This document shows positions 1 to 64,000 of a stretch of 64,000 nucleotides of DNA, piece by piece. This DNA comes from Devosia sp. MC521 (GTDB taxonomy: Bacteria; Pseudomonadota; Alphaproteobacteria; Rhizobiales; Devosiaceae), in assembly GCF_014127105.1 (NCBI RefSeq), contig NZ_CP059902.1:2820001-2884000 (forward strand). Reading direction: 5' to 3'. The position numbers were made by a program, and so were the translations under genes. The stretch's first letter is position 1, and the number at the start of each line of letters is the position of its first letter. The notes beneath the pieces were generated by a model that saw only the letters and a list, made by a program, of their open reading frames with translations, was not told where the DNA came from and ran no database searches.

Positions 1-488
1 CCGACGGCGGCAATGAGTACCCCTGCCACGGCGACACCCAAGGTGGCAGCCAAGCGATCACTCGTGCCCAAAATGCCAGTGACACGTTCCAACGAAATCT
101 TTTCCGCCCTTGCCACAATGGGGACGAGCGAGCGCTTGGAAATATCCGATGGGCCGCGCAACATGCCCAAGAGGGCGACAACCGGAATGAGCACCCAGAC
201 CGAGAACAGTCCAATGGCGAACAACAGGGGGATGCAGAGCACCAATAGGCAGGAGAGCAGATCGCAGAAAATCGCGATTTTGCGGGCCCCGAGACGATCA
301 ATATAGGGACCGGCCAAAAACTGGGCCACCACATAGGGTAGCAGTTCCGCCATGGCGACGGCGCCAGTGAGCACGGGAGAATTGGTGGTGGTGAGCACCA
401 GCCACGGAATCGCCACGGCCGAAAGTCGTGTCCCGCCCACCGAGGCTATTGTTGCCAAGGCCAAGGCGATCAATGACCGATGCAGCAT
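1..488 (-). CDS. MFS transporter, N-terminal part (cut by window start)
   Basis: The reading frame from the ATG at 488 runs off the left edge, giving about 162 residues. They contain several hydrophobic helices (SVLPYVVAQ-like and IFCDLLSCLLVLCIPLLF stretches) separated by a short loop with a G-x-x-x-D-R-x-G-x-R type motif (GPYIDRLGARK), the signature of the cytoplasmic loop between TM2 and TM3 in the major facilitator superfamily. A drug or metabolite efflux role is typical of such proteins, but no substrate can be inferred from this fragment. A 133-bp gap separates it from tamB on the same strand. Confidence 0.75.
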   Translation of the reverse strand, partial: MLHRSLIALALATIASVGGTRLSAVAIPWLVLTTTNSPVLTGAVAMAELLPYVVAQFLAGPYIDRLGARKIAIFCDLLSCLLVLCIPLLFAIGLFSVWVLIPVVALLGMLRGPSDISKRSLVPIVARAEKISLERVTGILGTSDRLAATLGVAVAGVLIAAV

Positions 489-621
489 GACGCTTCCCCC
501 TCGCGCAATATGGTGCGTCGACTAGATGGGGAAGTGGGCACTTGGCAAGGCGTGTTTGGTCCATTTGAACCGAAACAGCAAAAGAAACGGCCGGACTGAT
601 GATCAGCCCGGCCCAAAAATG

Positions 622-3600
622 TTAGTAATCGCGCTCGAAGTAGACGCCCAGGCTTGAACTCCCGTCCTGTCCGGCAGCTCCCCGCACAGTCAAATCGTCG
701 GTCACATCGAGGTTGATGTTGACCTTGGACTGGCCATTGGCCCCAGCCGTTACGCCAAGGTAGACATTGTCTTGGATGTAGGTCCCGGCCTTCACGCCAA
801 CATTGCCTTCCGCATCGGTGACAACGTCGAGGTCAGCCAAGCCTGCAGCACCGCGCAGACTGTCGACGAGACCTCCTCCGCCGCCGCCAACCAACTCAGC
901 CGCCGCCGCCGCCAGTTGCGCCAATTGCAGAGGCGATAGTTCACTGATCGGACGGTTGAAGATCAAACGACTGAGCACTTCGTCTTGCGGCAACGTCGGG
1001 CTGGAGCCGAAGGTCACGTCCAGAGCCGAAGCGCGCCCAGACACAGTCACCGTCACGTCGATATCGTCGTTTGATGTCGTTGCCACGAGATTGATCTGCG
1101 GATCCAGATCACCCAGCAGAGTTACCCCACCCGAGGTGAAGGTAATGCGCTGACCGAGGATCGACAGCCTGCCGCGGATCAAGTTGAACGCACCAACCGG
1201 CTGAATATTGCTTGCCGGCCCTGTCAGGCGCAGCGAACCACCCACTTCAGCATCGAGCCCACGGCCGCGAATAAAGATCTGGTTAGGCGCGTCAATCGTG
1301 ACGTCGAGCGCAAGCTGAGGACCGGCCCCCGCAGCTGCTGAGCGAGAGGCAGCATCCGTGCCGACCTTCGCACGAACCAAGGTCTGCTCAACGTCGGCTG
1401 GGGTCGAACGATGGTCGACATCAATTATCTGCCCTGCGCCGCCAAAGCTATCTGGTACGGTGATATTGGCCTGCTCTACGGTCAAGCCGCCCGATAGGAG
1501 CGGGGTCCCCATGAGGCCACCCGTTACCTTGAGGCCACCACGTATGGTCGCGATGAAAAGATCGCCATCGGCATAGCGGGCCGAATTGATCGCTATCGTA
1601 AGGTTGGCAGGCAGATTGCCGTTAAGACCAATAGTCCCGCCCACCGCCACACTTCCGCCCGTCGCAAGATTTGCCGTGAGGTTTTCGACCGTTGCGGTTG
1701 TGCCCGAAAGCGAAGCGCGACCAGTGATCCCCTGCAGTCGCAGGTTTAGTTCTGGGTCGATATAGCCGCCGTCAGCCAGCGAAACGCTGCCCCCAAATTG
1801 CGGGCTAGAAATCGATCCCCCAACTTGTGCATCAAAACTGGCCGTGCCCGAAACCTGCGCGCCACGGTCAGCGACGAAGCGGTTTGCCAGCGCCAGCGGC
1901 GCCGAGCCCTTGATGCTCACGGCCATGTCCGCACCAGCAAGTGGAATGCGGCCCGAACCTGATACATTGAGCCCACCGTTCCCATTGGCCGTGAGGCTCT
2001 CAATGGTCACCGTGTTGGCCGCAAAACTGCCCGCCAACGAGGCCGAGATTGGGGCAATTCCGAAGGGCCCGATCTGCGCTGTCGAAATGCCATTGGCGTT
2101 GGCGTTGAAACGCACATTTGGATCGCTTGCAGCGCCCGTCACAATCGCTTCACCATTCAGCGTACCCGCGACACCCAGCGATGGAACGATGGCATTGGCG
2201 ATGTTGAGCGGCAGCGCGTCAATGACGACGCGCATATCCAAAACATCGCCCGCCGTGCCGGACGCAGTTATAGATCCCGAACCGACATTAAAGCGCAAGG
2301 CGTCGAGCGAAACGCTTTCGCCCGCCACAATAAGCTCAGTTGGGCTCGCCAATGTCGCCGCCAACTGCCCCTGCGTGAGGTTGGCGCGATTAAGCGCCAG
2401 GCGATAGCCGTCAGCAATTGGGCTCAACGCGCCAGCGAGATCAATATTCGTACCCGTTTCCAGCGCCGCCTGCGCATCAAAATTGGTGGTATCGCCAGAT
2501 TGGTTGGCCTTGGCGGTCACGGAGTTGATCACCGTGCCCCCGGCCACAATGGTCGATGCATTTGCCACGCCGTCAATCGCCGGAACACCGAAGAGATCGC
2601 CAATAGTTGCGGCCACATCGGCACGCCCAATGGCGACGCCGCTGACCTTGAGATCGCTGGCATTGGCAGTGAGCTGCGCGCCCTGCTCGCCATCCACTGG
2701 CGCCAGCGTCACCTTGGCATTGAGCGCGCCCGAGGCTTCGGTTAGCGCCAGAGCTGCTGCCAAAGACACATCTGGTGCAGCAATATCAAAACCGCCGTTG
2801 ATGAGACCAGTCTCCGCATCACGCAGCGCCTGCCCGGTCACATTGGTTCCGGCGATGTCAAACGACAGGCCCGAGAGCGATTGGGCAACTTCGTCGACTT
2901 TGAACTGCGAGGCCAGCTGCGCCAAATGCCCGTCGAGCGCTGCGCTGCCGCTGATCGTGCCGTCGGCCGCGCCATTGAACAGCGACGCTGCAACGCCGAA
3001 CTTAGCGTCGCGAAGCTCGTAGTCAGACAGTGTCCCAGTCGGAACAACACCGTCCAAAGCCAGCACCAGCGGCGCTTCGGCATTTTCCGAAAGGGCCGAA
3101 CCCGTCACTCGCAAGGCACCGGAGGCATTTTCCGCCACCAGACCGAGATCGGATAGATCAAGGCCGATATTGAAATCGGCGCTATCGCTCGCATAGACGC
3201 CATCCGCAGTGACCTGAATGAGCTGGTTGCCGAGCTTGAAATTCTCTGCCGAGAACCCGCCACCATCTCGCGCCACGCGGCCCGATAGCTGTATCTCGCC
3301 GTTGAGCAAACGATCCACAGTCGGATCATCAATGCGCAGCGTATCGCCCGTGCCATCAAGCACGAGGTTGAACCCACCGCCCACGGCTTCCACACGCCCA
3401 GTCGCGGTCAGGTTTAGCCCACCGCTCAGCGAGCGCCCGGACAGCGACGAGAACGGCGCAATGCTCGATGTATCGATCGAAATCGTGCCGTCAAAATCAG
3501 TACCGTCGATCTTGCCGACCAGCCCAGCCGTCAGCGCCTTACCGGCAATGCGGAACTCGGCGAGATCGATCGGCTGCCCAGCGTTCCAAACGCCTGCAAG

Positions 3601-4956
3601 GCCCAGACCGACGTTGGAGCCGAGGGCGGCCTCTACGCCCGCATCAGCGGCGATGCCCGACAAAACGCCGTCGCCATTAAACGTGACGAGGCGCGCGGCT
3701 GGATCCGCCAAGTTCTTGGCCACGCCACCAACGCCGAATTCCAGGTCCCGCGCGGCAAAGCCATCTGTGACAAAATTTGCGATGGTGAGATCAGCCTTCC
3801 AGCTGTCATCTGCCGAAGTACCAAAGCCAATACGCAATTCTGCGCCCTGCACGCTGGTGTCAGCGCCCGCCAAAGGCAGCACCACTTTCCCACCCGCTGG
3901 ATCAGCAATGGTTGCAGTCAAATCCAGCTTAGAGAGGAAATTGTCCGCAGTGGTCTCGGCCGAGCCCACCAGACCCAGCTGCCCGCCACTGAGGCGAATG
4001 TCAGAAATGTCAAAGCCGCCCGCCGTCCGCACCAACGCGTTGACGCCAAGGCGCGTGTCCGCACCAAAGAACGGACGATAGGGCTGAGCCACCAGCGTTG
4101 AGAGCGGACCACCAAGATCAACGCTCACCGCCAGACCGTCGCTCGCCTGCGCTATACGGCCCGTACCGGCCAATGCTTCTTGGCCATTGGCCAGCAATTT
4201 CAGCTCAGCGTTGAGATCAGTCACCGGCCCCTTGCCGATAAGGTTGAGGTCAACTGCTGGTCGTCCCTCGATATTGAGCAGATTGGCGATCACCCCATCT
4301 GGCGGTTCCGCCAAATTGAAAGTGACGTCCACTTCAACATTTTCACGACGATACTTGAGATCAAGATCAAGCGTTCCGCCCGGCTCATCGACACGGTCGA
4401 TATCAGCAAAGACGTCAAGATCGCCATTTTCCAGCGTCACCCAGCCCTTGAGGCCAATGCGCGAGCCAAGCCCAAAGACGCTTTCGCCAAAGGTCACGCT
4501 TGGGACAGCGATTTCGCCAATCTGGATGGCCACCGGGAATTGCGGCACTTCAAATCCGCCAGCTTCCGGCGCCGGCAGATCAACCGAATTTTCGGCGGGT
4601 TTGGCGTTGCGCAGGTAATCAATGCTCTCTGCCTTGAGGGAATTGACCTCAAGCTTGCCAAAGAACAGCGCGCCTTGGTTCCAGTTCAGCGCCGCATTGT
4701 TGATCCGCAACCAAACGCCTTCTTCGTCGGCAATGCTGATTTCGCGGATAGTTACGTCCGAGCCAAGCACGCCGTCGATATTGGACAGGCGGATCTGGCG
4801 TTCAGGCGTCGAAAGCTGGCCCTCGACGAAACTCGTCAGCCAATCCTTCTGCTCTTCATTGCTCATGTCCTGCGCGAACAGGGTCACTGGGACAGCGGCC
4901 CCGCCCAACAGCAGCGCAGCAAGGACAAGACGGCGCTTGGTCGAAAATTTTGCCAT
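622..4956 (-). CDS. tamB: TamB, translocation and assembly module subunit
   Basis: 1444 residues, with a single N-terminal signal anchor (about residues 8-28, ending PVTLFAQ), a very long repetitive beta-rich body full of 'G..N..G..' and 'L..SG' repeats, and a C-terminal DUF490/TamB domain (about the last 350 residues, including the NLIRGRLSILGQRI and DEVLSRLIFNRPI segments). TamB is an inner-membrane-anchored protein that spans the periplasm, works with the outer-membrane protein TamA in inserting some outer-membrane proteins, and in the AsmA-like family is implicated in lipid transport. Its start codon overlaps the stop codon of tamA by one base (TAATG), so the two are translationally coupled. 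Confidence 0.95.
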   Translation of the reverse strand: MAKFSTKRRLVLAALLLGGAAVPVTLFAQDMSNEEQKDWLTSFVEGQLSTPERQIRLSNIDGVLGSDVTIREISIADEEGVWLRINNAALNWNQGALFFGKLEVNSLKAESIDYLRNAKPAENSVDLPAPEAGGFEVPQFPVAIQIGEIAVPSVTFGESVFGLGSRIGLKGWVTLENGDLDVFADIDRVDEPGGTLDLDLKYRRENVEVDVTFNLAEPPDGVIANLLNIEGRPAVDLNLIGKGPVTDLNAELKLLANGQEALAGTGRIAQASDGLAVSVDLGGPLSTLVAQPYRPFFGADTRLGVNALVRTAGGFDISDIRLSGGQLGLVGSAETTADNFLSKLDLTATIADPAGGKVVLPLAGADTSVQGAELRIGFGTSADDSWKADLTIANFVTDGFAARDLEFGVGGVAKNLADPAARLVTFNGDGVLSGIAADAGVEAALGSNVGLGLAGVWNAGQPIDLAEFRIAGKALTAGLVGKIDGTDFDGTISIDTSSIAPFSSLSGRSLSGGLNLTATGRVEAVGGGFNLVLDGTGDTLRIDDPTVDRLLNGEIQLSGRVARDGGGFSAENFKLGNQLIQVTADGVYASDSADFNIGLDLSDLGLVAENASGALRVTGSALSENAEAPLVLALDGVVPTGTLSDYELRDAKFGVAASLFNGAADGTISGSAALDGHLAQLASQFKVDEVAQSLSGLSFDIAGTNVTGQALRDAETGLINGGFDIAAPDVSLAAALALTEASGALNAKVTLAPVDGEQGAQLTANASDLKVSGVAIGRADVAATIGDLFGVPAIDGVANASTIVAGGTVINSVTAKANQSGDTTNFDAQAALETGTNIDLAGALSPIADGYRLALNRANLTQGQLAATLASPTELIVAGESVSLDALRFNVGSGSITASGTAGDVLDMRVVIDALPLNIANAIVPSLGVAGTLNGEAIVTGAASDPNVRFNANANGISTAQIGPFGIAPISASLAGSFAANTVTIESLTANGNGGLNVSGSGRIPLAGADMAVSIKGSAPLALANRFVADRGAQVSGTASFDAQVGGSISSPQFGGSVSLADGGYIDPELNLRLQGITGRASLSGTTATVENLTANLATGGSVAVGGTIGLNGNLPANLTIAINSARYADGDLFIATIRGGLKVTGGLMGTPLLSGGLTVEQANITVPDSFGGAGQIIDVDHRSTPADVEQTLVRAKVGTDAASRSAAAGAGPQLALDVTIDAPNQIFIRGRGLDAEVGGSLRLTGPASNIQPVGAFNLIRGRLSILGQRITFTSGGVTLLGDLDPQINLVATTSNDDIDVTVTVSGRASALDVTFGSSPTLPQDEVLSRLIFNRPISELSPLQLAQLAAAAAELVGGGGGGLVDSLRGAAGLADLDVVTDAEGNVGVKAGTYIQDNVYLGVTAGANGQSKVNINLDVTDDLTVRGAAGQDGSSSLGVYFERDY

Positions 4957-6866
4957 TAGAATGCCTGTCCGATACCTGCGTAGATGGCCCAGTGCGCATC
5001 ATTCGCACGCTTGTTGAGCGGAACGGCGACATCAAGGCGAAGCGGCCCAAGGCCGGTGTAGTAGCGAACCCCAAGACCCGCGCCGATACGCATGTCCTGT
5101 AAGCTCGGAATCGTGTCGGCAGCGACATAGCCAGCATCGACGAAGGCGACGACGCCGATATCCTCGGTCACCTTAGCGCGGGCTTCAATAGAGCCTTCCA
5201 CCAAATAGCGTCCGCCAGTTTCGGCCCCTGCCCCATTGTCGACACCGATAGACTTGTGTCCGTAGCCACGCACGGAGCCGCCACCGCCAGCAAAGAACAG
5301 CTGATCGGGCGAAATTTCTGCCAAATCGGGGCCGAGCAACGCGCCTAGCTTCACGCGCCCTGCGAGCACGAACTGGTCGTCTTCGCCAAAGCCAAAATAG
5401 GTGCGCCCCTCAACCTCAACCTTGGCTCCCGGCTTGTTATAAATAACGTCATACCAAGGAGCGACGGTGGCAGCGGCATAGAAGCCTTCGGTGGCATCCA
5501 CCGCGCTGTCGCGATTGTCAAAGACGACACCGCCATAGGCGCCGAAATAGGCGAAGTCACGCGTTCCGAAACTATCGTCAAAGCGTGCCCGTTTCGCCTG
5601 CACCCCGCCTGTCAGCGTAATTTCATCGGAGAAATACCACTTCAACCCCAGCGAGCCACCGACGGCGGTTTCGGCATAGGTCGTGTAGACGTTGCGCTCA
5701 GCGGCGATGGCCGCAACCAGATCAACGTCCGGATGGTAAAAACCGGGCTTGGTAAAGGTGCCGCCCAAGAGATAGTCAAACTGCGCGGTATCGATCGGAT
5801 AACCAATCGAGGCCACACGCGCATCAAGCCGCAAGCGCTCGGCTTGCCCGAAAAGATTGCGCCACAGGTGATAGCCTTCCACGCCAAGCCCATCGGTCGT
5901 GGAATAATTTGCGCCAACGCCAAAGCGTCGACCGGCCATTTCTTCGACCGTCAATTCAAACGGCAGCAAGCCATCCGAGCCAATGTCCTGCGCCGCGTCA
6001 AAGCGCGCAGAACGGAAGACCTCGAGACGATCAAGCCGCTTCTGCGCCTTTTTCAATTCGTCCGGATCGTATTCCTGACCCACGGCGAGGCCGGTCTGCT
6101 GGGCGACGAAATCAGGGTTCATCCGATCAGCACCGGTCACGCGAATGGCGCCGAACCCAGCCTTGCGGCCCGGATTGACAGTGATCAACGCGTCAATCGT
6201 ATTGGTTTTGTGATCAGCAACCACATCGCGCGAGACGATCTCGGCCTTGGGATAGCCCTGCTGGCGCCATGCTTCCAACGCAAGACCTTCGGCGCGGGTA
6301 ATAACCCCGGCGCGCGCAATTTCTCCCGACGCGTAGCCACGCATAATCGGCGCATCGACCTGATCACCCGGATCGCTGGTCGGTGCTGCCTGATTGGCAA
6401 TAGCCACACTGTTGAAACGGAAAACGGGTCCGGGATTGACGGAAACCGTCACCTCAACCTGATCGGGCAGATTGGTATCGGGCGGAAGGCTTGATGCCTC
6501 TTGCCCGCCAATACGAATACTCACCACCCCTCCGTAATAGCCCTCATTATAGAGAGCGGCGAGCAAACGGCGATAATCGCCGCGCGCTTTTGCAATCAGC
6601 CCCGCTGCGCCCGAAGCGGGTTCAGCTTGGTCTGCGAGCAATCCCGAAGCATTGCGCAACGCCGATTCTATCGCGCCCCCGTCAGAGCTGGAAAACACGA
6701 CGGTATAGTTTTTGGGATCGACAACGACGGCCTCAGCCGCCTTGTCCGCATCACTCTTGAAGAGGCCGAAAAAGTCGAACGCAGAGGCAGGTAGCACCGA
6801 AACCGACAGTGCGGCCGCAGCGATACACAGAGCGCCAAAACTCGAAACGAGACGCACTTTGAACAA
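4956..6866 (-). CDS. tamA: TamA, Omp85-family outer-membrane protein
   Basis: 636 residues starting at a TTG codon (6866), the first in-frame start that keeps the complete signal peptide (about residues 1-29, ending LPASA). Residues about 50-270 hold POTRA-like domains and the remainder an Omp85 beta barrel, with the conserved GGGGSVRGYG motif near residue 525 (the barrel-lock loop is normally VRGY/F) and a C-terminal phenylalanine (GIGQAF), the usual signal for barrel insertion. It partners with TamB, encoded immediately downstream with a one-base overlap. It is divergently oriented from the SDR gene; the 200-bp spacer contains a perfect 9-bp inverted repeat. Confidence 0.95.
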   Translation of the reverse strand: MFKVRLVSSFGALCIAAAALSVSVLPASAFDFFGLFKSDADKAAEAVVVDPKNYTVVFSSSDGGAIESALRNASGLLADQAEPASGAAGLIAKARGDYRRLLAALYNEGYYGGVVSIRIGGQEASSLPPDTNLPDQVEVTVSVNPGPVFRFNSVAIANQAAPTSDPGDQVDAPIMRGYASGEIARAGVITRAEGLALEAWRQQGYPKAEIVSRDVVADHKTNTIDALITVNPGRKAGFGAIRVTGADRMNPDFVAQQTGLAVGQEYDPDELKKAQKRLDRLEVFRSARFDAAQDIGSDGLLPFELTVEEMAGRRFGVGANYSTTDGLGVEGYHLWRNLFGQAERLRLDARVASIGYPIDTAQFDYLLGGTFTKPGFYHPDVDLVAAIAAERNVYTTYAETAVGGSLGLKWYFSDEITLTGGVQAKRARFDDSFGTRDFAYFGAYGGVVFDNRDSAVDATEGFYAAATVAPWYDVIYNKPGAKVEVEGRTYFGFGEDDQFVLAGRVKLGALLGPDLAEISPDQLFFAGGGGSVRGYGHKSIGVDNGAGAETGGRYLVEGSIEARAKVTEDIGVVAFVDAGYVAADTIPSLQDMRIGAGLGVRYYTGLGPLRLDVAVPLNKRANDAHWAIYAGIGQAF

Positions 6867-7019
6867 AGGTAACCTGCCCTATTACGCAACAAACCAGATA
6901 CGGGGCTGAAGCACACAATTGATTCCGTTACGGAAACAAAGAGTTAAACCTGCAGCAACTCCCAAGCGGATCGCATAGTCGTGAACGACCGTTAACCAGT
7001 TTAAGCTGATCCAGAGCTC

Positions 7020-7043
7020 AAAAATACCCTTCTTGGTATTTTT
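7020..7043. promoter_or_regulatory. Perfect inverted repeat between tamA and ydfG
   Basis: AAAAATACC, six-base spacer, GGTATTTTT: two perfect 9-bp arms. It lies 154 bp upstream of the tamA start and 109 bp upstream of the proposed ydfG start. The AT-rich arms and lack of a GC-rich stem fit an operator better than a terminator, but a weak terminator cannot be excluded. Confidence 0.4.
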
Positions 7044-7151
7044 CGTGGCATTCCTTGATCAGAGTGGCGCATGGGCAACGACGTTGACGCGCGCGGCATG
7101 GCGGTACAGCATAGCCACCACTCAACACTGAAATTCCTTCTAGGACCCGGT

Positions 7152-7928
7152 ATGTATCAGCTGCTCGACGCAAGCCGCTTTATCGTTTTCATCACAGGCG
7201 CAACCTCGGGTTTTGGTCAGGCCGCCGCTCGCCGCTATGTGGCAGCGGGTGCCAAAGTGATTGCCACAGGGCGTCGTATGGATCGCTTGATCGATCTGCA
7301 GATCGAGCTTGGCGCCGAGAATTGTCACATCATCGAGCTCGATGTCCGCGATCGCGCCGCCATTGAAGCGGCCATCGCTGACATTCCCGGTCCCTTCAAG
7401 AACATCAACATTGTCCTCGCCAACGCTGGCCTAGCGCTTGGCCTCGGCCCTGCCCACGAAGCCAGCCTCGACGACTGGCAGACCATGATCGACACCAATA
7501 TTTCTGGCCTTGTCTACACGGTGCGCCTGCTGCTGCCTGGGCTCGTTGAACGCGGCGGCGGCCACGTTGTCACCTTGGGCTCAGTCGCGGGTGAATTCAC
7601 CTATCCCGGCGCTTCGGTCTATGCGGCGTCCAAGGCTTTCGTAAAACACTTCGCCCTCGCCATTCGCTCGGACTTGCAAGGCAAGAACGTCCGCGTCACC
7701 GATATTGAGCCGGGCCTGACCGAAACCGAGTTTTCTGTCGTTCGCTTTGCAGGCGACCAGAACAAGGCCGACAATGTCTATAAGGGCACCAAGCCGATGA
7801 CGGCCGAAGACATTGCTGAAAGCATCTTCTGGGCCACCTCTTTGCCCGAACACGTGAACGTCAACAAGATCCAGCTTATGGCGACGACACAAGCGATCGG
7901 CGCGTTTGACATCTACCGCGAGAAATAA
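7152..7928 (+). CDS. ydfG: YdfG-type short-chain dehydrogenase/reductase
   Basis: About 258 residues. It has the glycine-rich NADP site GATSGFG near residue 14, the NAGLALG segment, the catalytic serine in LGSVAGE and the YAASK (Y-x-x-x-K) pair. Long stretches resemble E. coli YdfG, an NADP-dependent 3-hydroxy acid (serine/3-hydroxypropionate) dehydrogenase: 'DWQTMIDTN', 'VRVTDIEPGL', 'TEFS..RF.GD'. The frame is open from 7071, which would add 27 residues with no resemblance to the family, so I prefer the ATG at 7152 (GGA about 7 bases upstream). A long GC-rich hairpin follows at 7940-7978. Confidence 0.88.
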   Translation: MYQLLDASRFIVFITGATSGFGQAAARRYVAAGAKVIATGRRMDRLIDLQIELGAENCHIIELDVRDRAAIEAAIADIPGPFKNINIVLANAGLALGLGPAHEASLDDWQTMIDTNISGLVYTVRLLLPGLVERGGGHVVTLGSVAGEFTYPGASVYAASKAFVKHFALAIRSDLQGKNVRVTDIEPGLTETEFSVVRFAGDQNKADNVYKGTKPMTAEDIAESIFWATSLPEHVNVNKIQLMATTQAIGAFDIYREK

Positions 7929-7939
7929 GTCGCACGAGG

Positions 7940-7978
7940 GCGCGCGGCTGCGGCCAAGTTTCCAGTGACGCCGCGCGC
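7940..7978 (+). terminator. Possible hairpin terminator after ydfG
   Basis: Perfect 9-bp arms GCGCGCGGC and GCCGCGCGC with a 21-base loop, just after the ydfG stop. It lacks a clear T-run, so it may be a weak terminator or only a structured spacer before the Rieske operon. Confidence 0.35.
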
Positions 7979-8019
7979 TTAGATTTGTATGATCACGGGG
8001 CAATAATGAGATAGGCCCC

Positions 8020-8916
8020 ATGACAACTGACCTGGACCCATTCACACGTGACCTTTGGCACGTGATTGCAGCCACGGACGAGCTTAAGATCGGGCTCGTT
8101 GAAAACACCATGCTGCTCGACCGCAAAATCTCCATGACCCGTGGGGTTGATGGCGAACCGGTTGTTTGGCTGCGCAGCAATGAGGAAGACGGCGACGACA
8201 TCGACGCCGAGTCCATCCTCGACCGCCTCCCGGTGAAAACCGCTTATGGCTACACGTGGACTTGCCTCGGTAATCCAACCATAGCCCTGTTCCCCATCCC
8301 AGAATTTGCCGAACCCGACCGCAAGAATATGAACTGCGGCTCCATCGGCATTGCCTGCTCGGCGCCTCGTGCCGTTGAGAACTTCCTCGACATGGGCCAC
8401 TTCCCTTATGTTCACACCGACATTCTCGGCGCTGAACCCCATACGGAAGTGAAGGAATACGACGTAGAAGTGTCGGAAGAACGCGACGAAGTGCTCGCCA
8501 CCAAGTGCAAGTTCATCCAGCCACGCGCTGCCAAGTCGGCCACCAAGCCGATGGAAGTAGAATATGTCTACCGCGTGCCGCACCCCTTCTGCTCGGTTCT
8601 TTATAAGTCCTGCCCAGAAGACGAAAGCCGTCGCGACGTCATCGCAATTCTTCTCCAGCCGATGACTCAGGAAACCTGCCGCGCTCACCTGCTGCAGTCG
8701 ATGATCGACAGCTATTCCTCCCTCGAAGATCTCCGCCGCTTCCAACAGACCATTTTCGGTCAGGATAAGCCGATCCTCGAAAATCAGTACCCGAAAAAGC
8801 TTCCGCTTGATCCGCGTTCTGAAACCCCGATCCGCGCTGATAAAAGCGCCATCGCTTACCGCCGCTGGCTCAGTCAGAAGGGCATCACCTACGGTGTGAT
8901 CCCACAAGCGAGCTAA
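8020..8916 (+). CDS. Rieske-type oxygenase catalytic subunit lacking the Rieske cluster
   Basis: 298 residues. The catalytic domain of the ring-hydroxylating/Rieske oxygenase family is clear: the mononuclear-iron motif N121-x2-D124-x2-H127-x4-H132 (NFLDMGHFPYVH), and a C-terminal DKPILENQYPKKLPLD...AYRRWL segment typical of alpha subunits. The N-terminal 80 residues begin like a Rieske domain (LWHVIAATDELK...) but contain neither the C-x-H nor the C-x2-H pair that binds the [2Fe-2S] cluster, so this protein cannot receive electrons through its own Rieske centre. The next gene encodes a Rieske domain fused to a reductase, so the two probably act as one oxygenase. The substrate is unknown. Confidence 0.85.
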   Translation: MTTDLDPFTRDLWHVIAATDELKIGLVENTMLLDRKISMTRGVDGEPVVWLRSNEEDGDDIDAESILDRLPVKTAYGYTWTCLGNPTIALFPIPEFAEPDRKNMNCGSIGIACSAPRAVENFLDMGHFPYVHTDILGAEPHTEVKEYDVEVSEERDEVLATKCKFIQPRAAKSATKPMEVEYVYRVPHPFCSVLYKSCPEDESRRDVIAILLQPMTQETCRAHLLQSMIDSYSSLEDLRRFQQTIFGQDKPILENQYPKKLPLDPRSETPIRADKSAIAYRRWLSQKGITYGVIPQAS

Positions 8917-8985
8917 TCACGCCTCTCTTCCGAGACGCATTCGGCCTCCCCGTACGCCAGGGAGTGCGACGACTAAATCAAGATC

Positions 8986-10731
8986 GTGGCGCGATCCAAC
9001 CACTCGGATCAGATCGACATGGCCCTGTCCCTCTCCGACCCAAATTGGTACCCAATCGCCTCAAGCGATGACCTACCATTCCGCCACGTCTACCAAGGAC
9101 AATTGCTTGGCCGCGAGCTCGCCGTTTGGCGCGCTGACGACGGCAATGTGAACGTCTGGGAAAATCGCTGCCTGCACCGCGGCGTCCGTCTTTCCATCGG
9201 CATCAATGAAGGCCAAGAACTCAAGTGCCAATACCACGGCTGGCGTTATGCCAATCAGTCCGCTGGCTGCACCTACATTCCGGCTCACCCCGCCGACGCT
9301 CCTGCGCGCCGCATTGAAAACCGCAAATACCCCGTCAAAGAAGCTTTCGGCCTCATCTGGTCGGCTGCTAATGAAGACCTGCCCTTCTCGCCCTTCCCGG
9401 GCTCTGAAAGCGGCGACTGGTTTGCGCTGCGCCCCATCCCGATCAATGCTGAACCTGAAGATGTGGTCGCCGGTCTAGCGCGACTTGCGCCCGATGATCA
9501 GCCAGCCGAAATCCTGCCTGCAATGGCGGTCCGTCTTGGCCACGCAATTTTCTTCGTCCAGCCGATTGACGCCACCCGCGCACAAATCCGTGGCCTCGTA
9601 GAAGGCAAGCCGTCCGACGAGCTGGCGATCCTGCGCCACTACAATGAGCTTCTCACCAAGCTGCGCGATCGTCTCGAACGCGCGCAAATGCGTAAGGCCG
9701 GCCAGCCAACGCCGCTCGAACCAGCGTTCGAAAAGGTATCGGTAGAGCTCTCCACCATGCCCGATATTGCCGTACCGCGTGGCAACACCATGCCTGTCGT
9801 GGTCAAACGCAAGTGGCAGACCGCCGATGGCATCATGGCCTTCCAGTTCGCCGACCGCGACGGCAAGCACATGCCGACTTTCCAGCCTGGCGCGCATATC
9901 GACGTGCACCTGCCCAACGGTCTCATCCGCCAATATTCGCTGACCAACGGCCCGGGCGACCTCTCGTCCTATGTTATTGGCGTCAAGCTTGAGAACGCCT
10001 CCAAGGGCGGCTCCAAAGCGCTGGTAGAAACCGTGCGCGAAGGCGACGTGCTGGCCATTTCCGAGCCACGCAACAACTTCCCGCTCCGCCGCGACGCGAC
10101 CCGCACCGTGCTTATCGCTGGCGGCATCGGCATCACGCCGATCCTCTCCATGGCTCGCTTCCTCGACAAGTCGAGCCTGCCCTATGAAATGCACTACTTC
10201 GCGCGCAACGAAGAAAACCTCGCTTTCAAGAGCGAGCTTGGCGCGCTGCATGGCGCGATCACCAATCATCTCGGCCTTGATCCGGTAGCGGTGAAAGCCA
10301 AGGTCACCGAAGTCCTCGGCGCTTACGACTTCTCCAACCACGTCTATATCTGCGGCCCCGGCCCCCTGCTGGAAATGGTCCGCGACACCGCCACCGAACT
10401 CGGTTGGCCGGATGAAGCCATCCACTTCGAATATTTCCAGAACACCACCGAGATCGACAGCTCTTCCGCTTTCGACATCGAACTGGCCCGTTCGGCGATG
10501 ACGCTGCACGTCCCGGCTGGCAAGACCATTCTGGAAGTCATGCGAGAAGCTGGCCTCACCGTGCCGTCCTCGTGTGAACAAGGCGCCTGCGGCACCTGCC
10601 TCACCGGCGTCATGGAAGGCGAGGTTGACCATCAGGACGTCTACCTGAACAAGACCGAAAAAGCCTCCAACACCTGCATGATGACCTGCGTCAGCCGTGC
10701 CAAATCCTCTCGTCTGGTATTGGATATCTAA
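8986..10731 (+). CDS. Rieske-FNR-ferredoxin fusion reductase
   Basis: 581 residues in three parts. First, a Rieske domain with C62-x-H64 (CLHRG) and C81-x2-H84 (CQYHGW). A linker of about 110 residues without recognisable motifs follows. Second, a phthalate dioxygenase reductase-like FNR module with the flavin motif RQYSLTNGP and the nucleotide motif GGIGITPILS, then CGPGP. Third, a C-terminal plant-type [2Fe-2S] domain with CEQGACGTC and a later cysteine (NTCMMTC). Electrons would pass NAD(P)H to flavin to ferredoxin to Rieske and then to the iron site of the neighbouring subunit. The frame opens with GTG at 8986; the ATG at 9019 (MALSLSDPNWYPIAS) is an equally plausible start. The GST gene follows after 3 bases. 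Confidence 0.88.
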   Translation: MARSNHSDQIDMALSLSDPNWYPIASSDDLPFRHVYQGQLLGRELAVWRADDGNVNVWENRCLHRGVRLSIGINEGQELKCQYHGWRYANQSAGCTYIPAHPADAPARRIENRKYPVKEAFGLIWSAANEDLPFSPFPGSESGDWFALRPIPINAEPEDVVAGLARLAPDDQPAEILPAMAVRLGHAIFFVQPIDATRAQIRGLVEGKPSDELAILRHYNELLTKLRDRLERAQMRKAGQPTPLEPAFEKVSVELSTMPDIAVPRGNTMPVVVKRKWQTADGIMAFQFADRDGKHMPTFQPGAHIDVHLPNGLIRQYSLTNGPGDLSSYVIGVKLENASKGGSKALVETVREGDVLAISEPRNNFPLRRDATRTVLIAGGIGITPILSMARFLDKSSLPYEMHYFARNEENLAFKSELGALHGAITNHLGLDPVAVKAKVTEVLGAYDFSNHVYICGPGPLLEMVRDTATELGWPDEAIHFEYFQNTTEIDSSSAFDIELARSAMTLHVPAGKTILEVMREAGLTVPSSCEQGACGTCLTGVMEGEVDHQDVYLNKTEKASNTCMMTCVSRAKSSRLVLDI

Positions 10732-10734
10732 CCC

Positions 10735-11385
10735 ATGGCCATCACGCTTTATGATTTCGAGCTTTCGGGCAACTGCTATAAAGTCCGCCTGCTGCTCAAC
10801 ATCCTGAACCAGCCTGCCGATATGCATCCGGTGGAATTCTTCCCCGGCAAGGAGCACAAGTCCGACTGGTTCTTGCGCCTCAATCCCTTCGGCCAGCTTC
10901 CGGTGCTGAAAGACGATGACCTCGTCCTTTCGGACTCAGGGGCAATCCTCGCCTATCTGGCCAAGAAATATGACACCACCGACCAATGGTTCCCGGACAC
11001 TCCTGCCGTCACCGCAGAAATCCTGCGTTGGCACTCGGTCGCCGATGACATCACCTCCACCAGCTCGGCAGCGCGTCTTGCCCTCGGCTATGGTTATGAT
11101 TTCAACATCGAAAAGGTTCAGGCCGGTGCTCACCGCATCTTCCGCCTGATGGACGAGCATTTGTGGTTCGGCGAACGCCAGGGCCGCGATTGGCTCTGCT
11201 CGCCATCCCACCCGACCACGGCCGACATCGCCTGCTTCCCTTATGTCATGCTTTCGGAAGAAGGCGGCATTTCCCGTCAGGACTATCCAGCGCTCCGCCG
11301 TTGGACCGACCGCGTCCGTCGCATACCCGGCTTCATGGTCATGTCAGGCATTTTCCCGGCCGGCAAGGCCAAGGAAAGCGCATAA
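10735..11385 (+). CDS. Glutathione S-transferase family protein
   Basis: 216 residues. The N-terminal thioredoxin-like domain includes LYDFELSGNCYKVRLLLN (a Ser/Cys-type active-site region), a cis-proline in FGQLPVL, and the glutathione-contacting D-S pair in LSDSGAILAYLAKKY. The helical C-terminal domain has the usual TTADIACFPYV segment. It starts 3 bases after the Rieske reductase and is surely cotranscribed with it, so it may act on a product or reactive intermediate of that oxygenase, such as ring opening, dehalogenation or isomerisation; which one cannot be told. Confidence 0.9.
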   Translation: MAITLYDFELSGNCYKVRLLLNILNQPADMHPVEFFPGKEHKSDWFLRLNPFGQLPVLKDDDLVLSDSGAILAYLAKKYDTTDQWFPDTPAVTAEILRWHSVADDITSTSSAARLALGYGYDFNIEKVQAGAHRIFRLMDEHLWFGERQGRDWLCSPSHPTTADIACFPYVMLSEEGGISRQDYPALRRWTDRVRRIPGFMVMSGIFPAGKAKESA

Positions 11386-11424
11386 ATCACCTTCAAATTT
11401 GCCCCTAGCGGGCAAAACAACCCG

Positions 11425-11447
11425 TGGCGGCTGGAAACCAGCCGCCA
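11425..11447 (+). terminator. Strong hairpin between gst and fabV
   Basis: TGGCGGCTGG, AAA, CCAGCCGCCA: perfect 10-bp arms and a 3-base loop, starting 40 bp after the GST stop. No T-run follows, so it may be a factor-assisted terminator, an RNA-stabilising hairpin, or a 5' element of fabV. Confidence 0.45.
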
Positions 11448-11486
11448 TAAACGCTATCAGCGTGGCAAGATCGAGGAGTTATTCTC

Positions 11487-12656
11487 ATGATTATCGAGCC
11501 CAAAATTCGCGGCTTTATCTGCACTACCGCTCACCCAACTGGTTGCGCCCGCAATGTGCAAAACCAGATTGATCACGTCACGATCAAGGGCGCTATCCCG
11601 TCAGATCGCAAGCGCGTTCTCGTGCTCGGCTGCTCCACGGGCTATGGCCTTGCCTCGCGCATCGTCACCACTTTCGGCTCTGATGCCGACACCGTTGGTG
11701 TTTCCTTCGAACGCGAGCCCGGTGAAGCCAAGCCAGCGTCGGCTGGCTGGTACAACAACCGTGCCTTCGAGAACCGCGCCAAGGCTGCTGGTCGCAAGGC
11801 CGTCACCATTGAAGGCGACGCCTTCTCGGACGCGGTAAAGGCTGAGACCATCGAAGCGATCAAGGCGAACTTGGGTCAGGTTGACCTCATCGTCTACTCG
11901 CTCGCTTCTCCAGTCCGCACCGACCCCAAGGACGGCGTCACCTACCGTTCGGCCATCAAGCCATACGGTTCGCAGGTCACCTCCAAGACGCTCAACACGG
12001 GCACTGGTGAAGTTTCTGAAATCACCGTTGAACCGGCGACCGAAGAAGAAGCTCAGGCGACCGTCAAGGTTATGGGCGGCGAAGACTGGGAACTCTGGAT
12101 TGCGGCGCTCGCCGAAGCTGGCGTTCTCGCTGATGGCTTCCGCACCCTCAACTACACCTATCTCGGCTCAGAGCTGACTTGGCCGATTTACCACAAAGGC
12201 ACTCTTGGCCGCGCTAAGGCTGACCTCGACCGTGCTGCAGCTGCCATCCGCGCCAGCCACGGCAAGGACTCGGCAAACGTTGTTGCGCTCAAGGCTGTTG
12301 TCACACAGGCAAGCTCGGCAATCCCCGTCGTTCCGCTCTATGGTACGCTCTTGATCAAGGTCGAGGACGAACTGGGCCTGGGCGAAGGCCCAATCCACCA
12401 GATCGATCGCCTCTTCCGCGAAAAGCTTCAGGGCGACGTTGCGCTGGACGACGAGAACCGCATTCGTGTTGACGATTGGGAACTCTCCGAAGCCATGCAG
12501 GCCGAACTCAAGAAGCGTTGGGCAGAACTCTCCACCGAGACCCTTGCCGATCTCGCGGACCTGCCGAAGTACCGTGAAGAGTTCATGCGCCTCTTCGGCT
12601 TTGCCGTTGGCGGCGTGGACTACTCCCAGGACGTTGATCCTCGGATCGTCGAGTAA
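11487..12656 (+). CDS. fabV: FabV, NADH-dependent trans-2-enoyl-ACP/CoA reductase
   Basis: 389 residues, close to the usual FabV length of about 400. The N-terminus MIIEPKIRGFICTTAHPTGC, the nucleotide-binding segment VLVLGCSTGYGLASR and the YSLASPVRT and AIKPYG segments are characteristic. FabV carries out the last step of fatty acid elongation and is insensitive to triclosan compared with FabI. The start has a good GAGGAG ribosome site 9 bases upstream, and a strong terminator follows the stop. It is transcribed alone; there is no link to the preceding oxygenase beyond strand. Confidence 0.93.
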   Translation: MIIEPKIRGFICTTAHPTGCARNVQNQIDHVTIKGAIPSDRKRVLVLGCSTGYGLASRIVTTFGSDADTVGVSFEREPGEAKPASAGWYNNRAFENRAKAAGRKAVTIEGDAFSDAVKAETIEAIKANLGQVDLIVYSLASPVRTDPKDGVTYRSAIKPYGSQVTSKTLNTGTGEVSEITVEPATEEEAQATVKVMGGEDWELWIAALAEAGVLADGFRTLNYTYLGSELTWPIYHKGTLGRAKADLDRAAAAIRASHGKDSANVVALKAVVTQASSAIPVVPLYGTLLIKVEDELGLGEGPIHQIDRLFREKLQGDVALDDENRIRVDDWELSEAMQAELKKRWAELSTETLADLADLPKYREEFMRLFGFAVGGVDYSQDVDPRIVE

Positions 12657-12666
12657 TCAAAGTTTA

Positions 12667-12690
12667 GGGGCGCTCCGGCGCCCCTTTTTT
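12667..12690 (+). terminator. Rho-independent terminator of fabV
   Basis: GGGGCGC, TCCG, GCGCCCC followed by six T residues, immediately after the fabV stop codon. The epmB stop codon from the other strand overlaps its end. Confidence 0.9.
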
Positions 12691-13822
12691 ATTGTTCAGA
12701 ATTTGGCATTTTGGGCGGATATTGATGCACATTGCCCTGCCAATCGGCCACTAAATGCCCCTGATCGGCCAATTGGGCCATAGAAACGGCCAAAGGAGAT
12801 TTCCCATGTCCACCGGGAATATCGAGCACGTAGGTCGGCTGGCACAGCCCCGATAACCGTCCGCGCAATTGCGCCACCAATTCCTGACCCCGCTCCACGG
12901 AAACCCGGAAATGCCCCGTGCCCGGCGCCAAGTCCGGGTGGTGTAAGTAGTAGGGTTTAATGCGGTTTTCGACAAAACCACGCATCAAAGCGGCGAGCGT
13001 ATCAAAGTCGTCATTGACCCCCGCCAAAAGCACGCTCTGGCTGACAAGAGCAACGCCACCTTCCACCAACCGGGCGAACGCGGTTTTGGCAACTGCCGTA
13101 AACTCACGCGGATGATTGGCATGCACCGCCAGATAGGTCGTCTTGCCCGAAGCCCTAAGCGCCGAAACCATCGCATCATCAACCCGTTCCGGCTCAACCA
13201 CCGGCACACGTGTATGAAATCTAACGATTTTTACGTGTTCAATCGGTGCCAGACGCTCCATCAAATCACGCAACCGGCGCGGCGAGAGCACCAGCGGATC
13301 GCCACCGGTAAGGATGACTTCCCAGATTTCCTCATGCTCAGCGATATAGGCAATCGCAGCGTCCAGCTCCGCTGGCGTCAGCGTCCCTAACCCCTGCGGC
13401 CCCACCATTTCGCGGCGGAAACAGAAGCGGCAATAGACCGGGCAGACATGCACAGCCTTGAGCAAAACACGGTCCGGATAGCGATGCACGATCCCTTCAA
13501 CCGGCGAATGCGCAAGATCGCCAATGGGATCGTCCCGCTCTTCCGGCGTGGTCGTAAGCTCTTCTACACGCGGCACAAATTGGCGGGCCATCGGGTCATT
13601 GGGATCGTTAGGGTCGATCAATGCCGCGACAGCAGGCGTAATGCCAATGGCATACTTATCCCCGACTGCATCCAGCCCTGTTACATTCTGAGCAAAACCT
13701 GCGGCCTGTAGTTCTGCAACCGACTTTATCGCGCGCGCAGGGCTACTCCCTCGCCCCTCAGGGGAGAGGGCTGGAGTGAGGGTTGAAACGCCGTCGGCAG
13801 GTACACTAGGCAAGGAGTTCAT
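12689..13822 (-). CDS. epmB: EpmB-type radical SAM lysine 2,3-aminomutase
   Basis: About 377 residues. The radical SAM motif C-x3-C-x2-C is CPVYCRFC, and the family segments GIVHRYPDRVLL, LTGGDPLVLS and KPYYLHHPDL are present. EpmB converts (S)-alpha-lysine to (R)-beta-lysine, the donor for EF-P modification. I place the start at the ATG at 13822, which overlaps the epmA stop as ATGA; the frame is open six codons further. The N-terminal 30 residues include LTPALSPEGRGS, which is encoded by a repetitive palindromic element (13741-13786) and is not part of the family fold. epmA lies just upstream and efp is divergent, so the whole pathway is here. Confidence 0.92.
   Translation of the reverse strand: MNSLPSVPADGVSTLTPALSPEGRGSSPARAIKSVAELQAAGFAQNVTGLDAVGDKYAIGITPAVAALIDPNDPNDPMARQFVPRVEELTTTPEERDDPIGDLAHSPVEGIVHRYPDRVLLKAVHVCPVYCRFCFRREMVGPQGLGTLTPAELDAAIAYIAEHEEIWEVILTGGDPLVLSPRRLRDLMERLAPIEHVKIVRFHTRVPVVEPERVDDAMVSALRASGKTTYLAVHANHPREFTAVAKTAFARLVEGGVALVSQSVLLAGVNDDFDTLAALMRGFVENRIKPYYLHHPDLAPGTGHFRVSVERGQELVAQLRGRLSGLCQPTYVLDIPGGHGKSPLAVSMAQLADQGHLVADWQGNVHQYPPKMPNSEQ
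13741..13786 (-). repeat. REP-like palindromic element inside the epmB coding region
   Basis: The segment reads, on the minus strand, CCTCACTCCAGCCCTCTCCC then CTGAGGGGCGAGGGAGTA. It contains the quasi-palindrome CTCTCCCCTGAGGGGCGAG and translates in frame to LTPALSPEGRGS. This sequence type is a widespread short interspersed repeat of Gram-negative genomes, usually found between genes. No second copy was seen in the window. Confidence 0.65.
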
Positions 13823-14877
13823 TCCGCCACAGGAGCCCACAAAACAGCATCGATGCGCTGGGCCCCCGTCGCCAGCATCACCACGCGATCAAAGCCAAGG
13901 GCTACACCCGAAGCTTCCGGCATAAAGGCCAATGCTGCTAGAAAGTCCTCGTCGATTGGATAGCGCTCACCATAGATGCGCGCTTTTTCGTTCATCTCAT
14001 CCTCAAAGCGTACACGCTGTTCAGCTGGGTCTGTCAGCTCGCCAAAGCCATTGGCAAGCTCCACACCACAAGCATAGACCTCGAACCGTTCAGACACACG
14101 CCTATCGCCCGGAACACGGCGCGCCAAAGCCGCCTCACAGGCCGGATAGCGATCAAGCACTGTCACCCGGCCATTGCCCAGTTCCGGTTCAACCTTCTCC
14201 ACGAGCACATGCGTAAAGAGGTAACTCCATGAGTTATCGTCAGGAATTGCCATGCCGACAGCCTTCATTTGCGCCGCAAGCTTTTCCCCGTCCGGTACTC
14301 CGTCTTCGTCCATGGTCGCTAAAAGATCGACACCAGCGAACTGCAAGAAAGCTTCGGCCACGCTGACACGTTCGGCGGGCAAGCGCGGATCGCAGGTTCT
14401 GCCCTTAAAGGCGAACTCAGCAATCCCGGTCGTTTCTGCTGCCAGTTTAATCAGCGCCACCGTGTCCTCAATGATGACATCATAAGTTTCGCCAACCCTA
14501 TACCACTCCAGCATGGTGAACTCGGGATGGTGGGTCGCAGAGCGTTCACGATTGCGCCAGACGTGCTGCAGGCTAGCTATGCGGCGCTCTCCCGCAGCCA
14601 GCAGTTTCTTCATGGTGAACTCGGGCGAGGTGTGCAGATACATGGTCCGCCCTTCCCCATCATTACCGATCATCTGCGTGCCAAATGCATGCAGGTGAGT
14701 CTCATTCCCCGGCGAGCGTTGCAGCCCCGGAGGATCGATCACAAGGAAGTCACGCTCGGCCATCCAAAGGCGCACAGCAGCATCGATCTTGGCCCGGCCA
14801 ATGAGCAGCGGGCGGCGGTCTGCATGGCGATCAGGGTGCCACCAGGGCGTTTCACCCGATGGAAATGGCTTGGTCAT
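13819..14877 (-). CDS. epmA: EpmA, EF-P lysine beta-lysyltransferase
   Basis: About 352 residues from the ATG at 14877 ([16 protein letters not shown]); the frame stays open upstream, but those residues are unrelated and would run into the efp leader. It is a class II lysyl-tRNA synthetase core without the anticodon-binding domain: motif 2 region [20 protein letters not shown], motif 3 [14 protein letters not shown], plus the [11 protein letters not shown] loop. EpmA attaches (R)-beta-lysine, made by EpmB, to a lysine of EF-P. It overlaps epmB by 4 bases and shares a 127-bp divergent promoter region with efp. Confidence 0.94.
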
Positions 14878-15004
14878 GGTGTTTCTTGCGGTCCGGTCTG
14901 GCGAAAAGGCGCAGAATATTGTATCCGGCGCTCCACAGAACATATTCCGGCGCCTGGATGGCATTGCCTCTAGACCGCGCCAGCGACACGAACAAGGAAT
15001 AATT

Positions 15005-15571
15005 ATGGTCAAGGTGATTGCCTCGTCCCTGCGTAAGGGCAACGTCGTCGAGCAGGACAACGCCCTTCACGTCGTCCTCACGGCAGAAAACGTCCACCCA
15101 GGTAAGGGCAATTCGGTGACCAACGTCACCATGCGCCGCATCTCGGACGGCGTTAAGGTTCTCGGCCGCTGGCGCACCGTTGAAATGGTGGAAAAGGCCG
15201 ACGTTGACGATCGTGAATACGATTACCTCTACTCGGATGGCGAAGGCCACCACTTCATGGAACCGACCACCTACGAACAGATCACCGTTGGTGACGACGT
15301 GATCGGCGACCAGAAGGCTTACCTTTCGGACGGCATGAAGGTTCACCTTCTGACCCACGAAGGCATCGCGCTCTCGATGGACCTGCCAATGCGCATGACC
15401 TTCGAAATCGTTGAGACTGAGCCGGTTGTTAAGGGCCAGACAGCTTCGTCTTCGTACAAGCCAGCAATCCTCAACAACGGCCTGCGTGTCATGGTCCCAC
15501 CGCACATCGACGCGGGCACCAAGATCGTCATCCTGACCGAAGACAATTCCTACGTTGAACGCGCGAAGTAA
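15005..15571 (+). CDS. efp: Elongation factor P
   Basis: 188 residues, the normal length for EF-P. The start is the ATG at 15005, with AAGGAA about 8 bases upstream; the open frame extends 72 codons further but that part overlaps epmA. The modification site is in HPGKGNS, with the lysine at position 34 as in E. coli. Domains I-III are intact, ending [12 protein letters not shown] relieves ribosome stalling at polyproline, and the beta-lysyl modification is supplied by the divergent epmA-epmB pair. A rho-independent terminator follows. Confidence 0.96.
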
Positions 15572-15596
15572 TCTTCGACGCGTCCGCTGGACATAA

Positions 15597-15624
15597 AAAC
15601 GGGCCCCTCAGGGCCCGTTTTTTT
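15597..15624. terminator. Bidirectional terminator between efp and the DUF2934 gene
   Basis: ACGGGCCC, CTCA, GGGCCCGT flanked by an A-run on the left and seven T residues on the right. It can end efp transcripts on the plus strand and the convergent small gene on the minus strand. Confidence 0.88.
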
Positions 15625-15844
15625 ATTTGTCGTCGATAGCGCTTTCGGCGGCATACCAGTGTGACGAAGATCGGCCAGGCGGGGTCCCTTCAGCCAGCCA
15701 ACGATCATAGGCGAGCTGCCGCTGATGCGCGCCCTTGGCCTTGAGCCAATAGTCCATGGCCTGCCCTTCCGGGCACCCATCCTGCTCCCAAAGAAAATAG
15801 GCTGTCTGACGAACTCGCTCCGCCATAACCGTATTTTTATGCAC
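15623..15844 (-). CDS. DUF2934 domain small protein
   Basis: 73 residues, or 67 if the internal ATG at 15826 (MAERVRQTAYFLWEQ) is used. The segment RVRQTAYFLWEQDGCPEGQAMDYWL is the DUF2934 signature (R-x3-A-Y-x-L-W-E-x2-G-x-P-x-G-x3-x-H/Y-W). The function is unknown; the family is common in Hyphomicrobiales as short stand-alone proteins. It is convergent with efp across a shared terminator. Confidence 0.82.
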   Translation of the reverse strand: MHKNTVMAERVRQTAYFLWEQDGCPEGQAMDYWLKAKGAHQRQLAYDRWLAEGTPPGRSSSHWYAAESAIDDK

Positions 15845-15929
15845 TTAGGCACCCACACCGTTGAAAGGTCACGTAATCTATCAACCGCGCGAGTGGCCCA
15901 CTTGTTCCGTACTAACTAAAGCGTGACCC

Positions 15930-16901
15930 TTAAGGCTGGAAGCGCTCTGTGAGCCACTTCATTTGCGCACGGTCCTGGAAAGGACCTCCGCCTTCGTGGT
16001 TGTTAAATTCATATTCCACGAGCGTTTTATCGCTGCCCGAGAAGGCCTTAAACGCCGCAAAAACGGTGGATGGTGGACAAATGTCGTCCATCATTCCAAC
16101 AGAGAACAGCGCCGCTGCCGAGCTGCGCCGAGCAAAATTGACCCCATCAAAATAACGCAGGGTATCAAACACCTGCGCGGTTTTTTCCCGATGCTGAGCA
16201 AGGAAACGCACGATTTCAAGATAGGGATCGCGCCCGGCCTGACGGACCGAACGCGGGAAATCGCAGAGGAACGGCACGTCCGGCATCACAGCTTTAACGC
16301 GAGGATCGAGCCCGGCCACAGCAATGGCAATACCACCGCCCTGCGAGCCACCGTTGACGGCTACGCGGGTTGGGTCAACGAAGTCTTGCCCAATCATCGC
16401 GTCGAGCGCCCGAACGCCGTCAGTAAAGACGCGGCGGTAGTAATAGTCGTTTTTGTCGAGCACGCCCTTGGTCATCATGCCCGGAATCTGGCTGGTCGAG
16501 CCGACAGGATCTGGCGTTGCCCCCATGCTCCAACTTGAGCCTTGTCCGCGTGTATCCATACGGAAATAAGCATAGCCAGATGCGGCCCAATGCAAGAGTT
16601 CATGAGGGAACCCCCGGCCACCGCCATAACCGACAAACTGCACCAGCAGCGGCAGTTTTTCTGGACGATGTTTCGGCAGCGCAAGCCACCCCTTTACCGG
16701 ATGCCCACCAAAGCCGGGAAAGGTCACATCAAAAACCTCCACCAGCTTGAGCGTTGTCTCAGCCGGGGTGATCACCACTTCCCCGCCCGCGGAGCGGGCC
16801 TCTGCCAGTGTGCTGTCCCAAAAGGCAGCAAAATCATCAGGCATCGTCACCTGGCTTTCATAGGCGTCGATAGCGGGGTGTTGCAGATCGGGAAAGGGCA
16901 C
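15930..16901 (-). CDS. Acetyl xylan esterase / cephalosporin-C deacetylase family (AXE1)
   Basis: 323 residues from the GTG at 16901, which has GGAG 8 bases upstream and gives the family's usual length. An ATG at 16997 would add 32 residues that look hydrophobic but overlap the upstream gene. Alpha/beta-hydrolase residues are visible: oxyanion segment QFVGYGGGRG, nucleophile serine in VNGGSQGGG, aspartate in GMMDDICPPS and histidine in NNHEGGG. AXE1 enzymes remove acetyl groups from xylan oligomers and other small esters and are normally cytoplasmic. The nearby UDP-xylose-type gene is 8 kb away and there is no operon link. Confidence 0.9.
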   Translation of the reverse strand: MPFPDLQHPAIDAYESQVTMPDDFAAFWDSTLAEARSAGGEVVITPAETTLKLVEVFDVTFPGFGGHPVKGWLALPKHRPEKLPLLVQFVGYGGGRGFPHELLHWAASGYAYFRMDTRGQGSSWSMGATPDPVGSTSQIPGMMTKGVLDKNDYYYRRVFTDGVRALDAMIGQDFVDPTRVAVNGGSQGGGIAIAVAGLDPRVKAVMPDVPFLCDFPRSVRQAGRDPYLEIVRFLAQHREKTAQVFDTLRYFDGVNFARRSSAAALFSVGMMDDICPPSTVFAAFKAFSGSDKTLVEYEFNNHEGGGPFQDRAQMKWLTERFQP

Positions 16902-16942
16902 TTTCAAAGCTCCGGCCAACAGGACAGCGCACGCAGCACAAA

Positions 16943-17371
16943 TCACTGCGCGCGGAATAGACTTCGATGATAGGCGATCATGGCCGTGCTTGGCCAAAAT
17001 TCTGCACTGTCAGGGAGAAACAATTTTCGGACGCCACTCGGCAGTGATCGCGCACTGCTATCCATGAGATCAGCGCGAGCAATAAAGGCCTCGAAAGCGT
17101 CGGATATCAGGACTAATCCCGATTGTAACAAGCGCCCGCTAGCGCGCTCAACCAGAACCGCATTCTCGGGATGAATACGGCCACCATGCTCCAAGGGCTG
17201 GAGGAAGAACACCGTCGGCTCAAGATTTTTGTTTGAAAGATCCGCGCCGCTCACCGCACAGCGGAAACGGTATTGTTCCATCAAGCGGTTAGCGAGGGTG
17301 GCGATCTCTGAATAGTCAAAGAACGCTTGGGCCGCCTCTCCAAAGCCGCTGCTGGAATCGTCATCTGCCAT
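16943..17371 (-). CDS. HNH-like protein with degenerate catalytic site
   Basis: 142 residues of unknown function. The pattern YRFRCAVSGADL, then LEPTVFFLQPLEHGGRIHPENAVLVERASGRLLQSGLVLI, then WPSTAMIAYHR resembles the C-terminal HNH domain of DNA-associated proteins, where 'RCAVTG...EAAHIRP...N(G)I.L....H..FD.G...I.....L.P......R.......YHR' is usual. Here the catalytic histidine region (AHIRP) reads FFLQP, and the second cysteine of the typical zinc pair is absent, so a nuclease activity is unlikely. It lies 41 bp upstream of the esterase on the same strand and may be cotranscribed. The family assignment is tentative. Confidence 0.6.
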   Translation of the reverse strand: MADDDSSSGFGEAAQAFFDYSEIATLANRLMEQYRFRCAVSGADLSNKNLEPTVFFLQPLEHGGRIHPENAVLVERASGRLLQSGLVLISDAFEAFIARADLMDSSARSLPSGVRKLFLPDSAEFWPSTAMIAYHRSLFRAQ

Positions 17372-17898
17372 GGGTACGCGCCTCTAGGGCAAGAACCTAC
17401 GCAAATTTTACAGGCAGTAAAGTCCTCAGTTTTGTCCCGACGCAGAGAAAAACCGCGAGTTCTGGCCCGCACACAGAGCCTATGTGAGCAATGAGTGGCA
17501 ATAGGGGAACGCTAAAGCAATGGGAGCGCTCACACCGAGCGCATCAACAGTGCGGCGGCGACGGCGACGGGTGTTGGATATCCGGCCACCACCAATGTCG
17601 CTGCCACCGCACCACACGTATCGCTACGACCGCGCTGACCAAAGCCAGCACCGCCTGCGGCGACTGCCTCGACCTTCCCAATTGTAAAATGCAATCGGGG
17701 CCCCACGGTCGAGGACTGCAGCTAGGCTATCGAATAAACGAATATTCTGCCAAGCCAATTCGAGATAATTTTGGAATAACAGCCGGTTAATAAGATGTAC
17801 GCCAAAAAGGGGAAGGTATTTTTCGGGATATTTGAGTGCCGAAAGCCCCCCTCCCGTGCGCGGATATATCCTACTCAACCAGCCCTATGTCGGGCGCG
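17372..17898. other. Intergenic region without a convincing gene
   Basis: 527 bp between the HNH-like gene and the nucleoside hydrolase. Open frames on both strands here give low-complexity, arginine- or proline-rich translations with no family resemblance. One short plus-strand frame at 17520-17687, preceded by GGGGAA, would encode MGALTPSASTV, a run of six arginines, then a Pro/His/Arg-rich tail; it could be a small basic protein, but the support is weak. No tRNA or repeat was recognised. Confidence 0.5.
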
Positions 17899-18849
17899 TT
17901 AGCGCCCGACTGTGTCCATAAAGTGTTGCAGCACCTTATCGGCCTGAATTTCCGTGCAGATCGTGTTGGAGCGACGACCAGTCCACGCCGGGTGACCACC
18001 CTTGCGGCTATCGGGCCACTGCGCCGTCTGACCTGCGGCTAGACCATCGCGGATCACCACAATCGGACCAGTACGGGTTTCAAACCATTCTGGGAACAAA
18101 GCGTAGGTCACTGCAACCATGTCGTGGCCAACCACGCCATCGATGTCCATCACGGCCTTGTAGAAATCAGCATAAAGCTGAGACACGTCACGGATGAACT
18201 TGCCGTTGTCGCCGCCCTTTTCAGCAACCACGTCAAGCATCTTATCGGTAACGATAATATCGTGCGTGACATCGAGCCCGATGACATGCACCGGCCATTC
18301 TGCCGCAAACATTTCGTCGGCTGCAACCGGGTCACCGCAGATATTGGCTTCGGCCAGCGGGGTCATATTGCCCGAACGGCCCTTATAGCCGAACGCGCCG
18401 CCCATGATGATGACCTGTTTGGTCAGCTTGGCCACTTCTGGGTCCTGACGCAGCGCCAGAGCCAGATTGGTCATACGGCCAACAGCAATAATGGTCACTT
18501 CGCCTGGATACTTGCGCACGGTATCGATGATGAACTGGGTCGCCGAAACCGGCGCCAGACCAGATTCGTCGACTTCCGGCAGTTCCACATCACCCAAGCC
18601 GTTCACACCGTGAATAGCGGCAGGTTCTTCTTTGTAGACGCCGTCCAGCGTTTCGCCGGCGCCGCGCGCGACCGGAGCAGAAATGCCAAACATTTCACGC
18701 AGTACCAGCGCATTACGGGTCGTCGTCGCAATGTCGGCATTGCCCACAACAGTGGTAATGCCCAGAAGTTCGAGTTGTGGCAGCTTGCTGATATACAGCA
18801 GCGCCATAGCATCATCGATGCCTGGATCGGTGTCGAAAATGACCTTCAT
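17899..18849 (-). CDS. Inosine-uridine-type nucleoside hydrolase
   Basis: 316 residues from the ATG at 18849 (MKVIFDTDPGIDDAMALL). The open frame extends upstream but only the internal ATG matches the family. The N-terminal DTDPGIDDA motif supplies the calcium-binding aspartates, and the GNADIATTTRN, IMGGAFGYKGR and EANICGDPVAAD segments are typical. These cytoplasmic enzymes cleave the N-glycosidic bond of ribonucleosides. The gene is divergent from the F420-dependent dehydrogenase across a 127-bp region that holds a 24-bp palindrome, so it may share a regulator with the F420 cassette. Confidence 0.92.
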   Translation of the reverse strand: MKVIFDTDPGIDDAMALLYISKLPQLELLGITTVVGNADIATTTRNALVLREMFGISAPVARGAGETLDGVYKEEPAAIHGVNGLGDVELPEVDESGLAPVSATQFIIDTVRKYPGEVTIIAVGRMTNLALALRQDPEVAKLTKQVIIMGGAFGYKGRSGNMTPLAEANICGDPVAADEMFAAEWPVHVIGLDVTHDIIVTDKMLDVVAEKGGDNGKFIRDVSQLYADFYKAVMDIDGVVGHDMVAVTYALFPEWFETRTGPIVVIRDGLAAGQTAQWPDSRKGGHPAWTGRRSNTICTEIQADKVLQHFMDTVGR

Positions 18850-18928
18850 GCGATTAGTCCTTTGTGTCTGAGGCTGGTGTATAGCAAATATCGGCGTCCC
18901 CCTAGTACATCCCGCTTGACTATGAACC

Positions 18929-18952
18929 ATTTTTGACCAAACGATCAAAAAT
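18929..18952. promoter_or_regulatory. Palindromic operator upstream of fgd (and of the nucleoside hydrolase)
   Basis: 24 bp with outer arms ATTTTTGA and TCAAAAAT and a further C/G match inside; 9 of 12 symmetric positions pair. The half site is TTTGAYC. It starts 24 bp before the fgd start codon and 80 bp from the nucleoside hydrolase start. A second site of the same length and symmetry, with the same TTTGAYCA half site, is at 23705-23728. Confidence 0.65.
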
Positions 18953-18976
18953 ACGTTCGTCTGACTTGGGAGGGTC

Positions 18977-19981
18977 ATGATGCGTTTCGGGTATAAGGCT
19001 TCGGCAGAACAGTTCGGGCCAAGCACGCTTCTCGATTTTGCTGTCGCGGCTGAAAAGGCCGGATTTGACTCCGTCTTCGTGTCTGACCATTTCCAACCGT
19101 GGAAACACACGGACGGCCACGCACCGTTCGCTCCGGGCTGGATGTCCGCGGTTCTCGCTCGCACCGAGCGCATTATCTTGGGCACCTCGGTGCTCACCCC
19201 CACCTTCCGCTTGCACCCGACCGTTGTCGCCCATGCCTTTGGCACTATGGGGGCGATGTTCCCCGGACGCGTCATTCTCGGGGTTGGCACGGGTGAAGGT
19301 CTCAATGAAGTTCCCGCCACCGGCATGGAATGGCCAGAGCTGAAAGAACGTTCGGCCCGCCTACGCGAAGCGGTCAAACTCATCCGCACCCTCTGGACCG
19401 AAGATCGCGTCAGTTTTGAGGGCGAGTATTACAAGACCGTCAACGCCACCATCTACGACAAGCCTGCCGAACCTGTGCCGATTTACATCGCAGCTGGCGG
19501 TCCGCTGAATGCCAAATATGCCGGCCGCGCTGGCGATGGGTTCATCTGCACCTCCGGCAAGGGTGCAGATCTCTACACCAAAGAACTGCTGCCCAATGTT
19601 GAAATTGGTCGAGGTGAAAGCGAACGCGCGGCAAAGCCCTTTGAGCGCATGATCGAGGTGAAAGTCTCCTTTGATCCAGACGCGAACCGCGCTCTAAATG
19701 ATTGCCGCCATTGGGCCGCTCTCGCCCTCTCCGCTGAAGAAAAGCATTCGGTGCAAGATGCCGAGGAGATGGAACGCCTCGCAGATGCCCTGCCGATTGA
19801 GCGTGTCGCTAAGCGCTGGATTGTGTCTTCCGACCCCGACGAGCATGTCGAGCAGATTAAAACCTATATCGACTATGGGTTTGATCATCTGGTCTTCCAC
19901 GCCCCCGGCCCAGACCAGCATCGCTTCTTGGCCCTCTATTCGAAAGAAATCCTCCCTCGGCTGCGGAACCTGGCAGGCTAA
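18977..19981 (+). CDS. fgd: F420-dependent glucose-6-phosphate dehydrogenase
   Basis: 334 residues, close to the 336 of mycobacterial FGD1, and the two align over their whole length from memory: GYKASAEQF at the start, [53 protein letters not shown], and ...[10 protein letters not shown]...HLVFHAPG. The residues known to matter in FGD1 (H40, W44 and E109) are present as H38, W42 and E107. The enzyme oxidises glucose-6-phosphate and reduces F420 to F420H2. The start has GGGAGGG just upstream. The cofE gene follows after 2 bases, so it is the first gene of the cassette. Confidence 0.95.
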
Positions 19982-19983
19982 AA

Positions 19984-20880
19984 ATGGCAAGAATTTCGGC
20001 TTGGGGGGTCCCCGGAATTCCTGAAATCATCAAGGGCGACGACCTCGTCGCTCTCATCGGGAAAGCATTGATCGAGCAGGCCATCGCAGAGCCAGATTGT
20101 GCCGTGCAGCCTGGCGACATCTTGGTCGTCACCTCCAAAATCGTATCGAAAGCCGAAGGCATGCAGGTGCCCGCGCAAGACCGTGAAAAGGCTATCGCCG
20201 AAGATACAGTGCGCATCGTTGCCGAACGTATTCACCCCGGCGGCGTGACTCGGATTGTCGAAACCCGTCAAGGTCTCGTCATGGCGGCCGCTGGCATCGA
20301 CATGTCCAATGTCCCTGAGGGCATAGCCCTTCGCCTGCCTACCGACCCTGATGCCTCCGCCCGCGCCCTCTGTGCGGGCCTTCGCGAACGGTTTGGCTTT
20401 GATCTCGGCCTCATTATCACCGATACCATCGGCCGCCCTTGGCGTGTTGGCCAGACAGACCAAGCCATTGGCGCGGCTGGATTACAGCTCACCGACGATT
20501 TGCGGGGAGCCAATGACGCCAATGGGCGTCCGCTGCACGTCACTCAGGCCGTCATCGCCGATGAGATCGCTGGAGCTGCCGATTTGGTGAAAGGCAAAAC
20601 CACCAATATTCCCGTCGCCGTCGTGCGCGGCCTTGGCCACTTCGTCCGCGATTTGGACGCGCCGGGCGCGCGAACCCTTACCCGAACGGGGGACGATGAT
20701 ATGTTCCGCTTTGGCTCCGCCGAAGCCTATCGGCTTGGCTATCAGGCCGCTCTGGCAGAGCAAAACACGCCGCCTCGTCCGAGGCGCAGAGCGGGTTCGG
20801 CGGAACCGGATGCAGCGGCCTCGCAAAGCCCACCGAAAGCAGAAAACAGGTCCAGCTCCCACAAGGGAAATGCACTCTAG
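19984..20880 (+). CDS. cofE: CofE, coenzyme F420-0:L-glutamate ligase
   Basis: 298 residues. The N-terminal 250 residues follow CofE closely: [89 protein letters not shown], and [24 protein letters not shown]. The enzyme adds glutamate residues to F420-0 using GTP. It is the stand-alone form, without the C-terminal nitroreductase-like domain of mycobacterial FbiB; the last 40 residues are a Pro/Arg/Ser-rich tail of low complexity. No cofC, cofD or deazaflavin (FO) synthase gene is in the window. Confidence 0.95.
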
Positions 20881-20907
20881 CTCACCGCTCTCCGCAGGAA
20901 CCGTCGC

Positions 20908-21837
20908 ATGCGTACACTTATGTTTATTGCCACTGCGGCCGTGTTCATCGTCCCGGCCCACGCCCAGACGCTCTATCCCCTCACCGTCGAAAACTGCGGC
21001 GTGACCATCACAATTCCGCAAGCTCCCGAGCGCGTCGTTACCATCAAGTCGACCGCAACCGAGCTTCTACTCTCGCTTGGCTTGGGAGACAAAATCGTTG
21101 GTGTCGGTTTTCAAGATGCTCCGCTCCCCGCGCATCTCTCTGACACGCAGCTCAATGTCCTTGCTGATACGCTGCCCAGTCAAGAAGTGGTGCTCGAAGT
21201 CGAACCAGACTTTATCTATGGCGGCTGGGAGAGCAATTTCACTGCCGGTGGCGCGGGTGAGCGCTCGACTCTTACTAAGCTTGGTGTCGCCAGCTATGTC
21301 GCCCCCGCAGCCTGCCGGAGCATTGCTCCACCCAAACTGACCTTCGACGACCTCTTTGCTGAGATCACCGAAATGGGCAGCATTTTTAATGCCGCGTCAG
21401 CAGCCAATGCTCTGATTGCAGAACAAAAGTCGACCCTCGCGAGCATTACGCCGGACACACGCGGCCTAACAGCCGTCTGGTATTCCTCTGCGACGAAAAC
21501 CCCTTATGTCGGAGCCGGCAACAATGCACCCGCCATGATGATGGAAGCTCTCGGCCTCACCAATATCTATGCCGGCATCCCCGAAGGCTGGACCTCTGTA
21601 GGCTGGGAAGCAGTTGCTGATGCCAACCCGGACATCATTATCCTGGTTGAAACCCCTTGGAACACTGCCGAGCAGAAGAGAACTTTGCTGGCGGAGAACC
21701 CGGTGACCAAGGAAATGGATGCGGTCAAGAACACCCGCTACCTCACTCTGCCCTTCCCCGCTGCGGAAGCTGGTGTGCGGACCATCCCCGCTATTGTTGA
21801 CCTGTCTAAGCAGCTGTCGAACCTCAGCATACCATGA
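20908..21837 (+). CDS. Periplasmic binding protein of probable F420-0 ABC importer
   Basis: 309 residues with a Sec signal peptide (about residues 1-19, ending PAHA) and the two-lobed fold of BtuF/FepB-type binding proteins: N-terminal PERVVTI..TATELLLSLGLGDKIVGVG and ...ANPDIIILVETPWN near the C-terminus. It is not a lipoprotein. Similar cassettes, with a FecCD permease and ATPase beside cofE and sometimes fgd, were proposed to import F420-0 in actinobacteria (TIGR03868/03869/03873, recalled from memory). The substrate is inferred from context; a corrinoid or siderophore is the alternative, but no such genes are nearby. Confidence 0.85.
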   Translation: MRTLMFIATAAVFIVPAHAQTLYPLTVENCGVTITIPQAPERVVTIKSTATELLLSLGLGDKIVGVGFQDAPLPAHLSDTQLNVLADTLPSQEVVLEVEPDFIYGGWESNFTAGGAGERSTLTKLGVASYVAPAACRSIAPPKLTFDDLFAEITEMGSIFNAASAANALIAEQKSTLASITPDTRGLTAVWYSSATKTPYVGAGNNAPAMMMEALGLTNIYAGIPEGWTSVGWEAVADANPDIIILVETPWNTAEQKRTLLAENPVTKEMDAVKNTRYLTLPFPAAEAGVRTIPAIVDLSKQLSNLSIP

Positions 21838-21898
21838 CTTTTTGGCCGCAAGTAAATGTCGTCAGCGCATCGGAAGAGAAGAACACAGAGGCGGCTCC

Positions 21899-22900
21899 AT
21901 GACCCGAGTGTTGCTCCCACTTCTCTTTATGCTGACTCTCTTGGCAGCTATTGTCGCCATCACCATCGGCCCAGCCGACATCACCCCAAGTGATGCGCTT
22001 GCCGTTATCGCCTATAAGCTCGGCCTTCTGCCCGAGAGCCCACTTTCAGCCCTCCGCACCGCCATTATCTGGGACCTTCGCCTGCCCCGCGTGCTTGCCG
22101 CCATAGGCACCGGAGCGGGCCTAGCCTTGGCAGGAACAGTGATGCAGGCCCTCACCCGCAATCCATTGGCTGACCCCTATCTCTTGGGCCTCAGCTCGGG
22201 CGCCGCGCTTGGCGCTGTTATCTTTATGCTGCTGGGGTGGACGCTCGTTCTGTCCTTCGGTGCGTTCATCGGCAGTCTTGCCGCTCTAACCCTCGCGCTC
22301 ACCATCTCCAAACTGCTTGGCGGCACCACACCGAGCCGCGCCATTCTGGCGGGCATCTGCATCTCGGCCCTAGCAACCGCTGCCACCTCATTCCTCATCT
22401 TCTGGTCCGCCACAGGCGATAGCTATCGCGAAATCCTAAGCTGGCTGATGGGCTCCCTTGCCGGGACCACGTGGCCCGAAACCGGTCTCATTTTCGCAGT
22501 GCTCGTCGTGTCCGTCCCAATCATTCTGCATGCTGGTAAAGCGCTGGACGCCTTTGCCTTTGGCGATATCGCTGCCGCCAGCCTTGGCATTGATGTGCCG
22601 CGCTTGCGCTTTTCCTTGCTAGCCGTCACAGCCCTCCTCACCGGCATCATGGTGTCGATTGGCGGCGCTATCGGTTTTGTAGGTCTTGTTGTTCCCCATG
22701 TCGTGCGCCTTGCAACCGGGCCACGCCACCGTCTTTTGTTGCCCCATGCCGCCCTCTGCGGCGCAATTTTCATGCTGTGCACCGACACGGCCGCCCGTAC
22801 CCTCTTCGAGCCGCGCGAGCTGCCGGTGGGCATTATTACCGCTCTTCTCGGCGCCCCGATCTTCCTAGTCGTGCTCATGCGCTATCGGAGGCTGACATGA
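21899..22900 (+). CDS. FecCD-type permease of probable F420-0 ABC importer
   Basis: 333 residues from the ATG at 21899 (MTRVLLPLLFML); the frame is open 60 codons further, overlapping the binding-protein gene, and is not used. It has about nine to ten hydrophobic helices and FecCD-family segments: LRLPRVLAAIGTGAGLALAGTVMQALTRNPLADP, LGLSSGAALGAV, GGAIGFVGLVVPHVVR and the C-terminal ELPVGIITALLGAPIFLVVLMR. It would work as a homodimer with the ATPase, whose start codon overlaps its stop (ATGA). Confidence 0.88.
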   Translation: MTRVLLPLLFMLTLLAAIVAITIGPADITPSDALAVIAYKLGLLPESPLSALRTAIIWDLRLPRVLAAIGTGAGLALAGTVMQALTRNPLADPYLLGLSSGAALGAVIFMLLGWTLVLSFGAFIGSLAALTLALTISKLLGGTTPSRAILAGICISALATAATSFLIFWSATGDSYREILSWLMGSLAGTTWPETGLIFAVLVVSVPIILHAGKALDAFAFGDIAAASLGIDVPRLRFSLLAVTALLTGIMVSIGGAIGFVGLVVPHVVRLATGPRHRLLLPHAALCGAIFMLCTDTAARTLFEPRELPVGIITALLGAPIFLVVLMRYRRLT

Positions 22901-23676
22901 GTTTGGACGTTCGCCAGCTCACTGTTGCCCATGGCGGCAAAACCATTGTTTCCAATGCTAGCTTGACAGCGCCCGCCGGAGCGATCACCGGCCTCATCGG
23001 CCCCAATGGTGCGGGCAAGTCAACACTGCTCACTGCCATCCTCGGCCTTACCCCTGCACGCGGCACCGTTGGCTTTGAGGGCTCTGACCTTCACGCCATG
23101 CCGCGACACGAGCGCGCCAAGATTGCTGCCTTTGTGGAGCAGTCGGTTTCAACTGAAGAGCGGCTCACCGTTGCCGATGTCGTTGCACTCGGGCGCATTC
23201 CACATCAGCCCGCTTGGGCAAGCGCCCTTTCACCTCAAGACGAACTCATTGTCGGCGCTGCGCTAAGCGCAACCGGAATGACGGCGTTCTCCGCTCAGAG
23301 ATTTCATACTCTTTCAGGCGGGGAGCAGCAGCGCGTGCTGATCTCACGTGCCCTAGCCCAAGCACCGCGCCTCCTGCTGCTTGATGAGCCGACCAGTCAC
23401 CTCGATATCAAGGCACAATTGCAACTGCTGACACTGCTGCGGCGCCTAGCGGAGAGCGGCATGACAATTGTCTTGGCAATTCATGATCTCAACCACGCCG
23501 TCCGCTTCTGCGACCATCTGGTCGTCATGGACCATAGTAAAGTTATCACCCAAGGCAGACCCAAAGAAATCATCACCGATGATCTTCTGCGCACAGTCTA
23601 CGGGGTGAAAGCACATCTTCAAAATGGCGATCACATCAGCGTCTTTTTTGAAGATGTCTCCGACAGTTGGAATTGA
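22897..23676 (+). CDS. ATPase of probable F420-0 ABC importer
   Basis: 259 residues from the ATG at 22897, overlapping the permease stop as ATGA. Walker A GPNGAGKST, signature LSGGEQQR and Walker B LLLLDEP are all intact, followed by the switch histidine in LAIHDLNHA. It resembles FecE/BtuD-type ATPases of cobalamin and siderophore uptake. It ends the five-gene operon fgd-cofE-binding protein-permease-ATPase; a second operator and another F420-type gene follow. Confidence 0.9.
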   Translation: MSLDVRQLTVAHGGKTIVSNASLTAPAGAITGLIGPNGAGKSTLLTAILGLTPARGTVGFEGSDLHAMPRHERAKIAAFVEQSVSTEERLTVADVVALGRIPHQPAWASALSPQDELIVGAALSATGMTAFSAQRFHTLSGGEQQRVLISRALAQAPRLLLLDEPTSHLDIKAQLQLLTLLRRLAESGMTIVLAIHDLNHAVRFCDHLVVMDHSKVITQGRPKEIITDDLLRTVYGVKAHLQNGDHISVFFEDVSDSWN

Positions 23677-23704
23677 GATTGACAAACCACAATTAGAGCA
23701 TGAA

Positions 23705-23728
23705 AAATTTGATCATCTGGTCAAATTT
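23705..23728. promoter_or_regulatory. Second palindromic operator of the F420 region
   Basis: 24 bp with arms AAATTTGA and TCAAATTT plus two more matching inner pairs; 10 of 12 symmetric positions pair. The half site TTTGATCA/TGGTCAAA matches that of the fgd operator at 18929-18952 with identical overall spacing. It lies 28 bp upstream of the luciferase-like gene at 23757. Confidence 0.65.
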
Positions 23729-23756
23729 ATTGCTGACAGGGAGCGCGGGGGAATAA

Positions 23757-24758
23757 ATGGAATTTGGCATTACATTTAAGGGCTTTATCGAACACGAGCG
23801 GGCACGATATCTGGTCCGTGCGGCGGAATATGCCGGGTTTTCCTACTGCTGGTTTTACGACAGCCACATCCTCTGGCGCGATTGCTACGCCGCTATTGCC
23901 ATGTGCATGGAACACACAACGGACATGCGCTTCGGCCCACTGGTGACCAATCCGGACGTGCGCGACTGGTCCGTCGCTGCCTCAATTTTTGGTTCTCTCG
24001 CCAAACAGTCCGGCGGTCGGTTCGACCTCGCCGTTGGCCGTGGTGACAGCTCCATGCGCGTCATGGGCAAAAAGCCCGCCACCCTCGCCCGCGTTGCCGA
24101 ATTCATCGACAAAACAAAGGCTATGGTGCGTGGCGAAGAAGTTCACTACGGCGAAATCCCAGCGGCTGTGAAGTTTCCGTGGGCGGTCGGCCATGACATG
24201 CCGAGCTGGATCGCTGCTTATGGTCCGCTGGCCCTCAAGACCGCTGGCGAAAGCGCCGACGGCGTTGTCTTACAGATTGCCGACCCCGGCCTCTGCAAGT
24301 GGTTTACCGACCAGTGCATCGACGCTGGCAAGGCCGCAGGCAGAGACATGAGCAACTACCGCTCCATGGCCGCTGCCCCGGCCTATTTCGGCGACAAGAA
24401 GCGCGCTATCGAGAAGGTCAAATGGTTCCCAGCGATGGTCGGCAACCACGTCGCCGACATCGTCGAAAAATATGGCTCTGATAGCGACAAAGTCCCGGCA
24501 AGTCTGACCAGCTACATCGAAAAGCGCCGCGGCTACGACTATTCCAAGCATGGTCAAGCCGATAACCCATTCCTCGACTTCATCTCCGATGACGTCGTTG
24601 AGAGCTTTTGCGTGCTCGGAGAGCCCGACGACCACATCGCCAAGATCCGCAAACTGGAAGACGCTGGCGTCACCCAGTTCAACATCTATCTCGACAGCGG
24701 TGATGAAGAAGAAATCATCGCCAACTACGGCCGTCACGTCATCCCGGCTTTCCGCTAA
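23757..24758 (+). CDS. Luciferase-like (LLM) F420-type oxidoreductase
   Basis: 333 residues of the bacterial luciferase-like monooxygenase fold: MEFGITFKGF, WFYDSHILWRD, RFGPLVTNPDVRD, GSLAKQSGGRFDLAVGRGDSS (equivalent of the phosphate-binding loop), WIAAYGPLALKTAGESADGVVLQ, and the C-terminal FCVLGEPDDHI. It resembles the LLM subfamily TIGR03842 (CPS_4261-like). The family contains both F420- and FMN-dependent proteins; F420 use is inferred from the cassette. It may be a separate transcription unit because an operator copy lies directly upstream, 81 bp after the importer ATPase. The substrate is unknown. Confidence 0.8.
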   Translation: MEFGITFKGFIEHERARYLVRAAEYAGFSYCWFYDSHILWRDCYAAIAMCMEHTTDMRFGPLVTNPDVRDWSVAASIFGSLAKQSGGRFDLAVGRGDSSMRVMGKKPATLARVAEFIDKTKAMVRGEEVHYGEIPAAVKFPWAVGHDMPSWIAAYGPLALKTAGESADGVVLQIADPGLCKWFTDQCIDAGKAAGRDMSNYRSMAAAPAYFGDKKRAIEKVKWFPAMVGNHVADIVEKYGSDSDKVPASLTSYIEKRRGYDYSKHGQADNPFLDFISDDVVESFCVLGEPDDHIAKIRKLEDAGVTQFNIYLDSGDEEEIIANYGRHVIPAFR

Positions 24759-24772
24759 GAAGCTCCCCTGCG

Positions 24773-25756
24773 CTAGGCTACTAGCGCAGGACCTTTCGCG
24801 GTCTGTGCGAACCACTCAACGGTACGCATCAATCCCTCATCGAGCGCAATTCTTGGGTGCCAACCGATAAGTTCTTCTGCACGCGAAATGTCTGGGCGAC
24901 GACGCTTTGGATCGTCCGCTGGCAATGGAGAATAAACGAGCCTGCTCTGGCCGGGGATAAGTTGCGAAACTTTCTCTGCCAATTCAGCAATCGTGAACTC
25001 ACCGGGATTACCCAGATTGACCGGCGCCTCCGGGTTTAGCTGGAGCGCCATGAGACCGCACAGGCCCGCAACAAGGTCCGACACAAAGCAGAACGACCGT
25101 GTTTGTGTCCCGTCGCCGTAGATGGTCAGGGCCTGCCCAGCAAGCGCCTGAACAATAAGATTGGAAACAATCCGCCCATCGTCCGCCCGCATGCGAGGCC
25201 CGTAGGTATTGAAGATGCGAGCGACGCGGACGTTGGCCTTGCCCAAACGCAGATAATCAAAGCAGAGGGCCTCTGCGGCGCGCTTGCCCTCATCATAGCA
25301 AGCGCGCGGACCAGTGCAGTTTACATGCCCGACATAGTCCTCACGCTGAGGGTGAACATCTGGATCGCCATAAACTTCGCTGGTGGAGGCCTGCACCAAG
25401 CGCGCGCCGTTTGCTTCGGCCAGATAAAGCAGGTTTTTAGTACCCAGAACGCAGGTCATCATCGTGCCGATTGGATCGGCTTGGTAGTGCGGAGGTGAAG
25501 CGGGGCAAGCGAGGTTATAAATCTCGTCGAGGCGCTCGTTGATCATCGGCAGCGAACGAACGTCACCCTCAATCAGCTTGAACTTAGGGTGGTTTTCTAG
25601 CGCCGCAATATTTTGTCGGCGTCCGGTCTGGAAACTATCGAGACAAAGAACCTTTGCGCCTATCCCCAGAAGGGTCTCGCACAAATGCGAGCCTAGAAAC
25701 CCCGCACCGCCAGCAACCAAAATTGTCTTCGGCTCGGTGCGTTCTAATCCACTCAT
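24773..25756 (-). CDS. NAD-dependent UDP-glucuronate decarboxylase-like (UDP-xylose synthase) epimerase
   Basis: 327 residues from the ATG at 25756 (MSGLERTEPKTILVAGGAGFLG). Extended SDR features are present: GGAGFLGSHLC nucleotide site, the catalytic STSEVYGD serine, YDEGK for Y-x-x-x-K, and the UXS-typical LACPASPPHYQADP, RTGPRACYDEGKR-like and RVARIFNTYGPRM segments. UXS converts UDP-glucuronate to UDP-xylose for polysaccharide synthesis. It is downstream of the RND operon but separated by a terminator at 25833-25856, so it has its own promoter. Confidence 0.88.
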   Translation of the reverse strand: MSGLERTEPKTILVAGGAGFLGSHLCETLLGIGAKVLCLDSFQTGRRQNIAALENHPKFKLIEGDVRSLPMINERLDEIYNLACPASPPHYQADPIGTMMTCVLGTKNLLYLAEANGARLVQASTSEVYGDPDVHPQREDYVGHVNCTGPRACYDEGKRAAEALCFDYLRLGKANVRVARIFNTYGPRMRADDGRIVSNLIVQALAGQALTIYGDGTQTRSFCFVSDLVAGLCGLMALQLNPEAPVNLGNPGEFTIAELAEKVSQLIPGQSRLVYSPLPADDPKRRRPDISRAEELIGWHPRIALDEGLMRTVEWFAQTAKGPALVA

Positions 25757-25832
25757 AAAATAACTCGTTGCCAGCTCAAAAATATGCGCCGACCATAACG
25801 GCATAGGGCCCGCGCGCAAGAGTACTGCCCAT

Positions 25833-25856
25833 AAAAAAACCGCCCCGTAGGGCGGC
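25833..25856 (-). terminator. Rho-independent terminator of the RND operon
   Basis: On the minus strand, a GCCGCCC/GGGCGG-type stem with a short TAC loop is followed by a run of seven T residues. It lies just after the RND permease stop codon at 25868. Confidence 0.88.
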
Positions 25857-25867
25857 TTCATGTTTGA

Positions 25868-28800
25868 TTATTCAGCCGGGGTCGGCTTGGTCTCTTCCTC
25901 GCCGTGGTGCCCATCATCCGGGCCCTTTGGCATGAAGCGGCGGGTGAAGGCGCTGAAGCTATCGATATAGGTCAACAGCACAGGCACCACCAACAGCGTC
26001 AATGCCGTCGAGGAGATCAAACCGCCAATAACAGCGTGTGCCATCGGTGCGTTCTGCCCGCTGCCTTCGTGCAGGCTTAGAGCCAGCGGCAGCATGCCAA
26101 AGATCATGGCCAGAGTGGTCATGATAATTGGACGGAAACGGGTAACACCGGCCTCCACGAGCGCTTCGTAGAGATTCATGCCGTCTTTGACGTGTTGGTT
26201 AGCATTGTCGACCAGCAGAATAGCGTTCTTCACCACAAGCCCCATCAACATGATAAAGCCGATTGCAGAGAACATATTCAGCGTCGAACCGCCAACGAGC
26301 AAGCCGACCATCACCCCGATCAGAGCCAATGGGAGCGAGCCCATGATCGCCAGTGGCTGCAAGAAGCTGCCAAACTGGGACGCCAGAACGAGGTAGATGA
26401 AGATCACAGCCAGCAGCAAGGCCGAGCCAACCGAACCCATGGTATCGGCAATCTGCTCAGCTTCACCACCAAAGCCACTACGGTAGCCCACTGGGAACTC
26501 GATCTTGTCGATCGCAGCCTGCACCTGCGGAATAACGGTCCCCAATTCAACGCCTTCAAGGTTGGCTGAGATGGTTACGCCACGCTGAAGATCCTGACGG
26601 TTGATAGTGGCCGGGCCGTTGCTTTCAACGACTTCAGCAACCTGACCGAGCGTGATCATTTCCTGGGTGCCGGTGCCGGTCTGTGCAATCGGCAGATTTC
26701 CGATGGCTTCGATGTCATTGCGCAGGCTTTCTGGTAGACGCACGACAACCTTATAGACCTGACCATTTGGCGCGACCCAATCCGATACGTCTTCACCCGA
26801 GATCAGCGGCCCCAAGGTTGCAGCAATCTGACCCAGCGAAACGCCAAGGCTATCAGCGAGCTCGCGGTTGATCTGTATGCCGACAACGGGCTGGGCCTCA
26901 TCGAGCGAGGAAGAAATATCGATCAGGCCAGGAATCTGGCGGAGATCTTCCATGAAGCCATCTGCGAGACTTCCGAGCACTTCAAAGCTGTCGCCATAAA
27001 GAGTGACGGACACCGGCGCTGTGCTCGGACCCATCATCGAGGCAACGGCAACTTCGAACTTGCTGCCTGGGATCGCCTGTAGATCACGACGCAGCTTAGG
27101 CATGAAGTCAGCGACGCTAATATCACGCTCCGCTGCACCGACCAGAGTGACGGTCATCGTGCCAACATTGGCGCCGTCCGCAGACATACCACCAGCGATA
27201 GTGGAATATGTACGCTCCACTTCTGGGTGGGCACGAACGATCAGTTCAGCCTGACGGAGCTTGCTTTCGGTATACTCCTTTGAAGAACCCGACGGGGTTT
27301 CCACCTTAACGGTGAAAATGCCGTTGTCAGTCGCCGGAACGAATTCGACGCCAACCCGTGGGAACAGAGCTACAGCACCAACCAACGACAGCAATGCGAT
27401 CAGCAGCACTGTCTTGCGGCTCTTGAGACCCCAACGAATGAGGTGACGATAGCCTTCGGTGATGCCTTCGAACCAGCGATCAAAACCCTGAATGGCACGA
27501 CCAACAGGGCCACGCTTTGCATTGGGGTTCGAGGCCGGATCATACCACACGCTCGACATCATCGGATCGAGCGTAAACGCTACGAACAGCGAGATGAGAA
27601 CGGCAACAGAAACGGTGACACCAAACTGCAAGAAGAACTTGCCCATGATGCCGTCCATGAACGCTACCGGCAGGAACACCGCAACGATGGAGAGCGTGGT
27701 GGCCAGAACAGCCAGACCGATTTCATTGGTACCATCAAAAGCCGCCTGACGGTGGCTCTTGCCCATGTGCAGATGGCGCGTGATGTTTTCACGAACCACG
27801 ATCGCGTCGTCGATAAGAATACCAACGGCAAGCGATAGTGCGAGCAGGGTCATGGTGTTGAGCGAGAAGCCGAGGAAGCTCAGCGCCACCATGGTACCGA
27901 TGATCGAAATCGGCAGGGTCAGACCGGTAATGATGGTCGAACGCCAAGAGTTCAGGAACAGGAAGACGATGACGACGGCGAGAACCGCGCCTTCAATCAA
28001 CATGTTCTGAACGGCATGGAAGCTGTCCTCAACGGGCTTAGCGTTGTCGACCACAACCTCGATATTCACTTCGCCGTTTGGCAGTTCTGTCGCCAGAAGA
28101 CGATCAATGGTCTTGCGAATATCGGTGGCAACGCCAACGGTATTCGCGCCCTGCGTCTTCAGAATATTGATGGCGAGAGCGGGTTCACCATTCAAGATCG
28201 CCAGAGAGTCTGTCTCGCCAGTGCCATCTTCAATGATTGCAACGTCGCGCAGCGTGACCGGCTGACCACCTTGGTTGCCCACGGTGATGTCGTAATAGTC
28301 CTGCTGGTCTTCAATGCGACCGAGAACCTGGATCGAGCGCACAATGCTGTTTTCAGTGATCGAGCCGGCAGCCAGATCCTTGTTGGCCGCCTTGAGCGCG
28401 TTGATAACAGCCGCGGGGCTAATATTGTAGGCGCTGAGCAGGTTTGGATCGAGCTGGATGTTAAGCTGACGTGGCGTGCCACCGACAACAGTCGCCGAAC
28501 CAACACCATTAATATTTGACAGGCGCTTGACGATGATCTCTTCGGTCAGAGCCGTTAGGTCACGAGCCGACAGCGTATCCGAGCTGACCGCGAGGGAAAG
28601 CACCGGCAATGCCGACGGGTCAAAACGCAAGACCTGCGGGTCCATCGCGGCCGCTGGGAAATTCGCCTTGATCGGATCGATCTTGTCGCGAACGTCCTGC
28701 GCCTTCTGCTGCGAGTTCGCTTCAAGGTCAAACATCATGATGACCATTGCGCGGCCAGGCTGCGCAATCGACTGAACCGTATCAAGGCCAGCAATGGTGT

Positions 28801-29014
28801 TGACCGCGTCTTCGATCGGCTCGATCAAATCCTGCTCAACCGCTTCCGGCGAGGCCCCTGGATAGGAGACCACCACCGCAACGACTGGCAAGTCGATGTC
28901 GGGAAGCTGCTCAACCGGCAGCCGTGAATAAGAAAAGATACCAAACACCAGGATCGCGACCATGATCATGGTCGTGAAAACTGGGTTGTTTACGCTTATG
29001 CGCGTTAAGAACAT
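25868..29014 (-). CDS. RND efflux transporter permease (AcrB/MdtB-like, HAE1 family)
   Basis: 1048 residues, the usual size for the family. It has twelve predicted membrane segments and two large periplasmic loops, with the N-terminal [16 protein letters not shown] and the TM4 proton-relay motif [17 protein letters not shown] carrying the paired aspartates. It is a proton-driven drug or toxin exporter that works with the membrane-fusion protein encoded 3 bases upstream; no outer-membrane component is in the operon. A MarR-family regulator heads the operon. Confidence 0.95.
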
Positions 29015-29017
29015 TGG

Positions 29018-30214
29018 TTATTTCCCCACGAGTTCGTAGGTATCGCCAGCCGAAACTTCCGACAACGCTGCTGCGATAACGCTTTCGCCAACGGTGAGGC
29101 CTGTGACCTCAACGATGCGACCACGGTCCCACGCTGCGCCGACTTCGATAGCCTTGCGCTCAAGTGTGCCATTATTGAGAGCGAGAACAAACTTGCCGTC
29201 GGCGTCCTCACGCACTGCTGCTGCAGGCAGAGCTATCGCATCTGGCTTTTCAGCGACGGTAACTTCGCCCACAGCGAACATGCCACCACGCAGGATGCCG
29301 TCGACATTGTTAATCTCGATGTACATTGGCACGGTTCGTGTACCTGCGGTCGCAACTGGATTAACGCGCACAACCTTGCCTTCAAAGGCTTGGCCGTTAA
29401 CGCCATTGACCGAAACGGCAACTGGCTGGCCAGCGGTGACAAGGGCGCTAGAGTTGACTGAAGCGGACGCTTGGAACTCCATCGAGTCAAGGTTCACGAC
29501 AGTGAACAATGGTGTGCCTGCGCCAATGATCTGACCCGGCTCGACGCTACGAGCGGAAACGACGCCAGAGAGTGGCGAGCGCACAGTGGCGTTGTCGAGT
29601 GCGATCTCAGCCGCTGCGACACCATTTTCAAGAGCCGCTAGATTGGATTCCAGAGCAGCAGTGGCCGAACGGGCCTGCTCAAGAGCCGAAGGGCTGGTGA
29701 GCCCCTGACGCGCCAATTCTTCCGTGCGTTCCAGCTGCTGACGGCTGTTGGAGAGCTGAATTCGGGTGGCTTCTGCCGTCGCACGCTGCTGATTAAGCTG
29801 AATTTCGAGGGTAGCGCGATCGATTTCTGCGAGCACGTCACCTTCATTCACAGCGTCGCCTGGGCTTACGGTGACGGAAAGAACACGACCCGACGCCTGC
29901 GCGGACACGCTCGCCTGGTGACCAGGGACGAGCGACCCGGTGACCTTGACCGACTGCTTGAGGGTTGTCGGCGCGATCTCGACAATCTCGGTCGGGATCA
30001 GCTGCTTGGCAACAGCGGTTGTGTCCTCAACCACCGCAGGCGCCTCTGGCTGTGGGCGAGTAAGCATGAACGCCGCGCCCCCGACAACGATAACGCCGAG
30101 AACGACCCAACGAAGAACCTTCTTCTTCGGCTTAAGCCCTTGAGCGATGCGCTGTTCGTTCATTTTATCGAACTTGCTTTGCGCCCATTCGGGCTTCTTA
30201 TGTGCGTCCGTCAT
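29018..30214 (-). CDS. RND membrane-fusion (adaptor) protein
   Basis: 398 residues with an N-terminal membrane anchor (about 34-53) rather than a lipobox. It has the barrel-sandwich (lipoyl) segments VSAQASGRVLSVTVSPGDAVNEGDVLAEID and ATVRSPLSGVVSARSVEPGQII, flanking an alpha-hairpin of about 70 residues, then beta-barrel and membrane-proximal domains. It bridges the RND pump to an outer-membrane channel. It overlaps the MarR gene by 4 bases. Confidence 0.93.
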   Translation of the reverse strand: MTDAHKKPEWAQSKFDKMNEQRIAQGLKPKKKVLRWVVLGVIVVGGAAFMLTRPQPEAPAVVEDTTAVAKQLIPTEIVEIAPTTLKQSVKVTGSLVPGHQASVSAQASGRVLSVTVSPGDAVNEGDVLAEIDRATLEIQLNQQRATAEATRIQLSNSRQQLERTEELARQGLTSPSALEQARSATAALESNLAALENGVAAAEIALDNATVRSPLSGVVSARSVEPGQIIGAGTPLFTVVNLDSMEFQASASVNSSALVTAGQPVAVSVNGVNGQAFEGKVVRVNPVATAGTRTVPMYIEINNVDGILRGGMFAVGEVTVAEKPDAIALPAAAVREDADGKFVLALNNGTLERKAIEVGAAWDRGRIVEVTGLTVGESVIAAALSEVSAGDTYELVGK

Positions 30215-30678
30215 GTCGGTTCCTTTCGCGGCGTGGCGTCGTTTTGCAAGTCGCCAGCCCAGTAGGCAAGAATATCTGCAGATTTTTCGTATAGTTTATG
30301 GAGTTCGAGAACGCGTATTGCGGCCGCTGCGTCCTCTCCCTCAATTCCTTTGGCGCAGGCCATTATCCTGCTCGCATTGCGTCGAGCTTGCGTCGCCATG
30401 CGTTCCAACATGTGTTGATGAAACGTCCCGTCGACAAGATAGTAGTCCTGACGATCACCGGAGTGCGCCACGCGCCGGATCATCCCGCGTTGAGTCAGTT
30501 GCCGAGCATTGGTGCTAACACTTGCTCGACTGACGCCCAGACGTTCGCTTATCTGCGCAAGACTCATCTCCTGTCCCTCGGCGACGAGCAGTCCGAGCAC
30601 ACGCCCAGAGATGCGTGCATCACCATGCTCCTGAGCCATCAGGCCCATTTCTTCGATGAATGCGTCGATTGCGGACAC
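30211..30678 (-). CDS. MarR-type transcriptional regulator of the RND operon
   Basis: 155 residues. A winged helix-turn-helix is visible at about 38-90 (MSLAQISERLGVSRASVSTNARQLTQRGMIRRVAHSGDRQDYY), followed by a long helical C-terminal half for dimerisation; the helical pattern resembles the GbsR/MarR group. It is the first gene of the operon with the adaptor and the RND permease. A palindromic sequence lies 13 bp before its start codon, so it is probably autoregulated and also controls the pump genes. Confidence 0.85.
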   Translation of the reverse strand: MSAIDAFIEEMGLMAQEHGDARISGRVLGLLVAEGQEMSLAQISERLGVSRASVSTNARQLTQRGMIRRVAHSGDRQDYYLVDGTFHQHMLERMATQARRNASRIMACAKGIEGEDAAAAIRVLELHKLYEKSADILAYWAGDLQNDATPRKEPT

Positions 30679-30690
30679 GGGCCACCCCTA

Positions 30691-30712
30691 TCGTTCAGTC
30701 CCTACTAAACGA
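30691..30712. promoter_or_regulatory. Likely operator of the MarR regulator
   Basis: TCGTTCAGTCC/CTACTAAACGA dyad, 22 bp, with 8 of 11 symmetric positions paired (CGTTYAGT half site), between the MarR gene start and the divergent lipocalin. A related but less symmetric CGTTC...GAACG pair lies at 30810-30828 close to the lipocalin gene. Confidence 0.45.
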
Positions 30713-30838
30713 TCTTTACGCCGCAAACAATCAATCCAATTGCATTGCTGCACCGCCTGCGACGCATCGCCACAAACTGATACGAGTGGGAACGGAGAAC
30801 AGATCAAGTCGTTCACTATTAAAGAACGGAGATAGTTG

Positions 30839-31357
30839 ATGACTACAGTGACGACTGTTCCTCATGTTGACCTCAATCGTTATTTAGGCCGCTGGTATGA
30901 GGTGGCGCGCCTGCCCCTGAAATGGGAAGATCCCAAAGCGACCGATATTACCGCCAACTATTCTCTTAGCGAGAGCGGTACAGTGCGCGTGGACAACCGC
31001 TGCTTTGATGAGGACGGAAAAGCCAGCCAATCGATTGGTGAAGCCAGCGTTCAAAACGACGCCAACAGTCAGTTGAAAGTCACCTTCCTGCCAGAGTTCA
31101 TCCGCTGGCTGCCTTTTACCAGTGGCGACTATTGGATTATCAAGCTCGACAGCGACTATCGGCACGCCCTGGTCGGTACGCCGGACAATAAGAACCTCTG
31201 GCTTCTATCCCGCTCTGCGCACATAGAAGACGACGTCAAAGCAGAATATCTCCTTGAAGCTCAGCGCCAAGGGTTCGACCTTGACCAACTGATTGTGCCG
31301 CGTCACACGGGACGCGAAGTGACCGACGCGCAGATCGAAGCCGACAAGCATAACTAG
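30839..31357 (+). CDS. Lipocalin family protein (Blc-like)
   Basis: 172 residues. The ATG at 30839 has AACGGAGA upstream; an in-frame TTG precedes it. The lipocalin G-x-W motif is in YLGRWYEVARLPLKWE, with the DNRCFDEDGK, GDYWIIKLDSDYRHALVGTPD and LWLLSR segments typical of bacterial lipocalins. There is no signal peptide, so it is predicted to be cytoplasmic, unlike E. coli Blc, which is a lipoprotein. Such proteins bind hydrophobic small molecules. It is divergent from the MarR-RND operon and may share that regulator. Confidence 0.88.
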   Translation: MTTVTTVPHVDLNRYLGRWYEVARLPLKWEDPKATDITANYSLSESGTVRVDNRCFDEDGKASQSIGEASVQNDANSQLKVTFLPEFIRWLPFTSGDYWIIKLDSDYRHALVGTPDNKNLWLLSRSAHIEDDVKAEYLLEAQRQGFDLDQLIVPRHTGREVTDAQIEADKHN

Positions 31358-31637
31358 GAACGAACTAGACAGGTCGCACGCCCTAACCCCCTACAAGCAA
31401 TCAAAGAATTCACTGCAAATATTACGTACACCCTTATCGAAGCTGACGCGGCTGCTGTATTTTGACAAATACATCGGATGAAATAGAATATTTTGTAGAA
31501 TACTGGCGAGCGACTGATCGTATCGTCGAGTAATTTCTACAGCGCGATAGCAACGTCTGACGATGAAAGTCGAGCGTCCATACAACGCAATAGAACTCCT
31601 CATCGCCTGCGCATGCTGAGATTTCGGGGGGAATCGA
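31358..31637. promoter_or_regulatory. Promoter region of the gntR gene
   Basis: 280 bp with no gene. A sigma-70-like promoter is visible: TTGACA at 31462-31467 and TAGAAT at 31484-31489, with a 16-base spacer. The -35 box sits inside a small perfect palindrome, GTATTT-TGAC-AAATAC (31457-31472), which could be an operator. It would give a leader of about 140 bases. Confidence 0.5.
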
Positions 31638-31793
31638 GTGCAGAAGAATAAAGCCGGAAAAGCCTCAAGTGAGTCACTCACCCAACAGGCCTATCACCGC
31701 ATCAGCCTAGATATCCGAAACTGCACCCTACAGCCGGGTTCAGAAGTATCTGAAGGCGAAATTGCCGACAGTTTGGGAATGAGCAAGACCCCA

Positions 31794-31802
31794 GTGCGAG
31801 AA
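31794..31802. repeat. Target site duplication, left copy
   Basis: GTGCGAGAA, repeated exactly at 33227-33235 on the other side of the element. Nine bases fits the 8-9 bp duplications made by IS256-family transposases. Confidence 0.9.
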
Positions 31803-33226
31803 GATCGTGTCCCTCGGCGTGGTGTAACTGAGGCAGGGCCTCCACGCATATCCGGCTTGGCCGGGTTGGTCAGCGTGCGGGGACTGCCGGCAGGCTGACG
31901 AGGGGATCATCGCTCAACGGGGCGACGGATTCCAGCGTCATGTATCTGGCGCGCTGCACAGCCCACTCATCGTTCTGCTCAAGCAGGATGGCGCCAACGA
32001 GCCGGACGATGGCATCCTCGTTGGGGAAGATGCCCACCACCTCGGTCCGCCGCTTCACCTCGCCATTCACCCGTTCTATCGGGTTGTTGCTATGCAGCTT
32101 GGCCCGATGCTCCCTGGGGAAGCTCATGTAGGCAAGGACGTCGTGCTCGGCCTCGTCCATGATGGTGGCGAGCTTGGGCACCCGCGGACGGATCTGGTCG
32201 GCAACGGCGCGCCATTGGGTGCTGGCGGCCTCCGGCGTCTCCTGAGCGAAGGCCGTGGCGATAAAGGCACTGGCCACGCGGCGACCGCTCTTGCCGGCAT
32301 GGGCAAGGACGTTGCGCATGAAGTGGACTCGGCAGCGTTGCCATGTGGCACAAAGCACCTTGGTGACGGCCGCCTTGATGCCCTCATGGGCATCGGAGAT
32401 CACCAGCTTCACGCCTCGCAGGCCGCGGCGGGTCAGCTTGCGCAGGAACTCGGTCCAGATCGCCTCGGCCTCCGAGGTGCCGATCTCCATGCCCAGCACC
32501 TCGCGCCGGCCATCCGCATTGACGCCCACCGCCATGATGGCTGCCACCGAGACGATGCGGCCGCCCCTGCGTACCTTGAGGTAAGTGGCGTCGATCCACA
32601 GGTAGGGCCAATCGCCCTCGATCGGCCGCTCGAGGAAGGCCTTCACCCGCCCATCGATCTCCTCGCAGAGCCGGCTGACCTGGCTCTTGGAGATGCCACT
32701 CATGCCCATGGCTTTGACCAGGTCGTCCACCGAACGGGTTGAGATGCCCTGGATGTACGCCTCCTGGATCACCGCGGTAAGAGCCTTCTCGGCCAGCCGC
32801 CGAGGTTCCAGAAAGCCCGGGAAGTAGCTGCCCTTGCGCAGCTTGGGGATGCGCAGCTCGACCGTGCCGGCCCGCGTCTCCCAGTCCCGCTCGCGGTAGC
32901 CATTGCGCTGGACCCGCCGCTCGGCGCTCTTTTCGCCATAGCCGGCCCCAGTGGCGGCACCCACTTCCATCTCCATCAGCCGTTCGGCAGCGAAGCCAAT
33001 CATCTCACGCAGAATATCGGCGTCGGGGGTCTTCTCTACCAGCGTGCGCAGGTTCATCATCGTGTCGGTCATCGGTGGTCCTTCAGGTGCAGGGTTGGGG
33101 TAAGCAACCAGACCTTACCGGAAATCCGTCGATGACCACCCAGCCGCTCGCTCGCTACGGCGCTCCTAATGGCGCGCTCGCGAGCGGCTTGACCACCTCA
33201 GTTACACCACGTCCCGGGACACGACC
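31803..33226 (-). mobile_element. IS256-family insertion sequence (1424 bp)
   Basis: The element is bounded by imperfect terminal inverted repeats, left 31803-31833 and right 33196-33226, with 27 of 31 bases identical (ends GATCGTGTCCC and GGTCGTGTCCC, inner part GTGGTGTAACTGAGG). It carries a single transposase gene on the minus strand and is flanked by the GTGCGAGAA duplication. Its length and structure are typical of IS256. It inserts in the gntR gene. Confidence 0.95.
31870..33072 (-). CDS. IS256-family transposase (mutator type)
   Basis: 400 residues, full length. The DDE triad of the mutator superfamily is visible: first aspartate in [12 protein letters not shown], second in [13 protein letters not shown], and glutamate in [15 protein letters not shown]. 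The C-x2-H-like segment CRVHFMRN and the [19 protein letters not shown]-terminus are typical. There is no sign of degeneration, so the element may still be active. Confidence 0.95.
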
Positions 33227-33235
33227 GTGCGAGAA
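33227..33235. repeat. Target site duplication, right copy
   Basis: GTGCGAGAA, identical to 31794-31802. The GTG here could act as an accidental start codon for the separated FCD part of the gntR gene. Confidence 0.9.
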
Positions 33236-33810
33236 GCTCTGGGTCGTCTTGCACTGGAAGGTTTCGTGAAACCTCTACCGCGCCGCGGGTATCAGATCAC
33301 GCCGCTGACTATCGACGATTTGACCGAACTATTCGAAATCCGCGGCATCCTTGAAAGCGCGATTGTCGAAGACATTATCGAACGCATATCGGATGAAGAG
33401 CTAGACGCGCTCGAGGCTCTCGCCCATGCCAGCCGCGATCCGGTGCAGGTGCAGACGGCCAGCGATATCATCAACACCAATCGCGCGTTCCATCTGGCGC
33501 TCGCAAAAGCCCATCAGAACAAGCGTATTTTCACGATTGCTGAGCACCATTTCGATGAGATGGAGCGATACTTCCACCGCGGGGCACGCTTGCCAGAACT
33601 CAGCCGGGACCTGAACGAAGATCACGTTGCTATCGTTAATGCGCTACGCAAACGCGACTTAAAGAGCGTCCGCAGCGCCATCATTGAACATAATTTCGAG
33701 ACCCACAACCAGGTGCTCAGCGCACTGGCGGCGCCTCGCTTGCGACGCTCGATGGAAGACGTTGCGATCCGCCCCTAGGAACAAGCCCAGCACCGTGCCG
33801 CGTCAGAGCC

Positions 33811-35028
33811 TTAGCGCTCCGCGCGGCCGAAGTGCTCTACGATTTTCTCAACAATCATCCGCGCCGTTTGATCCTTACCGGCTCCCCCCCAATCTTCGAC
33901 ACCGTCGTGTGAAACGCGGTGAACATGATTGCTATCGCCGCCAAACACCCCTTGGGCTGGGGAGACGTCATTGGCAAAGATCCAGTCTGCAGCTTTGCTC
34001 GACAGTTTACGCTGGGCATTCGCAATCAGATCTTGGGTTTCGGCGGCAAAGCCAATCACCAGTGCAGGCCGCGTCGCGTGATGACCAATCGTAGCCAGAA
34101 TATCTGGGTTTCGCACGAGGCGAATAACCAGCTCCTCCTGGCCATCCTGCTTTTTCATTTTCTCGTCGGCGACGCTGGCGGCACGCCAATCTGCAACAGC
34201 AGCAGCGAAAATGGCACCATCTGCCGGGAGCGCTGCCTCGACAGCATCGAGCATTTCCGCAGCGGTTGACACCTTCTTGACCTCAGCACCTGCGGGGGCT
34301 GGCACAGAGACAGGACCGGAGACGAGGGTGACGCGGGCGCCTTCCGCCAGGAGAGCTGCGGCGATGGCATGGCCTTGCTTGCCCGAAGAGCGATTGGAAA
34401 TATAGCGTACGGGATCAAGTGGCTCTTCTGTTGGGCCAGAAGTCACCACAAAATGACGTCCCGCAAGAGCCGCGCTTGAAGCTACGAAGATGGATTGGGC
34501 CGCAGCAAGAATTGCGAGTGGCTCAGACATGCGACCAACGCCCGCCTCATGGCTCTCGGCCATTTCGCCACTTTCGGGACCAACAAACTGGTAGCCGTCC
34601 GCCTTGAGTGTCGCAACATTGCGTTTAACCGCAGCATGATCCCACATCTTAGGATTCATGGCTGGCGCAATGAGCACTGGGCCGTCGGCAGCAAGCAGAA
34701 TTGTCGACGCCAAATCGTTTGCAATGCCATGAGCGAGCTTGCCCAAAATGTCGGCCGTCGCGGGGGCAATAATGATGAGGTCGGCCTCACGCGCTAGGCG
34801 CACATGGCCAACATCCATGCCTTCAATCGGGTCAAAGAGCTCGGAAACGACAGGCGTCCCACTCACCGCGGCCAGGACAGTTGGCTGAATGAAGTTCTTT
34901 GAGGCCTCTGTCATGGCGCAGCGAACCACCGCTCCAGCCTCACGCAGGCGGCGGACGAGATCGGGACTTTTATAGCTGGCGATACCACCGGTAACGATCA
35001 GCAGAATGCGCTTACCGACCAAGCTCAT
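33811..35028 (-). CDS. coaBC: CoaBC, phosphopantothenoylcysteine decarboxylase/phosphopantothenate-cysteine ligase
   Basis: 405 residues, the standard bifunctional length. The flavoprotein half includes LLIVTGGIASYKSPDL, the active-site histidine in VGHVRLARE and PAMNPKMW. The ligase half includes TSGPTEEPLDPVRYISNRSSGKQG. The enzyme carries out two consecutive steps of coenzyme A synthesis. The substrate-recognition clamp, where the E. coli enzyme has the catalytic cysteine (A-C-G), reads GEMAESHEAGVGRMSEP, so the cysteine is missing. This may be usual in the lineage; I could not check it. It overlaps the nitrilase-family gene by 4 bases. Confidence 0.93.
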   Translation of the reverse strand: MSLVGKRILLIVTGGIASYKSPDLVRRLREAGAVVRCAMTEASKNFIQPTVLAAVSGTPVVSELFDPIEGMDVGHVRLAREADLIIIAPATADILGKLAHGIANDLASTILLAADGPVLIAPAMNPKMWDHAAVKRNVATLKADGYQFVGPESGEMAESHEAGVGRMSEPLAILAAAQSIFVASSAALAGRHFVVTSGPTEEPLDPVRYISNRSSGKQGHAIAAALLAEGARVTLVSGPVSVPAPAGAEVKKVSTAAEMLDAVEAALPADGAIFAAAVADWRAASVADEKMKKQDGQEELVIRLVRNPDILATIGHHATRPALVIGFAAETQDLIANAQRKLSSKAADWIFANDVSPAQGVFGGDSNHVHRVSHDGVEDWGGAGKDQTARMIVEKIVEHFGRAER

Positions 35029-35810
35029 GCGTGTCCCCTTGTTCCGGCGATAGCGAAGCCGCGCGCCTCTTGATCGGCAAACAGCATCCGACCACGGCTG
35101 ATATCAATATCGTAAACTGCGATCTCAGCCTCGCCCAGAGTTGAAATCAGATTGTCCGGATGTTCTGCATCCGGATAGGCAATGCCGGCAACGCCACTTG
35201 CTGGCAGTTCGTTTTGTCCGCCAACGGGGTAAGCCCAATCGCTGACAGCGACATGAGCGGTTTGCTCGAAGGCGCGAGCAATCATGGCATGCTTCCACCG
35301 TGCTCTCGCCATATCGGGTGTTGGTTTGCGGCTCACCGAACTGGCCGTAACAAACACAATATCGGCGCGCTCTTGGAAGCGCATAAAGGTGTCTGCATGG
35401 AAAAAGTCAGCGCATATGGTGACAAAGCAAGCGACACCGTTGATGACGACATGAGCGCCACCATTGCCACGACCCGCTCCGTGATCCCGCTCGCCGAAAT
35501 AGGGGTTGGCCTTTTCGTATGAAGCAAGGACATCACCGTCCAGCGCAACCACAAACCCTTGATTAACAAGGTGATCTTTCGCATCGCGAAAATGACTGCC
35601 AGCAATGATGTGCGCATGATAGCGCGAAGCCAATTCCACCAGCGCATTACGGTATTGCTCGGTGGTCAAACCGAAACCAATGAGCTCGGGCAGGACAATG
35701 ACATCAGGGCTCTCTAGTCGCGGGCGATGCGTATCGAGCAGTCGCGTGACATAAGTGAAATTGTCTTGGGCAGTTCCCCGCACACTTGGCTGTGTCAGCA
35801 CCAAACGCAT
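35025..35810 (-). CDS. Carbon-nitrogen hydrolase (nitrilase superfamily)
   Basis: 261 residues. The catalytic Glu-Lys-Cys triad is readable: Glu in VLPELIGFG, Lys in YEKANPYFGERDH and Cys in VTICADFFH. Members hydrolyse amides, carbamoyl groups or nitriles; the substrate of this one cannot be told. It is upstream of and overlaps coaBC (ATGA), so it is cotranscribed, and pantothenate or CoA metabolism is a reasonable guess for its role. Confidence 0.85.
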   Translation of the reverse strand: MRLVLTQPSVRGTAQDNFTYVTRLLDTHRPRLESPDVIVLPELIGFGLTTEQYRNALVELASRYHAHIIAGSHFRDAKDHLVNQGFVVALDGDVLASYEKANPYFGERDHGAGRGNGGAHVVINGVACFVTICADFFHADTFMRFQERADIVFVTASSVSRKPTPDMARARWKHAMIARAFEQTAHVAVSDWAYPVGGQNELPASGVAGIAYPDAEHPDNLISTLGEAEIAVYDIDISRGRMLFADQEARGFAIAGTRGHA

Positions 35811-36254
35811 TGTATACTCCTCGACACCGTCGCGCCGCTACGCTGACGCGCCCAAAGTGTCGAGTGTCATATAGTGGCTTAACGGGCCAGCGCCTACCCT
35901 TCGCGCCACTCACACCAAGCTTCTGGCACAAGCAGGCTCTAGCCAAGGGTTCATGCAAATTACGGAAATTCCTCTGTGAGAAATTCGTAAGTTATTCCCC
36001 GTGGGGACTAGCGGAGGCCCCTAAAACCCACTTCGACAAACCACAATAAAACCGAATCCATCAACAATAAAAGCAACATAGTTAGAAATTTAACGCAATA
36101 AATCTAACAAAAGTACATGGTCGATATTTTGTACTATTTACTATATAAGCGACATTAACGGAAAATATCCATCAACAACACGAAAGAACCAACTCTCGTT
36201 CACCGAAAAACCGTTCACCATTCACGCCCTACGCCGGCTCTGGGAGTATGCTCA
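35811..36254. other. AT-rich intergenic region before the polysaccharide cluster
   Basis: 444 bp without a convincing gene, becoming distinctly AT-rich from about 36000 to 36180. It contains an AGTACA...TGTACT pair (36111-36134) and several near -10 hexamers, so it likely carries the promoter for the glycosyltransferase genes. No terminator or repeat was recognised. Confidence 0.55.
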
Positions 36255-37432
36255 TTGTCGTATTCCTGTCCAACACTGCCGTATCGAACAGCGCTCGTTC
36301 ATGACTGGATGCCGGTTATCGGCGGTGCTGAGCGCGTTCTGGCCGAAATGATCGCCTGCTGCCCACAGGCAGATGTGTTCACAGTCTTCGACTTCCTGAA
36401 CGCGACAGACCGCTCCGAACTGTTGGGGAATGCGCGCGTGATCGCAAGCGGCCTCAATAAATTGCCCAAGGTCCAGCACTACTACCGCAATCTTTTGCTG
36501 GCGGCGACGCGGGCTGTCGAGCGCTTCGATGTCTCCAAATATGACCTCGTTCTGTCGTCCAGCACCGCCTTGGCGAAAGGCGTTATCACCCACTCAAATC
36601 AACATCACATCGCCTACATGCATTCGACGACGCGTTATGCGTGGGTCTGACGCATGATTATCTGGCGACAATCAAAGGACCACTTGCCCCGCTCCGACGC
36701 TTGATTGCCCATGAAATGATGCATCGCTATCGCGTCTGGGACATGCGAACGGTGAGCAGTATCGACCACTTCATTGCAAATTCCCGTTTCACCCGCGAGC
36801 GCATTTGGAAGTTCTATCGACGGGAAGCCGAAGTTATCTACCCGCCTGTCGATATCGACAAATTCCAGCCCGGTGCGAAGCCACGCGAAGCATTCTACCT
36901 CACCCTCTCTCGCCTCGTGCCCTACAAACAAATCCCGCTGATGATTGAAGCCTTTGCCGGCACCCCAGAGCGTCAGCTCGTGGTGATTGGCAACGGACCA
37001 GATCTGGGCAAGATCCAACGCATGGCACCAGCCAATGTTACAATCTTGGGCTATCAGGCCACGGAAGTCGTGATTGACTATCTACAGCGCTGCCGTGCCT
37101 TCATTTTCGCGGCGCAGGAAGATTTTGGCATTGCGCCTGTCGAAGCGCAGGCCTGCGGCACTCCGGTCACTGCTTTCGATGGCGGCGGTACGGCAGAAAC
37201 CATTCGGGGGCTCAATCGCTCGCAACCAAGCGGGGTCCATTTTGATCAACAAACCGCGTCGAGCCTCCGTCGCGCAATCGCCCAGTTTGAAGAAGCCGAA
37301 GGGAGCATAAGTGGCGCGAACTGTCGGGCACAGGCAGAGCGGTTCTCATCGCGACGCTTCCACACCCAGCTTGTGGGACACGTTCTCGAGCTCACTCAGA
37401 CCGCATCGCGGCAAACAAGAACGCCGGCATGA
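36255..37432 (+). pseudogene. GT4 glycosyltransferase with a one-base deletion
   Basis: The frame opens at a TTG (36255; GGGAG about 8 bases upstream) and encodes MSYSCPTLPYRTALVHDWMPVIGGAERVL... up to YMHSTTRYAWV, where it stops at about 36648. The continuation, LTHDYLATIKGPLAPLRRL, is in another frame and runs to 37432. Homologues read YAWDLTHDYL here; adding one base after 36645 (GGT to GGAT) restores it, giving about 390 residues. The C-terminal half is a normal GT-B fold with LSRLVPYKQIPLMIEAF, IGNGPDLG and EDFGIAPVEAQACGTPVTAF. The stop overlaps the next gene as ATGA, so the gene was intact recently or the base is a sequencing error. Confidence 0.85.
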
Positions 37433-38799
37433 GCCCGCTCGCCCTGCCCTTTTCTTGGGTTGTGGCGGGGCTGACGGTCATCATGGTTGGACTGCTTTAC
37501 AGCGGTAGAGCGGACGTCGTGCAACTTGGCTTTTTACCCGTTGTCGTAGCGCTGGGTGCATGGGCCTATATGACGTCCCCGTACAACAGCTTCATTGGGC
37601 TTGTTCTCGCCTTGTGGCTATACGCACCCATGATGCGACGGATCGTTGATTGGCAAATGGGCCGAACGGACGCCAGTCTTATCATTCTCGCGCCTTATGC
37701 AGTTACCGCAATAGCTCTACTCAGTGGCGCCAAAGCGCTGCGCATGGTCTCCTCTCACGAGGCCGGTGCGATGTTGACCTATTCGAGCCTCATCTGCTTT
37801 GGCTGCCTCAATGGCGTTTTGCGAGGCTATGGCGCTGCCGCCATATTTGACTGTCTCGCCTATCTCGCCCCCATGGGCTTTGGTCTGCACTTGCTCGCAG
37901 CGAAGGACCATTTGAGCTCAATACGGCAGCGGATCGTCAGACTTTTGATCCTGCATGGATTGGTTGTCTCGGCTTATGGCGTCATCCAGTTCGTTTATGT
38001 TTTGCCGTGGGACGCCGAGTGGATGCGGGAAGCGGCCATTCAATCCATCGGCCAACCTTTGCCGTTTTTAGTGCGAATATACGCCACCCTAAATGCCCCG
38101 GGGATACTTGCCGTTTTTCTGATGGTGGCGCTGCTGCTTACCACGTTCAAAAAGCCGCAAGCGTTTGTGGTGCTGGCGGTGCCAGCTGCGCTCTGTCTCT
38201 GGCTGACCTTAGTGCGTTCGGCCTGGGGTGGCGCTGCACTAGGTTTCGCCATTTTGCTCGTACTGAGCCCCATAAGGATCAAGTTCGATGTGCTTGTTGG
38301 CGGGCTGATCTGCGCATGCCTACTCATCCTGGGCGCGAGCACCTTGGATGTTCCCAGCGTGCTGCTCAGCCGAGTGGCGACGATCTTTGGCCTTACGGAC
38401 GACGACAGTCTTTGGGCGCGCCTCGCCATTATTGGCGAAATTGTCCCGACAGTTCTGGTCAATCCCTTAGGCTATGGCCTTGGCTCTACGGGTATTTCGA
38501 CCATCGTCGGGCAGCAGGACGAGAATACATTTCCGATTTTCGACAGCGGATTTCTGGACATTACCTACACCTTAGGCTGGGCGGGACTGACCATATGGAT
38601 GCTGCTGGGGTGCTGGCTTTGGGCTGCACTGCATAGCGCATTGGGCGCGCCACAATCGCTGCCCTTCACAGCAGCGCTTTGTGCCCTTGTCCTGCAGATG
38701 GTGTTCTTCAACATCTTGGTTGGTTTGGGTGGGGTGCTGTTTTTTACATTGCTGGCGTTGGCACTGCCGTCTCGTTCGGGGGAGAGTCAGACCGAATGA
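37429..38799 (+). CDS. O-antigen ligase/polymerase family membrane protein (Wzy/WaaL-like)
   Basis: 456 residues with about twelve hydrophobic helices and a large extracytoplasmic loop around residues 300-360, where NPLGYGLGSTG occurs; this arrangement is typical of Wzy polymerases and O-antigen ligases. These proteins polymerise or transfer undecaprenyl-linked saccharides in the periplasm. It overlaps the upstream glycosyltransferase and the downstream one by ATGA, showing a tightly coupled operon. Polymerase and ligase cannot be separated by sequence. Confidence 0.85.
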   Translation: MSPLALPFSWVVAGLTVIMVGLLYSGRADVVQLGFLPVVVALGAWAYMTSPYNSFIGLVLALWLYAPMMRRIVDWQMGRTDASLIILAPYAVTAIALLSGAKALRMVSSHEAGAMLTYSSLICFGCLNGVLRGYGAAAIFDCLAYLAPMGFGLHLLAAKDHLSSIRQRIVRLLILHGLVVSAYGVIQFVYVLPWDAEWMREAAIQSIGQPLPFLVRIYATLNAPGILAVFLMVALLLTTFKKPQAFVVLAVPAALCLWLTLVRSAWGGAALGFAILLVLSPIRIKFDVLVGGLICACLLILGASTLDVPSVLLSRVATIFGLTDDDSLWARLAIIGEIVPTVLVNPLGYGLGSTGISTIVGQQDENTFPIFDSGFLDITYTLGWAGLTIWMLLGCWLWAALHSALGAPQSLPFTAALCALVLQMVFFNILVGLGGVLFFTLLALALPSRSGESQTE

Positions 38800-39917
38800 A
38801 AACCATCCAAATCGGACTTGATTGGCTTTCTGACCGCGCGGGCGGATTGCCGCGCTATTACAATGAATTATGGCGAGCGTCCGATGGGGTATTTGGCTTT
38901 GTCGGCATGGTCCTCGGGACAGATAATGTCGGCGACGAGACCAAGGGTGCCGTTGTGGCTTTTGCTAAGCCCAAGGCTAGTTTTGCGGCAACAATCATCG
39001 GCGCAAGGCGCAGCTTTAGGGCGCTCAAAGCCACCGTAGAGCCGAATTTAGTTGCCAGCCACTTTGCCCTCTCAACACTTCCTGTGCTCGGCCAAATCGA
39101 CACGCCCTTGGTCAGTCATTTTCATGGGCCCTGGGCGCAAGAAGGCATCGCATCGGGACAGAACCGAGTACAGGCGGCGCTCAAATTCCATATCGAAAAA
39201 CAGGTCTACAAACGAACAGACCGAGCGATAGTTCTGTCCAGTGCATTCGCAGACGTCTTGGAAAAAACCTACACGTTTCCACGCTCTAGGATCGACATCG
39301 TCCCCGGAGGCGTCGACATCTCGCGCTTCAATTCGAGCACAAGCCGACGTGAAGCCCGCGAGATTTTAGGCTGGAGCGAGAGCCGGTTTATCGCAGCCTG
39401 TGTGCGGCGATTGGTGCCGCGCATGGGCCATACCACCGTGCTTGCTGCTGCCGAAATTCTCAGATCCAGAGCGCCTGACGTTGAGATCAAGCTGGTCGGG
39501 AGTGGCCCCTTGGGCTCCAGCCTAAGCGCGGTAATTCAAGCTCAAGAGCTTGAAAAGCATGTGCAATTAATTGGGCACGTTCCAGACGAGCACCTTCCTT
39601 TAGTCTATCGCGCCGCCGACATCACTATTGTGCCATCTATCGCTTTGGAAGGATTTGGGCTTGTGGTTCTGGAGTCGCTCGCCGCGGGCACGCCGGTTGT
39701 CGTCACAGATGTTGGCGGGCTTGCTGAACTGATGCTGCCATTTGCCCCGCAACTCATTGTTCCAGCAGCGCATTCCAATGCATTGGCGGATGCCATCACC
39801 GCCGCGATGCTCAGTCAGAATTTGCCAAGCGCCTTAGAATGCCAGGCGTATGCCGCCGGTTTTGACTGGCCCATAATCGCGCGTCGGATCCGAGACGCCT
39901 ACGAGCGGGCGCTATGA
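38796..39917 (+). CDS. GT4 glycosyltransferase
   Basis: 373 residues from the ATG at 38796 (MKTIQIGLDWLSDRAGGLPRYYNEL), overlapping the upstream gene by 4 bases. GT-B features: N-terminal G-G-L-P-R-Y acceptor motif, HFHGPWAQEG, IVPGGVDISRF, KLVGSGPLG and E-x7-E motif in SIALEGFGLVVLESLAAGTPVVVTD. It transfers a sugar from a nucleotide donor to a growing saccharide; the donor cannot be inferred. Confidence 0.92.
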   Translation: MKTIQIGLDWLSDRAGGLPRYYNELWRASDGVFGFVGMVLGTDNVGDETKGAVVAFAKPKASFAATIIGARRSFRALKATVEPNLVASHFALSTLPVLGQIDTPLVSHFHGPWAQEGIASGQNRVQAALKFHIEKQVYKRTDRAIVLSSAFADVLEKTYTFPRSRIDIVPGGVDISRFNSSTSRREAREILGWSESRFIAACVRRLVPRMGHTTVLAAAEILRSRAPDVEIKLVGSGPLGSSLSAVIQAQELEKHVQLIGHVPDEHLPLVYRAADITIVPSIALEGFGLVVLESLAAGTPVVVTDVGGLAELMLPFAPQLIVPAAHSNALADAITAAMLSQNLPSALECQAYAAGFDWPIIARRIRDAYERAL

Positions 39918-41118
39918 CAATGGCGATGCCCCGCGTATTATTCTTCAATCAGGCAGGGCTTTACGGCGGGGCGGAGCGCTCGCTCTACGATCTGGTGACG
40001 CACTATCCCGGACATTGCCGGGTCGTACTGATGCAGGCTGGGCCGCTCTATGACGATCTCATTGCTGCGGGCGTGGATACTGATGTGCTCGGCGGCGGTT
40101 TTCAGCGGGCGACACGTCGAAAATGGATCACGCTAACTATCAGATTGTATTCACTTATTGTGGTCGCGATTGGTTTAGTTCGCCTCAGCCGCGGATATGA
40201 TTTGATCTATGCCAACAGCATGAAGGCGGCGGTGATTGCGGTTCTAACTAAGCCTTTCCATCGGCGAAAAATGGTCTGGCATTTACGTTCCCTATTGGTC
40301 CCCGAGCATTTCTCGCCGCTGGCGCGTTTGGTCGCCCGATGGTGCGGCAATTGGGGGCTGATCTGGTAATTGCTAACTCCGACGCAACCGCCCGCGCCTA
40401 CCAGAGTAATGGCGGTAAGTGCTTACCGCTTATAGCTTATAACGGCTTTACTCTCGAAAAATTCAGACCTGAAATGCGGGCAGACCTGCGCGCGCAACTG
40501 GTCGCCGAACATGGTTTAGACCCCATGCGCCCGATCATCGGCATGATTGGCCGCATTGGGCCTTGGAAGGGCCAAGCGCTGGCACTTTTGGGCCTCTCGA
40601 TGGGCACCGACTGGCAATTGCTGGTCGTTGGCGAGGCACTTTTTGAGAGCGAAAACTTCAGGCAGGATTTTCACGAGAGTGCCACTCGCTACACCCAAGC
40701 CGGCGATGTTTTCTGTATCGGGCACCGGGACGACATTGCCGAGATCATGGGCGGGGTGGACGTTGTCATCCACGCATCAACTTTGCCCGAACCCTTTGGG
40801 CGAGTCATCGTCGAGGCCATGCTGGCCGGAACGCCCGTGATCGCCAGCAACGGTGGGGGCGTGCCAGAAATTGTGCAGAACGGCGTCAGCGGGCGATTGA
40901 TCGCGCCCAATAGTGCCACGGCCCTAGCTACGGCAATAGAAGCGGCCCTGCGCGAGACCGAGCAGAGCCTGAGAATGGCGGTTGCGGCGCGGCGTTACGC
41001 CGAACAGCATTTTGCGCTTGAGCTCACATTGCCGCCCGTCTGGCTGGCACTCCGGTCCGTGGCGGCACAGCCAGACGGGACGGACCGGAGTGCCAGCTCT
41101 CGCTGCAGGCGCGCATGA
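39914..41118 (+). pseudogene. GT4 glycosyltransferase with a frameshift in a G run
   Basis: The first frame starts at the ATG at 39914, overlapping the previous gene by 4 bases, and reads MTMAMPRVLFFNQAGLYGGAERSLYDL... to VARWCGNWGLIW, stopping at 40369. The rest, GADLVIANSDATARAYQ... including RIGPWKGQALALL, VGEALFESENF and PEPFGRVIVEAMLAGTPVIASN, is in the next frame. One more G in the run at 40353-40357 joins the two into one GT-B protein of about 400 residues. Either the gene is a pseudogene, the base is a homopolymer error, or the run is slipping. Confidence 0.85.
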
Positions 41119-41126
41119 GAGCAGCA

Positions 41127-41870
41127 TTAAAGGGTGACACCGCTGCGCGCGGCTAACCACACCTGCACCTCCGGCCCGACGCTGCCTGTGGCAAGGGCGA
41201 CAGCGTAAATTCTGCCCTGCCAGCGGTCATTATCGCGGAAAGAGAAGAGCCTTAGGTCGACCATGTCACCGGAAGTATTTGTGTTCGTAGTGGTGTTTTT
41301 AACCACGCCATTGACCGCTAAGGACATGGCACCAGCATCGAAACTGGCTGTGGCAATCTGCGGTGCGTCGCTGGCGTTCGAGCGGGCATCGAGCGTAAGG
41401 CTGGCCTGATCCGTCGCCCGAAGCTGGTAGCTGCCAGCACTGGATTGCATCAGAGTTTTGTAAGCACTGTTATCTTTGCGCAACGCAACAATACCGCCTT
41501 CGTCGGCTGCAGCCAGCATCGAAAATCCCGCCATGATCTGGAAGGGATAGCTGTTGAGAACGATGGTGCTGACCAGAAAGTCGTCAATCCCGTCGCCCTC
41601 AAGCCAGTGCAGACCTGCGTTCGTTTTATACACGGGACGCGAAGCGCTGCTTGTCTGAAGCAGGTGGTGGCCGCGTCCACTGAGATCGCGCATCGCGCCG
41701 ACCCGGTCGCCGTCAGCCAAGACCGCGATGGTCATGGCGGCATCCTGAAAAAGGCTCGAACGATCAGAAGGATCATAGAGCCCAATACAGGATGCCGATG
41801 ATGGCAGACCATGTCGAAGCGCAGCCGCAGATCGTGGCGGAACGCTGATAGACAAAGAACTCTCTAGCAA
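41127..41870 (-). CDS. LamG-like (concanavalin fold) hypothetical protein
   Basis: 247 residues from a TTG codon (41870; AGGGGA upstream). The body has the pattern of LamG/jellyroll domains: LYDPSDRSSLFQD...DGDRVGAMRDLSGRGHHLLQ, GLHWLEGDGIDDFLV, FSMLAAADEGGIVALRKD, ...SFDAGAMSLAVNGVVKNTT and LFSFRDNDRWQGRIYAVALATG. Such domains bind carbohydrate or act as structural parts of phage and surface proteins. There is no signal peptide. It is convergent with the glycosyltransferase cluster and sits within it, so a saccharide-binding role is a guess. Confidence 0.7.
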   Translation of the reverse strand: MLESSLSISVPPRSAAALRHGLPSSASCIGLYDPSDRSSLFQDAAMTIAVLADGDRVGAMRDLSGRGHHLLQTSSASRPVYKTNAGLHWLEGDGIDDFLVSTIVLNSYPFQIMAGFSMLAAADEGGIVALRKDNSAYKTLMQSSAGSYQLRATDQASLTLDARSNASDAPQIATASFDAGAMSLAVNGVVKNTTTNTNTSGDMVDLRLFSFRDNDRWQGRIYAVALATGSVGPEVQVWLAARSGVTL

Positions 41871-42073
41871 GTTTATAAATCCCCTCTACAGAATGAGCAG
41901 AAGCGGCGCGCTTTATTGATGAACTGAAAAACTATTCATGCCTACACGCGCCACGCCAAGTACCACGATTATCGTCAGTCGTTTTTGCTGGGGGATAAAT
42001 TGTCCACACATCGGTTGTCGCAAGACTTCATCCGGGAAGCATCTTGGCCCACATGGGGCGACGGTGTCTGGTC

Positions 42074-43096
42074 ATGAGCGCAACGCGCGTCAGCGCCGTC
42101 GTACCCACCTTTCGGCGTCTCGACACCCTACGCCGCTGCCTGACGGGGCTGCGGATTTCCGATCACCCCTTTGCGCAAATCATTGTCGTGGTGCGCCCCA
42201 CAGAGGACCCGGAAAGTTTGTTGTGGCTGACCGCGCAGCTGAGCCTAGCGCCGGAGTTAAAGATCATCACCGTCGACGTGCCGGGCCAAGTCGCAGCACT
42301 CAACGCAGGACTTGCGGTCGCGGATGGTGACTACATCGCGTTTTTGGATGACGACGTTCTGATAAGCCCCGACTGGCTTCGGAGGCTACTGAGGATCATG
42401 AGAGACCCGCGCGTCGCGGCAGCCGGTGCGCGCGATCGACTACATGAGCGCGGGCATGTGATCGAGGGTGTGGCCAAGCACCCCGGCGTGCGAAACTGGT
42501 TTGGCGTTCTGCGCGGCGATCACCACCTCGCCTATGGCGCGGCGCGCGTAGTCGACACCATCAAGGGCTGCAATTTCCTGGTGCGGAGAGCGGCCCTCGG
42601 CAGCTTGCACTTTGACACGCGGTTGCTCGGCCAAGGCGCGCAATATCGCAATGAAAGCTGGCTCTGCACCAATCTCATTCACGCGGGATGGCATATCGTG
42701 CTGAGCCCAGAAGTGGCCGTCGACCACTTTGCGGCAGATCGCGCCGATGGCGAGCGTGAGAACTATAGCGCCGACAATTGTTTCATGCACACAGCAAATA
42801 CTGTCGCCACCGACCTCGCCTTCGCCACTCTTTGGCAAAAGACCAAGTACTTCGCTTATTTTATTGCTATCGGACAGCGCTATTGCCCGGGTGTGTACTA
42901 TGCGCTTCACGCGCTTATCAGACGCCCTTGGGCCCTGACTGGGATGCTGGTTGGCGGCTGGTCTGGCTTTGGTGCAGGACTGAAACTGGCCAAGCGCTTT
43001 CGGGTCGAGCCCCCTGGAAGGGCCACGAGATGGCAGACTATGTCCAAAATCCAACCACAAAAAGACAAGGGTGGATCTCGAATCACAGACGTGTGA
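42074..43096 (+). CDS. GT2 glycosyltransferase
   Basis: About 340 residues from the ATG at 42074 (MSATRVSAVVPTFRRL); an ATG at 42053 and a TTG at 42044 are also in frame. It has the GT-A fold with N-terminal VSAVVPTFRRLDTLRRCL, the DXD-type DGDYIAFLDDDV motif at about 95-106, and a later catalytic region in TIKGCNFLVRRAAL. It transfers a sugar from a nucleotide donor using a divalent metal. It is followed by a long non-coding stretch. Confidence 0.9.
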   Translation: MSATRVSAVVPTFRRLDTLRRCLTGLRISDHPFAQIIVVVRPTEDPESLLWLTAQLSLAPELKIITVDVPGQVAALNAGLAVADGDYIAFLDDDVLISPDWLRRLLRIMRDPRVAAAGARDRLHERGHVIEGVAKHPGVRNWFGVLRGDHHLAYGAARVVDTIKGCNFLVRRAALGSLHFDTRLLGQGAQYRNESWLCTNLIHAGWHIVLSPEVAVDHFAADRADGERENYSADNCFMHTANTVATDLAFATLWQKTKYFAYFIAIGQRYCPGVYYALHALIRRPWALTGMLVGGWSGFGAGLKLAKRFRVEPPGRATRWQTMSKIQPQKDKGGSRITDV

Positions 43097-43484
43097 TTCG
43101 GAAAATACGTAGCCGCGGGAGCTAGGCCCAGAGGCGAAGGCATACCCAAATATAAACCTGGCAAAAATACGGAAAAATTTTGACCTAGGGAAAAAGCCCG
43201 GGGCTGGACGCTGTTCCGACCGTTTCGGACAGCACGCTGACGTCTGAAGACGGGAGCGTTTCCGTGTTCAAATAATGTTGAACACGAACACTATAATTTT
43301 ACAAAAACGGAAAAGAAGAAAACCATACCTCACTGGTTTTCTACTTGCGCACCAACCAAAAATCCAGACCAAACCAGCAGTTGAGCAGTAAAAGTGATCG
43401 ACAACGACCACTCATCTAGCTTCCCAGAAGTTGACGGAAATGTTGTTATAAAATCGAACGTTAGTATGCTTGAGGACCTCGTCC
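43097..43484. other. Promoter region of the secretion operon
   Basis: 388 bp without a gene. It contains the near-palindrome CTGTTCCGA/TCGGACAG (43211-43232), the perfect palindrome at 43263-43286 and a TATAAT box at 43292-43297, leaving a leader of about 180 bases before the first gene. Confidence 0.6.
43263..43286. promoter_or_regulatory. Perfect palindromic operator over the promoter of the secretion operon
   Basis: CGTGTTCAA, six-base spacer ATAATG, TTGAACACG: 9-bp arms without mismatch. A TATAAT box begins six bases after it, so the palindrome covers the -35 region. This position fits a repressor. Its regulator is not evident in the window. Confidence 0.6.
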
Positions 43485-43856
43485 ATGAACAGCCCCTGGA
43501 AGAGACGACTTTCCGCGCTTGTTTTGTTTTCGACACTGGTAGGCTCTGTAAGTGCGGCAGATCTACCTAGCTATCAATCCCCATCAGGGAGCTACTGCTC
43601 CAACCACCGCCAGTCGGTGCTGCCACAACGCCAAGTCAGCGAGATACGTCAAACCGTGTCCCAGAATTTGGCCAGCGCCATTGACGGCATGAATAGCCAA
43701 TCCGTTCTACGCGACAGCGACCCAGCATTCATCTGGGCGATGGAAGCACGTTGGGCCTGTGCTGCCGCAGTCGGGTATCTGAACGGCGGCACTGTGGACG
43801 TTGAGTCCGTCCAAAAGTGCGACTGCTTCCACCAACGCTATCTGTCGTTTCGGTAG
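43485..43856 (+). CDS. Secreted hypothetical protein
   Basis: About 123 residues from the ATG at 43485 (GAGG 9 bases upstream); a TTG lies five codons before. A clear Sec signal peptide is visible (MNSPWKRRLSALVLFSTLVGSVSAA). The mature part of about 98 residues has four cysteines (YCSN, WACA and the KCDC pair), suggesting disulfides. No family was recognised. It is 14 bp upstream of the TolC-like gene, so probably part of the secretion operon. Confidence 0.75.
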   Translation: MNSPWKRRLSALVLFSTLVGSVSAADLPSYQSPSGSYCSNHRQSVLPQRQVSEIRQTVSQNLASAIDGMNSQSVLRDSDPAFIWAMEARWACAAAVGYLNGGTVDVESVQKCDCFHQRYLSFR

Positions 43857-43870
43857 AGGGCAGACATAAA

Positions 43871-45289
43871 GTGAGCATCAAGATCATGAACTCCCTCCTG
43901 AAGTCCGCTCTGCTGGCCGGGATCGCTTTTGTCATGCCGCTATCGGCGCAGGCCATGGGCTTGCGTGAAGCTGTACAGACGGCACTCGACAGCAATCCGC
44001 AAATCGGCGCGGCAATCCAAAACCATGACGCAATCGGCTTTGAACTGCGTCAAGCAGAAGGTCTTTGGGCACCACGCGTTGATCTTGAAGCGTCAACCGG
44101 CATCCAATATTTGAACACGCCGTCGCGCCGCGCGACCGGCATCGAAAATGATGCGCTTTATCCCTCGCAAGTAGGCGTCACCGCACGCTGGGACCTTTAC
44201 GACGGCGGTTTTCGTGACGCCGAGCTTGCCCGGCAAGCAGCGCGCGTCGACAGCGCCTCTTATCGCGTGCTGGAACGCAGCGAGTTTATCGCTCTGCAGA
44301 TTGCACGCGTTTATTATCAGGTGCTGTTGCAGCAGCAGATCGTCAACCTGACGCGCCAGAATGCCTCCTTCCACGAGGGCGTCGCCTCAGACGTGTCGAG
44401 TGCCATCGAAAATGGTCAACTCACCGAAGCTGACCGCCTGCAGTCGATTGAACGTCTGGCAGCAGCGCGCGCTCGGGTGACGGAAGCCGGTGTGGAACTG
44501 GCTGCCGCGCAGATCGAATACAAAACGCTCGTTGGACTGATGCCTGGCGCGGTAAATGCACCACCGCGGGCGTCGTCGGGCATTCCGGGCTCGCTAGAAA
44601 TTGCAGTCGCCAATGCCATCGTCAACAACCCTCGGGTGAAGACGGCAGGCGCGGACATCAACGCCGCGTCGGCCTTGGTTGAGCAGGCAGCCTCCGATTT
44701 TATGCCGAAAATCCAGCTCGAAGGCCGTGCCGCAACGGGTTACGACGTCTCGGGCGCCCATGAATGGCAGAATGACCTAAGCGCTCGCGTATCGCTGCGC
44801 TGGAACATTTATGACGGCGGCATTGCACGCAATCACGTGCAGGAAGAAATGCGCCGTGAGAACGAAGCCAAGATGGTGTTTGACCAGACCGCTCGTGAAG
44901 TTGAACAGGCGGTACGGGAAAGCTGGCTCCGCATGAAGAGCCAAGCGGAGCTGTCGCGGGTCTATAATGAGCAGTTGAACTCCTCATCGGGCCTCGTCGA
45001 CTCCTACCGCGAACAGTTCACCATTGGTGAGAGATCACTGCTGGATTTGCTCGACTCCCAGAATACCCGCTTTAACGTGCAAATTCTGCAGGAAACGGCG
45101 CGCTATAGCGTCATGTTCGCCGAATACCGCGTGCTGGCAGCAAGCGGCACACTGATCGACTTCCTCGGTGTTCAAACGCACGACGCCGCCAGTGCTGGTA
45201 CATTCTCGGCCTTTGACTTGAAGTCTTGGGAACAGTTCGAACCACGCACTTTGGAACCGCTGAACCTGCAAAAAGTAGGCAACTACTGA
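43871..45289 (+). CDS. TolC-family outer-membrane protein (type I secretion)
   Basis: About 472 residues from the GTG at 43871; an ATG at 43886 is an alternative. It has a signal peptide ending PLSAQA, then MGLREAVQTALDSNPQIGAA and the two OEP repeats (PF02321), with YDGG motifs at the usual spots (RWDLYDGGFRDAEL and RWNIYDGGIARN). It forms the trimeric channel of the export apparatus encoded next. In the Lap system of Pseudomonas its counterpart is LapE. Confidence 0.9.
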   Translation: MSIKIMNSLLKSALLAGIAFVMPLSAQAMGLREAVQTALDSNPQIGAAIQNHDAIGFELRQAEGLWAPRVDLEASTGIQYLNTPSRRATGIENDALYPSQVGVTARWDLYDGGFRDAELARQAARVDSASYRVLERSEFIALQIARVYYQVLLQQQIVNLTRQNASFHEGVASDVSSAIENGQLTEADRLQSIERLAAARARVTEAGVELAAAQIEYKTLVGLMPGAVNAPPRASSGIPGSLEIAVANAIVNNPRVKTAGADINAASALVEQAASDFMPKIQLEGRAATGYDVSGAHEWQNDLSARVSLRWNIYDGGIARNHVQEEMRRENEAKMVFDQTAREVEQAVRESWLRMKSQAELSRVYNEQLNSSSGLVDSYREQFTIGERSLLDLLDSQNTRFNVQILQETARYSVMFAEYRVLAASGTLIDFLGVQTHDAASAGTFSAFDLKSWEQFEPRTLEPLNLQKVGNY

Positions 45290-45356
45290 GAGCCGAACCT
45301 TCGATCAAATTGAGCGTTATTACTAACGTAGATTTGGGTCATTGCGGTAGGAAATC

Positions 45357-47528
45357 ATGAAAACCCCGGACGTGGCAGAACAGAGTTCTGCCACACCACC
45401 TGAAAATGCCCAAAGCTTTGGTACGGCAGATCCGGTTTTGGATTGTGTGCGGTTTCTGGCCCGTGCGTGGCGCAAGTCAGACTCCCCGGCTATTCTCGCC
45501 GCCGGACTTCCCCTACAGAACGGGCGCATGACCACCCAGTTGATCGAGCCAGCATTGGCCCGAGTGGGTGTTTCAGCAAACCCGCTGCATCAATCGATTG
45601 CGCGCTTACAGCCCTTTGATTTTCCCGTCGTCCTGCTGCGCTCCGAACAGCCTCCGCTGGTCATTCTGAGGCGGCTCAATTCCCGCAATTATCGGGTCTT
45701 CGACCCGAGCATTGGTGACGAGAAAACGATTTCAGCCAGGGCGCTGGATGCACGCCAGAGTGTGGATCTGCTGCAGATTTCCCCGGACTACTCCGTGGTG
45801 CAGGAAAGCACAGGCACGCGCTTTGCCAATACCAAACACTGGTTTTGGTCGGCTGTGCGCGGGCACACACGCAGTATTGTCTACGTGCTGCTAGCGGCGG
45901 CTTTCGTCAACGTGTTTGCGCTGGCCTTCCCACTCTTCACCATGAACGTCTATGACCGCGTGCTGCCCAATTCGGCCCAGACAACGCTCTGGGTTTTGGC
46001 CATCGGCATCGGCATGGTCTCGATTTTTGACCTGCTGCTCAAACTCGCCCGCTCGGGCGTGATCGAATACGTGGGGCGCTCGATCGACTTCCGCCTGTCG
46101 TCAGCATTGTTTGATCGGGTGCTCAATACCCCCATGTCATCGCGCCCCAGTTCCACCGGCGCTTTCATCAGCAAAATCGGCCAGTATGAGGTGCTGCGCG
46201 AATTTGTGGCGGCGAGCACGCTGGTCATGTTTGTTGACCTGCTGTTTCTTGGCCTCTTCGCCTACATCATTGCGATATTCGTCGGCTGGTTAGTGCTCTT
46301 CCCCCTTTTGGCGGGCCTGATCGCGCTGATTATCACCATCGTTATCGCTGTGCTCTCAAGCAAAGCGGTGAAGTCGGCATTGGCAGAGTCCTCGGCCCGT
46401 AATGCCGTTCTGGTTGAGGCGCTGACAGGCGTCCAATCGGTCAAGGCCTCGCGCGCCGAAGGGCAATTGCTGCACCGTTGGGAAGCGGCGGTTTTGGCCT
46501 CCTCCCATACGCAGGATAAACTGCGCTCCTATCAATCTCTGGCCACCAACACGACAGCCACGCTTTCGCAGCTTTCCCTGGTCGGGATCATTGTTGGTGG
46601 CAGCTATATGTTCACCTCGGGGGACGTCACCACCGGATCGATCATTGCGGCGATGATGCTGTCTAATCGCCTGATCGCGCCTATTGGAATGATCGCCGGG
46701 ACATTGCTCAAAACCCGCGCGGCGATAGAGGCCTATCGATCTGTCGACCAGATCATGAAACTACCCGATGAGCGTCCCAACCGCCCTGCACAAGCGCAGC
46801 GCGTCGTGCGGGAAGGCAGGATCTCCTTCAACAAGGTGCGGTTCACCTATCCGGGGTCCAAGAGCTACGTGCTCGATGGCATATCGTTCAGTGTTCGGCC
46901 GGGCGAGAAGATCGGCATTATCGGCCGCATTGGCTCGGGCAAGACCACGATCGGGCGGCTGCTGGTCAATTTCCACCGCGCCACCGAAGGCGAAGTGCTG
47001 CTCGACGGGGTCGATATTGACCAATATCACCCTGAAGACTTGCGGCGCGCTGTTGGCCTTGTCGTGCAGGACCCGGAGATTTTCAACGGCAGCGTGCGCG
47101 ACAATATCATTATGAGCGACCCTGGCGCGAGCGAAGAGCGCATTATGGCAGCCGCTCGGCGCGCTGGCGTTGAAGGCTTTGTCTCGCGCCATCCGCAGGG
47201 CTACGACATGCCCGTGGGCGAGCGCGGCGTGCTGCTTTCGGGCGGGCAACGCCAGACGATTGCGCTGGCGCGCACCATGCTGGTTGAGCCCAAGATCCTG
47301 TTCCTCGACGAACCATCGAGTTCAATGGATTTGGCGACTGAAAAGCAGCTGATCAAGCATTTGGAAAACAGCCTCATGCCGGATCAGACCGTGCTGATTG
47401 CCACCCACCGCTATAGCCTGCTCTCGCTGGTCACCCGCATGATGGTGCTCGACAATGGCAAGCTGGTTGCTGACGGACCCAAAGACGAGGTTCTCAAGCA
47501 GTTGCGTATGCGGGCTGACGCCTCATGA
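45357..47528 (+). CDS. Type I secretion ABC transporter with C39-like domain (LapB-like)
   Basis: 723 residues. The N-terminal 130 residues form a C39-peptidase-like domain (PVLDCVRFLARAW...LAAGLPLQNGRM) lacking the catalytic cysteine, as in LapB/HlyB-type exporters where it serves to bind substrates. Six membrane helices follow (about 165-440), then the ATPase with Walker A GRIGSGKTT, signature LLSGGQRQ, Walker B ILFLDEPSSSMD and the switch region IATHRYS. It exports a large protein, probably an adhesin, whose gene is not in the window. It overlaps the next gene by 4 bases. Confidence 0.92.
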   Translation: MKTPDVAEQSSATPPENAQSFGTADPVLDCVRFLARAWRKSDSPAILAAGLPLQNGRMTTQLIEPALARVGVSANPLHQSIARLQPFDFPVVLLRSEQPPLVILRRLNSRNYRVFDPSIGDEKTISARALDARQSVDLLQISPDYSVVQESTGTRFANTKHWFWSAVRGHTRSIVYVLLAAAFVNVFALAFPLFTMNVYDRVLPNSAQTTLWVLAIGIGMVSIFDLLLKLARSGVIEYVGRSIDFRLSSALFDRVLNTPMSSRPSSTGAFISKIGQYEVLREFVAASTLVMFVDLLFLGLFAYIIAIFVGWLVLFPLLAGLIALIITIVIAVLSSKAVKSALAESSARNAVLVEALTGVQSVKASRAEGQLLHRWEAAVLASSHTQDKLRSYQSLATNTTATLSQLSLVGIIVGGSYMFTSGDVTTGSIIAAMMLSNRLIAPIGMIAGTLLKTRAAIEAYRSVDQIMKLPDERPNRPAQAQRVVREGRISFNKVRFTYPGSKSYVLDGISFSVRPGEKIGIIGRIGSGKTTIGRLLVNFHRATEGEVLLDGVDIDQYHPEDLRRAVGLVVQDPEIFNGSVRDNIIMSDPGASEERIMAAARRAGVEGFVSRHPQGYDMPVGERGVLLSGGQRQTIALARTMLVEPKILFLDEPSSSMDLATEKQLIKHLENSLMPDQTVLIATHRYSLLSLVTRMMVLDNGKLVADGPKDEVLKQLRMRADAS

Positions 47529-48853
47529 ACCAGCATCGCCCCAACGCAGAAGCGATCGATAAACACCATCACCCCTCCAGCAGACCACCACGGGAATGGA
47601 CGACTATTATCGTCCTCGTGATCATTACGGTGGTGGCGTTTCTAGCGTGGTCGAACTGGGCAGAGGTCGATCAGATCAGCCGCGCTGAAGGCAAAGTGAT
47701 CCCATCCGGTAAAACCCAAATTGTGCAAAGCGCCGAGCCCGGCGTGATTAGCGATATTTTGGTGCGCTCGGGCGAGCAGGTTAGCGCGGGGCAATTGCTG
47801 ATCCGGCTCGATGACACCAACACGTCTTCCAGTGCGGGGGAGGTTGAGGCGCGCGTTTTGGCCCTAACGGCACAGAGCGAACGCCTACGCGTTGAAAGCG
47901 AGGGGCTGCCAGCCACCGACTTTATCTGCGCAGATTTTGTGCAGGAGCAGGCGCCGGACGTTTGCGCCACCGAATTGGCCCTGCTCCATTCGCGCCTCGC
48001 GAGCAAAGCTGGCAATGCAGAGGTGTTGCAACAGCGTGTTGAGCAGCGGCAGCGCGAGCTCAATGAGGTGCAGATCAACCGGACGCGGATGCAGACGACC
48101 TTTGCGATCACCCAAGAGCGTCTCGACTTGATCGAGCCGATGGCACAACGCGCCCTCGTGGCGCAAACAGATCTCTTGGCATTGCGCTCGGAGGCTGCAG
48201 ATCTCAGCGGGCAAATCAGTGCCGCCGAAGAAAGCATGGCGCGGCTGCGCGCGGCGCTGCAGGAAGCGCAATTGCAGGTGGGCCAAGCCGATCAGCAAAT
48301 GCAGCAGGAGGCTTTGGCAGAACTGACGCTTAGGCGGGCCGAATTGGCCAGCGCGCAACAGCAATTGCGCGGCGCGGTTGACCGGGTGAGCCGCACCGAA
48401 GTGCGCTCTCCCGTTGATGGGGTTATCAATGCCATTGAAGTCACAACCATCGGAGCGGTCGTAACCGCTGGCTCGCGCCTGATGGATGTGGTGCCCAAAT
48501 CCGATTTCCTGCTCGTCGAAGCGCGGCTCAAGCCCGCTGACGTGGCCTTCGTTATTCCCGGCCAGGCCGCCCGCATTCAATTCACGGCCTATGACTTCTC
48601 GGTCTACGGCGGATTGCAGGGCGTGGTGGAGACGATCTCAGCGGACAGCCTCGTCGATGAGCAAACGCGCGAAACCTATTACCTCGTGACAGTGCGGGCT
48701 GATGAAACCGTGCTGCACCACAGAGGGATCGATCTGGCGATTTTACCGGGCATGGTGACGACGGTCGACATCATCACCGGCAAGCACTCGATTTTACAAT
48801 ATTTGCTCAAGCCATTGAACAAGGTCCAACAGGAGGCCCTGATTGAACGATAG
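47525..48853 (+). CDS. HlyD-family membrane-fusion protein of type I secretion (LapC-like)
   Basis: 442 residues starting at an ATGA overlap with the ABC gene. One transmembrane helix (about 27-44), then the GKVIPSGKTQIVQSAEPGVISDILVRSGEQV lipoyl half and a long coiled-coil hairpin (about 90-270, heptads rich in Q, E, A, L). The second half lipoyl is RSPVDGVINAIEVTTIGAVV, then the C-terminal beta-barrel. It connects the ABC transporter with the TolC-like channel. The Shine-Dalgarno sequence for the next gene lies in its last codons. Confidence 0.92.
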   Translation: MNQHRPNAEAIDKHHHPSSRPPREWTTIIVLVIITVVAFLAWSNWAEVDQISRAEGKVIPSGKTQIVQSAEPGVISDILVRSGEQVSAGQLLIRLDDTNTSSSAGEVEARVLALTAQSERLRVESEGLPATDFICADFVQEQAPDVCATELALLHSRLASKAGNAEVLQQRVEQRQRELNEVQINRTRMQTTFAITQERLDLIEPMAQRALVAQTDLLALRSEAADLSGQISAAEESMARLRAALQEAQLQVGQADQQMQQEALAELTLRRAELASAQQQLRGAVDRVSRTEVRSPVDGVINAIEVTTIGAVVTAGSRLMDVVPKSDFLLVEARLKPADVAFVIPGQAARIQFTAYDFSVYGGLQGVVETISADSLVDEQTRETYYLVTVRADETVLHHRGIDLAILPGMVTTVDIITGKHSILQYLLKPLNKVQQEALIER

Positions 48854-49463
48854 CGCTCCTGACACAAATGGCGTCACCGCGAGCGATCTGGCTCATGCCG
48901 ATTATGCCACGCCGATCTTTCGGACTGTGAATACGCACAAGGGGCGTGTGGCCTTGCGGCTGGAGGCGGTGTTCTGGGATGCCATCGCCACTATGGCCCA
49001 TCGCGCTAGCGTCAAGCCACCCGACATGGTGCGCGACTTGATTTCGCGGAGCAGTGAAGAGGCAACCAATCTCTCGAGTGCGCTGCGCAGCATCGTCACC
49101 CGTCAACTCCTCGTCGAAAACGACCGCCTTGCCCCCCTCGCTTCAGCCTTATCGGTGGTGCGGCTGTTGCAGACCGTACCGACGCCCTCTTTCGCGCTCG
49201 ACAAAAACAAACAGCTGGTGCGCGTGAACGATGAGTTTGTGCGCTATCTGCGCTCGGTCATGGCTAAGGCGGGTGCGGTCGAGCGGGCGCAGTTGCGGCT
49301 TGAACGCCCTGCCGATGTGCTTCTAACCGAAATCCCGGCCGGATCGTCCATCGAGTGTGGCCTCTCGATCCACGTCGACAATCATGAGCGGCGGACGCAG
49401 GCGCGGATCATCATTCCGCCACCTGCCCCCGCCAATATCCTGGTCGGGTTTATCATCAACTAA
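48843..49463 (+). CDS. Ribbon-helix-helix plus PAS-like protein, fused
   Basis: 206 residues, starting at the TTG at 48843 with a perfect AGGAGG 7 bases upstream, overlapping the HlyD gene by 11 bases. The segment HKGRVALRLEAVFWDAIATMAHRASVKPPDMVRDLI (about 33-68) is a ribbon-helix-helix DNA-binding domain of the RHH_4 type. After a linker, PTPSFALDKNKQLVRVNDEFVRYL looks like the core of a PAS domain. It may be a sensor-regulator of the secretion operon. I do not know a described protein with this architecture in this context. Confidence 0.7.
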   Translation: MNDSAPDTNGVTASDLAHADYATPIFRTVNTHKGRVALRLEAVFWDAIATMAHRASVKPPDMVRDLISRSSEEATNLSSALRSIVTRQLLVENDRLAPLASALSVVRLLQTVPTPSFALDKNKQLVRVNDEFVRYLRSVMAKAGAVERAQLRLERPADVLLTEIPAGSSIECGLSIHVDNHERRTQARIIIPPPAPANILVGFIIN

Positions 49464-49472
49464 GTCAGACGC

Positions 49473-50309
49473 TTAGAACGAGGAGCCCGGCGAGATCGCG
49501 CTGAGGCCCTTTGGCATATTGGCAACCGAGACGCTGCCACCCGCAAAGCCATGGATATAGCTTTTGCTGCCCGCAAAACTCATCAGGGGCAAATAACGCG
49601 AGTAGGCGGTGTCGAGCTCTAGGCGGTCGGTGGTGTTGTCGAGCACGTATGCGCCTTGGTCCGTGTGGACCACAAGCACGGCATGGAAAAGCCGGCGGCG
49701 CGTGTCTTGCAGCACGACAACCTGCAACTGGCTTTCATCGAACCCGAGTTCCTGAAGCATCCAGTATTTTGTAATCGCGTAATCTTCGCAGTCGCCCCAG
49801 GCAAGCTTTGCGGTTTCGCTGGGTGTCGCCCAATAGTCAGTTTGAGCCCAAACCGTGCGATCATCCCGATAGGTGATTGCGCCATTAACGGCAGCATTGA
49901 CCATCGTCAGCTGATCGAGTGTAGAGCGACCTTCGGCCTGAGAGACAGCATCACGCAAGGACTGCGAAAACTGTGTCTCACAACCGTCAAATCCAAACTC
50001 GGCGCAGTTATCAGAGAAAAACCCGCTGTGATCCTGAGCGCGAATGTCGTGCCATTTTGCGGCGACCGGAAGGCGCTGCGCTGAAATCGCGACAGACTGA
50101 AAAACGTCAAGTTTAGCCTTCGGAAGAACCGTTTGTGCTTCTGGAAAAGCCCCTGCAGTCGGAGAAATTGTAGCCGTTTCTATAAGCTGCGCAGCCCCTT
50201 GCCCGTTATCGGAAAGCGACTGTGCAGACGCTCCCTCGATAGAGCACATGACAACCATCATGGCTGCAAACTGGGAAACTGACCTTATAGGCAAAACGGG
50301 GCTCTCCAT
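49473..50309 (-). CDS. Periplasmic transglutaminase-like cysteine peptidase (LapG-like)
   Basis: 278 residues with a signal peptide ending EGASAQ. The BTLCP family triad is visible: Cys in LAWGDCEDYAITKYWML, His in RRRLFHAVLVV and Asp in GAYVLDNTTD. LapG-type enzymes cut the N-terminal region of large adhesins to release them from the outer membrane when c-di-GMP is low. Here it lies convergent with the type I secretion operon and beside a degenerate GGDEF protein. No LapD-like receptor gene and no adhesin gene are in the window. Confidence 0.88.
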   Translation of the reverse strand: MESPVLPIRSVSQFAAMMVVMCSIEGASAQSLSDNGQGAAQLIETATISPTAGAFPEAQTVLPKAKLDVFQSVAISAQRLPVAAKWHDIRAQDHSGFFSDNCAEFGFDGCETQFSQSLRDAVSQAEGRSTLDQLTMVNAAVNGAITYRDDRTVWAQTDYWATPSETAKLAWGDCEDYAITKYWMLQELGFDESQLQVVVLQDTRRRLFHAVLVVHTDQGAYVLDNTTDRLELDTAYSRYLPLMSFAGSKSYIHGFAGGSVSVANMPKGLSAISPGSSF

Positions 50310-50499
50310 AAAATTTCATCGAGAGCTTCCAACACAACGCCTAAACATTTGACAATCCGAACGGTTATAAATCATTCGTGTCCATGCATAAGTTTTTATT
50401 GATCGACACTAGTAAATCTCTAAAATTTTACCGTGTAAACTGATGCCAAGTTGGGTTTTTTGGTGCACCATCCGCAAAGTCTAGAAGTGGAGTGACCCA

Positions 50500-51066
50500 G
50501 TGGTCAGATCTTGGTTGAGCAAATTTGCCGCAGGCGATGTGGAACCCGAACAGCGTCGCGCCTCTGCGCCAATTGTGCCAGCAGACATCTCTGATGCGGA
50601 TCGAGACCCATCGCTCGGCACGATTACATTCTCTACATTTACGCGCGTGGTGGAGCAGGAAAAGAGCCATCCCGGCGGGGCGCTCTTGTTCATCGATCTC
50701 AACGCAAAATCAGCGCGGATGACGCCAGAGATTGCCGAATTGCACGACGAGACCCTGATCTGGCTGGCGCAGGCCATCGTGCAATGCGTGCGCAGTGACG
50801 ACCTTGTTTCCCACGTTGAGGGCTACAAGTTTGCCGTGCTGCTGCGCGGGGCGCAGCAAGAGATCGCGGCAAGCGTGGCCGAACGTATTCTGCAGTCGGT
50901 CGACAACACCATCTTTTTAACCAGCGACGGCATCGCCCCGCTTGGCGTGGATGTTGGCGGCATCGTGTTTGCAGAGTTTGACAAGCCGACCGATGATCTG
51001 GTGCGCTCGGCTTCAGACAATCTCGACACCGCCCGCACCACAGACCGGCGTATCTGCGTCGTCTAA
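50500..51066 (+). CDS. Degenerate GGDEF-domain protein
   Basis: 188 residues from a GTG at 50500 (GGAG 9 bases upstream). The fold pattern of GGDEF is present: ALLFIDLNAKSARM (first metal strand), then SDDLVSHVEGYKFAVLLRGA, where the signature GG(D/E)EF is replaced by EGYKF, and the final GGIVFAEFDKPTDDLVRSASDNLDTART. It lacks the catalytic residues, so it cannot be a diguanylate cyclase; it has no membrane segment or EAL domain. It may bind c-di-GMP or GTP, or act as a scaffold. It is divergent from the LapG-like gene. Confidence 0.75.
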   Translation: MVRSWLSKFAAGDVEPEQRRASAPIVPADISDADRDPSLGTITFSTFTRVVEQEKSHPGGALLFIDLNAKSARMTPEIAELHDETLIWLAQAIVQCVRSDDLVSHVEGYKFAVLLRGAQQEIAASVAERILQSVDNTIFLTSDGIAPLGVDVGGIVFAEFDKPTDDLVRSASDNLDTARTTDRRICVV

Positions 51067-51253
51067 GCCAGTCCTATTCCGCACGAGCCGTTTTGGCGGG
51101 TCCTGATCGAAGGGCTTCGGAGACGACGACAATGTCCGTGAGCGTCGAGTGTCACTAACGACGCAGGTTCAGCACCGCAGCGTCGCCGCGCGCTCTTGAG
51201 CATTTGACAGAGCCGGATCATGACTGGCTAAAGCACATTGTCGCGCGGGCTGG

Positions 51254-54200
51254 CTACAGACCGAGCTGATTGATCAGACCTTCAAGAGCATCGCGTCCTA
51301 TCTGTTCAGGCTGTGGTTCGGCTTGCGGAGTAAGGAAGTCGGTGATGATGTCCTGCGGCGTTGGAGGAGCTGCAGGCGCTGGTGTCGGCGGCACTACAGG
51401 CGCTGGCCCGCGCGGGTCGGGTCTGGGCAGGGCAATATTGACCGGCTGCTGCGTCGGAGAAGTTGTCGTATCCACTGGAGCTGGCAGAGGCGCAGTTGGA
51501 GCGGGGTTGGCTGGCGCCTGCTGCCCGAGAACATTGCCCAGCACCGAGTTCAGAATACTCTGTTGGCTTGGCGGAGCGTTCGGATCGGTCGCGAGACCCT
51601 GCCCGCCAATCATCTGGCCGATGGCATTGGTCAACACCTCATTGTTGAGCCCGCCGGCTTCGCCGCCAAGTGCGCCACCGATGCCTTCGAGCACGCCCGA
51701 AGTCCCACCGGTGAGACCACCGACGTCTACGCCAAGCTGTGACAGCGCCTGTAGAGCACGATTGGGATCCGACAGAACGGCCGTGAGATCGGGATAAATG
51801 CGCGGGCCGGACAATGGCCCATTGATGATAATCGGCATACCGAGGCCAGAAACGTCAAAGTCCCCACCTTGCCCATCCAGAGACCCGACAACGCGCGGAT
51901 CAAGACGCATGTCGATGGTCTGTGCAGCGAGATCAACACTGCCAGCGCCGCTCATGCGGACAAACGGCCCGAGAACGCGGATTGTCTCGGCCGTGGCGAC
52001 ACCATTGGCAATATTGACGTTCACCGACAATTCGGTGAATTCGGTCTTGGCCTCGGCGTCCTGCGTATAACCAGCGTCGATGAGCGAGCGCACATTGCGC
52101 ACAAGGCCCGCCACATCGATACCGCGTATCGCGCCATTCGACACAACGACATTAACCGGGCCATTGAGCGAGCGCGCGAAGGCTTGGCTATCCGCGCCAG
52201 CGCCACTCACCTCAACGCTGGCCTGCAATTGCCCTTCAATCTTGTCGAACCCTGCGGCGTCGGTCAGCAGCGGCAGTGCCTGCACATTTTCCATGGAAGC
52301 CGTAAGGTCAATCGCGGGAACACTCCCGGCGCCATTGGCGGTGACGCTGGCCGCGACCACACCATTATAGAAACCCGCCTGCGGAATGTTGAGTTTGGCA
52401 ACGCCCTCGGCAACCGACAGCGTGGCCGTGGTCGGTCCCAGTTTCACATCGCCATAGGCCAGCTGGTTTGCTGCAAACCGAATGTCGGCATTGAACAGGC
52501 GCAAGATGGAAAGATCGATGGGCGATGGGCCGGATGCCGCAGCGGCAGGCGCGGAGCCGCCTCCGCCGACCAGCGAGCGGAGATCAAGCGTGTCAACGGA
52601 CAACGACGCCGTGACACTGGGCTTGCTCGCCATTGCCACAGACACGGAGCCATTGGCGCGAATGTCATCAAGGCGGATTGTTGCATCGGTCACAGCGAAC
52701 TGGTTGCCGCCAGCCGAAACCCCACCAGAGAAGGCGAACTGGCCGAGCGGGCTACCGACAGATTGCCCGAGCCAAGCAAGAGCACGGGTCATGGATGGCG
52801 TTGCGATATCCGCTTTGCCACTGACCTGGCCGGAGGGCGTGATTGTCCCTGAGAAGTTGGCATTGAGGGGCTGGGATTTGAGATCGAATGCGACTGCGCC
52901 CTGCTCCTCCCATAGAAACTGCGTCGGAGTGACAGAAGCCGCAAAACTAACGGCTTGGCCGTTCCAACGCGCCGATCCGGACGCACTGACAGGCTGGCGA
53001 ATGTCGTCGATTTGAACATTTGCCTCCAGCGCGTCCACCACGCCCGCCCCTTGACCGGCAATAGCGACAAGCTGAGGAACAGCGACGCTGCCGCCCGCGA
53101 TCGACACCGATCCGCGCAAGTTGAGGGAGTTGCGGATGGACGCACTATCCAGCCCCTTGAAGGCGTATTGAAGCTCGGAGGAGAGCCGACCCGTTACCGG
53201 CGTTTTCTGGCCCAGCAACTTTGTCAGTTGTTCAATGTCGATTGAGGCCAGATTGACTGAGCCGCTGGCGACCGAAGGGCTGTCATTGGCGTCGAGGGCG
53301 ACACTGGCAACAAGGCTACCGCCAGCCACGCTGGTGGAATCGACGGTTGAGACGAGACGACCATTTTGGAGCTGCGCTGCGATAACCACGTCCCGCGCGA
53401 CAGCGTCACCGACTTGGATAGCTTCGGCATGCAGCTCGATATCGGCATCCAGCGCCTTCAGAGCTAAGAGGTCAGGCGCGCTGGCCGCTGCATAGGTGGA
53501 AGGCGCCGCGTTCGGAGCCGGATCGGCGTTTGCCGGTTGGAAATCTGCGTACGAAAGAACACCAGCTTTGACACGCGCAATAACGACAGGCTGCTCACCG
53601 GGAACATAGCTGGCGTCGAGCAGCATCTTTTGGCCGATACTGTCGATTTCACCACCCGTGACGCGGTAGCTACCATCGTCGGCCAGCTGAATATTGCCCG
53701 AGGCTTTGACATCGGCGAGCGCAGGATGCAGCGGCTGGGACGCTTTGGCTGAAATGGCGAATGTTGCAGGCTGTCGCGCCAACAGATCTCGGAGCGAGCC
53801 GATTTCAGCGCCAAGCTCCAATTTATTGCCATCCATAACACCGGAAACGGCAACGGAAACCGGCGCGCTTATGCTGGGGAAGGACATCTTCAGGTTAATG
53901 GCGCTGGCGAGAGGCGCGAGTGTCCCCGCCTGGTCTTGCACGACCTCGCCGTCAATGACCGCGATGTGATCGATGGAGATTTTCTCCAGATAGCCGGCGA
54001 GGACCTGAAAAATGTCTTCGGTGCTGGGCTCTTGTGGCGCGGCAACCGTCTCCCCTGAGCCTGCAGACAGCACAATCCGGGGAGTTTTGATCTCGATGCC
54101 TGTCACCTTGATCTGGCCAGAGAGCAGCGACAGCGGCGCAACCGAGGCGACCGAGCGGGCCGCTGTCATTGAGAGGGAGCCGTCCTCCGCCGCAAAAGAG

Positions 54201-54403
54201 AAGTCTTCTACGACAATGCCAAACTCCGGCACGATGGAAAACTGCAGCGGTCCATTCAGCGCGATGGTTGCGCCGGAGGCACGGGACAACTGATCGGCAA
54301 GCGCGGTCCGCAACGCCGTGGAACTGACCGCAAAGGGCAGCAGAAAAACCAGTCCCAAAAGCGTCAGGAAGAGGAGCCCCACGACTATAGCGGTTTTCTT
54401 CAT
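51254..54403 (-). CDS. AsmA family protein
   Basis: 1049 residues from the ATG at 54403 (MKKTAIVVGLLFLTLL), with GGGGGCTCC just upstream; the frame is open 17 codons further. A single N-terminal transmembrane helix is followed by the AsmA N-terminal domain (LPFAVSSTALRTALADQLSRASGATIALNGPLQFSIVP) and, in the last 300 residues, the conserved AsmA C-terminal part (GPVNVVVSNGAIRGIDVAGLVRNVR..., RMSGAGSVDLAAQTIDMRLDPRVVG). The tail after about residue 960 is rich in Pro and Ala. AsmA-like proteins, like TamB, are periplasmic and associated with outer-membrane lipid balance. Confidence 0.9.
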   Translation of the reverse strand: MKKTAIVVGLLFLTLLGLVFLLPFAVSSTALRTALADQLSRASGATIALNGPLQFSIVPEFGIVVEDFSFAAEDGSLSMTAARSVASVAPLSLLSGQIKVTGIEIKTPRIVLSAGSGETVAAPQEPSTEDIFQVLAGYLEKISIDHIAVIDGEVVQDQAGTLAPLASAINLKMSFPSISAPVSVAVSGVMDGNKLELGAEIGSLRDLLARQPATFAISAKASQPLHPALADVKASGNIQLADDGSYRVTGGEIDSIGQKMLLDASYVPGEQPVVIARVKAGVLSYADFQPANADPAPNAAPSTYAAASAPDLLALKALDADIELHAEAIQVGDAVARDVVIAAQLQNGRLVSTVDSTSVAGGSLVASVALDANDSPSVASGSVNLASIDIEQLTKLLGQKTPVTGRLSSELQYAFKGLDSASIRNSLNLRGSVSIAGGSVAVPQLVAIAGQGAGVVDALEANVQIDDIRQPVSASGSARWNGQAVSFAASVTPTQFLWEEQGAVAFDLKSQPLNANFSGTITPSGQVSGKADIATPSMTRALAWLGQSVGSPLGQFAFSGGVSAGGNQFAVTDATIRLDDIRANGSVSVAMASKPSVTASLSVDTLDLRSLVGGGGSAPAAAASGPSPIDLSILRLFNADIRFAANQLAYGDVKLGPTTATLSVAEGVAKLNIPQAGFYNGVVAASVTANGAGSVPAIDLTASMENVQALPLLTDAAGFDKIEGQLQASVEVSGAGADSQAFARSLNGPVNVVVSNGAIRGIDVAGLVRNVRSLIDAGYTQDAEAKTEFTELSVNVNIANGVATAETIRVLGPFVRMSGAGSVDLAAQTIDMRLDPRVVGSLDGQGGDFDVSGLGMPIIINGPLSGPRIYPDLTAVLSDPNRALQALSQLGVDVGGLTGGTSGVLEGIGGALGGEAGGLNNEVLTNAIGQMIGGQGLATDPNAPPSQQSILNSVLGNVLGQQAPANPAPTAPLPAPVDTTTSPTQQPVNIALPRPDPRGPAPVVPPTPAPAAPPTPQDIITDFLTPQAEPQPEQIGRDALEGLINQLGL

Positions 54404-54742
54404 GGTGGAGCCCCCGGCGGTGCGGCAAGAGATAGTGTGGTGCATCGCCCCCAATGGCTCGGAGCGCGATGATTATTCAGCACTACCGCAAATGACAGTG
54501 TAATTCGTTAACCACTGAATGGGTGCGTCAGGGCGCTGCGATTTTGGGGTGGTTTGCGGACTGGTGGCTTTTAAGTAGGATTACAGTCTAGCGGACGCTA
54601 TCTGCCCCACATCGGGATAGACAAATTGCACCTGCTTTAAGCACCGTGGACGTTACTGAGATTTCAGCAATAGATAGTTGGTGCATGATTATTTATATTT
54701 TCAGCGGAAGCATTCGAACCCGCTGTTCGCCGGAGATATTGT
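54404..54742. other. Intergenic region without a recognised feature
   Basis: 339 bp between the divergent asmA and HEPN-like genes. I see no gene, RNA or repeat here, only loosely AT-rich stretches that may hold the two promoters. Confidence 0.5.
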
Positions 54743-55585
54743 GTGCAATCGATAATAACGCAGACGGTAACATCTGATGGAACGCTCAGGCTTCATATCG
54801 ATCTTGGCGCTTTCGAGGTTCCGATGAAGGAAGCGCTACGCCGCGCGGCGGTTTTCCTCGGTTATGCCTTTCATTCCTCGCAGATCACCCCGCTCGAATC
54901 CGTCAGCCTCAAAGCTCCGGTCGTTCATTCTGTGGGTGTGCCCCACCCAATTCCGATCGCAGACCGAAAGAGTTATCAAATTGAATTCACGCAGTGGGCA
55001 ATCGGTCTGGCTCTGGTCGAGATCGACCAGAACTATCATCGTTATGTGGTATCGGCGCTCGACACGATCGCGGATATTGACGAGTTCCTGATCAGCGGGA
55101 ACCTGCCGGGCATACATAAGCCCAATATGAAAAACACATGGACAGTCCATGATCTATTCTACGCCACGATCGGCCAGAACTCGTCTCAAAGTACCGATGA
55201 ATCGGACTACCTGAGAAGCTTAGGCAACGCGCGAAACGCTCTCGTCCATGATAGCGGCATCGTAACCCAGCTGCGACTAGTAGGTGACAGTTCGACAATG
55301 TTCGTGCGCTGGCCGGGGCGCGATATGATCCGGATCGATCAGAACGGCAGCACTAGGGTGGTACAGCAAGATCGTGAGTATCAAGTCCAAGCGGGAGACA
55401 TAGGATCGCAGTTGAGCGTCCTGGACGTGGTCCGGGAGCATTCCTACGTGTTAGGGGACCGCATCACGCTCTCTCAGACGGATTTGTCAGAGATCATCTT
55501 CTTCTACCAAATACTGGCCATGAAAGTGGGGGGCGTAATGCACCAGATCATCGCCGAAAAGTTAGCGATCGCCAACAATCGCTAG
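54743..55585 (+). CDS. Hypothetical protein with HEPN-like RNase motif
   Basis: 280 residues from the GTG at 54743, with CGGAG about 8 bases upstream. I do not recognise the family as a whole. The segment SDYLRSLGNARNALVHDSGIV contains R-N-x-x-x-H, the R-x4-H motif of HEPN ribonucleases, in the usual context (a helix ending in 'ARNALVHD/N.G'). The N-terminal half is mixed helix/strand without clear motifs; there is no signal peptide. HEPN proteins often act in phage defence or toxin-antitoxin systems. No antitoxin candidate is visible. The gene lies beside two tRNA-Arg genes, a common site for integration. Confidence 0.6.
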   Translation: MQSIITQTVTSDGTLRLHIDLGAFEVPMKEALRRAAVFLGYAFHSSQITPLESVSLKAPVVHSVGVPHPIPIADRKSYQIEFTQWAIGLALVEIDQNYHRYVVSALDTIADIDEFLISGNLPGIHKPNMKNTWTVHDLFYATIGQNSSQSTDESDYLRSLGNARNALVHDSGIVTQLRLVGDSSTMFVRWPGRDMIRIDQNGSTRVVQQDREYQVQAGDIGSQLSVLDVVREHSYVLGDRITLSQTDLSEIIFFYQILAMKVGGVMHQIIAEKLAIANNR

Positions 55586-56066
55586 GTTTTTGAGCTTCGG
55601 CACTCTCGTTGTGGTCGACGCGACCATTGACCACAAATCGATCGCTGGTGAAGTCCGCACATGGTTGAAGCCACGCTATTCGGTTGACCGCGGCAGCTTT
55701 CGTGCAATCGTGGATCTGGCGCCCACGACTGAGTAGGAAGCGAAATCAGCCATACGCCCGACACCGGCGCACTCCCCACCTGCCGTTACCCTCGGCCGTG
55801 AGCAGGATGCTGTATCATAAGGATTGCAGATGTCGAGAAAGCCCATACCGAGGGAGCGGTGTGCCGGGAGGTATTTCAAAGCGGAACGCTTGCGGGTCCT
55901 GCCCGAGGCGCAGTGGATGCGATGGGGCGGAGACATACAGCGATCCACCTCTACGCGTGCAGAGTGCCCGGGGAGCGACTGAGGTGTCAGGGCTTAGAAA
56001 CAGCGCATATCACGCGCTAACGGCGTGATAACAAAGATCGTTTTTGCTGGGAGGTTGTCAGTGAAA
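55586..56066. other. Region with no clear gene between the HEPN-like gene and the tRNAs
   Basis: 481 bp. Frames here are short and interrupted. One plus-strand frame at 55830-55982 (50 residues, MSRKPIPRERCAGRYFKAERL...) is preceded by AAGGA at a good distance and could be a small protein, but it resembles nothing I know. The stretch looks like worn-down sequence of an old insertion next to the tRNA genes; no integrase was recognised. Confidence 0.45.
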
Positions 56067-56143
56067 TGGCGCGCCCGGAACGATTCGAACGTCCGACCCT
56101 CAGATTCGTAGTCTGATGCTCTATCCAGCTGAGCTACGGGCGC
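56067..56143 (-). tRNA. tRNA-Arg (anticodon ACG), copy 1
   Basis: 77 nt including an encoded CCA. Acceptor stem GCGCCCG/CGGGCGC, D-loop GCTCAGCTGGATAGAGC, anticodon loop CTACGAA with ACG, and T-loop GTTCGAATC. It reads CGN-type arginine codons. The downstream copy is identical over the whole gene. Confidence 0.97.
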
Positions 56144-56197
56144 GCATATATTTCAGTGATGTCTTTCAACATCGTGCATCACAGGAAGTGATGTAAA

Positions 56198-56274
56198 TGG
56201 CGCGCCCGGAACGATTCGAACGTCCGACCCTCAGATTCGTAGTCTGATGCTCTATCCAGCTGAGCTACGGGCGC
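56198..56274 (-). tRNA. tRNA-Arg (anticodon ACG), copy 2
   Basis: 77 nt including encoded CCA, identical to the copy at 56067-56143 and 54 bp upstream of it in the direction of transcription, so the two are probably cotranscribed. Confidence 0.97.
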
Positions 56275-56403
56275 GCATGCCATTTTTAGTGGCTTCATCT
56301 TCTTTAGAACCCCGCGTCTGCGGCGCCCCTCTGAAGATGCGCATTACCTACAGTGCGTTATCGGGATTGGCAAGCAGGGCAGGAAAAATTTCGCTGTGAT
56401 CGA

Positions 56404-57831
56404 TTAAACTGCCTGTGGATGAATGGGGATAGCAATATCGAAACGCGTGCCAACCGGGGCGTTGGAGAGGGTGAGCCGCCCTCCATGCGCCTCGGTGATT
56501 TCTCTGGCGATGGCGAGACCCAGCCCCGTGCCCCCTGCCCGCGCAGAACCTTTGAAGGCAACAAAGAGATTATTCTTGGCGCGCTCTGGCAGGCCCGGAC
56601 CATTGTCACTGACGGAGACAATTATATGAGAGCCCACCACGCGGGCATCCACTTGCACCTGATTGTCCGGCGCATCGGCAGCTTGGGTTTCAAGCGCCTC
56701 GCGGGCATTCTTTAGGAGATTGACGAGGACGCGTGAGAACTGTCCCCGATCGACAGTCATAGTGAGCTGGTCCGGCACGGCATTGATAAAGCTGATACCC
56801 GGATGATTGATGAGGCGCGCCTCAAATGCTGCGTCTTCCGCCAAGGGTCGCAGCTTGGCCGCTTCAAAATTGGGAATAGACTCCGCCTGACGGCCATAAT
56901 CCAAAACGGACTGGGCAAAGCCGATGGCCTTATCCAGCGTTGTCACAAGGCGCGGCGCAAGACGCTGCACTTTTGGATCGTCGAGCGTCGCCACTTGATC
57001 GGAGAGCATTTGGGCGGAGGCCAATGTGTTGCGCAGATCATGATTGATCTTGGCAACAGCCAAACCAAGGTCGGCCAAATGGCGTCGCTGACGCAGCATG
57101 GTGAAGAGTTCGCTTTCCATCGCAGAAAGCTCACGCGCCAAAATCCCAATCTCATCCTTGCGCTTGGTTGGCTTTAAGATGAGCGCAGCATTCTCGGGCG
57201 CCTGCCGGAAGCGCAGGATATTATTGGTGAGGCGATAGACCGGGGCGAGGAAGAGCCGACTGACCAAAAGATAGAGAACAAAGGCGGTGACGGCGGCAAT
57301 GCCGGCCGAGACCAGTGCGATAGAGCGAGAGAAGTCGACGAGATCACGCTGCAGCGGACGCTCGGGCATCAGCAGTTCGACAAGCGTATCGCCCTCATCA
57401 GCCGCGCCAATCACGCGCAAGGTTCGGTTTTCAGTCGAGAACAAGATGTCGAGCGCGCCAACAATGGACTGGATCAGGCCGTTATCGCGCAGATCGGCCA
57501 CCACCACGCTGCGCACCTGAGTAGGCTCGGCGTGCTCTATCAGCTGGGAATGCCCTTCGCGGCGGTAAACAATCGCCAAGGCATCCGCCGAATCCAAAAG
57601 GCGGTCGGTCAACTCTCGCGGCAAAGCCAGCACGTCGGGGACGGCATCGAGAACACGTGTGGCGGTGACGCCGATACGAACGCGATCCTCAAGCCACGTT
57701 GTGCGATAGCTGGCGACAGCGGGCAGATAGATCACGACCGCGACGAGCAGAATCACGCAGGTGATCGTCGTGATCAACTGGTAGGACAGTCCTGAAAAGC
57801 GTCGCTTGAGCGCGGTTACCAAGTTTTCCAT
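56404..57831 (-). CDS. Sensor histidine kinase
   Basis: 475 residues. There are two transmembrane segments (about 20-43 and 175-195) around a periplasmic sensor region, a HAMP-like segment (RLFLAPVYRLTNNILRF), and a histidine phosphorylation region with the motif AVAKINHDLRNTLASAQML. The ATPase domain has N-box LVNLLKNAREAL, G1 SVSDNGPGLPE and G2 GTGLGLAIAREITEAHGG. No response regulator gene is adjacent, so it is an orphan kinase in this window. Confidence 0.92.
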   Translation of the reverse strand: MENLVTALKRRFSGLSYQLITTITCVILLVAVVIYLPAVASYRTTWLEDRVRIGVTATRVLDAVPDVLALPRELTDRLLDSADALAIVYRREGHSQLIEHAEPTQVRSVVVADLRDNGLIQSIVGALDILFSTENRTLRVIGAADEGDTLVELLMPERPLQRDLVDFSRSIALVSAGIAAVTAFVLYLLVSRLFLAPVYRLTNNILRFRQAPENAALILKPTKRKDEIGILARELSAMESELFTMLRQRRHLADLGLAVAKINHDLRNTLASAQMLSDQVATLDDPKVQRLAPRLVTTLDKAIGFAQSVLDYGRQAESIPNFEAAKLRPLAEDAAFEARLINHPGISFINAVPDQLTMTVDRGQFSRVLVNLLKNAREALETQAADAPDNQVQVDARVVGSHIIVSVSDNGPGLPERAKNNLFVAFKGSARAGGTGLGLAIAREITEAHGGRLTLSNAPVGTRFDIAIPIHPQAV

Positions 57832-57867
57832 TCTGACCTAGATATCCCGCGACTGCGCGTTTTCAGC

Positions 57868-59301
57868 TTACCAAGGCAGGTGCTTTCGTAAGGTGCGCAA
57901 TTGGACATCTACCCAAGATACGGTTTTGGGCGTGGTTTGGTTCGCCACCAGCCGAATTATGTTTGATAAATAACTTAACTGAGGGCTCGGGAGCTCTCCG
58001 AGACGTTGGATTGGCATGCCCGCAGCCATTGCCAATGACAGGACACTGCAGATTTCACTCGCCCCTGGGCCAACAGCGCTAACGCCCACAATGGAGCCAT
58101 TGGCGCGCGTAATGATTTTGACGAGCCCACGCGCCTTATCGGCGGCTTGAGCCAGTTCATTCTCGGCCAGATTGGACCGGTAAATTTTGTAACCAGCTTT
58201 GGCGATGCTCGCTGCATCAGGGACGGTACCGATCTCGATGATGACGGGGTCGGTTGCCACCATGCGGGCCGAACCTTGCCAGCGCCTTGTGGTTTGCCCC
58301 TGTATAAGAGAGTCCACAACTGCGCGGCCATGATCGAGTGCCATCTGCCAATGGGGCATGCCAGCCGCATAGCCGACAACCCGCACACGCGGATTGGTGG
58401 TTTCGCCCAATGCGGCAGAAGCGAAAAGCGCTTCAAGCCCCGGCAGCGAGCGAACCCGAGCCTTATCGAGGTCGAGACCATCGCTCATTGTGTGTCGCGT
58501 ACCGGCAATTGCGACATGCGAGAGATCAAGAGATTCGATGTCGCCATTGGGATGGGCGACCGTCGCCCCCGTGCCTTGGGTACGAGGATGAATGGACTGC
58601 ACATAAGCGCCTTCAAAAACACGGACGCCTTCGCGCCGCAAATCGGCGAGGAGAAGATTGACCGTTTCCCGATCAAATCCGGGAAGGGCATCGCCTTGCG
58701 GAACCAGGGTGACCATTGAGCCTAGGCGGGCATAAATCTGGGCAATGGTGAACGCCTCACCGGACCCGCCGATAACCAGAAGATGCGAAAGCTTTCGCGT
58801 GTTTTCCAGCAAGGCCTCAGGCGTGAGGTAGTCAATTTCGGACAGGCCTGGAATCGGTGGCACCGTCCATTGCGCGCCCAGAGCCAGAATCGTGTTGCGA
58901 GGACGAATCTGCTTTTCGCCGACAACAATGGTGCGCTGATCCAAGAACTGTACCGGACCTGCGACAAATTCGATGTCGCTGGCCGCAAGGGTATAGGGCG
59001 CAACCTGCGCCTTCGCCGCCTCGACAATGCGCGCGGCGCGCTCTTGAACCGCTTTGACACTCACCTTTGCGTCAACGGAGGTGAGTCCCATAGACTGGCC
59101 ATTGCGCAAGGCGGAAACCAAGCCTGCACTGGCGCCTAAAGCTGCCAAATGCAGGTTTAAGTGAGGATTATCGCCCGATTCTGCAGCCTCTCGACTGGCC
59201 AGAACGACGTTGGCACCCAAGCTCTGGGTATATTTGGCTAACGCAATCCCCAGCGCACCAGCGCCAATAATGCACAGCTCAGGTCGAAGAGGTTCAGCCA
59301 T
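57868..59301 (-). CDS. FAD-dependent pyridine nucleotide oxidoreductase lacking the redox disulfide
   Basis: 477 residues with the fold of mercuric reductase/lipoamide dehydrogenase: N-terminal FAD site IIGAGALGIALA, second dinucleotide site VIGGSGEAFTIAQIYARLG, GYAAG, and a C-terminal dimerisation domain (KIYRSNLAENELAQAADKARGLVKIITRANGSIVGVSAVG). The active-site C-x4-C of the family, expected at about residues 40-55, is missing (the region reads SGDNPHLNLHLAALGASAG), and the C-terminal His-x4-Glu pair is also not seen. It may therefore use another electron acceptor or be only an FAD-binding scaffold. It is 36 bp upstream of the histidine kinase. Confidence 0.85.
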   Translation of the reverse strand: MAEPLRPELCIIGAGALGIALAKYTQSLGANVVLASREAAESGDNPHLNLHLAALGASAGLVSALRNGQSMGLTSVDAKVSVKAVQERAARIVEAAKAQVAPYTLAASDIEFVAGPVQFLDQRTIVVGEKQIRPRNTILALGAQWTVPPIPGLSEIDYLTPEALLENTRKLSHLLVIGGSGEAFTIAQIYARLGSMVTLVPQGDALPGFDRETVNLLLADLRREGVRVFEGAYVQSIHPRTQGTGATVAHPNGDIESLDLSHVAIAGTRHTMSDGLDLDKARVRSLPGLEALFASAALGETTNPRVRVVGYAAGMPHWQMALDHGRAVVDSLIQGQTTRRWQGSARMVATDPVIIEIGTVPDAASIAKAGYKIYRSNLAENELAQAADKARGLVKIITRANGSIVGVSAVGPGASEICSVLSLAMAAGMPIQRLGELPSPQLSYLSNIIRLVANQTTPKTVSWVDVQLRTLRKHLPW

Positions 59302-59394
59302 ATCTTCCTAGGCGTATAAGGTTTCTTCACTTATGAGGGTGATTGGTTCGGTTTACAACTGTTGCTGAATTCGCGGCTTTAGGCATGAGGCGCG

Positions 59395-59423
59395 TTGACT
59401 TGATGTCAGCTTTTCCCTATAGA
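59395..59423 (+). promoter_or_regulatory. Sigma-70-like promoter of the rpmH operon
   Basis: TTGACT at 59395-59400, 17-base spacer, TATAGA at 59418-59423. It lies about 100 bp before the rpmH start. Confidence 0.7.
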
Positions 59424-59526
59424 CCGCACCAGCCTGTAGGTGGGTCTCGTGGGCCTGCCCCAAAGACAATTCCTGCGTTTAGCAGCTAGAATTTAGAGGA
59501 ACCGTGCGCGAGCGCGGTCTGATGTT

Positions 59527-59661
59527 ATGAAGCGTACATACCAGCCCAGCAAGCTCGTGCGTGCCCGTCGTCACGGTTTCCGTGCACGTATGGCAACCAA
59601 GGACGGCCGTGCGATTATCAATCGCCGCCGTGCAGACGGCCGCAAGAAGCTGACCGCCTAA
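59527..59661 (+). CDS. rpmH: Ribosomal protein L34
   Basis: 44 residues: [20 protein letters not shown] and so on, ending [11 protein letters not shown], the invariant length and sequence pattern of L34. It is the first gene of the rpmH-rnpA-yidC-engB order, 14 bp before rnpA. Confidence 0.98.
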
Positions 59662-59675
59662 GGATTGGTGGCCGG

Positions 59676-60077
59676 ATGACGGCCGACGATTCTCAGTCGA
59701 AAGCTAAATTGCGCCGCCTCAAGCGGCGCACGCAATTTCAAAGAGCTGCCCGGGGCAATCGCGCCGGGCGCTCTGCGTTTGGGATGCAAGTGGTTACCGC
59801 CCCGCAGGAGGATGCTGGGGTTGGCTTCACTGTCACCAAAAAAATCGGCAATTCGCCCGAGCGCAACCGCATAAAGCGCCGCTTACGCGCCGCCGCGGAT
59901 GCTTGCGCGCGTGACTTTCATCCCGGACATGACTATGTGCTTCTGGCGCGACGAGAGGCTATAAGCCTGCCGTTCGCCAAATTGGTTGCCGATCTCGGCT
60001 CCCTCATTACCCGCGTGCACGATCCTGAAGCTGAAAAGCGTAAAGGACAGAGCCGCGGCCAACGGAACGCCAGATGA
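59676..60077 (+). CDS. rnpA: Ribonuclease P protein component
   Basis: 133 residues with the signature KKIGNSPERNRIKRRLRAAA. The protein binds RNase P RNA and helps in tRNA 5' maturation. The stop codon overlaps the yidC start (ATGATGA), showing translational coupling. The C-terminal 15 residues form a basic extension. Confidence 0.95.
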   Translation: MTADDSQSKAKLRRLKRRTQFQRAARGNRAGRSAFGMQVVTAPQEDAGVGFTVTKKIGNSPERNRIKRRLRAAADACARDFHPGHDYVLLARREAISLPFAKLVADLGSLITRVHDPEAEKRKGQSRGQRNAR

Positions 60078-61906
60078 TGAATTCTGACAATCGTAATGTG
60101 ATACTAGCCGTAGTGCTCAGCATGATGGTGCTGCTCGGCTGGCAGATCTTTGTAAACGGGCCCCAGCTCGAGCAGGCACAGCGTCAGGCTGAGATTCGCG
60201 CTGCCCAACAGGCGGAAGCGGAAAATCTCGCTATGCCGACCGTGGCTGCCGATGGCACCACACCAGTGGCTGATCCGAACACGCTCGTTTATGCGGACCG
60301 CGACACCGCTCTTGCGGCCACTGAGCGCGTCTCGATCGACACGCTCGACCTTGCAGGCTCGATCAACCTGACCGGCGCACGCATCGACGACCTGTCGCTC
60401 AAGCAGTATCGCGAAACGGTTGAACCAGATTCTCCTATCATTGCGCTTCTCAAGCCAGCCGGTCTTGAGGACGCCTATTTCATCGAGCAGGGATTTGTTC
60501 CGGCCAGCGGTTCGACTGTCGTCGTGCCTGATGGCCAGACCCAGTGGAGTGTAGAAGGCGATGCGGCAACGCTGACCGCCACCACCCCAGTGACCCTTCG
60601 TTGGGACAATGGTCAGGGCCTCGTCTTCCGTCGCACCATCGCGCTGGACGACTATTACCTCTTCACCATCACCCAGTCGGTTGAAAACAACGGCGCGGGC
60701 GACATCACCCTGTTCCCCTATTCGCGCGTTATCCGTCACGGTAACCCGAAGGTCGCCAACTTCTTCATCCAGCATGAAGGTCCGATCGGCGTTCTGGGCT
60801 CGAACAACTATGTTGCGCGCAAGTACCAGGATCTGCATGGCGAGCCACAGGTCGACTTCTCCTCGACCACTGGCTGGCTCGGTATTGCTGACAAGTATTG
60901 GGCAACCGCTGTCCTGCCAAAGGCTGGCACCAGCATCAATGCGCGTTTTGCTTACAACCAGCAGAACGGCAAGAACGTCTATCAGTCCAACTATGTTGAG
61001 ACCCAGCCTGTTGTTATCCCAGCTGGCGCAACCATCAGCCACGAAGCCTATGTCTTCGCTGGCGCCAAGGAAGACCGCGTCATCAGCGCCTATCAGGAAC
61101 AGTACGGCTTTGACCGTATCGAACTCCTGATCGACTGGGGCTGGTTCCACTTCCTGACCAAGCCAATGCATTGGCTGCTGGTTACCCTCTATGGCGTTCT
61201 CGGCAACTTCGGTCTCGCCGTTCTCGCTGTGACCGTTATCGTCAAGGCCCTGTTCTTCCCGCTGGCAAGCCGTTCGTACGCCTCCATGGCTGCAATGCGC
61301 CGCGTTCAGCCAGAAATGAAGGCCATCCAGGAACGTCTCAAGGACGACCGTGCTGCCCAGCAGCAGGCGATGATGGAGCTGTACAAGAAGGAAAAGATCA
61401 ACCCGCTATCTGGTTGCTGGCCTGTGCTGCTGCAGATTCCGGTGTTCTTCGCCCTCTACACCGTTATCTTTATCTCGCTTGAGATGCGCCACGCGCCATT
61501 CTTTGGCTGGATTCAGGATTTGGCGGCGCCAGATCCGACCAACATCTTCACCCTGTTTGGTCTCATTCCTTGGGATCCGACTGCGGCTCCACTCATCGGT
61601 GGCTTCCTGCACCTTGGCATTTGGCCGGTTATCATGGGCATCACCATGTGGGTCCAGATGAAGCTGAACCCGCCGCCACCAGATCCAACCCAGGCAGCCA
61701 TCTTCAACTGGATGCCAGTGATCTTCACCTTCATGCTCGGGACCTTCCCAGCTGGTCTGGTGATCTACTGGGCTTGGAACAACACCCTCTCGGTGGCGCA
61801 GCAGTGGTTCATCATGAAGCGCCACGGCGTTGAAGTGAACCTGTTCGGCAACATCATCGATAGCTTCAAGCGCAAGCCAAAACCGGCCGCTGAAGTTAAG
61901 AAATAA
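60074..61906 (+). CDS. yidC: YidC membrane protein insertase
   Basis: 610 residues, the full length of Gram-negative YidC. N-terminal helix (NVILAVVLSMMVLLGWQIF), a large periplasmic beta-supersandwich domain (about 40-350), then five membrane segments with the conserved SYASMAAMRRVQPEMKAIQERLKDD cytoplasmic region and the NPLSGCWPVLLQIPVFFALY segment. It inserts proteins into the inner membrane, alone or with SecYEG. Confidence 0.97.
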   Translation: MMNSDNRNVILAVVLSMMVLLGWQIFVNGPQLEQAQRQAEIRAAQQAEAENLAMPTVAADGTTPVADPNTLVYADRDTALAATERVSIDTLDLAGSINLTGARIDDLSLKQYRETVEPDSPIIALLKPAGLEDAYFIEQGFVPASGSTVVVPDGQTQWSVEGDAATLTATTPVTLRWDNGQGLVFRRTIALDDYYLFTITQSVENNGAGDITLFPYSRVIRHGNPKVANFFIQHEGPIGVLGSNNYVARKYQDLHGEPQVDFSSTTGWLGIADKYWATAVLPKAGTSINARFAYNQQNGKNVYQSNYVETQPVVIPAGATISHEAYVFAGAKEDRVISAYQEQYGFDRIELLIDWGWFHFLTKPMHWLLVTLYGVLGNFGLAVLAVTVIVKALFFPLASRSYASMAAMRRVQPEMKAIQERLKDDRAAQQQAMMELYKKEKINPLSGCWPVLLQIPVFFALYTVIFISLEMRHAPFFGWIQDLAAPDPTNIFTLFGLIPWDPTAAPLIGGFLHLGIWPVIMGITMWVQMKLNPPPPDPTQAAIFNWMPVIFTFMLGTFPAGLVIYWAWNNTLSVAQQWFIMKRHGVEVNLFGNIIDSFKRKPKPAAEVKK

Positions 61907-61927
61907 GCCCACGCAACGAAACAATGG

Positions 61928-61950
61928 GCCCGCCGGTAAACCCGGCGGGC
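61928..61950 (+). terminator. Hairpin between yidC and engB
   Basis: GCCCGCCGG, five-base loop, CCGGCGGGC: perfect 9-bp arms followed by TCTGATATTT. The T-run is weak, so it may only partly stop transcription before engB, which starts 22 bp later. Confidence 0.5.
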
Positions 61951-61972
61951 TCTGATATTTAAGGGGATCGAC

Positions 61973-62617
61973 ATGACCCAACCAGACTTTTCGCCCCATA
62001 TCATCGAGCGTGGCCGCCTGATGTTTGCGCGCCCGATTATCTTCACCAAGGGCTGCGTCAGCCTCAATGACCTGCCCGACATGGACCGTGTTGAGATCGC
62101 CTTCGCGGGCCGCTCCAACGTCGGCAAGTCGAGCTTGATCAACGCGCTGTGCGGCACCTCGGGCCTGGCACGCACGTCCAATACGCCAGGGCGCACGCAG
62201 GAGCTCAATATCTTTGAGAGCCAGAGCGAACCCCTGCGCATCGTCGATATGCCCGGCTATGGCTACGCTAAGGCGCCTGAGCCTAAGGTGAAGGCATGGA
62301 CCAAGCTGGTTCACCAGTATCTCGTTGGCCGCGCCACCCTGCGCCGTGTTTATGTTCTGGTGGACAGCCGCCACGGTCCCAAGGACAACGACATCTCGGT
62401 GATGAACGAACTTGACCGCGCCGCTGTGAGCTATCAGGTCGTACTGACCAAGATCGACAAGCCTTTGGCCAAGGATCTGGACGCTGTGATTGCTATGACC
62501 AAGGCAGCCATCGCCAAGCGTCCTGCGGCCCACCCAGACGTCATTCTCACCTCGAGTGAGAAGGGTGACGGCATGGAGCACCTGCGCAGCGAAATCGCGC
62601 TGCTGCTGGAAAGCTAA
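61973..62617 (+). CDS. engB: EngB (YihA/YsxC), ribosome biogenesis GTPase
   Basis: 214 residues. G1 [10 protein letters not shown]2 region [15 protein letters not shown]3 [11 protein letters not shown] and G4 TKIDKP are visible. It is an essential GTPase needed for the large ribosomal subunit. It follows yidC as in most alphaproteobacteria, and a strong terminator follows. Confidence 0.96.
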
Positions 62618-62638
62618 AAGCTCTCCCAATAGAAAAGC

Positions 62639-62666
62639 AAAAGGGGCGCCGAAGCGCCCCTTTTTT
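62639..62666. terminator. Bidirectional terminator between engB and the chemoreceptor gene
   Basis: AAAAGGGGCGC, CGAA, GCGCCCCTTTTTT: a symmetric stem with A-run and T-run, so it can serve engB and the convergent chemoreceptor gene, whose stop codon lies at its edge. Confidence 0.9.
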
Positions 62667-64000
62667 ATGCGGCCCGCCGCCCCATCTTTTGCCCCCCGGA
62701 CCGCACCTCTGCGATGGTAAAGACCGCAACGATCCGGTCTAGTTCATCCACCTGGGCTTCGGTCTGTTCGATGGTGGCGTTGGTCTCCTCTACCAAGGCC
62801 GCATTGTGTTGCGTGATCTCATCCATTTGCTGCATGGCGACATTAACCTCGCCAATGGCCCGCGACTGCTGCCGTCCCGCCGCAGTGATTTCAGCAATCA
62901 CCGAAGCGCTTTCGAGGACTGACGCATTCAGCGCGCTAATCCGCTCGCCGATCTGCAGCACAATCTGAGTGCCAGAGCGCACTTCACCCGCAGACAAATC
63001 AATCAGGTGTTTAATCTCGGCCGATGCCTCGGCAGCGGACTGGGCCAAGCGCCGCACCTCGATGGCGACGACCGCAAAGCCCTTACCCGCCTCCCCGGCT
63101 CTAGCGGCTTCAACCGAGGCGTTGAGGGCCAGAAGATTGGTTTGGAACGCGATATCGTCGATCAAACCAATGATTTTGGAAATCTTGGACGAGGAGGCTG
63201 AGATTTTCTCCATCGCCAGCTTTGCCGTTTCCATAGCCGAGCCACTTTCGACCGCAATGCGTGAAGCATCTTCAGCGGCTCTATTGGCGTCTTCAGCACG
63301 CGTGGCATTAGCCTCCACGGTTGTGGCCAATTGCTGGATGGTAGCGGAGGTATGCTCGACCATGCCGGCCTGACGACTGGTGCGCTGCGAGAGATCTTCA
63401 GAACCGGCGAGGATTTCCCCGGCAGCCGTTTTCAAACGCGAAGACGTGGACTGTAGATCGCCCATGACGCTGGCCAAACGATTGGCCACAGCATTGGTAT
63501 TGTCGCGGAGGTCAGCGAAGGCTCCGGTGAACTCGCCATCGACACGCTTAGAGAGATCGGCCCGGGCCAGTGCCGACAGCACAAGACCGGTGCTGGTGAG
63601 GCCGCTGTCCATCGCGCCTAAGAGACCGTTGACCTCGATGGCCAGCTGACGGAGGTCCGCCTGCTCGTAATGGGCATCGACCCGGCGGCTCAACTGCCCC
63701 TGCATGACCGCGCGAATAGTGTCGCGCAAGTCGGTGGTGAGGTGGTTGGCGTCGACCTGTCGCTTGTTTTCTTGGGCAACATGCTCCTGCTCGGCCGCAT
63801 AGAGCGCAACCTGCTCGATCAGCGCCGCACGGAAGCGTTCAAAGGCATCGAACATGACGGTCAGCTCGTCATTGGTCGTTTGCTTGGGGATCGCGATCTC
63901 GCGATTGCCCGATGTGAGAGCCGCTGTGATGCCGACAAGTGTACGAAGGCGCTGGGCGACTAAGCGCTGGAAAAAGAAGAAGACAGCCGTACAGCCCGCG
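62665..64000 (-). CDS. Methyl-accepting chemotaxis protein (5' end beyond window)
   Basis: At least 445 residues. The frame runs through the right window edge: codons before the ATG at 63855 encode the end of a membrane helix ([14 protein letters not shown]) and a HAMP domain ([34 protein letters not shown]). Next come a second HAMP-like region and the MCP signalling domain, with the conserved hairpin tip [41 protein letters not shown]. It passes ligand information to CheA/CheW. No C-terminal pentapeptide for CheR binding is present. Confidence 0.92.

What the first reader, a model, noticed from the sequence alone, without database searches (positions are those of the whole stretch)
18977..24758. 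F420-0 scavenging cassette in an alphaproteobacterium
Seen: fgd, cofE and a FecCD-type binding protein-permease-ATPase set in one operon (gaps 2, 27 and 61 bp and one ATGA overlap), then a second luciferase-like oxidoreductase. FGD matches mycobacterial FGD1 over its whole length with the active-site His, Trp and Glu conserved; CofE is full length. No gene for FO synthesis or CofC/CofD is here. Known: the same gene set (TIGR03868/03869/03873 with cofE and FGD, recalled from the TIGRFAM descriptions) was used to propose import of F420-0 in actinobacteria that cannot make it. Inference: this bacterium imports a deazaflavin precursor made by neighbours, adds the glutamate tail itself and uses the cofactor. 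If the rest of the genome lacks cofG/H, cofC and cofD, this is scavenging of F420 across an outer membrane, and the cassette was probably acquired from an actinobacterium.
Basis: partly seen in the sequence, partly recalled or inferred. Interest (0 to 1): 0.9.

Follow-up and report, generated by a model that had tools for sequence, protein, structure and literature searches.

The report
F420-precursor uptake operon in Devosia
Soil bacteria of the genus Devosia appear unable to make the redox cofactor F420 and instead carry a conserved gene set that would import an almost finished form released by other microbes, complete it and use it, like a vitamin.

Summary
The cassette is as described: fgd, cofE, a FecCD-type importer, then a luciferase-like oxidoreductase (LLM). 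The genome (one contig, 3.78 Mb, read as Devosia) has no CofD, CofH or CofC over cut-off, nor has any of the 75 Devosia genomes searched. Importer and FGD occur in the same 60 of 75; the LLM in 59 of those 60 and in none of the other 15. New here: (1) an 18-bp palindrome precedes the LLM in 20 of 20 Devosia loci and fgd in 19, tying both to one control. (2) The same LLM (70-71%) follows complete F420 synthesis operons in two Rhodobacterales plasmids; in Devosia an importer stands where synthesis genes would be. (3) The cassette is mosaic: importer and CofE group with Micrococcales, FGD and LLM with alphaproteobacteria. (4) Of 50 actinobacterial carriers searched, 49 have CofE, 33 CofD and 5 CofH, so the family may carry FO in some hosts and F420-0 in others; Devosia, without CofD, would need F420-0. 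Best reading: uptake and use of F420-0 made by neighbours. That was already a proposed annotation in actinobacteria; transport is unproven and the direction of gene transfer unresolved.

The parts
18932..18949 (.). palindromic operator-like site TTTGACCAAACGATCAAA, 27 nt before fgd
   Evidence: a site of the same pattern lies before fgd in 19 of 20 Devosia loci
18977..19981 (+). fgd, F420-dependent glucose-6-phosphate dehydrogenase
   Evidence: TIGR03554 505 bits over cut-off 420; aligned to 5LXE and 3B4Y
19984..20880 (+). cofE, F420-0:L-glutamate ligase; ligase domain only
   Evidence: TIGR01916 212 bits over cut-off 181; only PF01996
20908..21837 (+). periplasmic substrate-binding protein of the putative F420-0 importer
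   Evidence: TIGR03868 387.6 bits, just under 392.4; nearest structure 4MLZ by sequence and by fold, TM 0.90 (query) and 0.93 (target)
21899..22900 (+). FecCD-type permease
   Evidence: TIGR03869 417.5 bits, under 437.4; PF01032
22897..23676 (+). ATPase subunit, ATGA overlap with the permease
   Evidence: TIGR03873 292.8 bits, under 372.4; start read (the scans used 22894, one codon early)
23679..23708 (+). promoter-like pair TTGACA-18-AAAAAT before the LLM gene
   Evidence: 10 of 12 matches; 3 such sites found in the region, 2.4 expected, so weak alone
23708..23725 (.). second copy of the operator-like site, TTTGATCATCTGGTCAAA, 31 nt before the LLM gene
   Evidence: a site of the same pattern lies before the LLM in 20 of 20 Devosia loci
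23757..24758 (+). LLM oxidoreductase, TIGR03842 family, likely F420H2-using client
   Evidence: TIGR03842 488 bits over 295; 59 of 75 Devosia genomes, all of them importer carriers

Best explanation
The operon is an F420 salvage-and-use module. Proposed course: F420-0, a small deazaflavin of about 0.5 kDa released by F420 makers, crosses the outer membrane (inferred: through porins; no dedicated receptor was found in the flanks that were scanned), is caught by the periplasmic binding protein and pumped in by the permease and ATPase (inferred from family and linkage). CofE adds the glutamate tail (inferred from the family). FGD reduces F420 with glucose-6-phosphate, and the TIGR03842 LLM enzyme uses F420H2 on an unknown substrate (both inferred). 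A regulator not yet identified would switch both transcription units through the shared palindrome. Shown here: no known synthesis genes over cut-off, fixed gene content, shared palindromes, and the mosaic kinship of the genes. Not shown: transport, substrate and regulation.
For: Own genome and 74 congeners: CofD 0 of 75 at E 0.001, CofH 0 of 75 at E 0.001, CofC 0 of 75 over cut-off (26 of 75 have weak partial matches of about 20-30 bits, most inside frames of about 460 aa; own genome 21.9 bits). In 14 control genomes each of these searches is over cut-off in 3 (which 3 is not stated; three F420-making archaea are among those that ring). Two order-mates are picked out by CofD and their loci hold cofG, cofH, cofD and cofE. 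Importer and FGD occur in the same 60 of 75 genomes, the LLM in 59 of those 60 (missing in one 55%-complete genome) and in 0 of the other 15. cofE lies within 1.5 kb of the SBP gene in 30 of 30 loci. Shared palindrome: LLM 20 of 20, fgd 19 of 20; where the LLM stands in front of fgd (L050) only the front copy exists; 40 sites in 360 kb against 0 in each of five simulations. Two Rhodobacterales plasmids have cofG-cofH-cofD-cofC-cofE-npdG followed by the same LLM. Of 50 actinobacterial carriers searched, 49 have CofE but only 5 CofH.
Against: No binding or uptake data exist in these results. The three transporter proteins of the window fall below the curated cut-offs of their families. 33 of 50 actinobacterial carriers have CofD and 5 of them also CofH, so the importer is not tied strictly to lack of synthesis, and F420-0 is not the only possible cargo. 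Co-occurrence of linked genes within one genus is not independent evidence. The palindrome pattern was derived from the window and loosened after seeing other loci, and one more 1-mismatch site lies elsewhere in the window (46026).
Confidence: 0.77

Rival explanations
1. The importer brings in FO, and an unrecognised enzyme pair in place of CofC and CofD turns it into F420-0.
For: 28 of 50 actinobacterial carriers have CofD but no CofH, which fits FO import by the same family; cofD lies in the fetched importer stretch in 9 of 75 actinobacterial loci. FO is stated to be present in the supernatant of an F420-producing symbiont (PMC11104420, passage).
Against: CofD has no match in 75 Devosia genomes and CofC none over cut-off.
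Confidence: 0.08
2. The importer takes up finished F420 with its glutamate tail; CofE only extends it.
For: CofE enzymes can extend tails (recalled); nothing in the sequence fixes the tail length of the cargo.
Against: Tailed F420 is larger than the usual porin limit (recalled); no receptor domain was found in the flanking frames that were scanned (10 long frames chosen from 27); cofE would hardly be so tightly linked.
Confidence: 0.07
3. The transporter carries an iron chelate, haem or cobalamin and merely sits beside F420 genes.
For: The fold is shared with haem, siderophore and B12 binding proteins; FecCD permeases are broad; 5 of 50 actinobacterial carriers have both CofD and CofH.
Against: Importer and FGD are both present in the same 60 genomes and both absent from the same 15, CofE is in 49 of 50 actinobacterial carriers, and no other source of F420 was found.
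Confidence: 0.06
4. Devosia makes F420 by a non-homologous route and the importer is an extra.
For: Profile searches cannot exclude unrelated enzymes; CofG was not searched apart.
Against: No partial pathway is left: CofH, CofD and CofC are all missing over cut-off in 75 genomes.
Confidence: 0.02

Closest known systems
Putative F420-0 ABC importer of actinobacteria (NCBIfam TIGR03868, TIGR03869, TIGR03873)
   Same: Same three genes in one cluster, in many loci near cofE and in some near fgd; in 50 carriers SBP 48-57% and in 49 of them permease 51-61% identical to the window; same fold as 4MLZ from Jonesia denitrificans.
   Different: Gram-negative host; fgd and the client LLM are of alphaproteobacterial kind; shared palindromes; scores below the curated cut-offs.
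De novo F420 operon of Rhodobacterales (Paracoccus alcaliphilus, Leisingera plasmids)
   Same: cofE, an F420-reducing enzyme and the same TIGR03842 LLM (70-71% identity) in one gene run.
   Different: There cofG, cofH, cofD and cofC supply the cofactor; in Devosia an importer stands in, and fgd is present where npdG is there.
F420-dependent glucose-6-phosphate dehydrogenase (FGD1; 3B4Y, 5LXE)
   Same: Nearly full-length match, active-site stretches kept.
   Different: In the tree it groups with the FGD of a Hyphomicrobiales F420 maker, G028, and a second FGD of G084 (89/100).
BtuCDF-type vitamin B12 importers
   Same: Same transporter class; salvage of a cofactor.
   Different: Permease scores 241 bits for BtuC against 417 for TIGR03869.

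Membership tests
F420-0 ABC importer, TIGR03868/TIGR03869/TIGR03873 | each subunit scores over the curated family cut-off | tested here: not met
   387.6 of 392.4, 417.5 of 437.4, 292.8 of 372.4 bits. The SBP of 57 of 75 Devosia genomes does pass; permease and ATPase of the others were not scored. I therefore file it as a Devosiaceae variant.
F420-0 ABC importer, TIGR03868/TIGR03869/TIGR03873 | three-gene cassette linked to F420 genes | tested here: met
   20 of 20 Devosia loci
F420-0 ABC importer, TIGR03868/TIGR03869/TIGR03873 | genome lacks F420 synthesis except cofE (from the recalled family description) | tested here: met
   0 of 75 for CofD, CofH and CofC over cut-off; in actinobacteria 17 of 50 carriers lack both CofD and CofH
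F420-0 ABC importer, TIGR03868/TIGR03869/TIGR03873 | binds and transports F420-0 | not testable with these tools
   no assay; 4MLZ is titled simply as a periplasmic binding protein
FGD, TIGR03554 | equivalog score and active-site stretches | tested here: met
   505 bits over 420; alignment to 3B4Y and 5LXE
CofE, TIGR01916 | equivalog score | tested here: met
   212 bits over 181
TIGR03842 LLM | family score | tested here: met
   488 bits over 295
TIGR03842 LLM | uses F420 and not FMN | tested here: inconclusive
   only context: gene run with F420 genes in two Rhodobacterales plasmids and co-occurrence in Devosia
de novo F420 pathway | CofH, CofD and CofC present | tested here: not met

The most novel reading that the evidence does not exclude
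F420-0 is a shared soil vitamin: a widespread Gram-negative genus is an F420 auxotroph in which the synthesis block of an F420 operon has been replaced by an importer of actinobacterial kind, the importer family carries FO or F420-0 according to the host's gene set, and the palindrome is the operator of a regulator that senses the imported deazaflavin or F420 status, which would be the first F420-responsive regulon known to me.
Probability: 0.35. Interest if true: 0.9.

Novelty: new variant of a known kind. Interest (0 to 1): 0.77.

Why it matters
F420 is usually treated as something a cell makes or lacks. A review of the field, searched by term (PMC8498797), has no occurrence of 'scaveng', 'uptake' or 'cross-feed'; its one mention of an ABC transporter is a possible exporter in an endosymbiont. 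If Devosia lives on imported F420-0, F420 joins B12 as a cofactor traded between species, counts of F420 users based on synthesis genes miss most of a genus, and the importer gives a genetic handle on it. The actinobacterial carriers with CofD but no CofH suggest a second trade, in FO. The shared palindrome gives a way to list further F420-using genes in Devosia.

Tried and rejected
Acquisition of the whole cassette from an actinobacterium: not supported, since FGD and LLM trees put those two genes with alphaproteobacteria. Nesting of Devosiaceae inside actinobacteria: the quick SBP tree suggests it at 83%, but the careful tree of SBP plus permease does not reject all actinobacterial rows as one clade (p-AU 0.57), so I do not claim a direction. 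A known RNA element near the cassette: none at gathering score; the only Rfam matches in the window are two tRNAs. An outer-membrane receptor in the flanks: ten long frames chosen from 27 in the Devosia loci gave no TonB-receptor domain, and two of the ten matched no family; the other 17, several of which I took for antisense frames, were not scanned, nor was the rest of the genome. Plasmid carriage of the importer: no record reaches 60% identity; the 30 best listed of 1308 are 32-36% identical. Kin elsewhere in Alphaproteobacteria: 1 of 289 sampled genomes at E 1e-70, the window's own. A first palindrome pattern (TTGA-N6-TCAA) had the wrong spacing and found nothing; the pattern used was set after seeing the palindromes listed. 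Papers: none of the titles listed by searches (12 of 21 listed), 93 and 94 is about F420 import, and 67 and 93 found no paper; the library holds open-licence papers only. Two papers that probably treat distribution (Selengut and Haft 2010; Ney 2017) are not held and are only recalled.
Full report
1. What is there. Six genes on the + strand, 18977-24758: fgd, cofE, a substrate-binding protein (SBP), a FecCD permease, an ATPase, and after an 80-bp gap an LLM-class oxidoreductase. FGD, CofE and the LLM pass the curated cut-offs of TIGR03554, TIGR01916 and TIGR03842. The three transporter proteins have the F420-0 importer families as best NCBIfam match but fall short of their cut-offs (387.6 of 392.4; 417.5 of 437.4; 292.8 of 372.4). 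CofE has only the ligase domain, without the reductase domain of actinobacterial FbiB (FbiB recalled). The SBP model (mean pLDDT 90.3) matches 4MLZ, titled as a periplasmic binding protein of Jonesia denitrificans (TM 0.90 query, 0.93 target, 46% identity).

2. The genome and the genus. The window lies in a genome of one 3,780,495-base contig (99.94% complete). In 75 genomes of the genus: CofD 0 of 75 at E 0.001, CofH 0 of 75 at E 0.001, CofC 0 of 75 over cut-off, with weak partial matches in 26 of 75 (about 20-30 bits, most in frames of about 460 aa, which I take for other nucleotidyltransferases). CofG was not searched apart. Controls: each of the three searches is over cut-off in 3 of 14 control genomes (the calls do not say which; Methanocaldococcus, Haloferax and Methanosarcina are among those that ring), and also rings below cut-off in others. 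Order-mates G028 and G038 are picked out by CofD, and their loci hold cofG, cofH, cofD and cofE.

3. Co-occurrence. SBP at E 1e-70 or better: 60 of 75 (57 over cut-off). FGD at 1e-100: 60 of 75. Read side by side, the 15 genomes without SBP are the 15 without FGD. LLM at 1e-80: 59 of 75, all among the 60; the exception, G080, is 55% complete. Of these 59, by my reading of the coordinates have the LLM downstream of fgd on the same contig, 12 have it upstream (starts about 1.1-1.2 kb apart), and 3 have it on another contig of a fragmented assembly. The LLM is also the most conserved protein of the set (89-95% to the window in 20 loci; FGD 80-90%, CofE 66-83%, permease 67-76%, SBP 56-71%, ATPase 52-66%). 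These genes are linked and the genomes related, so the counts are not independent events. Beyond the genus, nine genomes of two sister genera also have the SBP over cut-off.

4. A shared palindrome. TTTGAYC-N4-GRTCAAA lies 27 nt before fgd (18932-18949) and 31 nt before the LLM (23708-23725). In 20 Devosia loci (L034-L053, chosen by me from the 60 carriers) it precedes the LLM in 20 and fgd in 19 (one of these with a mismatch); the exception, L050, has the LLM in front of fgd and one site before the LLM. In all 40 sites with at most one mismatch occur in these 360 kb; five first-order Markov simulations of the same loci gave 0 each. Five loci of sister genera (L153-L156, L158) have the site before the LLM exactly; before the first gene it is exact in one and has one mismatch in four; L153 has one further 1-mismatch site. 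It is absent from the six actinobacterial loci tested, both Rhodobacterales plasmids, both maker loci, two weak-paralogue loci (L159, L160) and the two second cassettes L157 and L166. In the window one more 1-mismatch site lies at 46026, far from the cassette. The pattern was drawn from the window (5 strand-wise matches with one mismatch allowed, 0.13 expected) and its spacer loosened, so the statistics are post hoc; the repeat at the same place in many genomes is the stronger argument. In the window the LLM copy overlaps the end of a promoter-like pair, as a repressor site would; promoter matches there are no more frequent than chance.

5. The LLM and the operon it resembles. A protein search of plasmids finds the LLM at 70-71% identity in Leisingera and Paracoccus alcaliphilus. 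In the two records read, it is the gene after cofG-cofH-cofD-cofC-cofE-npdG. G028, a Hyphomicrobiales maker by NCBI-like kinship ('same order'), has an FGD 67% identical to that of the window between cofD and cofG/H. So the Devosia set looks like an alphaproteobacterial F420 operon in which the synthesis block is replaced by an importer. This is inference from content, not a traced event.

6. Mosaic origin. The SBPs of the main Devosiaceae cassette form one clade (SH-aLRT 100) among Micrococcales (quick tree). Their CofE proteins form one clade (99) inside a clade (100) of 41 rows made of Micrococcales and Devosiaceae, apart from the CofE of alphaproteobacterial makers (37-42% identity). Devosia FGD groups with the G028 FGD and a second FGD of G084 (89/100, not starred), not with Micrococcales FGD. 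The LLM groups with the Rhodobacterales makers (100); actinobacterial LLMs near importers are only 40-43% identical to the window. In sister genus g254 the fgd place holds another LLM, best described as TIGR03557 subfamily, which is 59-75% identical to the LLM beside cofE in nine of the ten actinobacterial clusters compared (72-75% in seven of them, not found in L100). This suggests that g254 keeps the older arrangement and that Devosia swapped that gene for fgd. Direction between phyla is not resolved: the AU test leaves all actinobacterial rows as one possible clade (p 0.57).

7. Actinobacterial carriers. The genome-contig scan found 376 encoding stretches and kept the best 80: 75 actinobacterial (73 placed in Micrococcales) and 5 alphaproteobacterial. 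The query alignment had the Jonesia SBP first, so it favours actinobacteria. CofE over cut-off in 49 of 50, CofD in 33 of 50, CofH in 5 of 50 at E 1e-20, three over cut-off. Thus 28 have CofD without CofH, 17 neither, 5 both. In 9 of the 75 loci cofD lies in the fetched importer stretch, and no cofG or cofH was found in any of the 80 stretches, while both were found in the maker loci L168 and L169. CofD state changes at least six times on the SBP tree. Either the importer accepts both FO and F420-0, or its cargo has changed several times. Most of these genomes are drafts and their completeness is not given, so single absences are weak; 28 of 33 is harder to explain so.

8. Second cassettes. 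G396 has a second importer (L157) with its own cofE, an LLM and npdG (TIGR01915 195 bits over 150), grouping with Occultella on a long branch. G084 has a second FGD, CofE and SBP in another cluster. Importer plus CofE plus an F420-reducing enzyme therefore occurs in more than one arrangement.

9. Literature. Review PMC8498797: passages only; its table marks alphaproteobacterial Fgd with a question mark, and a passage says predicted alphaproteobacterial producers encode Fgd and Fno. PMC11104420: passages; it says that FO is present in the supernatant of its symbiont. Other papers: search listings only. The actinobacterial proposal for these families is recalled from TIGRFAM descriptions; one search shows the names ('putative F420-0 ABC transporter'). 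The porin limit, the size of F420-0 and the FGD active-site roles are recalled.

10. Verdict. A well supported prediction of F420-0 salvage in a Gram-negative genus: a variant of a proposed but, as far as I know, untested actinobacterial system, with a new operon design and a new candidate operator.

Noticed in passing
L056-L134 (actinobacterial loci): 28 of 50 importer carriers searched have CofD but no CofH, which suggests FO uptake.
   Followed up: partly
L157 (G396), 2556-8934: A second F420 cassette with npdG instead of fgd, nearest to Occultella by SBP.
   Followed up: partly
L166 (G084), 4547-18776: A second FGD, CofE and SBP beside what looks like a peptide-type ABC transporter and catabolic genes (family names by eye); possibly an F420-dependent breakdown cluster.
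   Followed up: partly
L040, 11879-14158: LLM domain fused to a berberine-bridge-type FAD oxidase, with the palindrome 107 nt upstream.
   Followed up: partly
L159, L160, L161, L162, L163, L164, L165: A weaker SBP paralogue (242-269 bits to TIGR03868) with a permease and ATPase beside it in Devosiaceae; substrate unknown.
   Followed up: no
L153-L155, L158 (genus g254): In the fgd place an LLM of actinobacterial kind (the L154 copy scanned: TIGR03557), so the F420-reducing step may use another donor.
   Followed up: partly
A1 and A2 alignments of the SBP: Two invariant cysteines, one near the N-terminus (NCG) and one mid-chain (AAC in the window), perhaps a disulfide.
   Followed up: no
15 of 75 Devosia genomes (e.g. 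G020, G065, G090): These lack importer, FGD and LLM together at the cut-offs used; whether by loss or by never having had them was not tested.
   Followed up: no
window 56067-56274: Two tRNA-Arg (acg) genes close together on the - strand.
   Followed up: no
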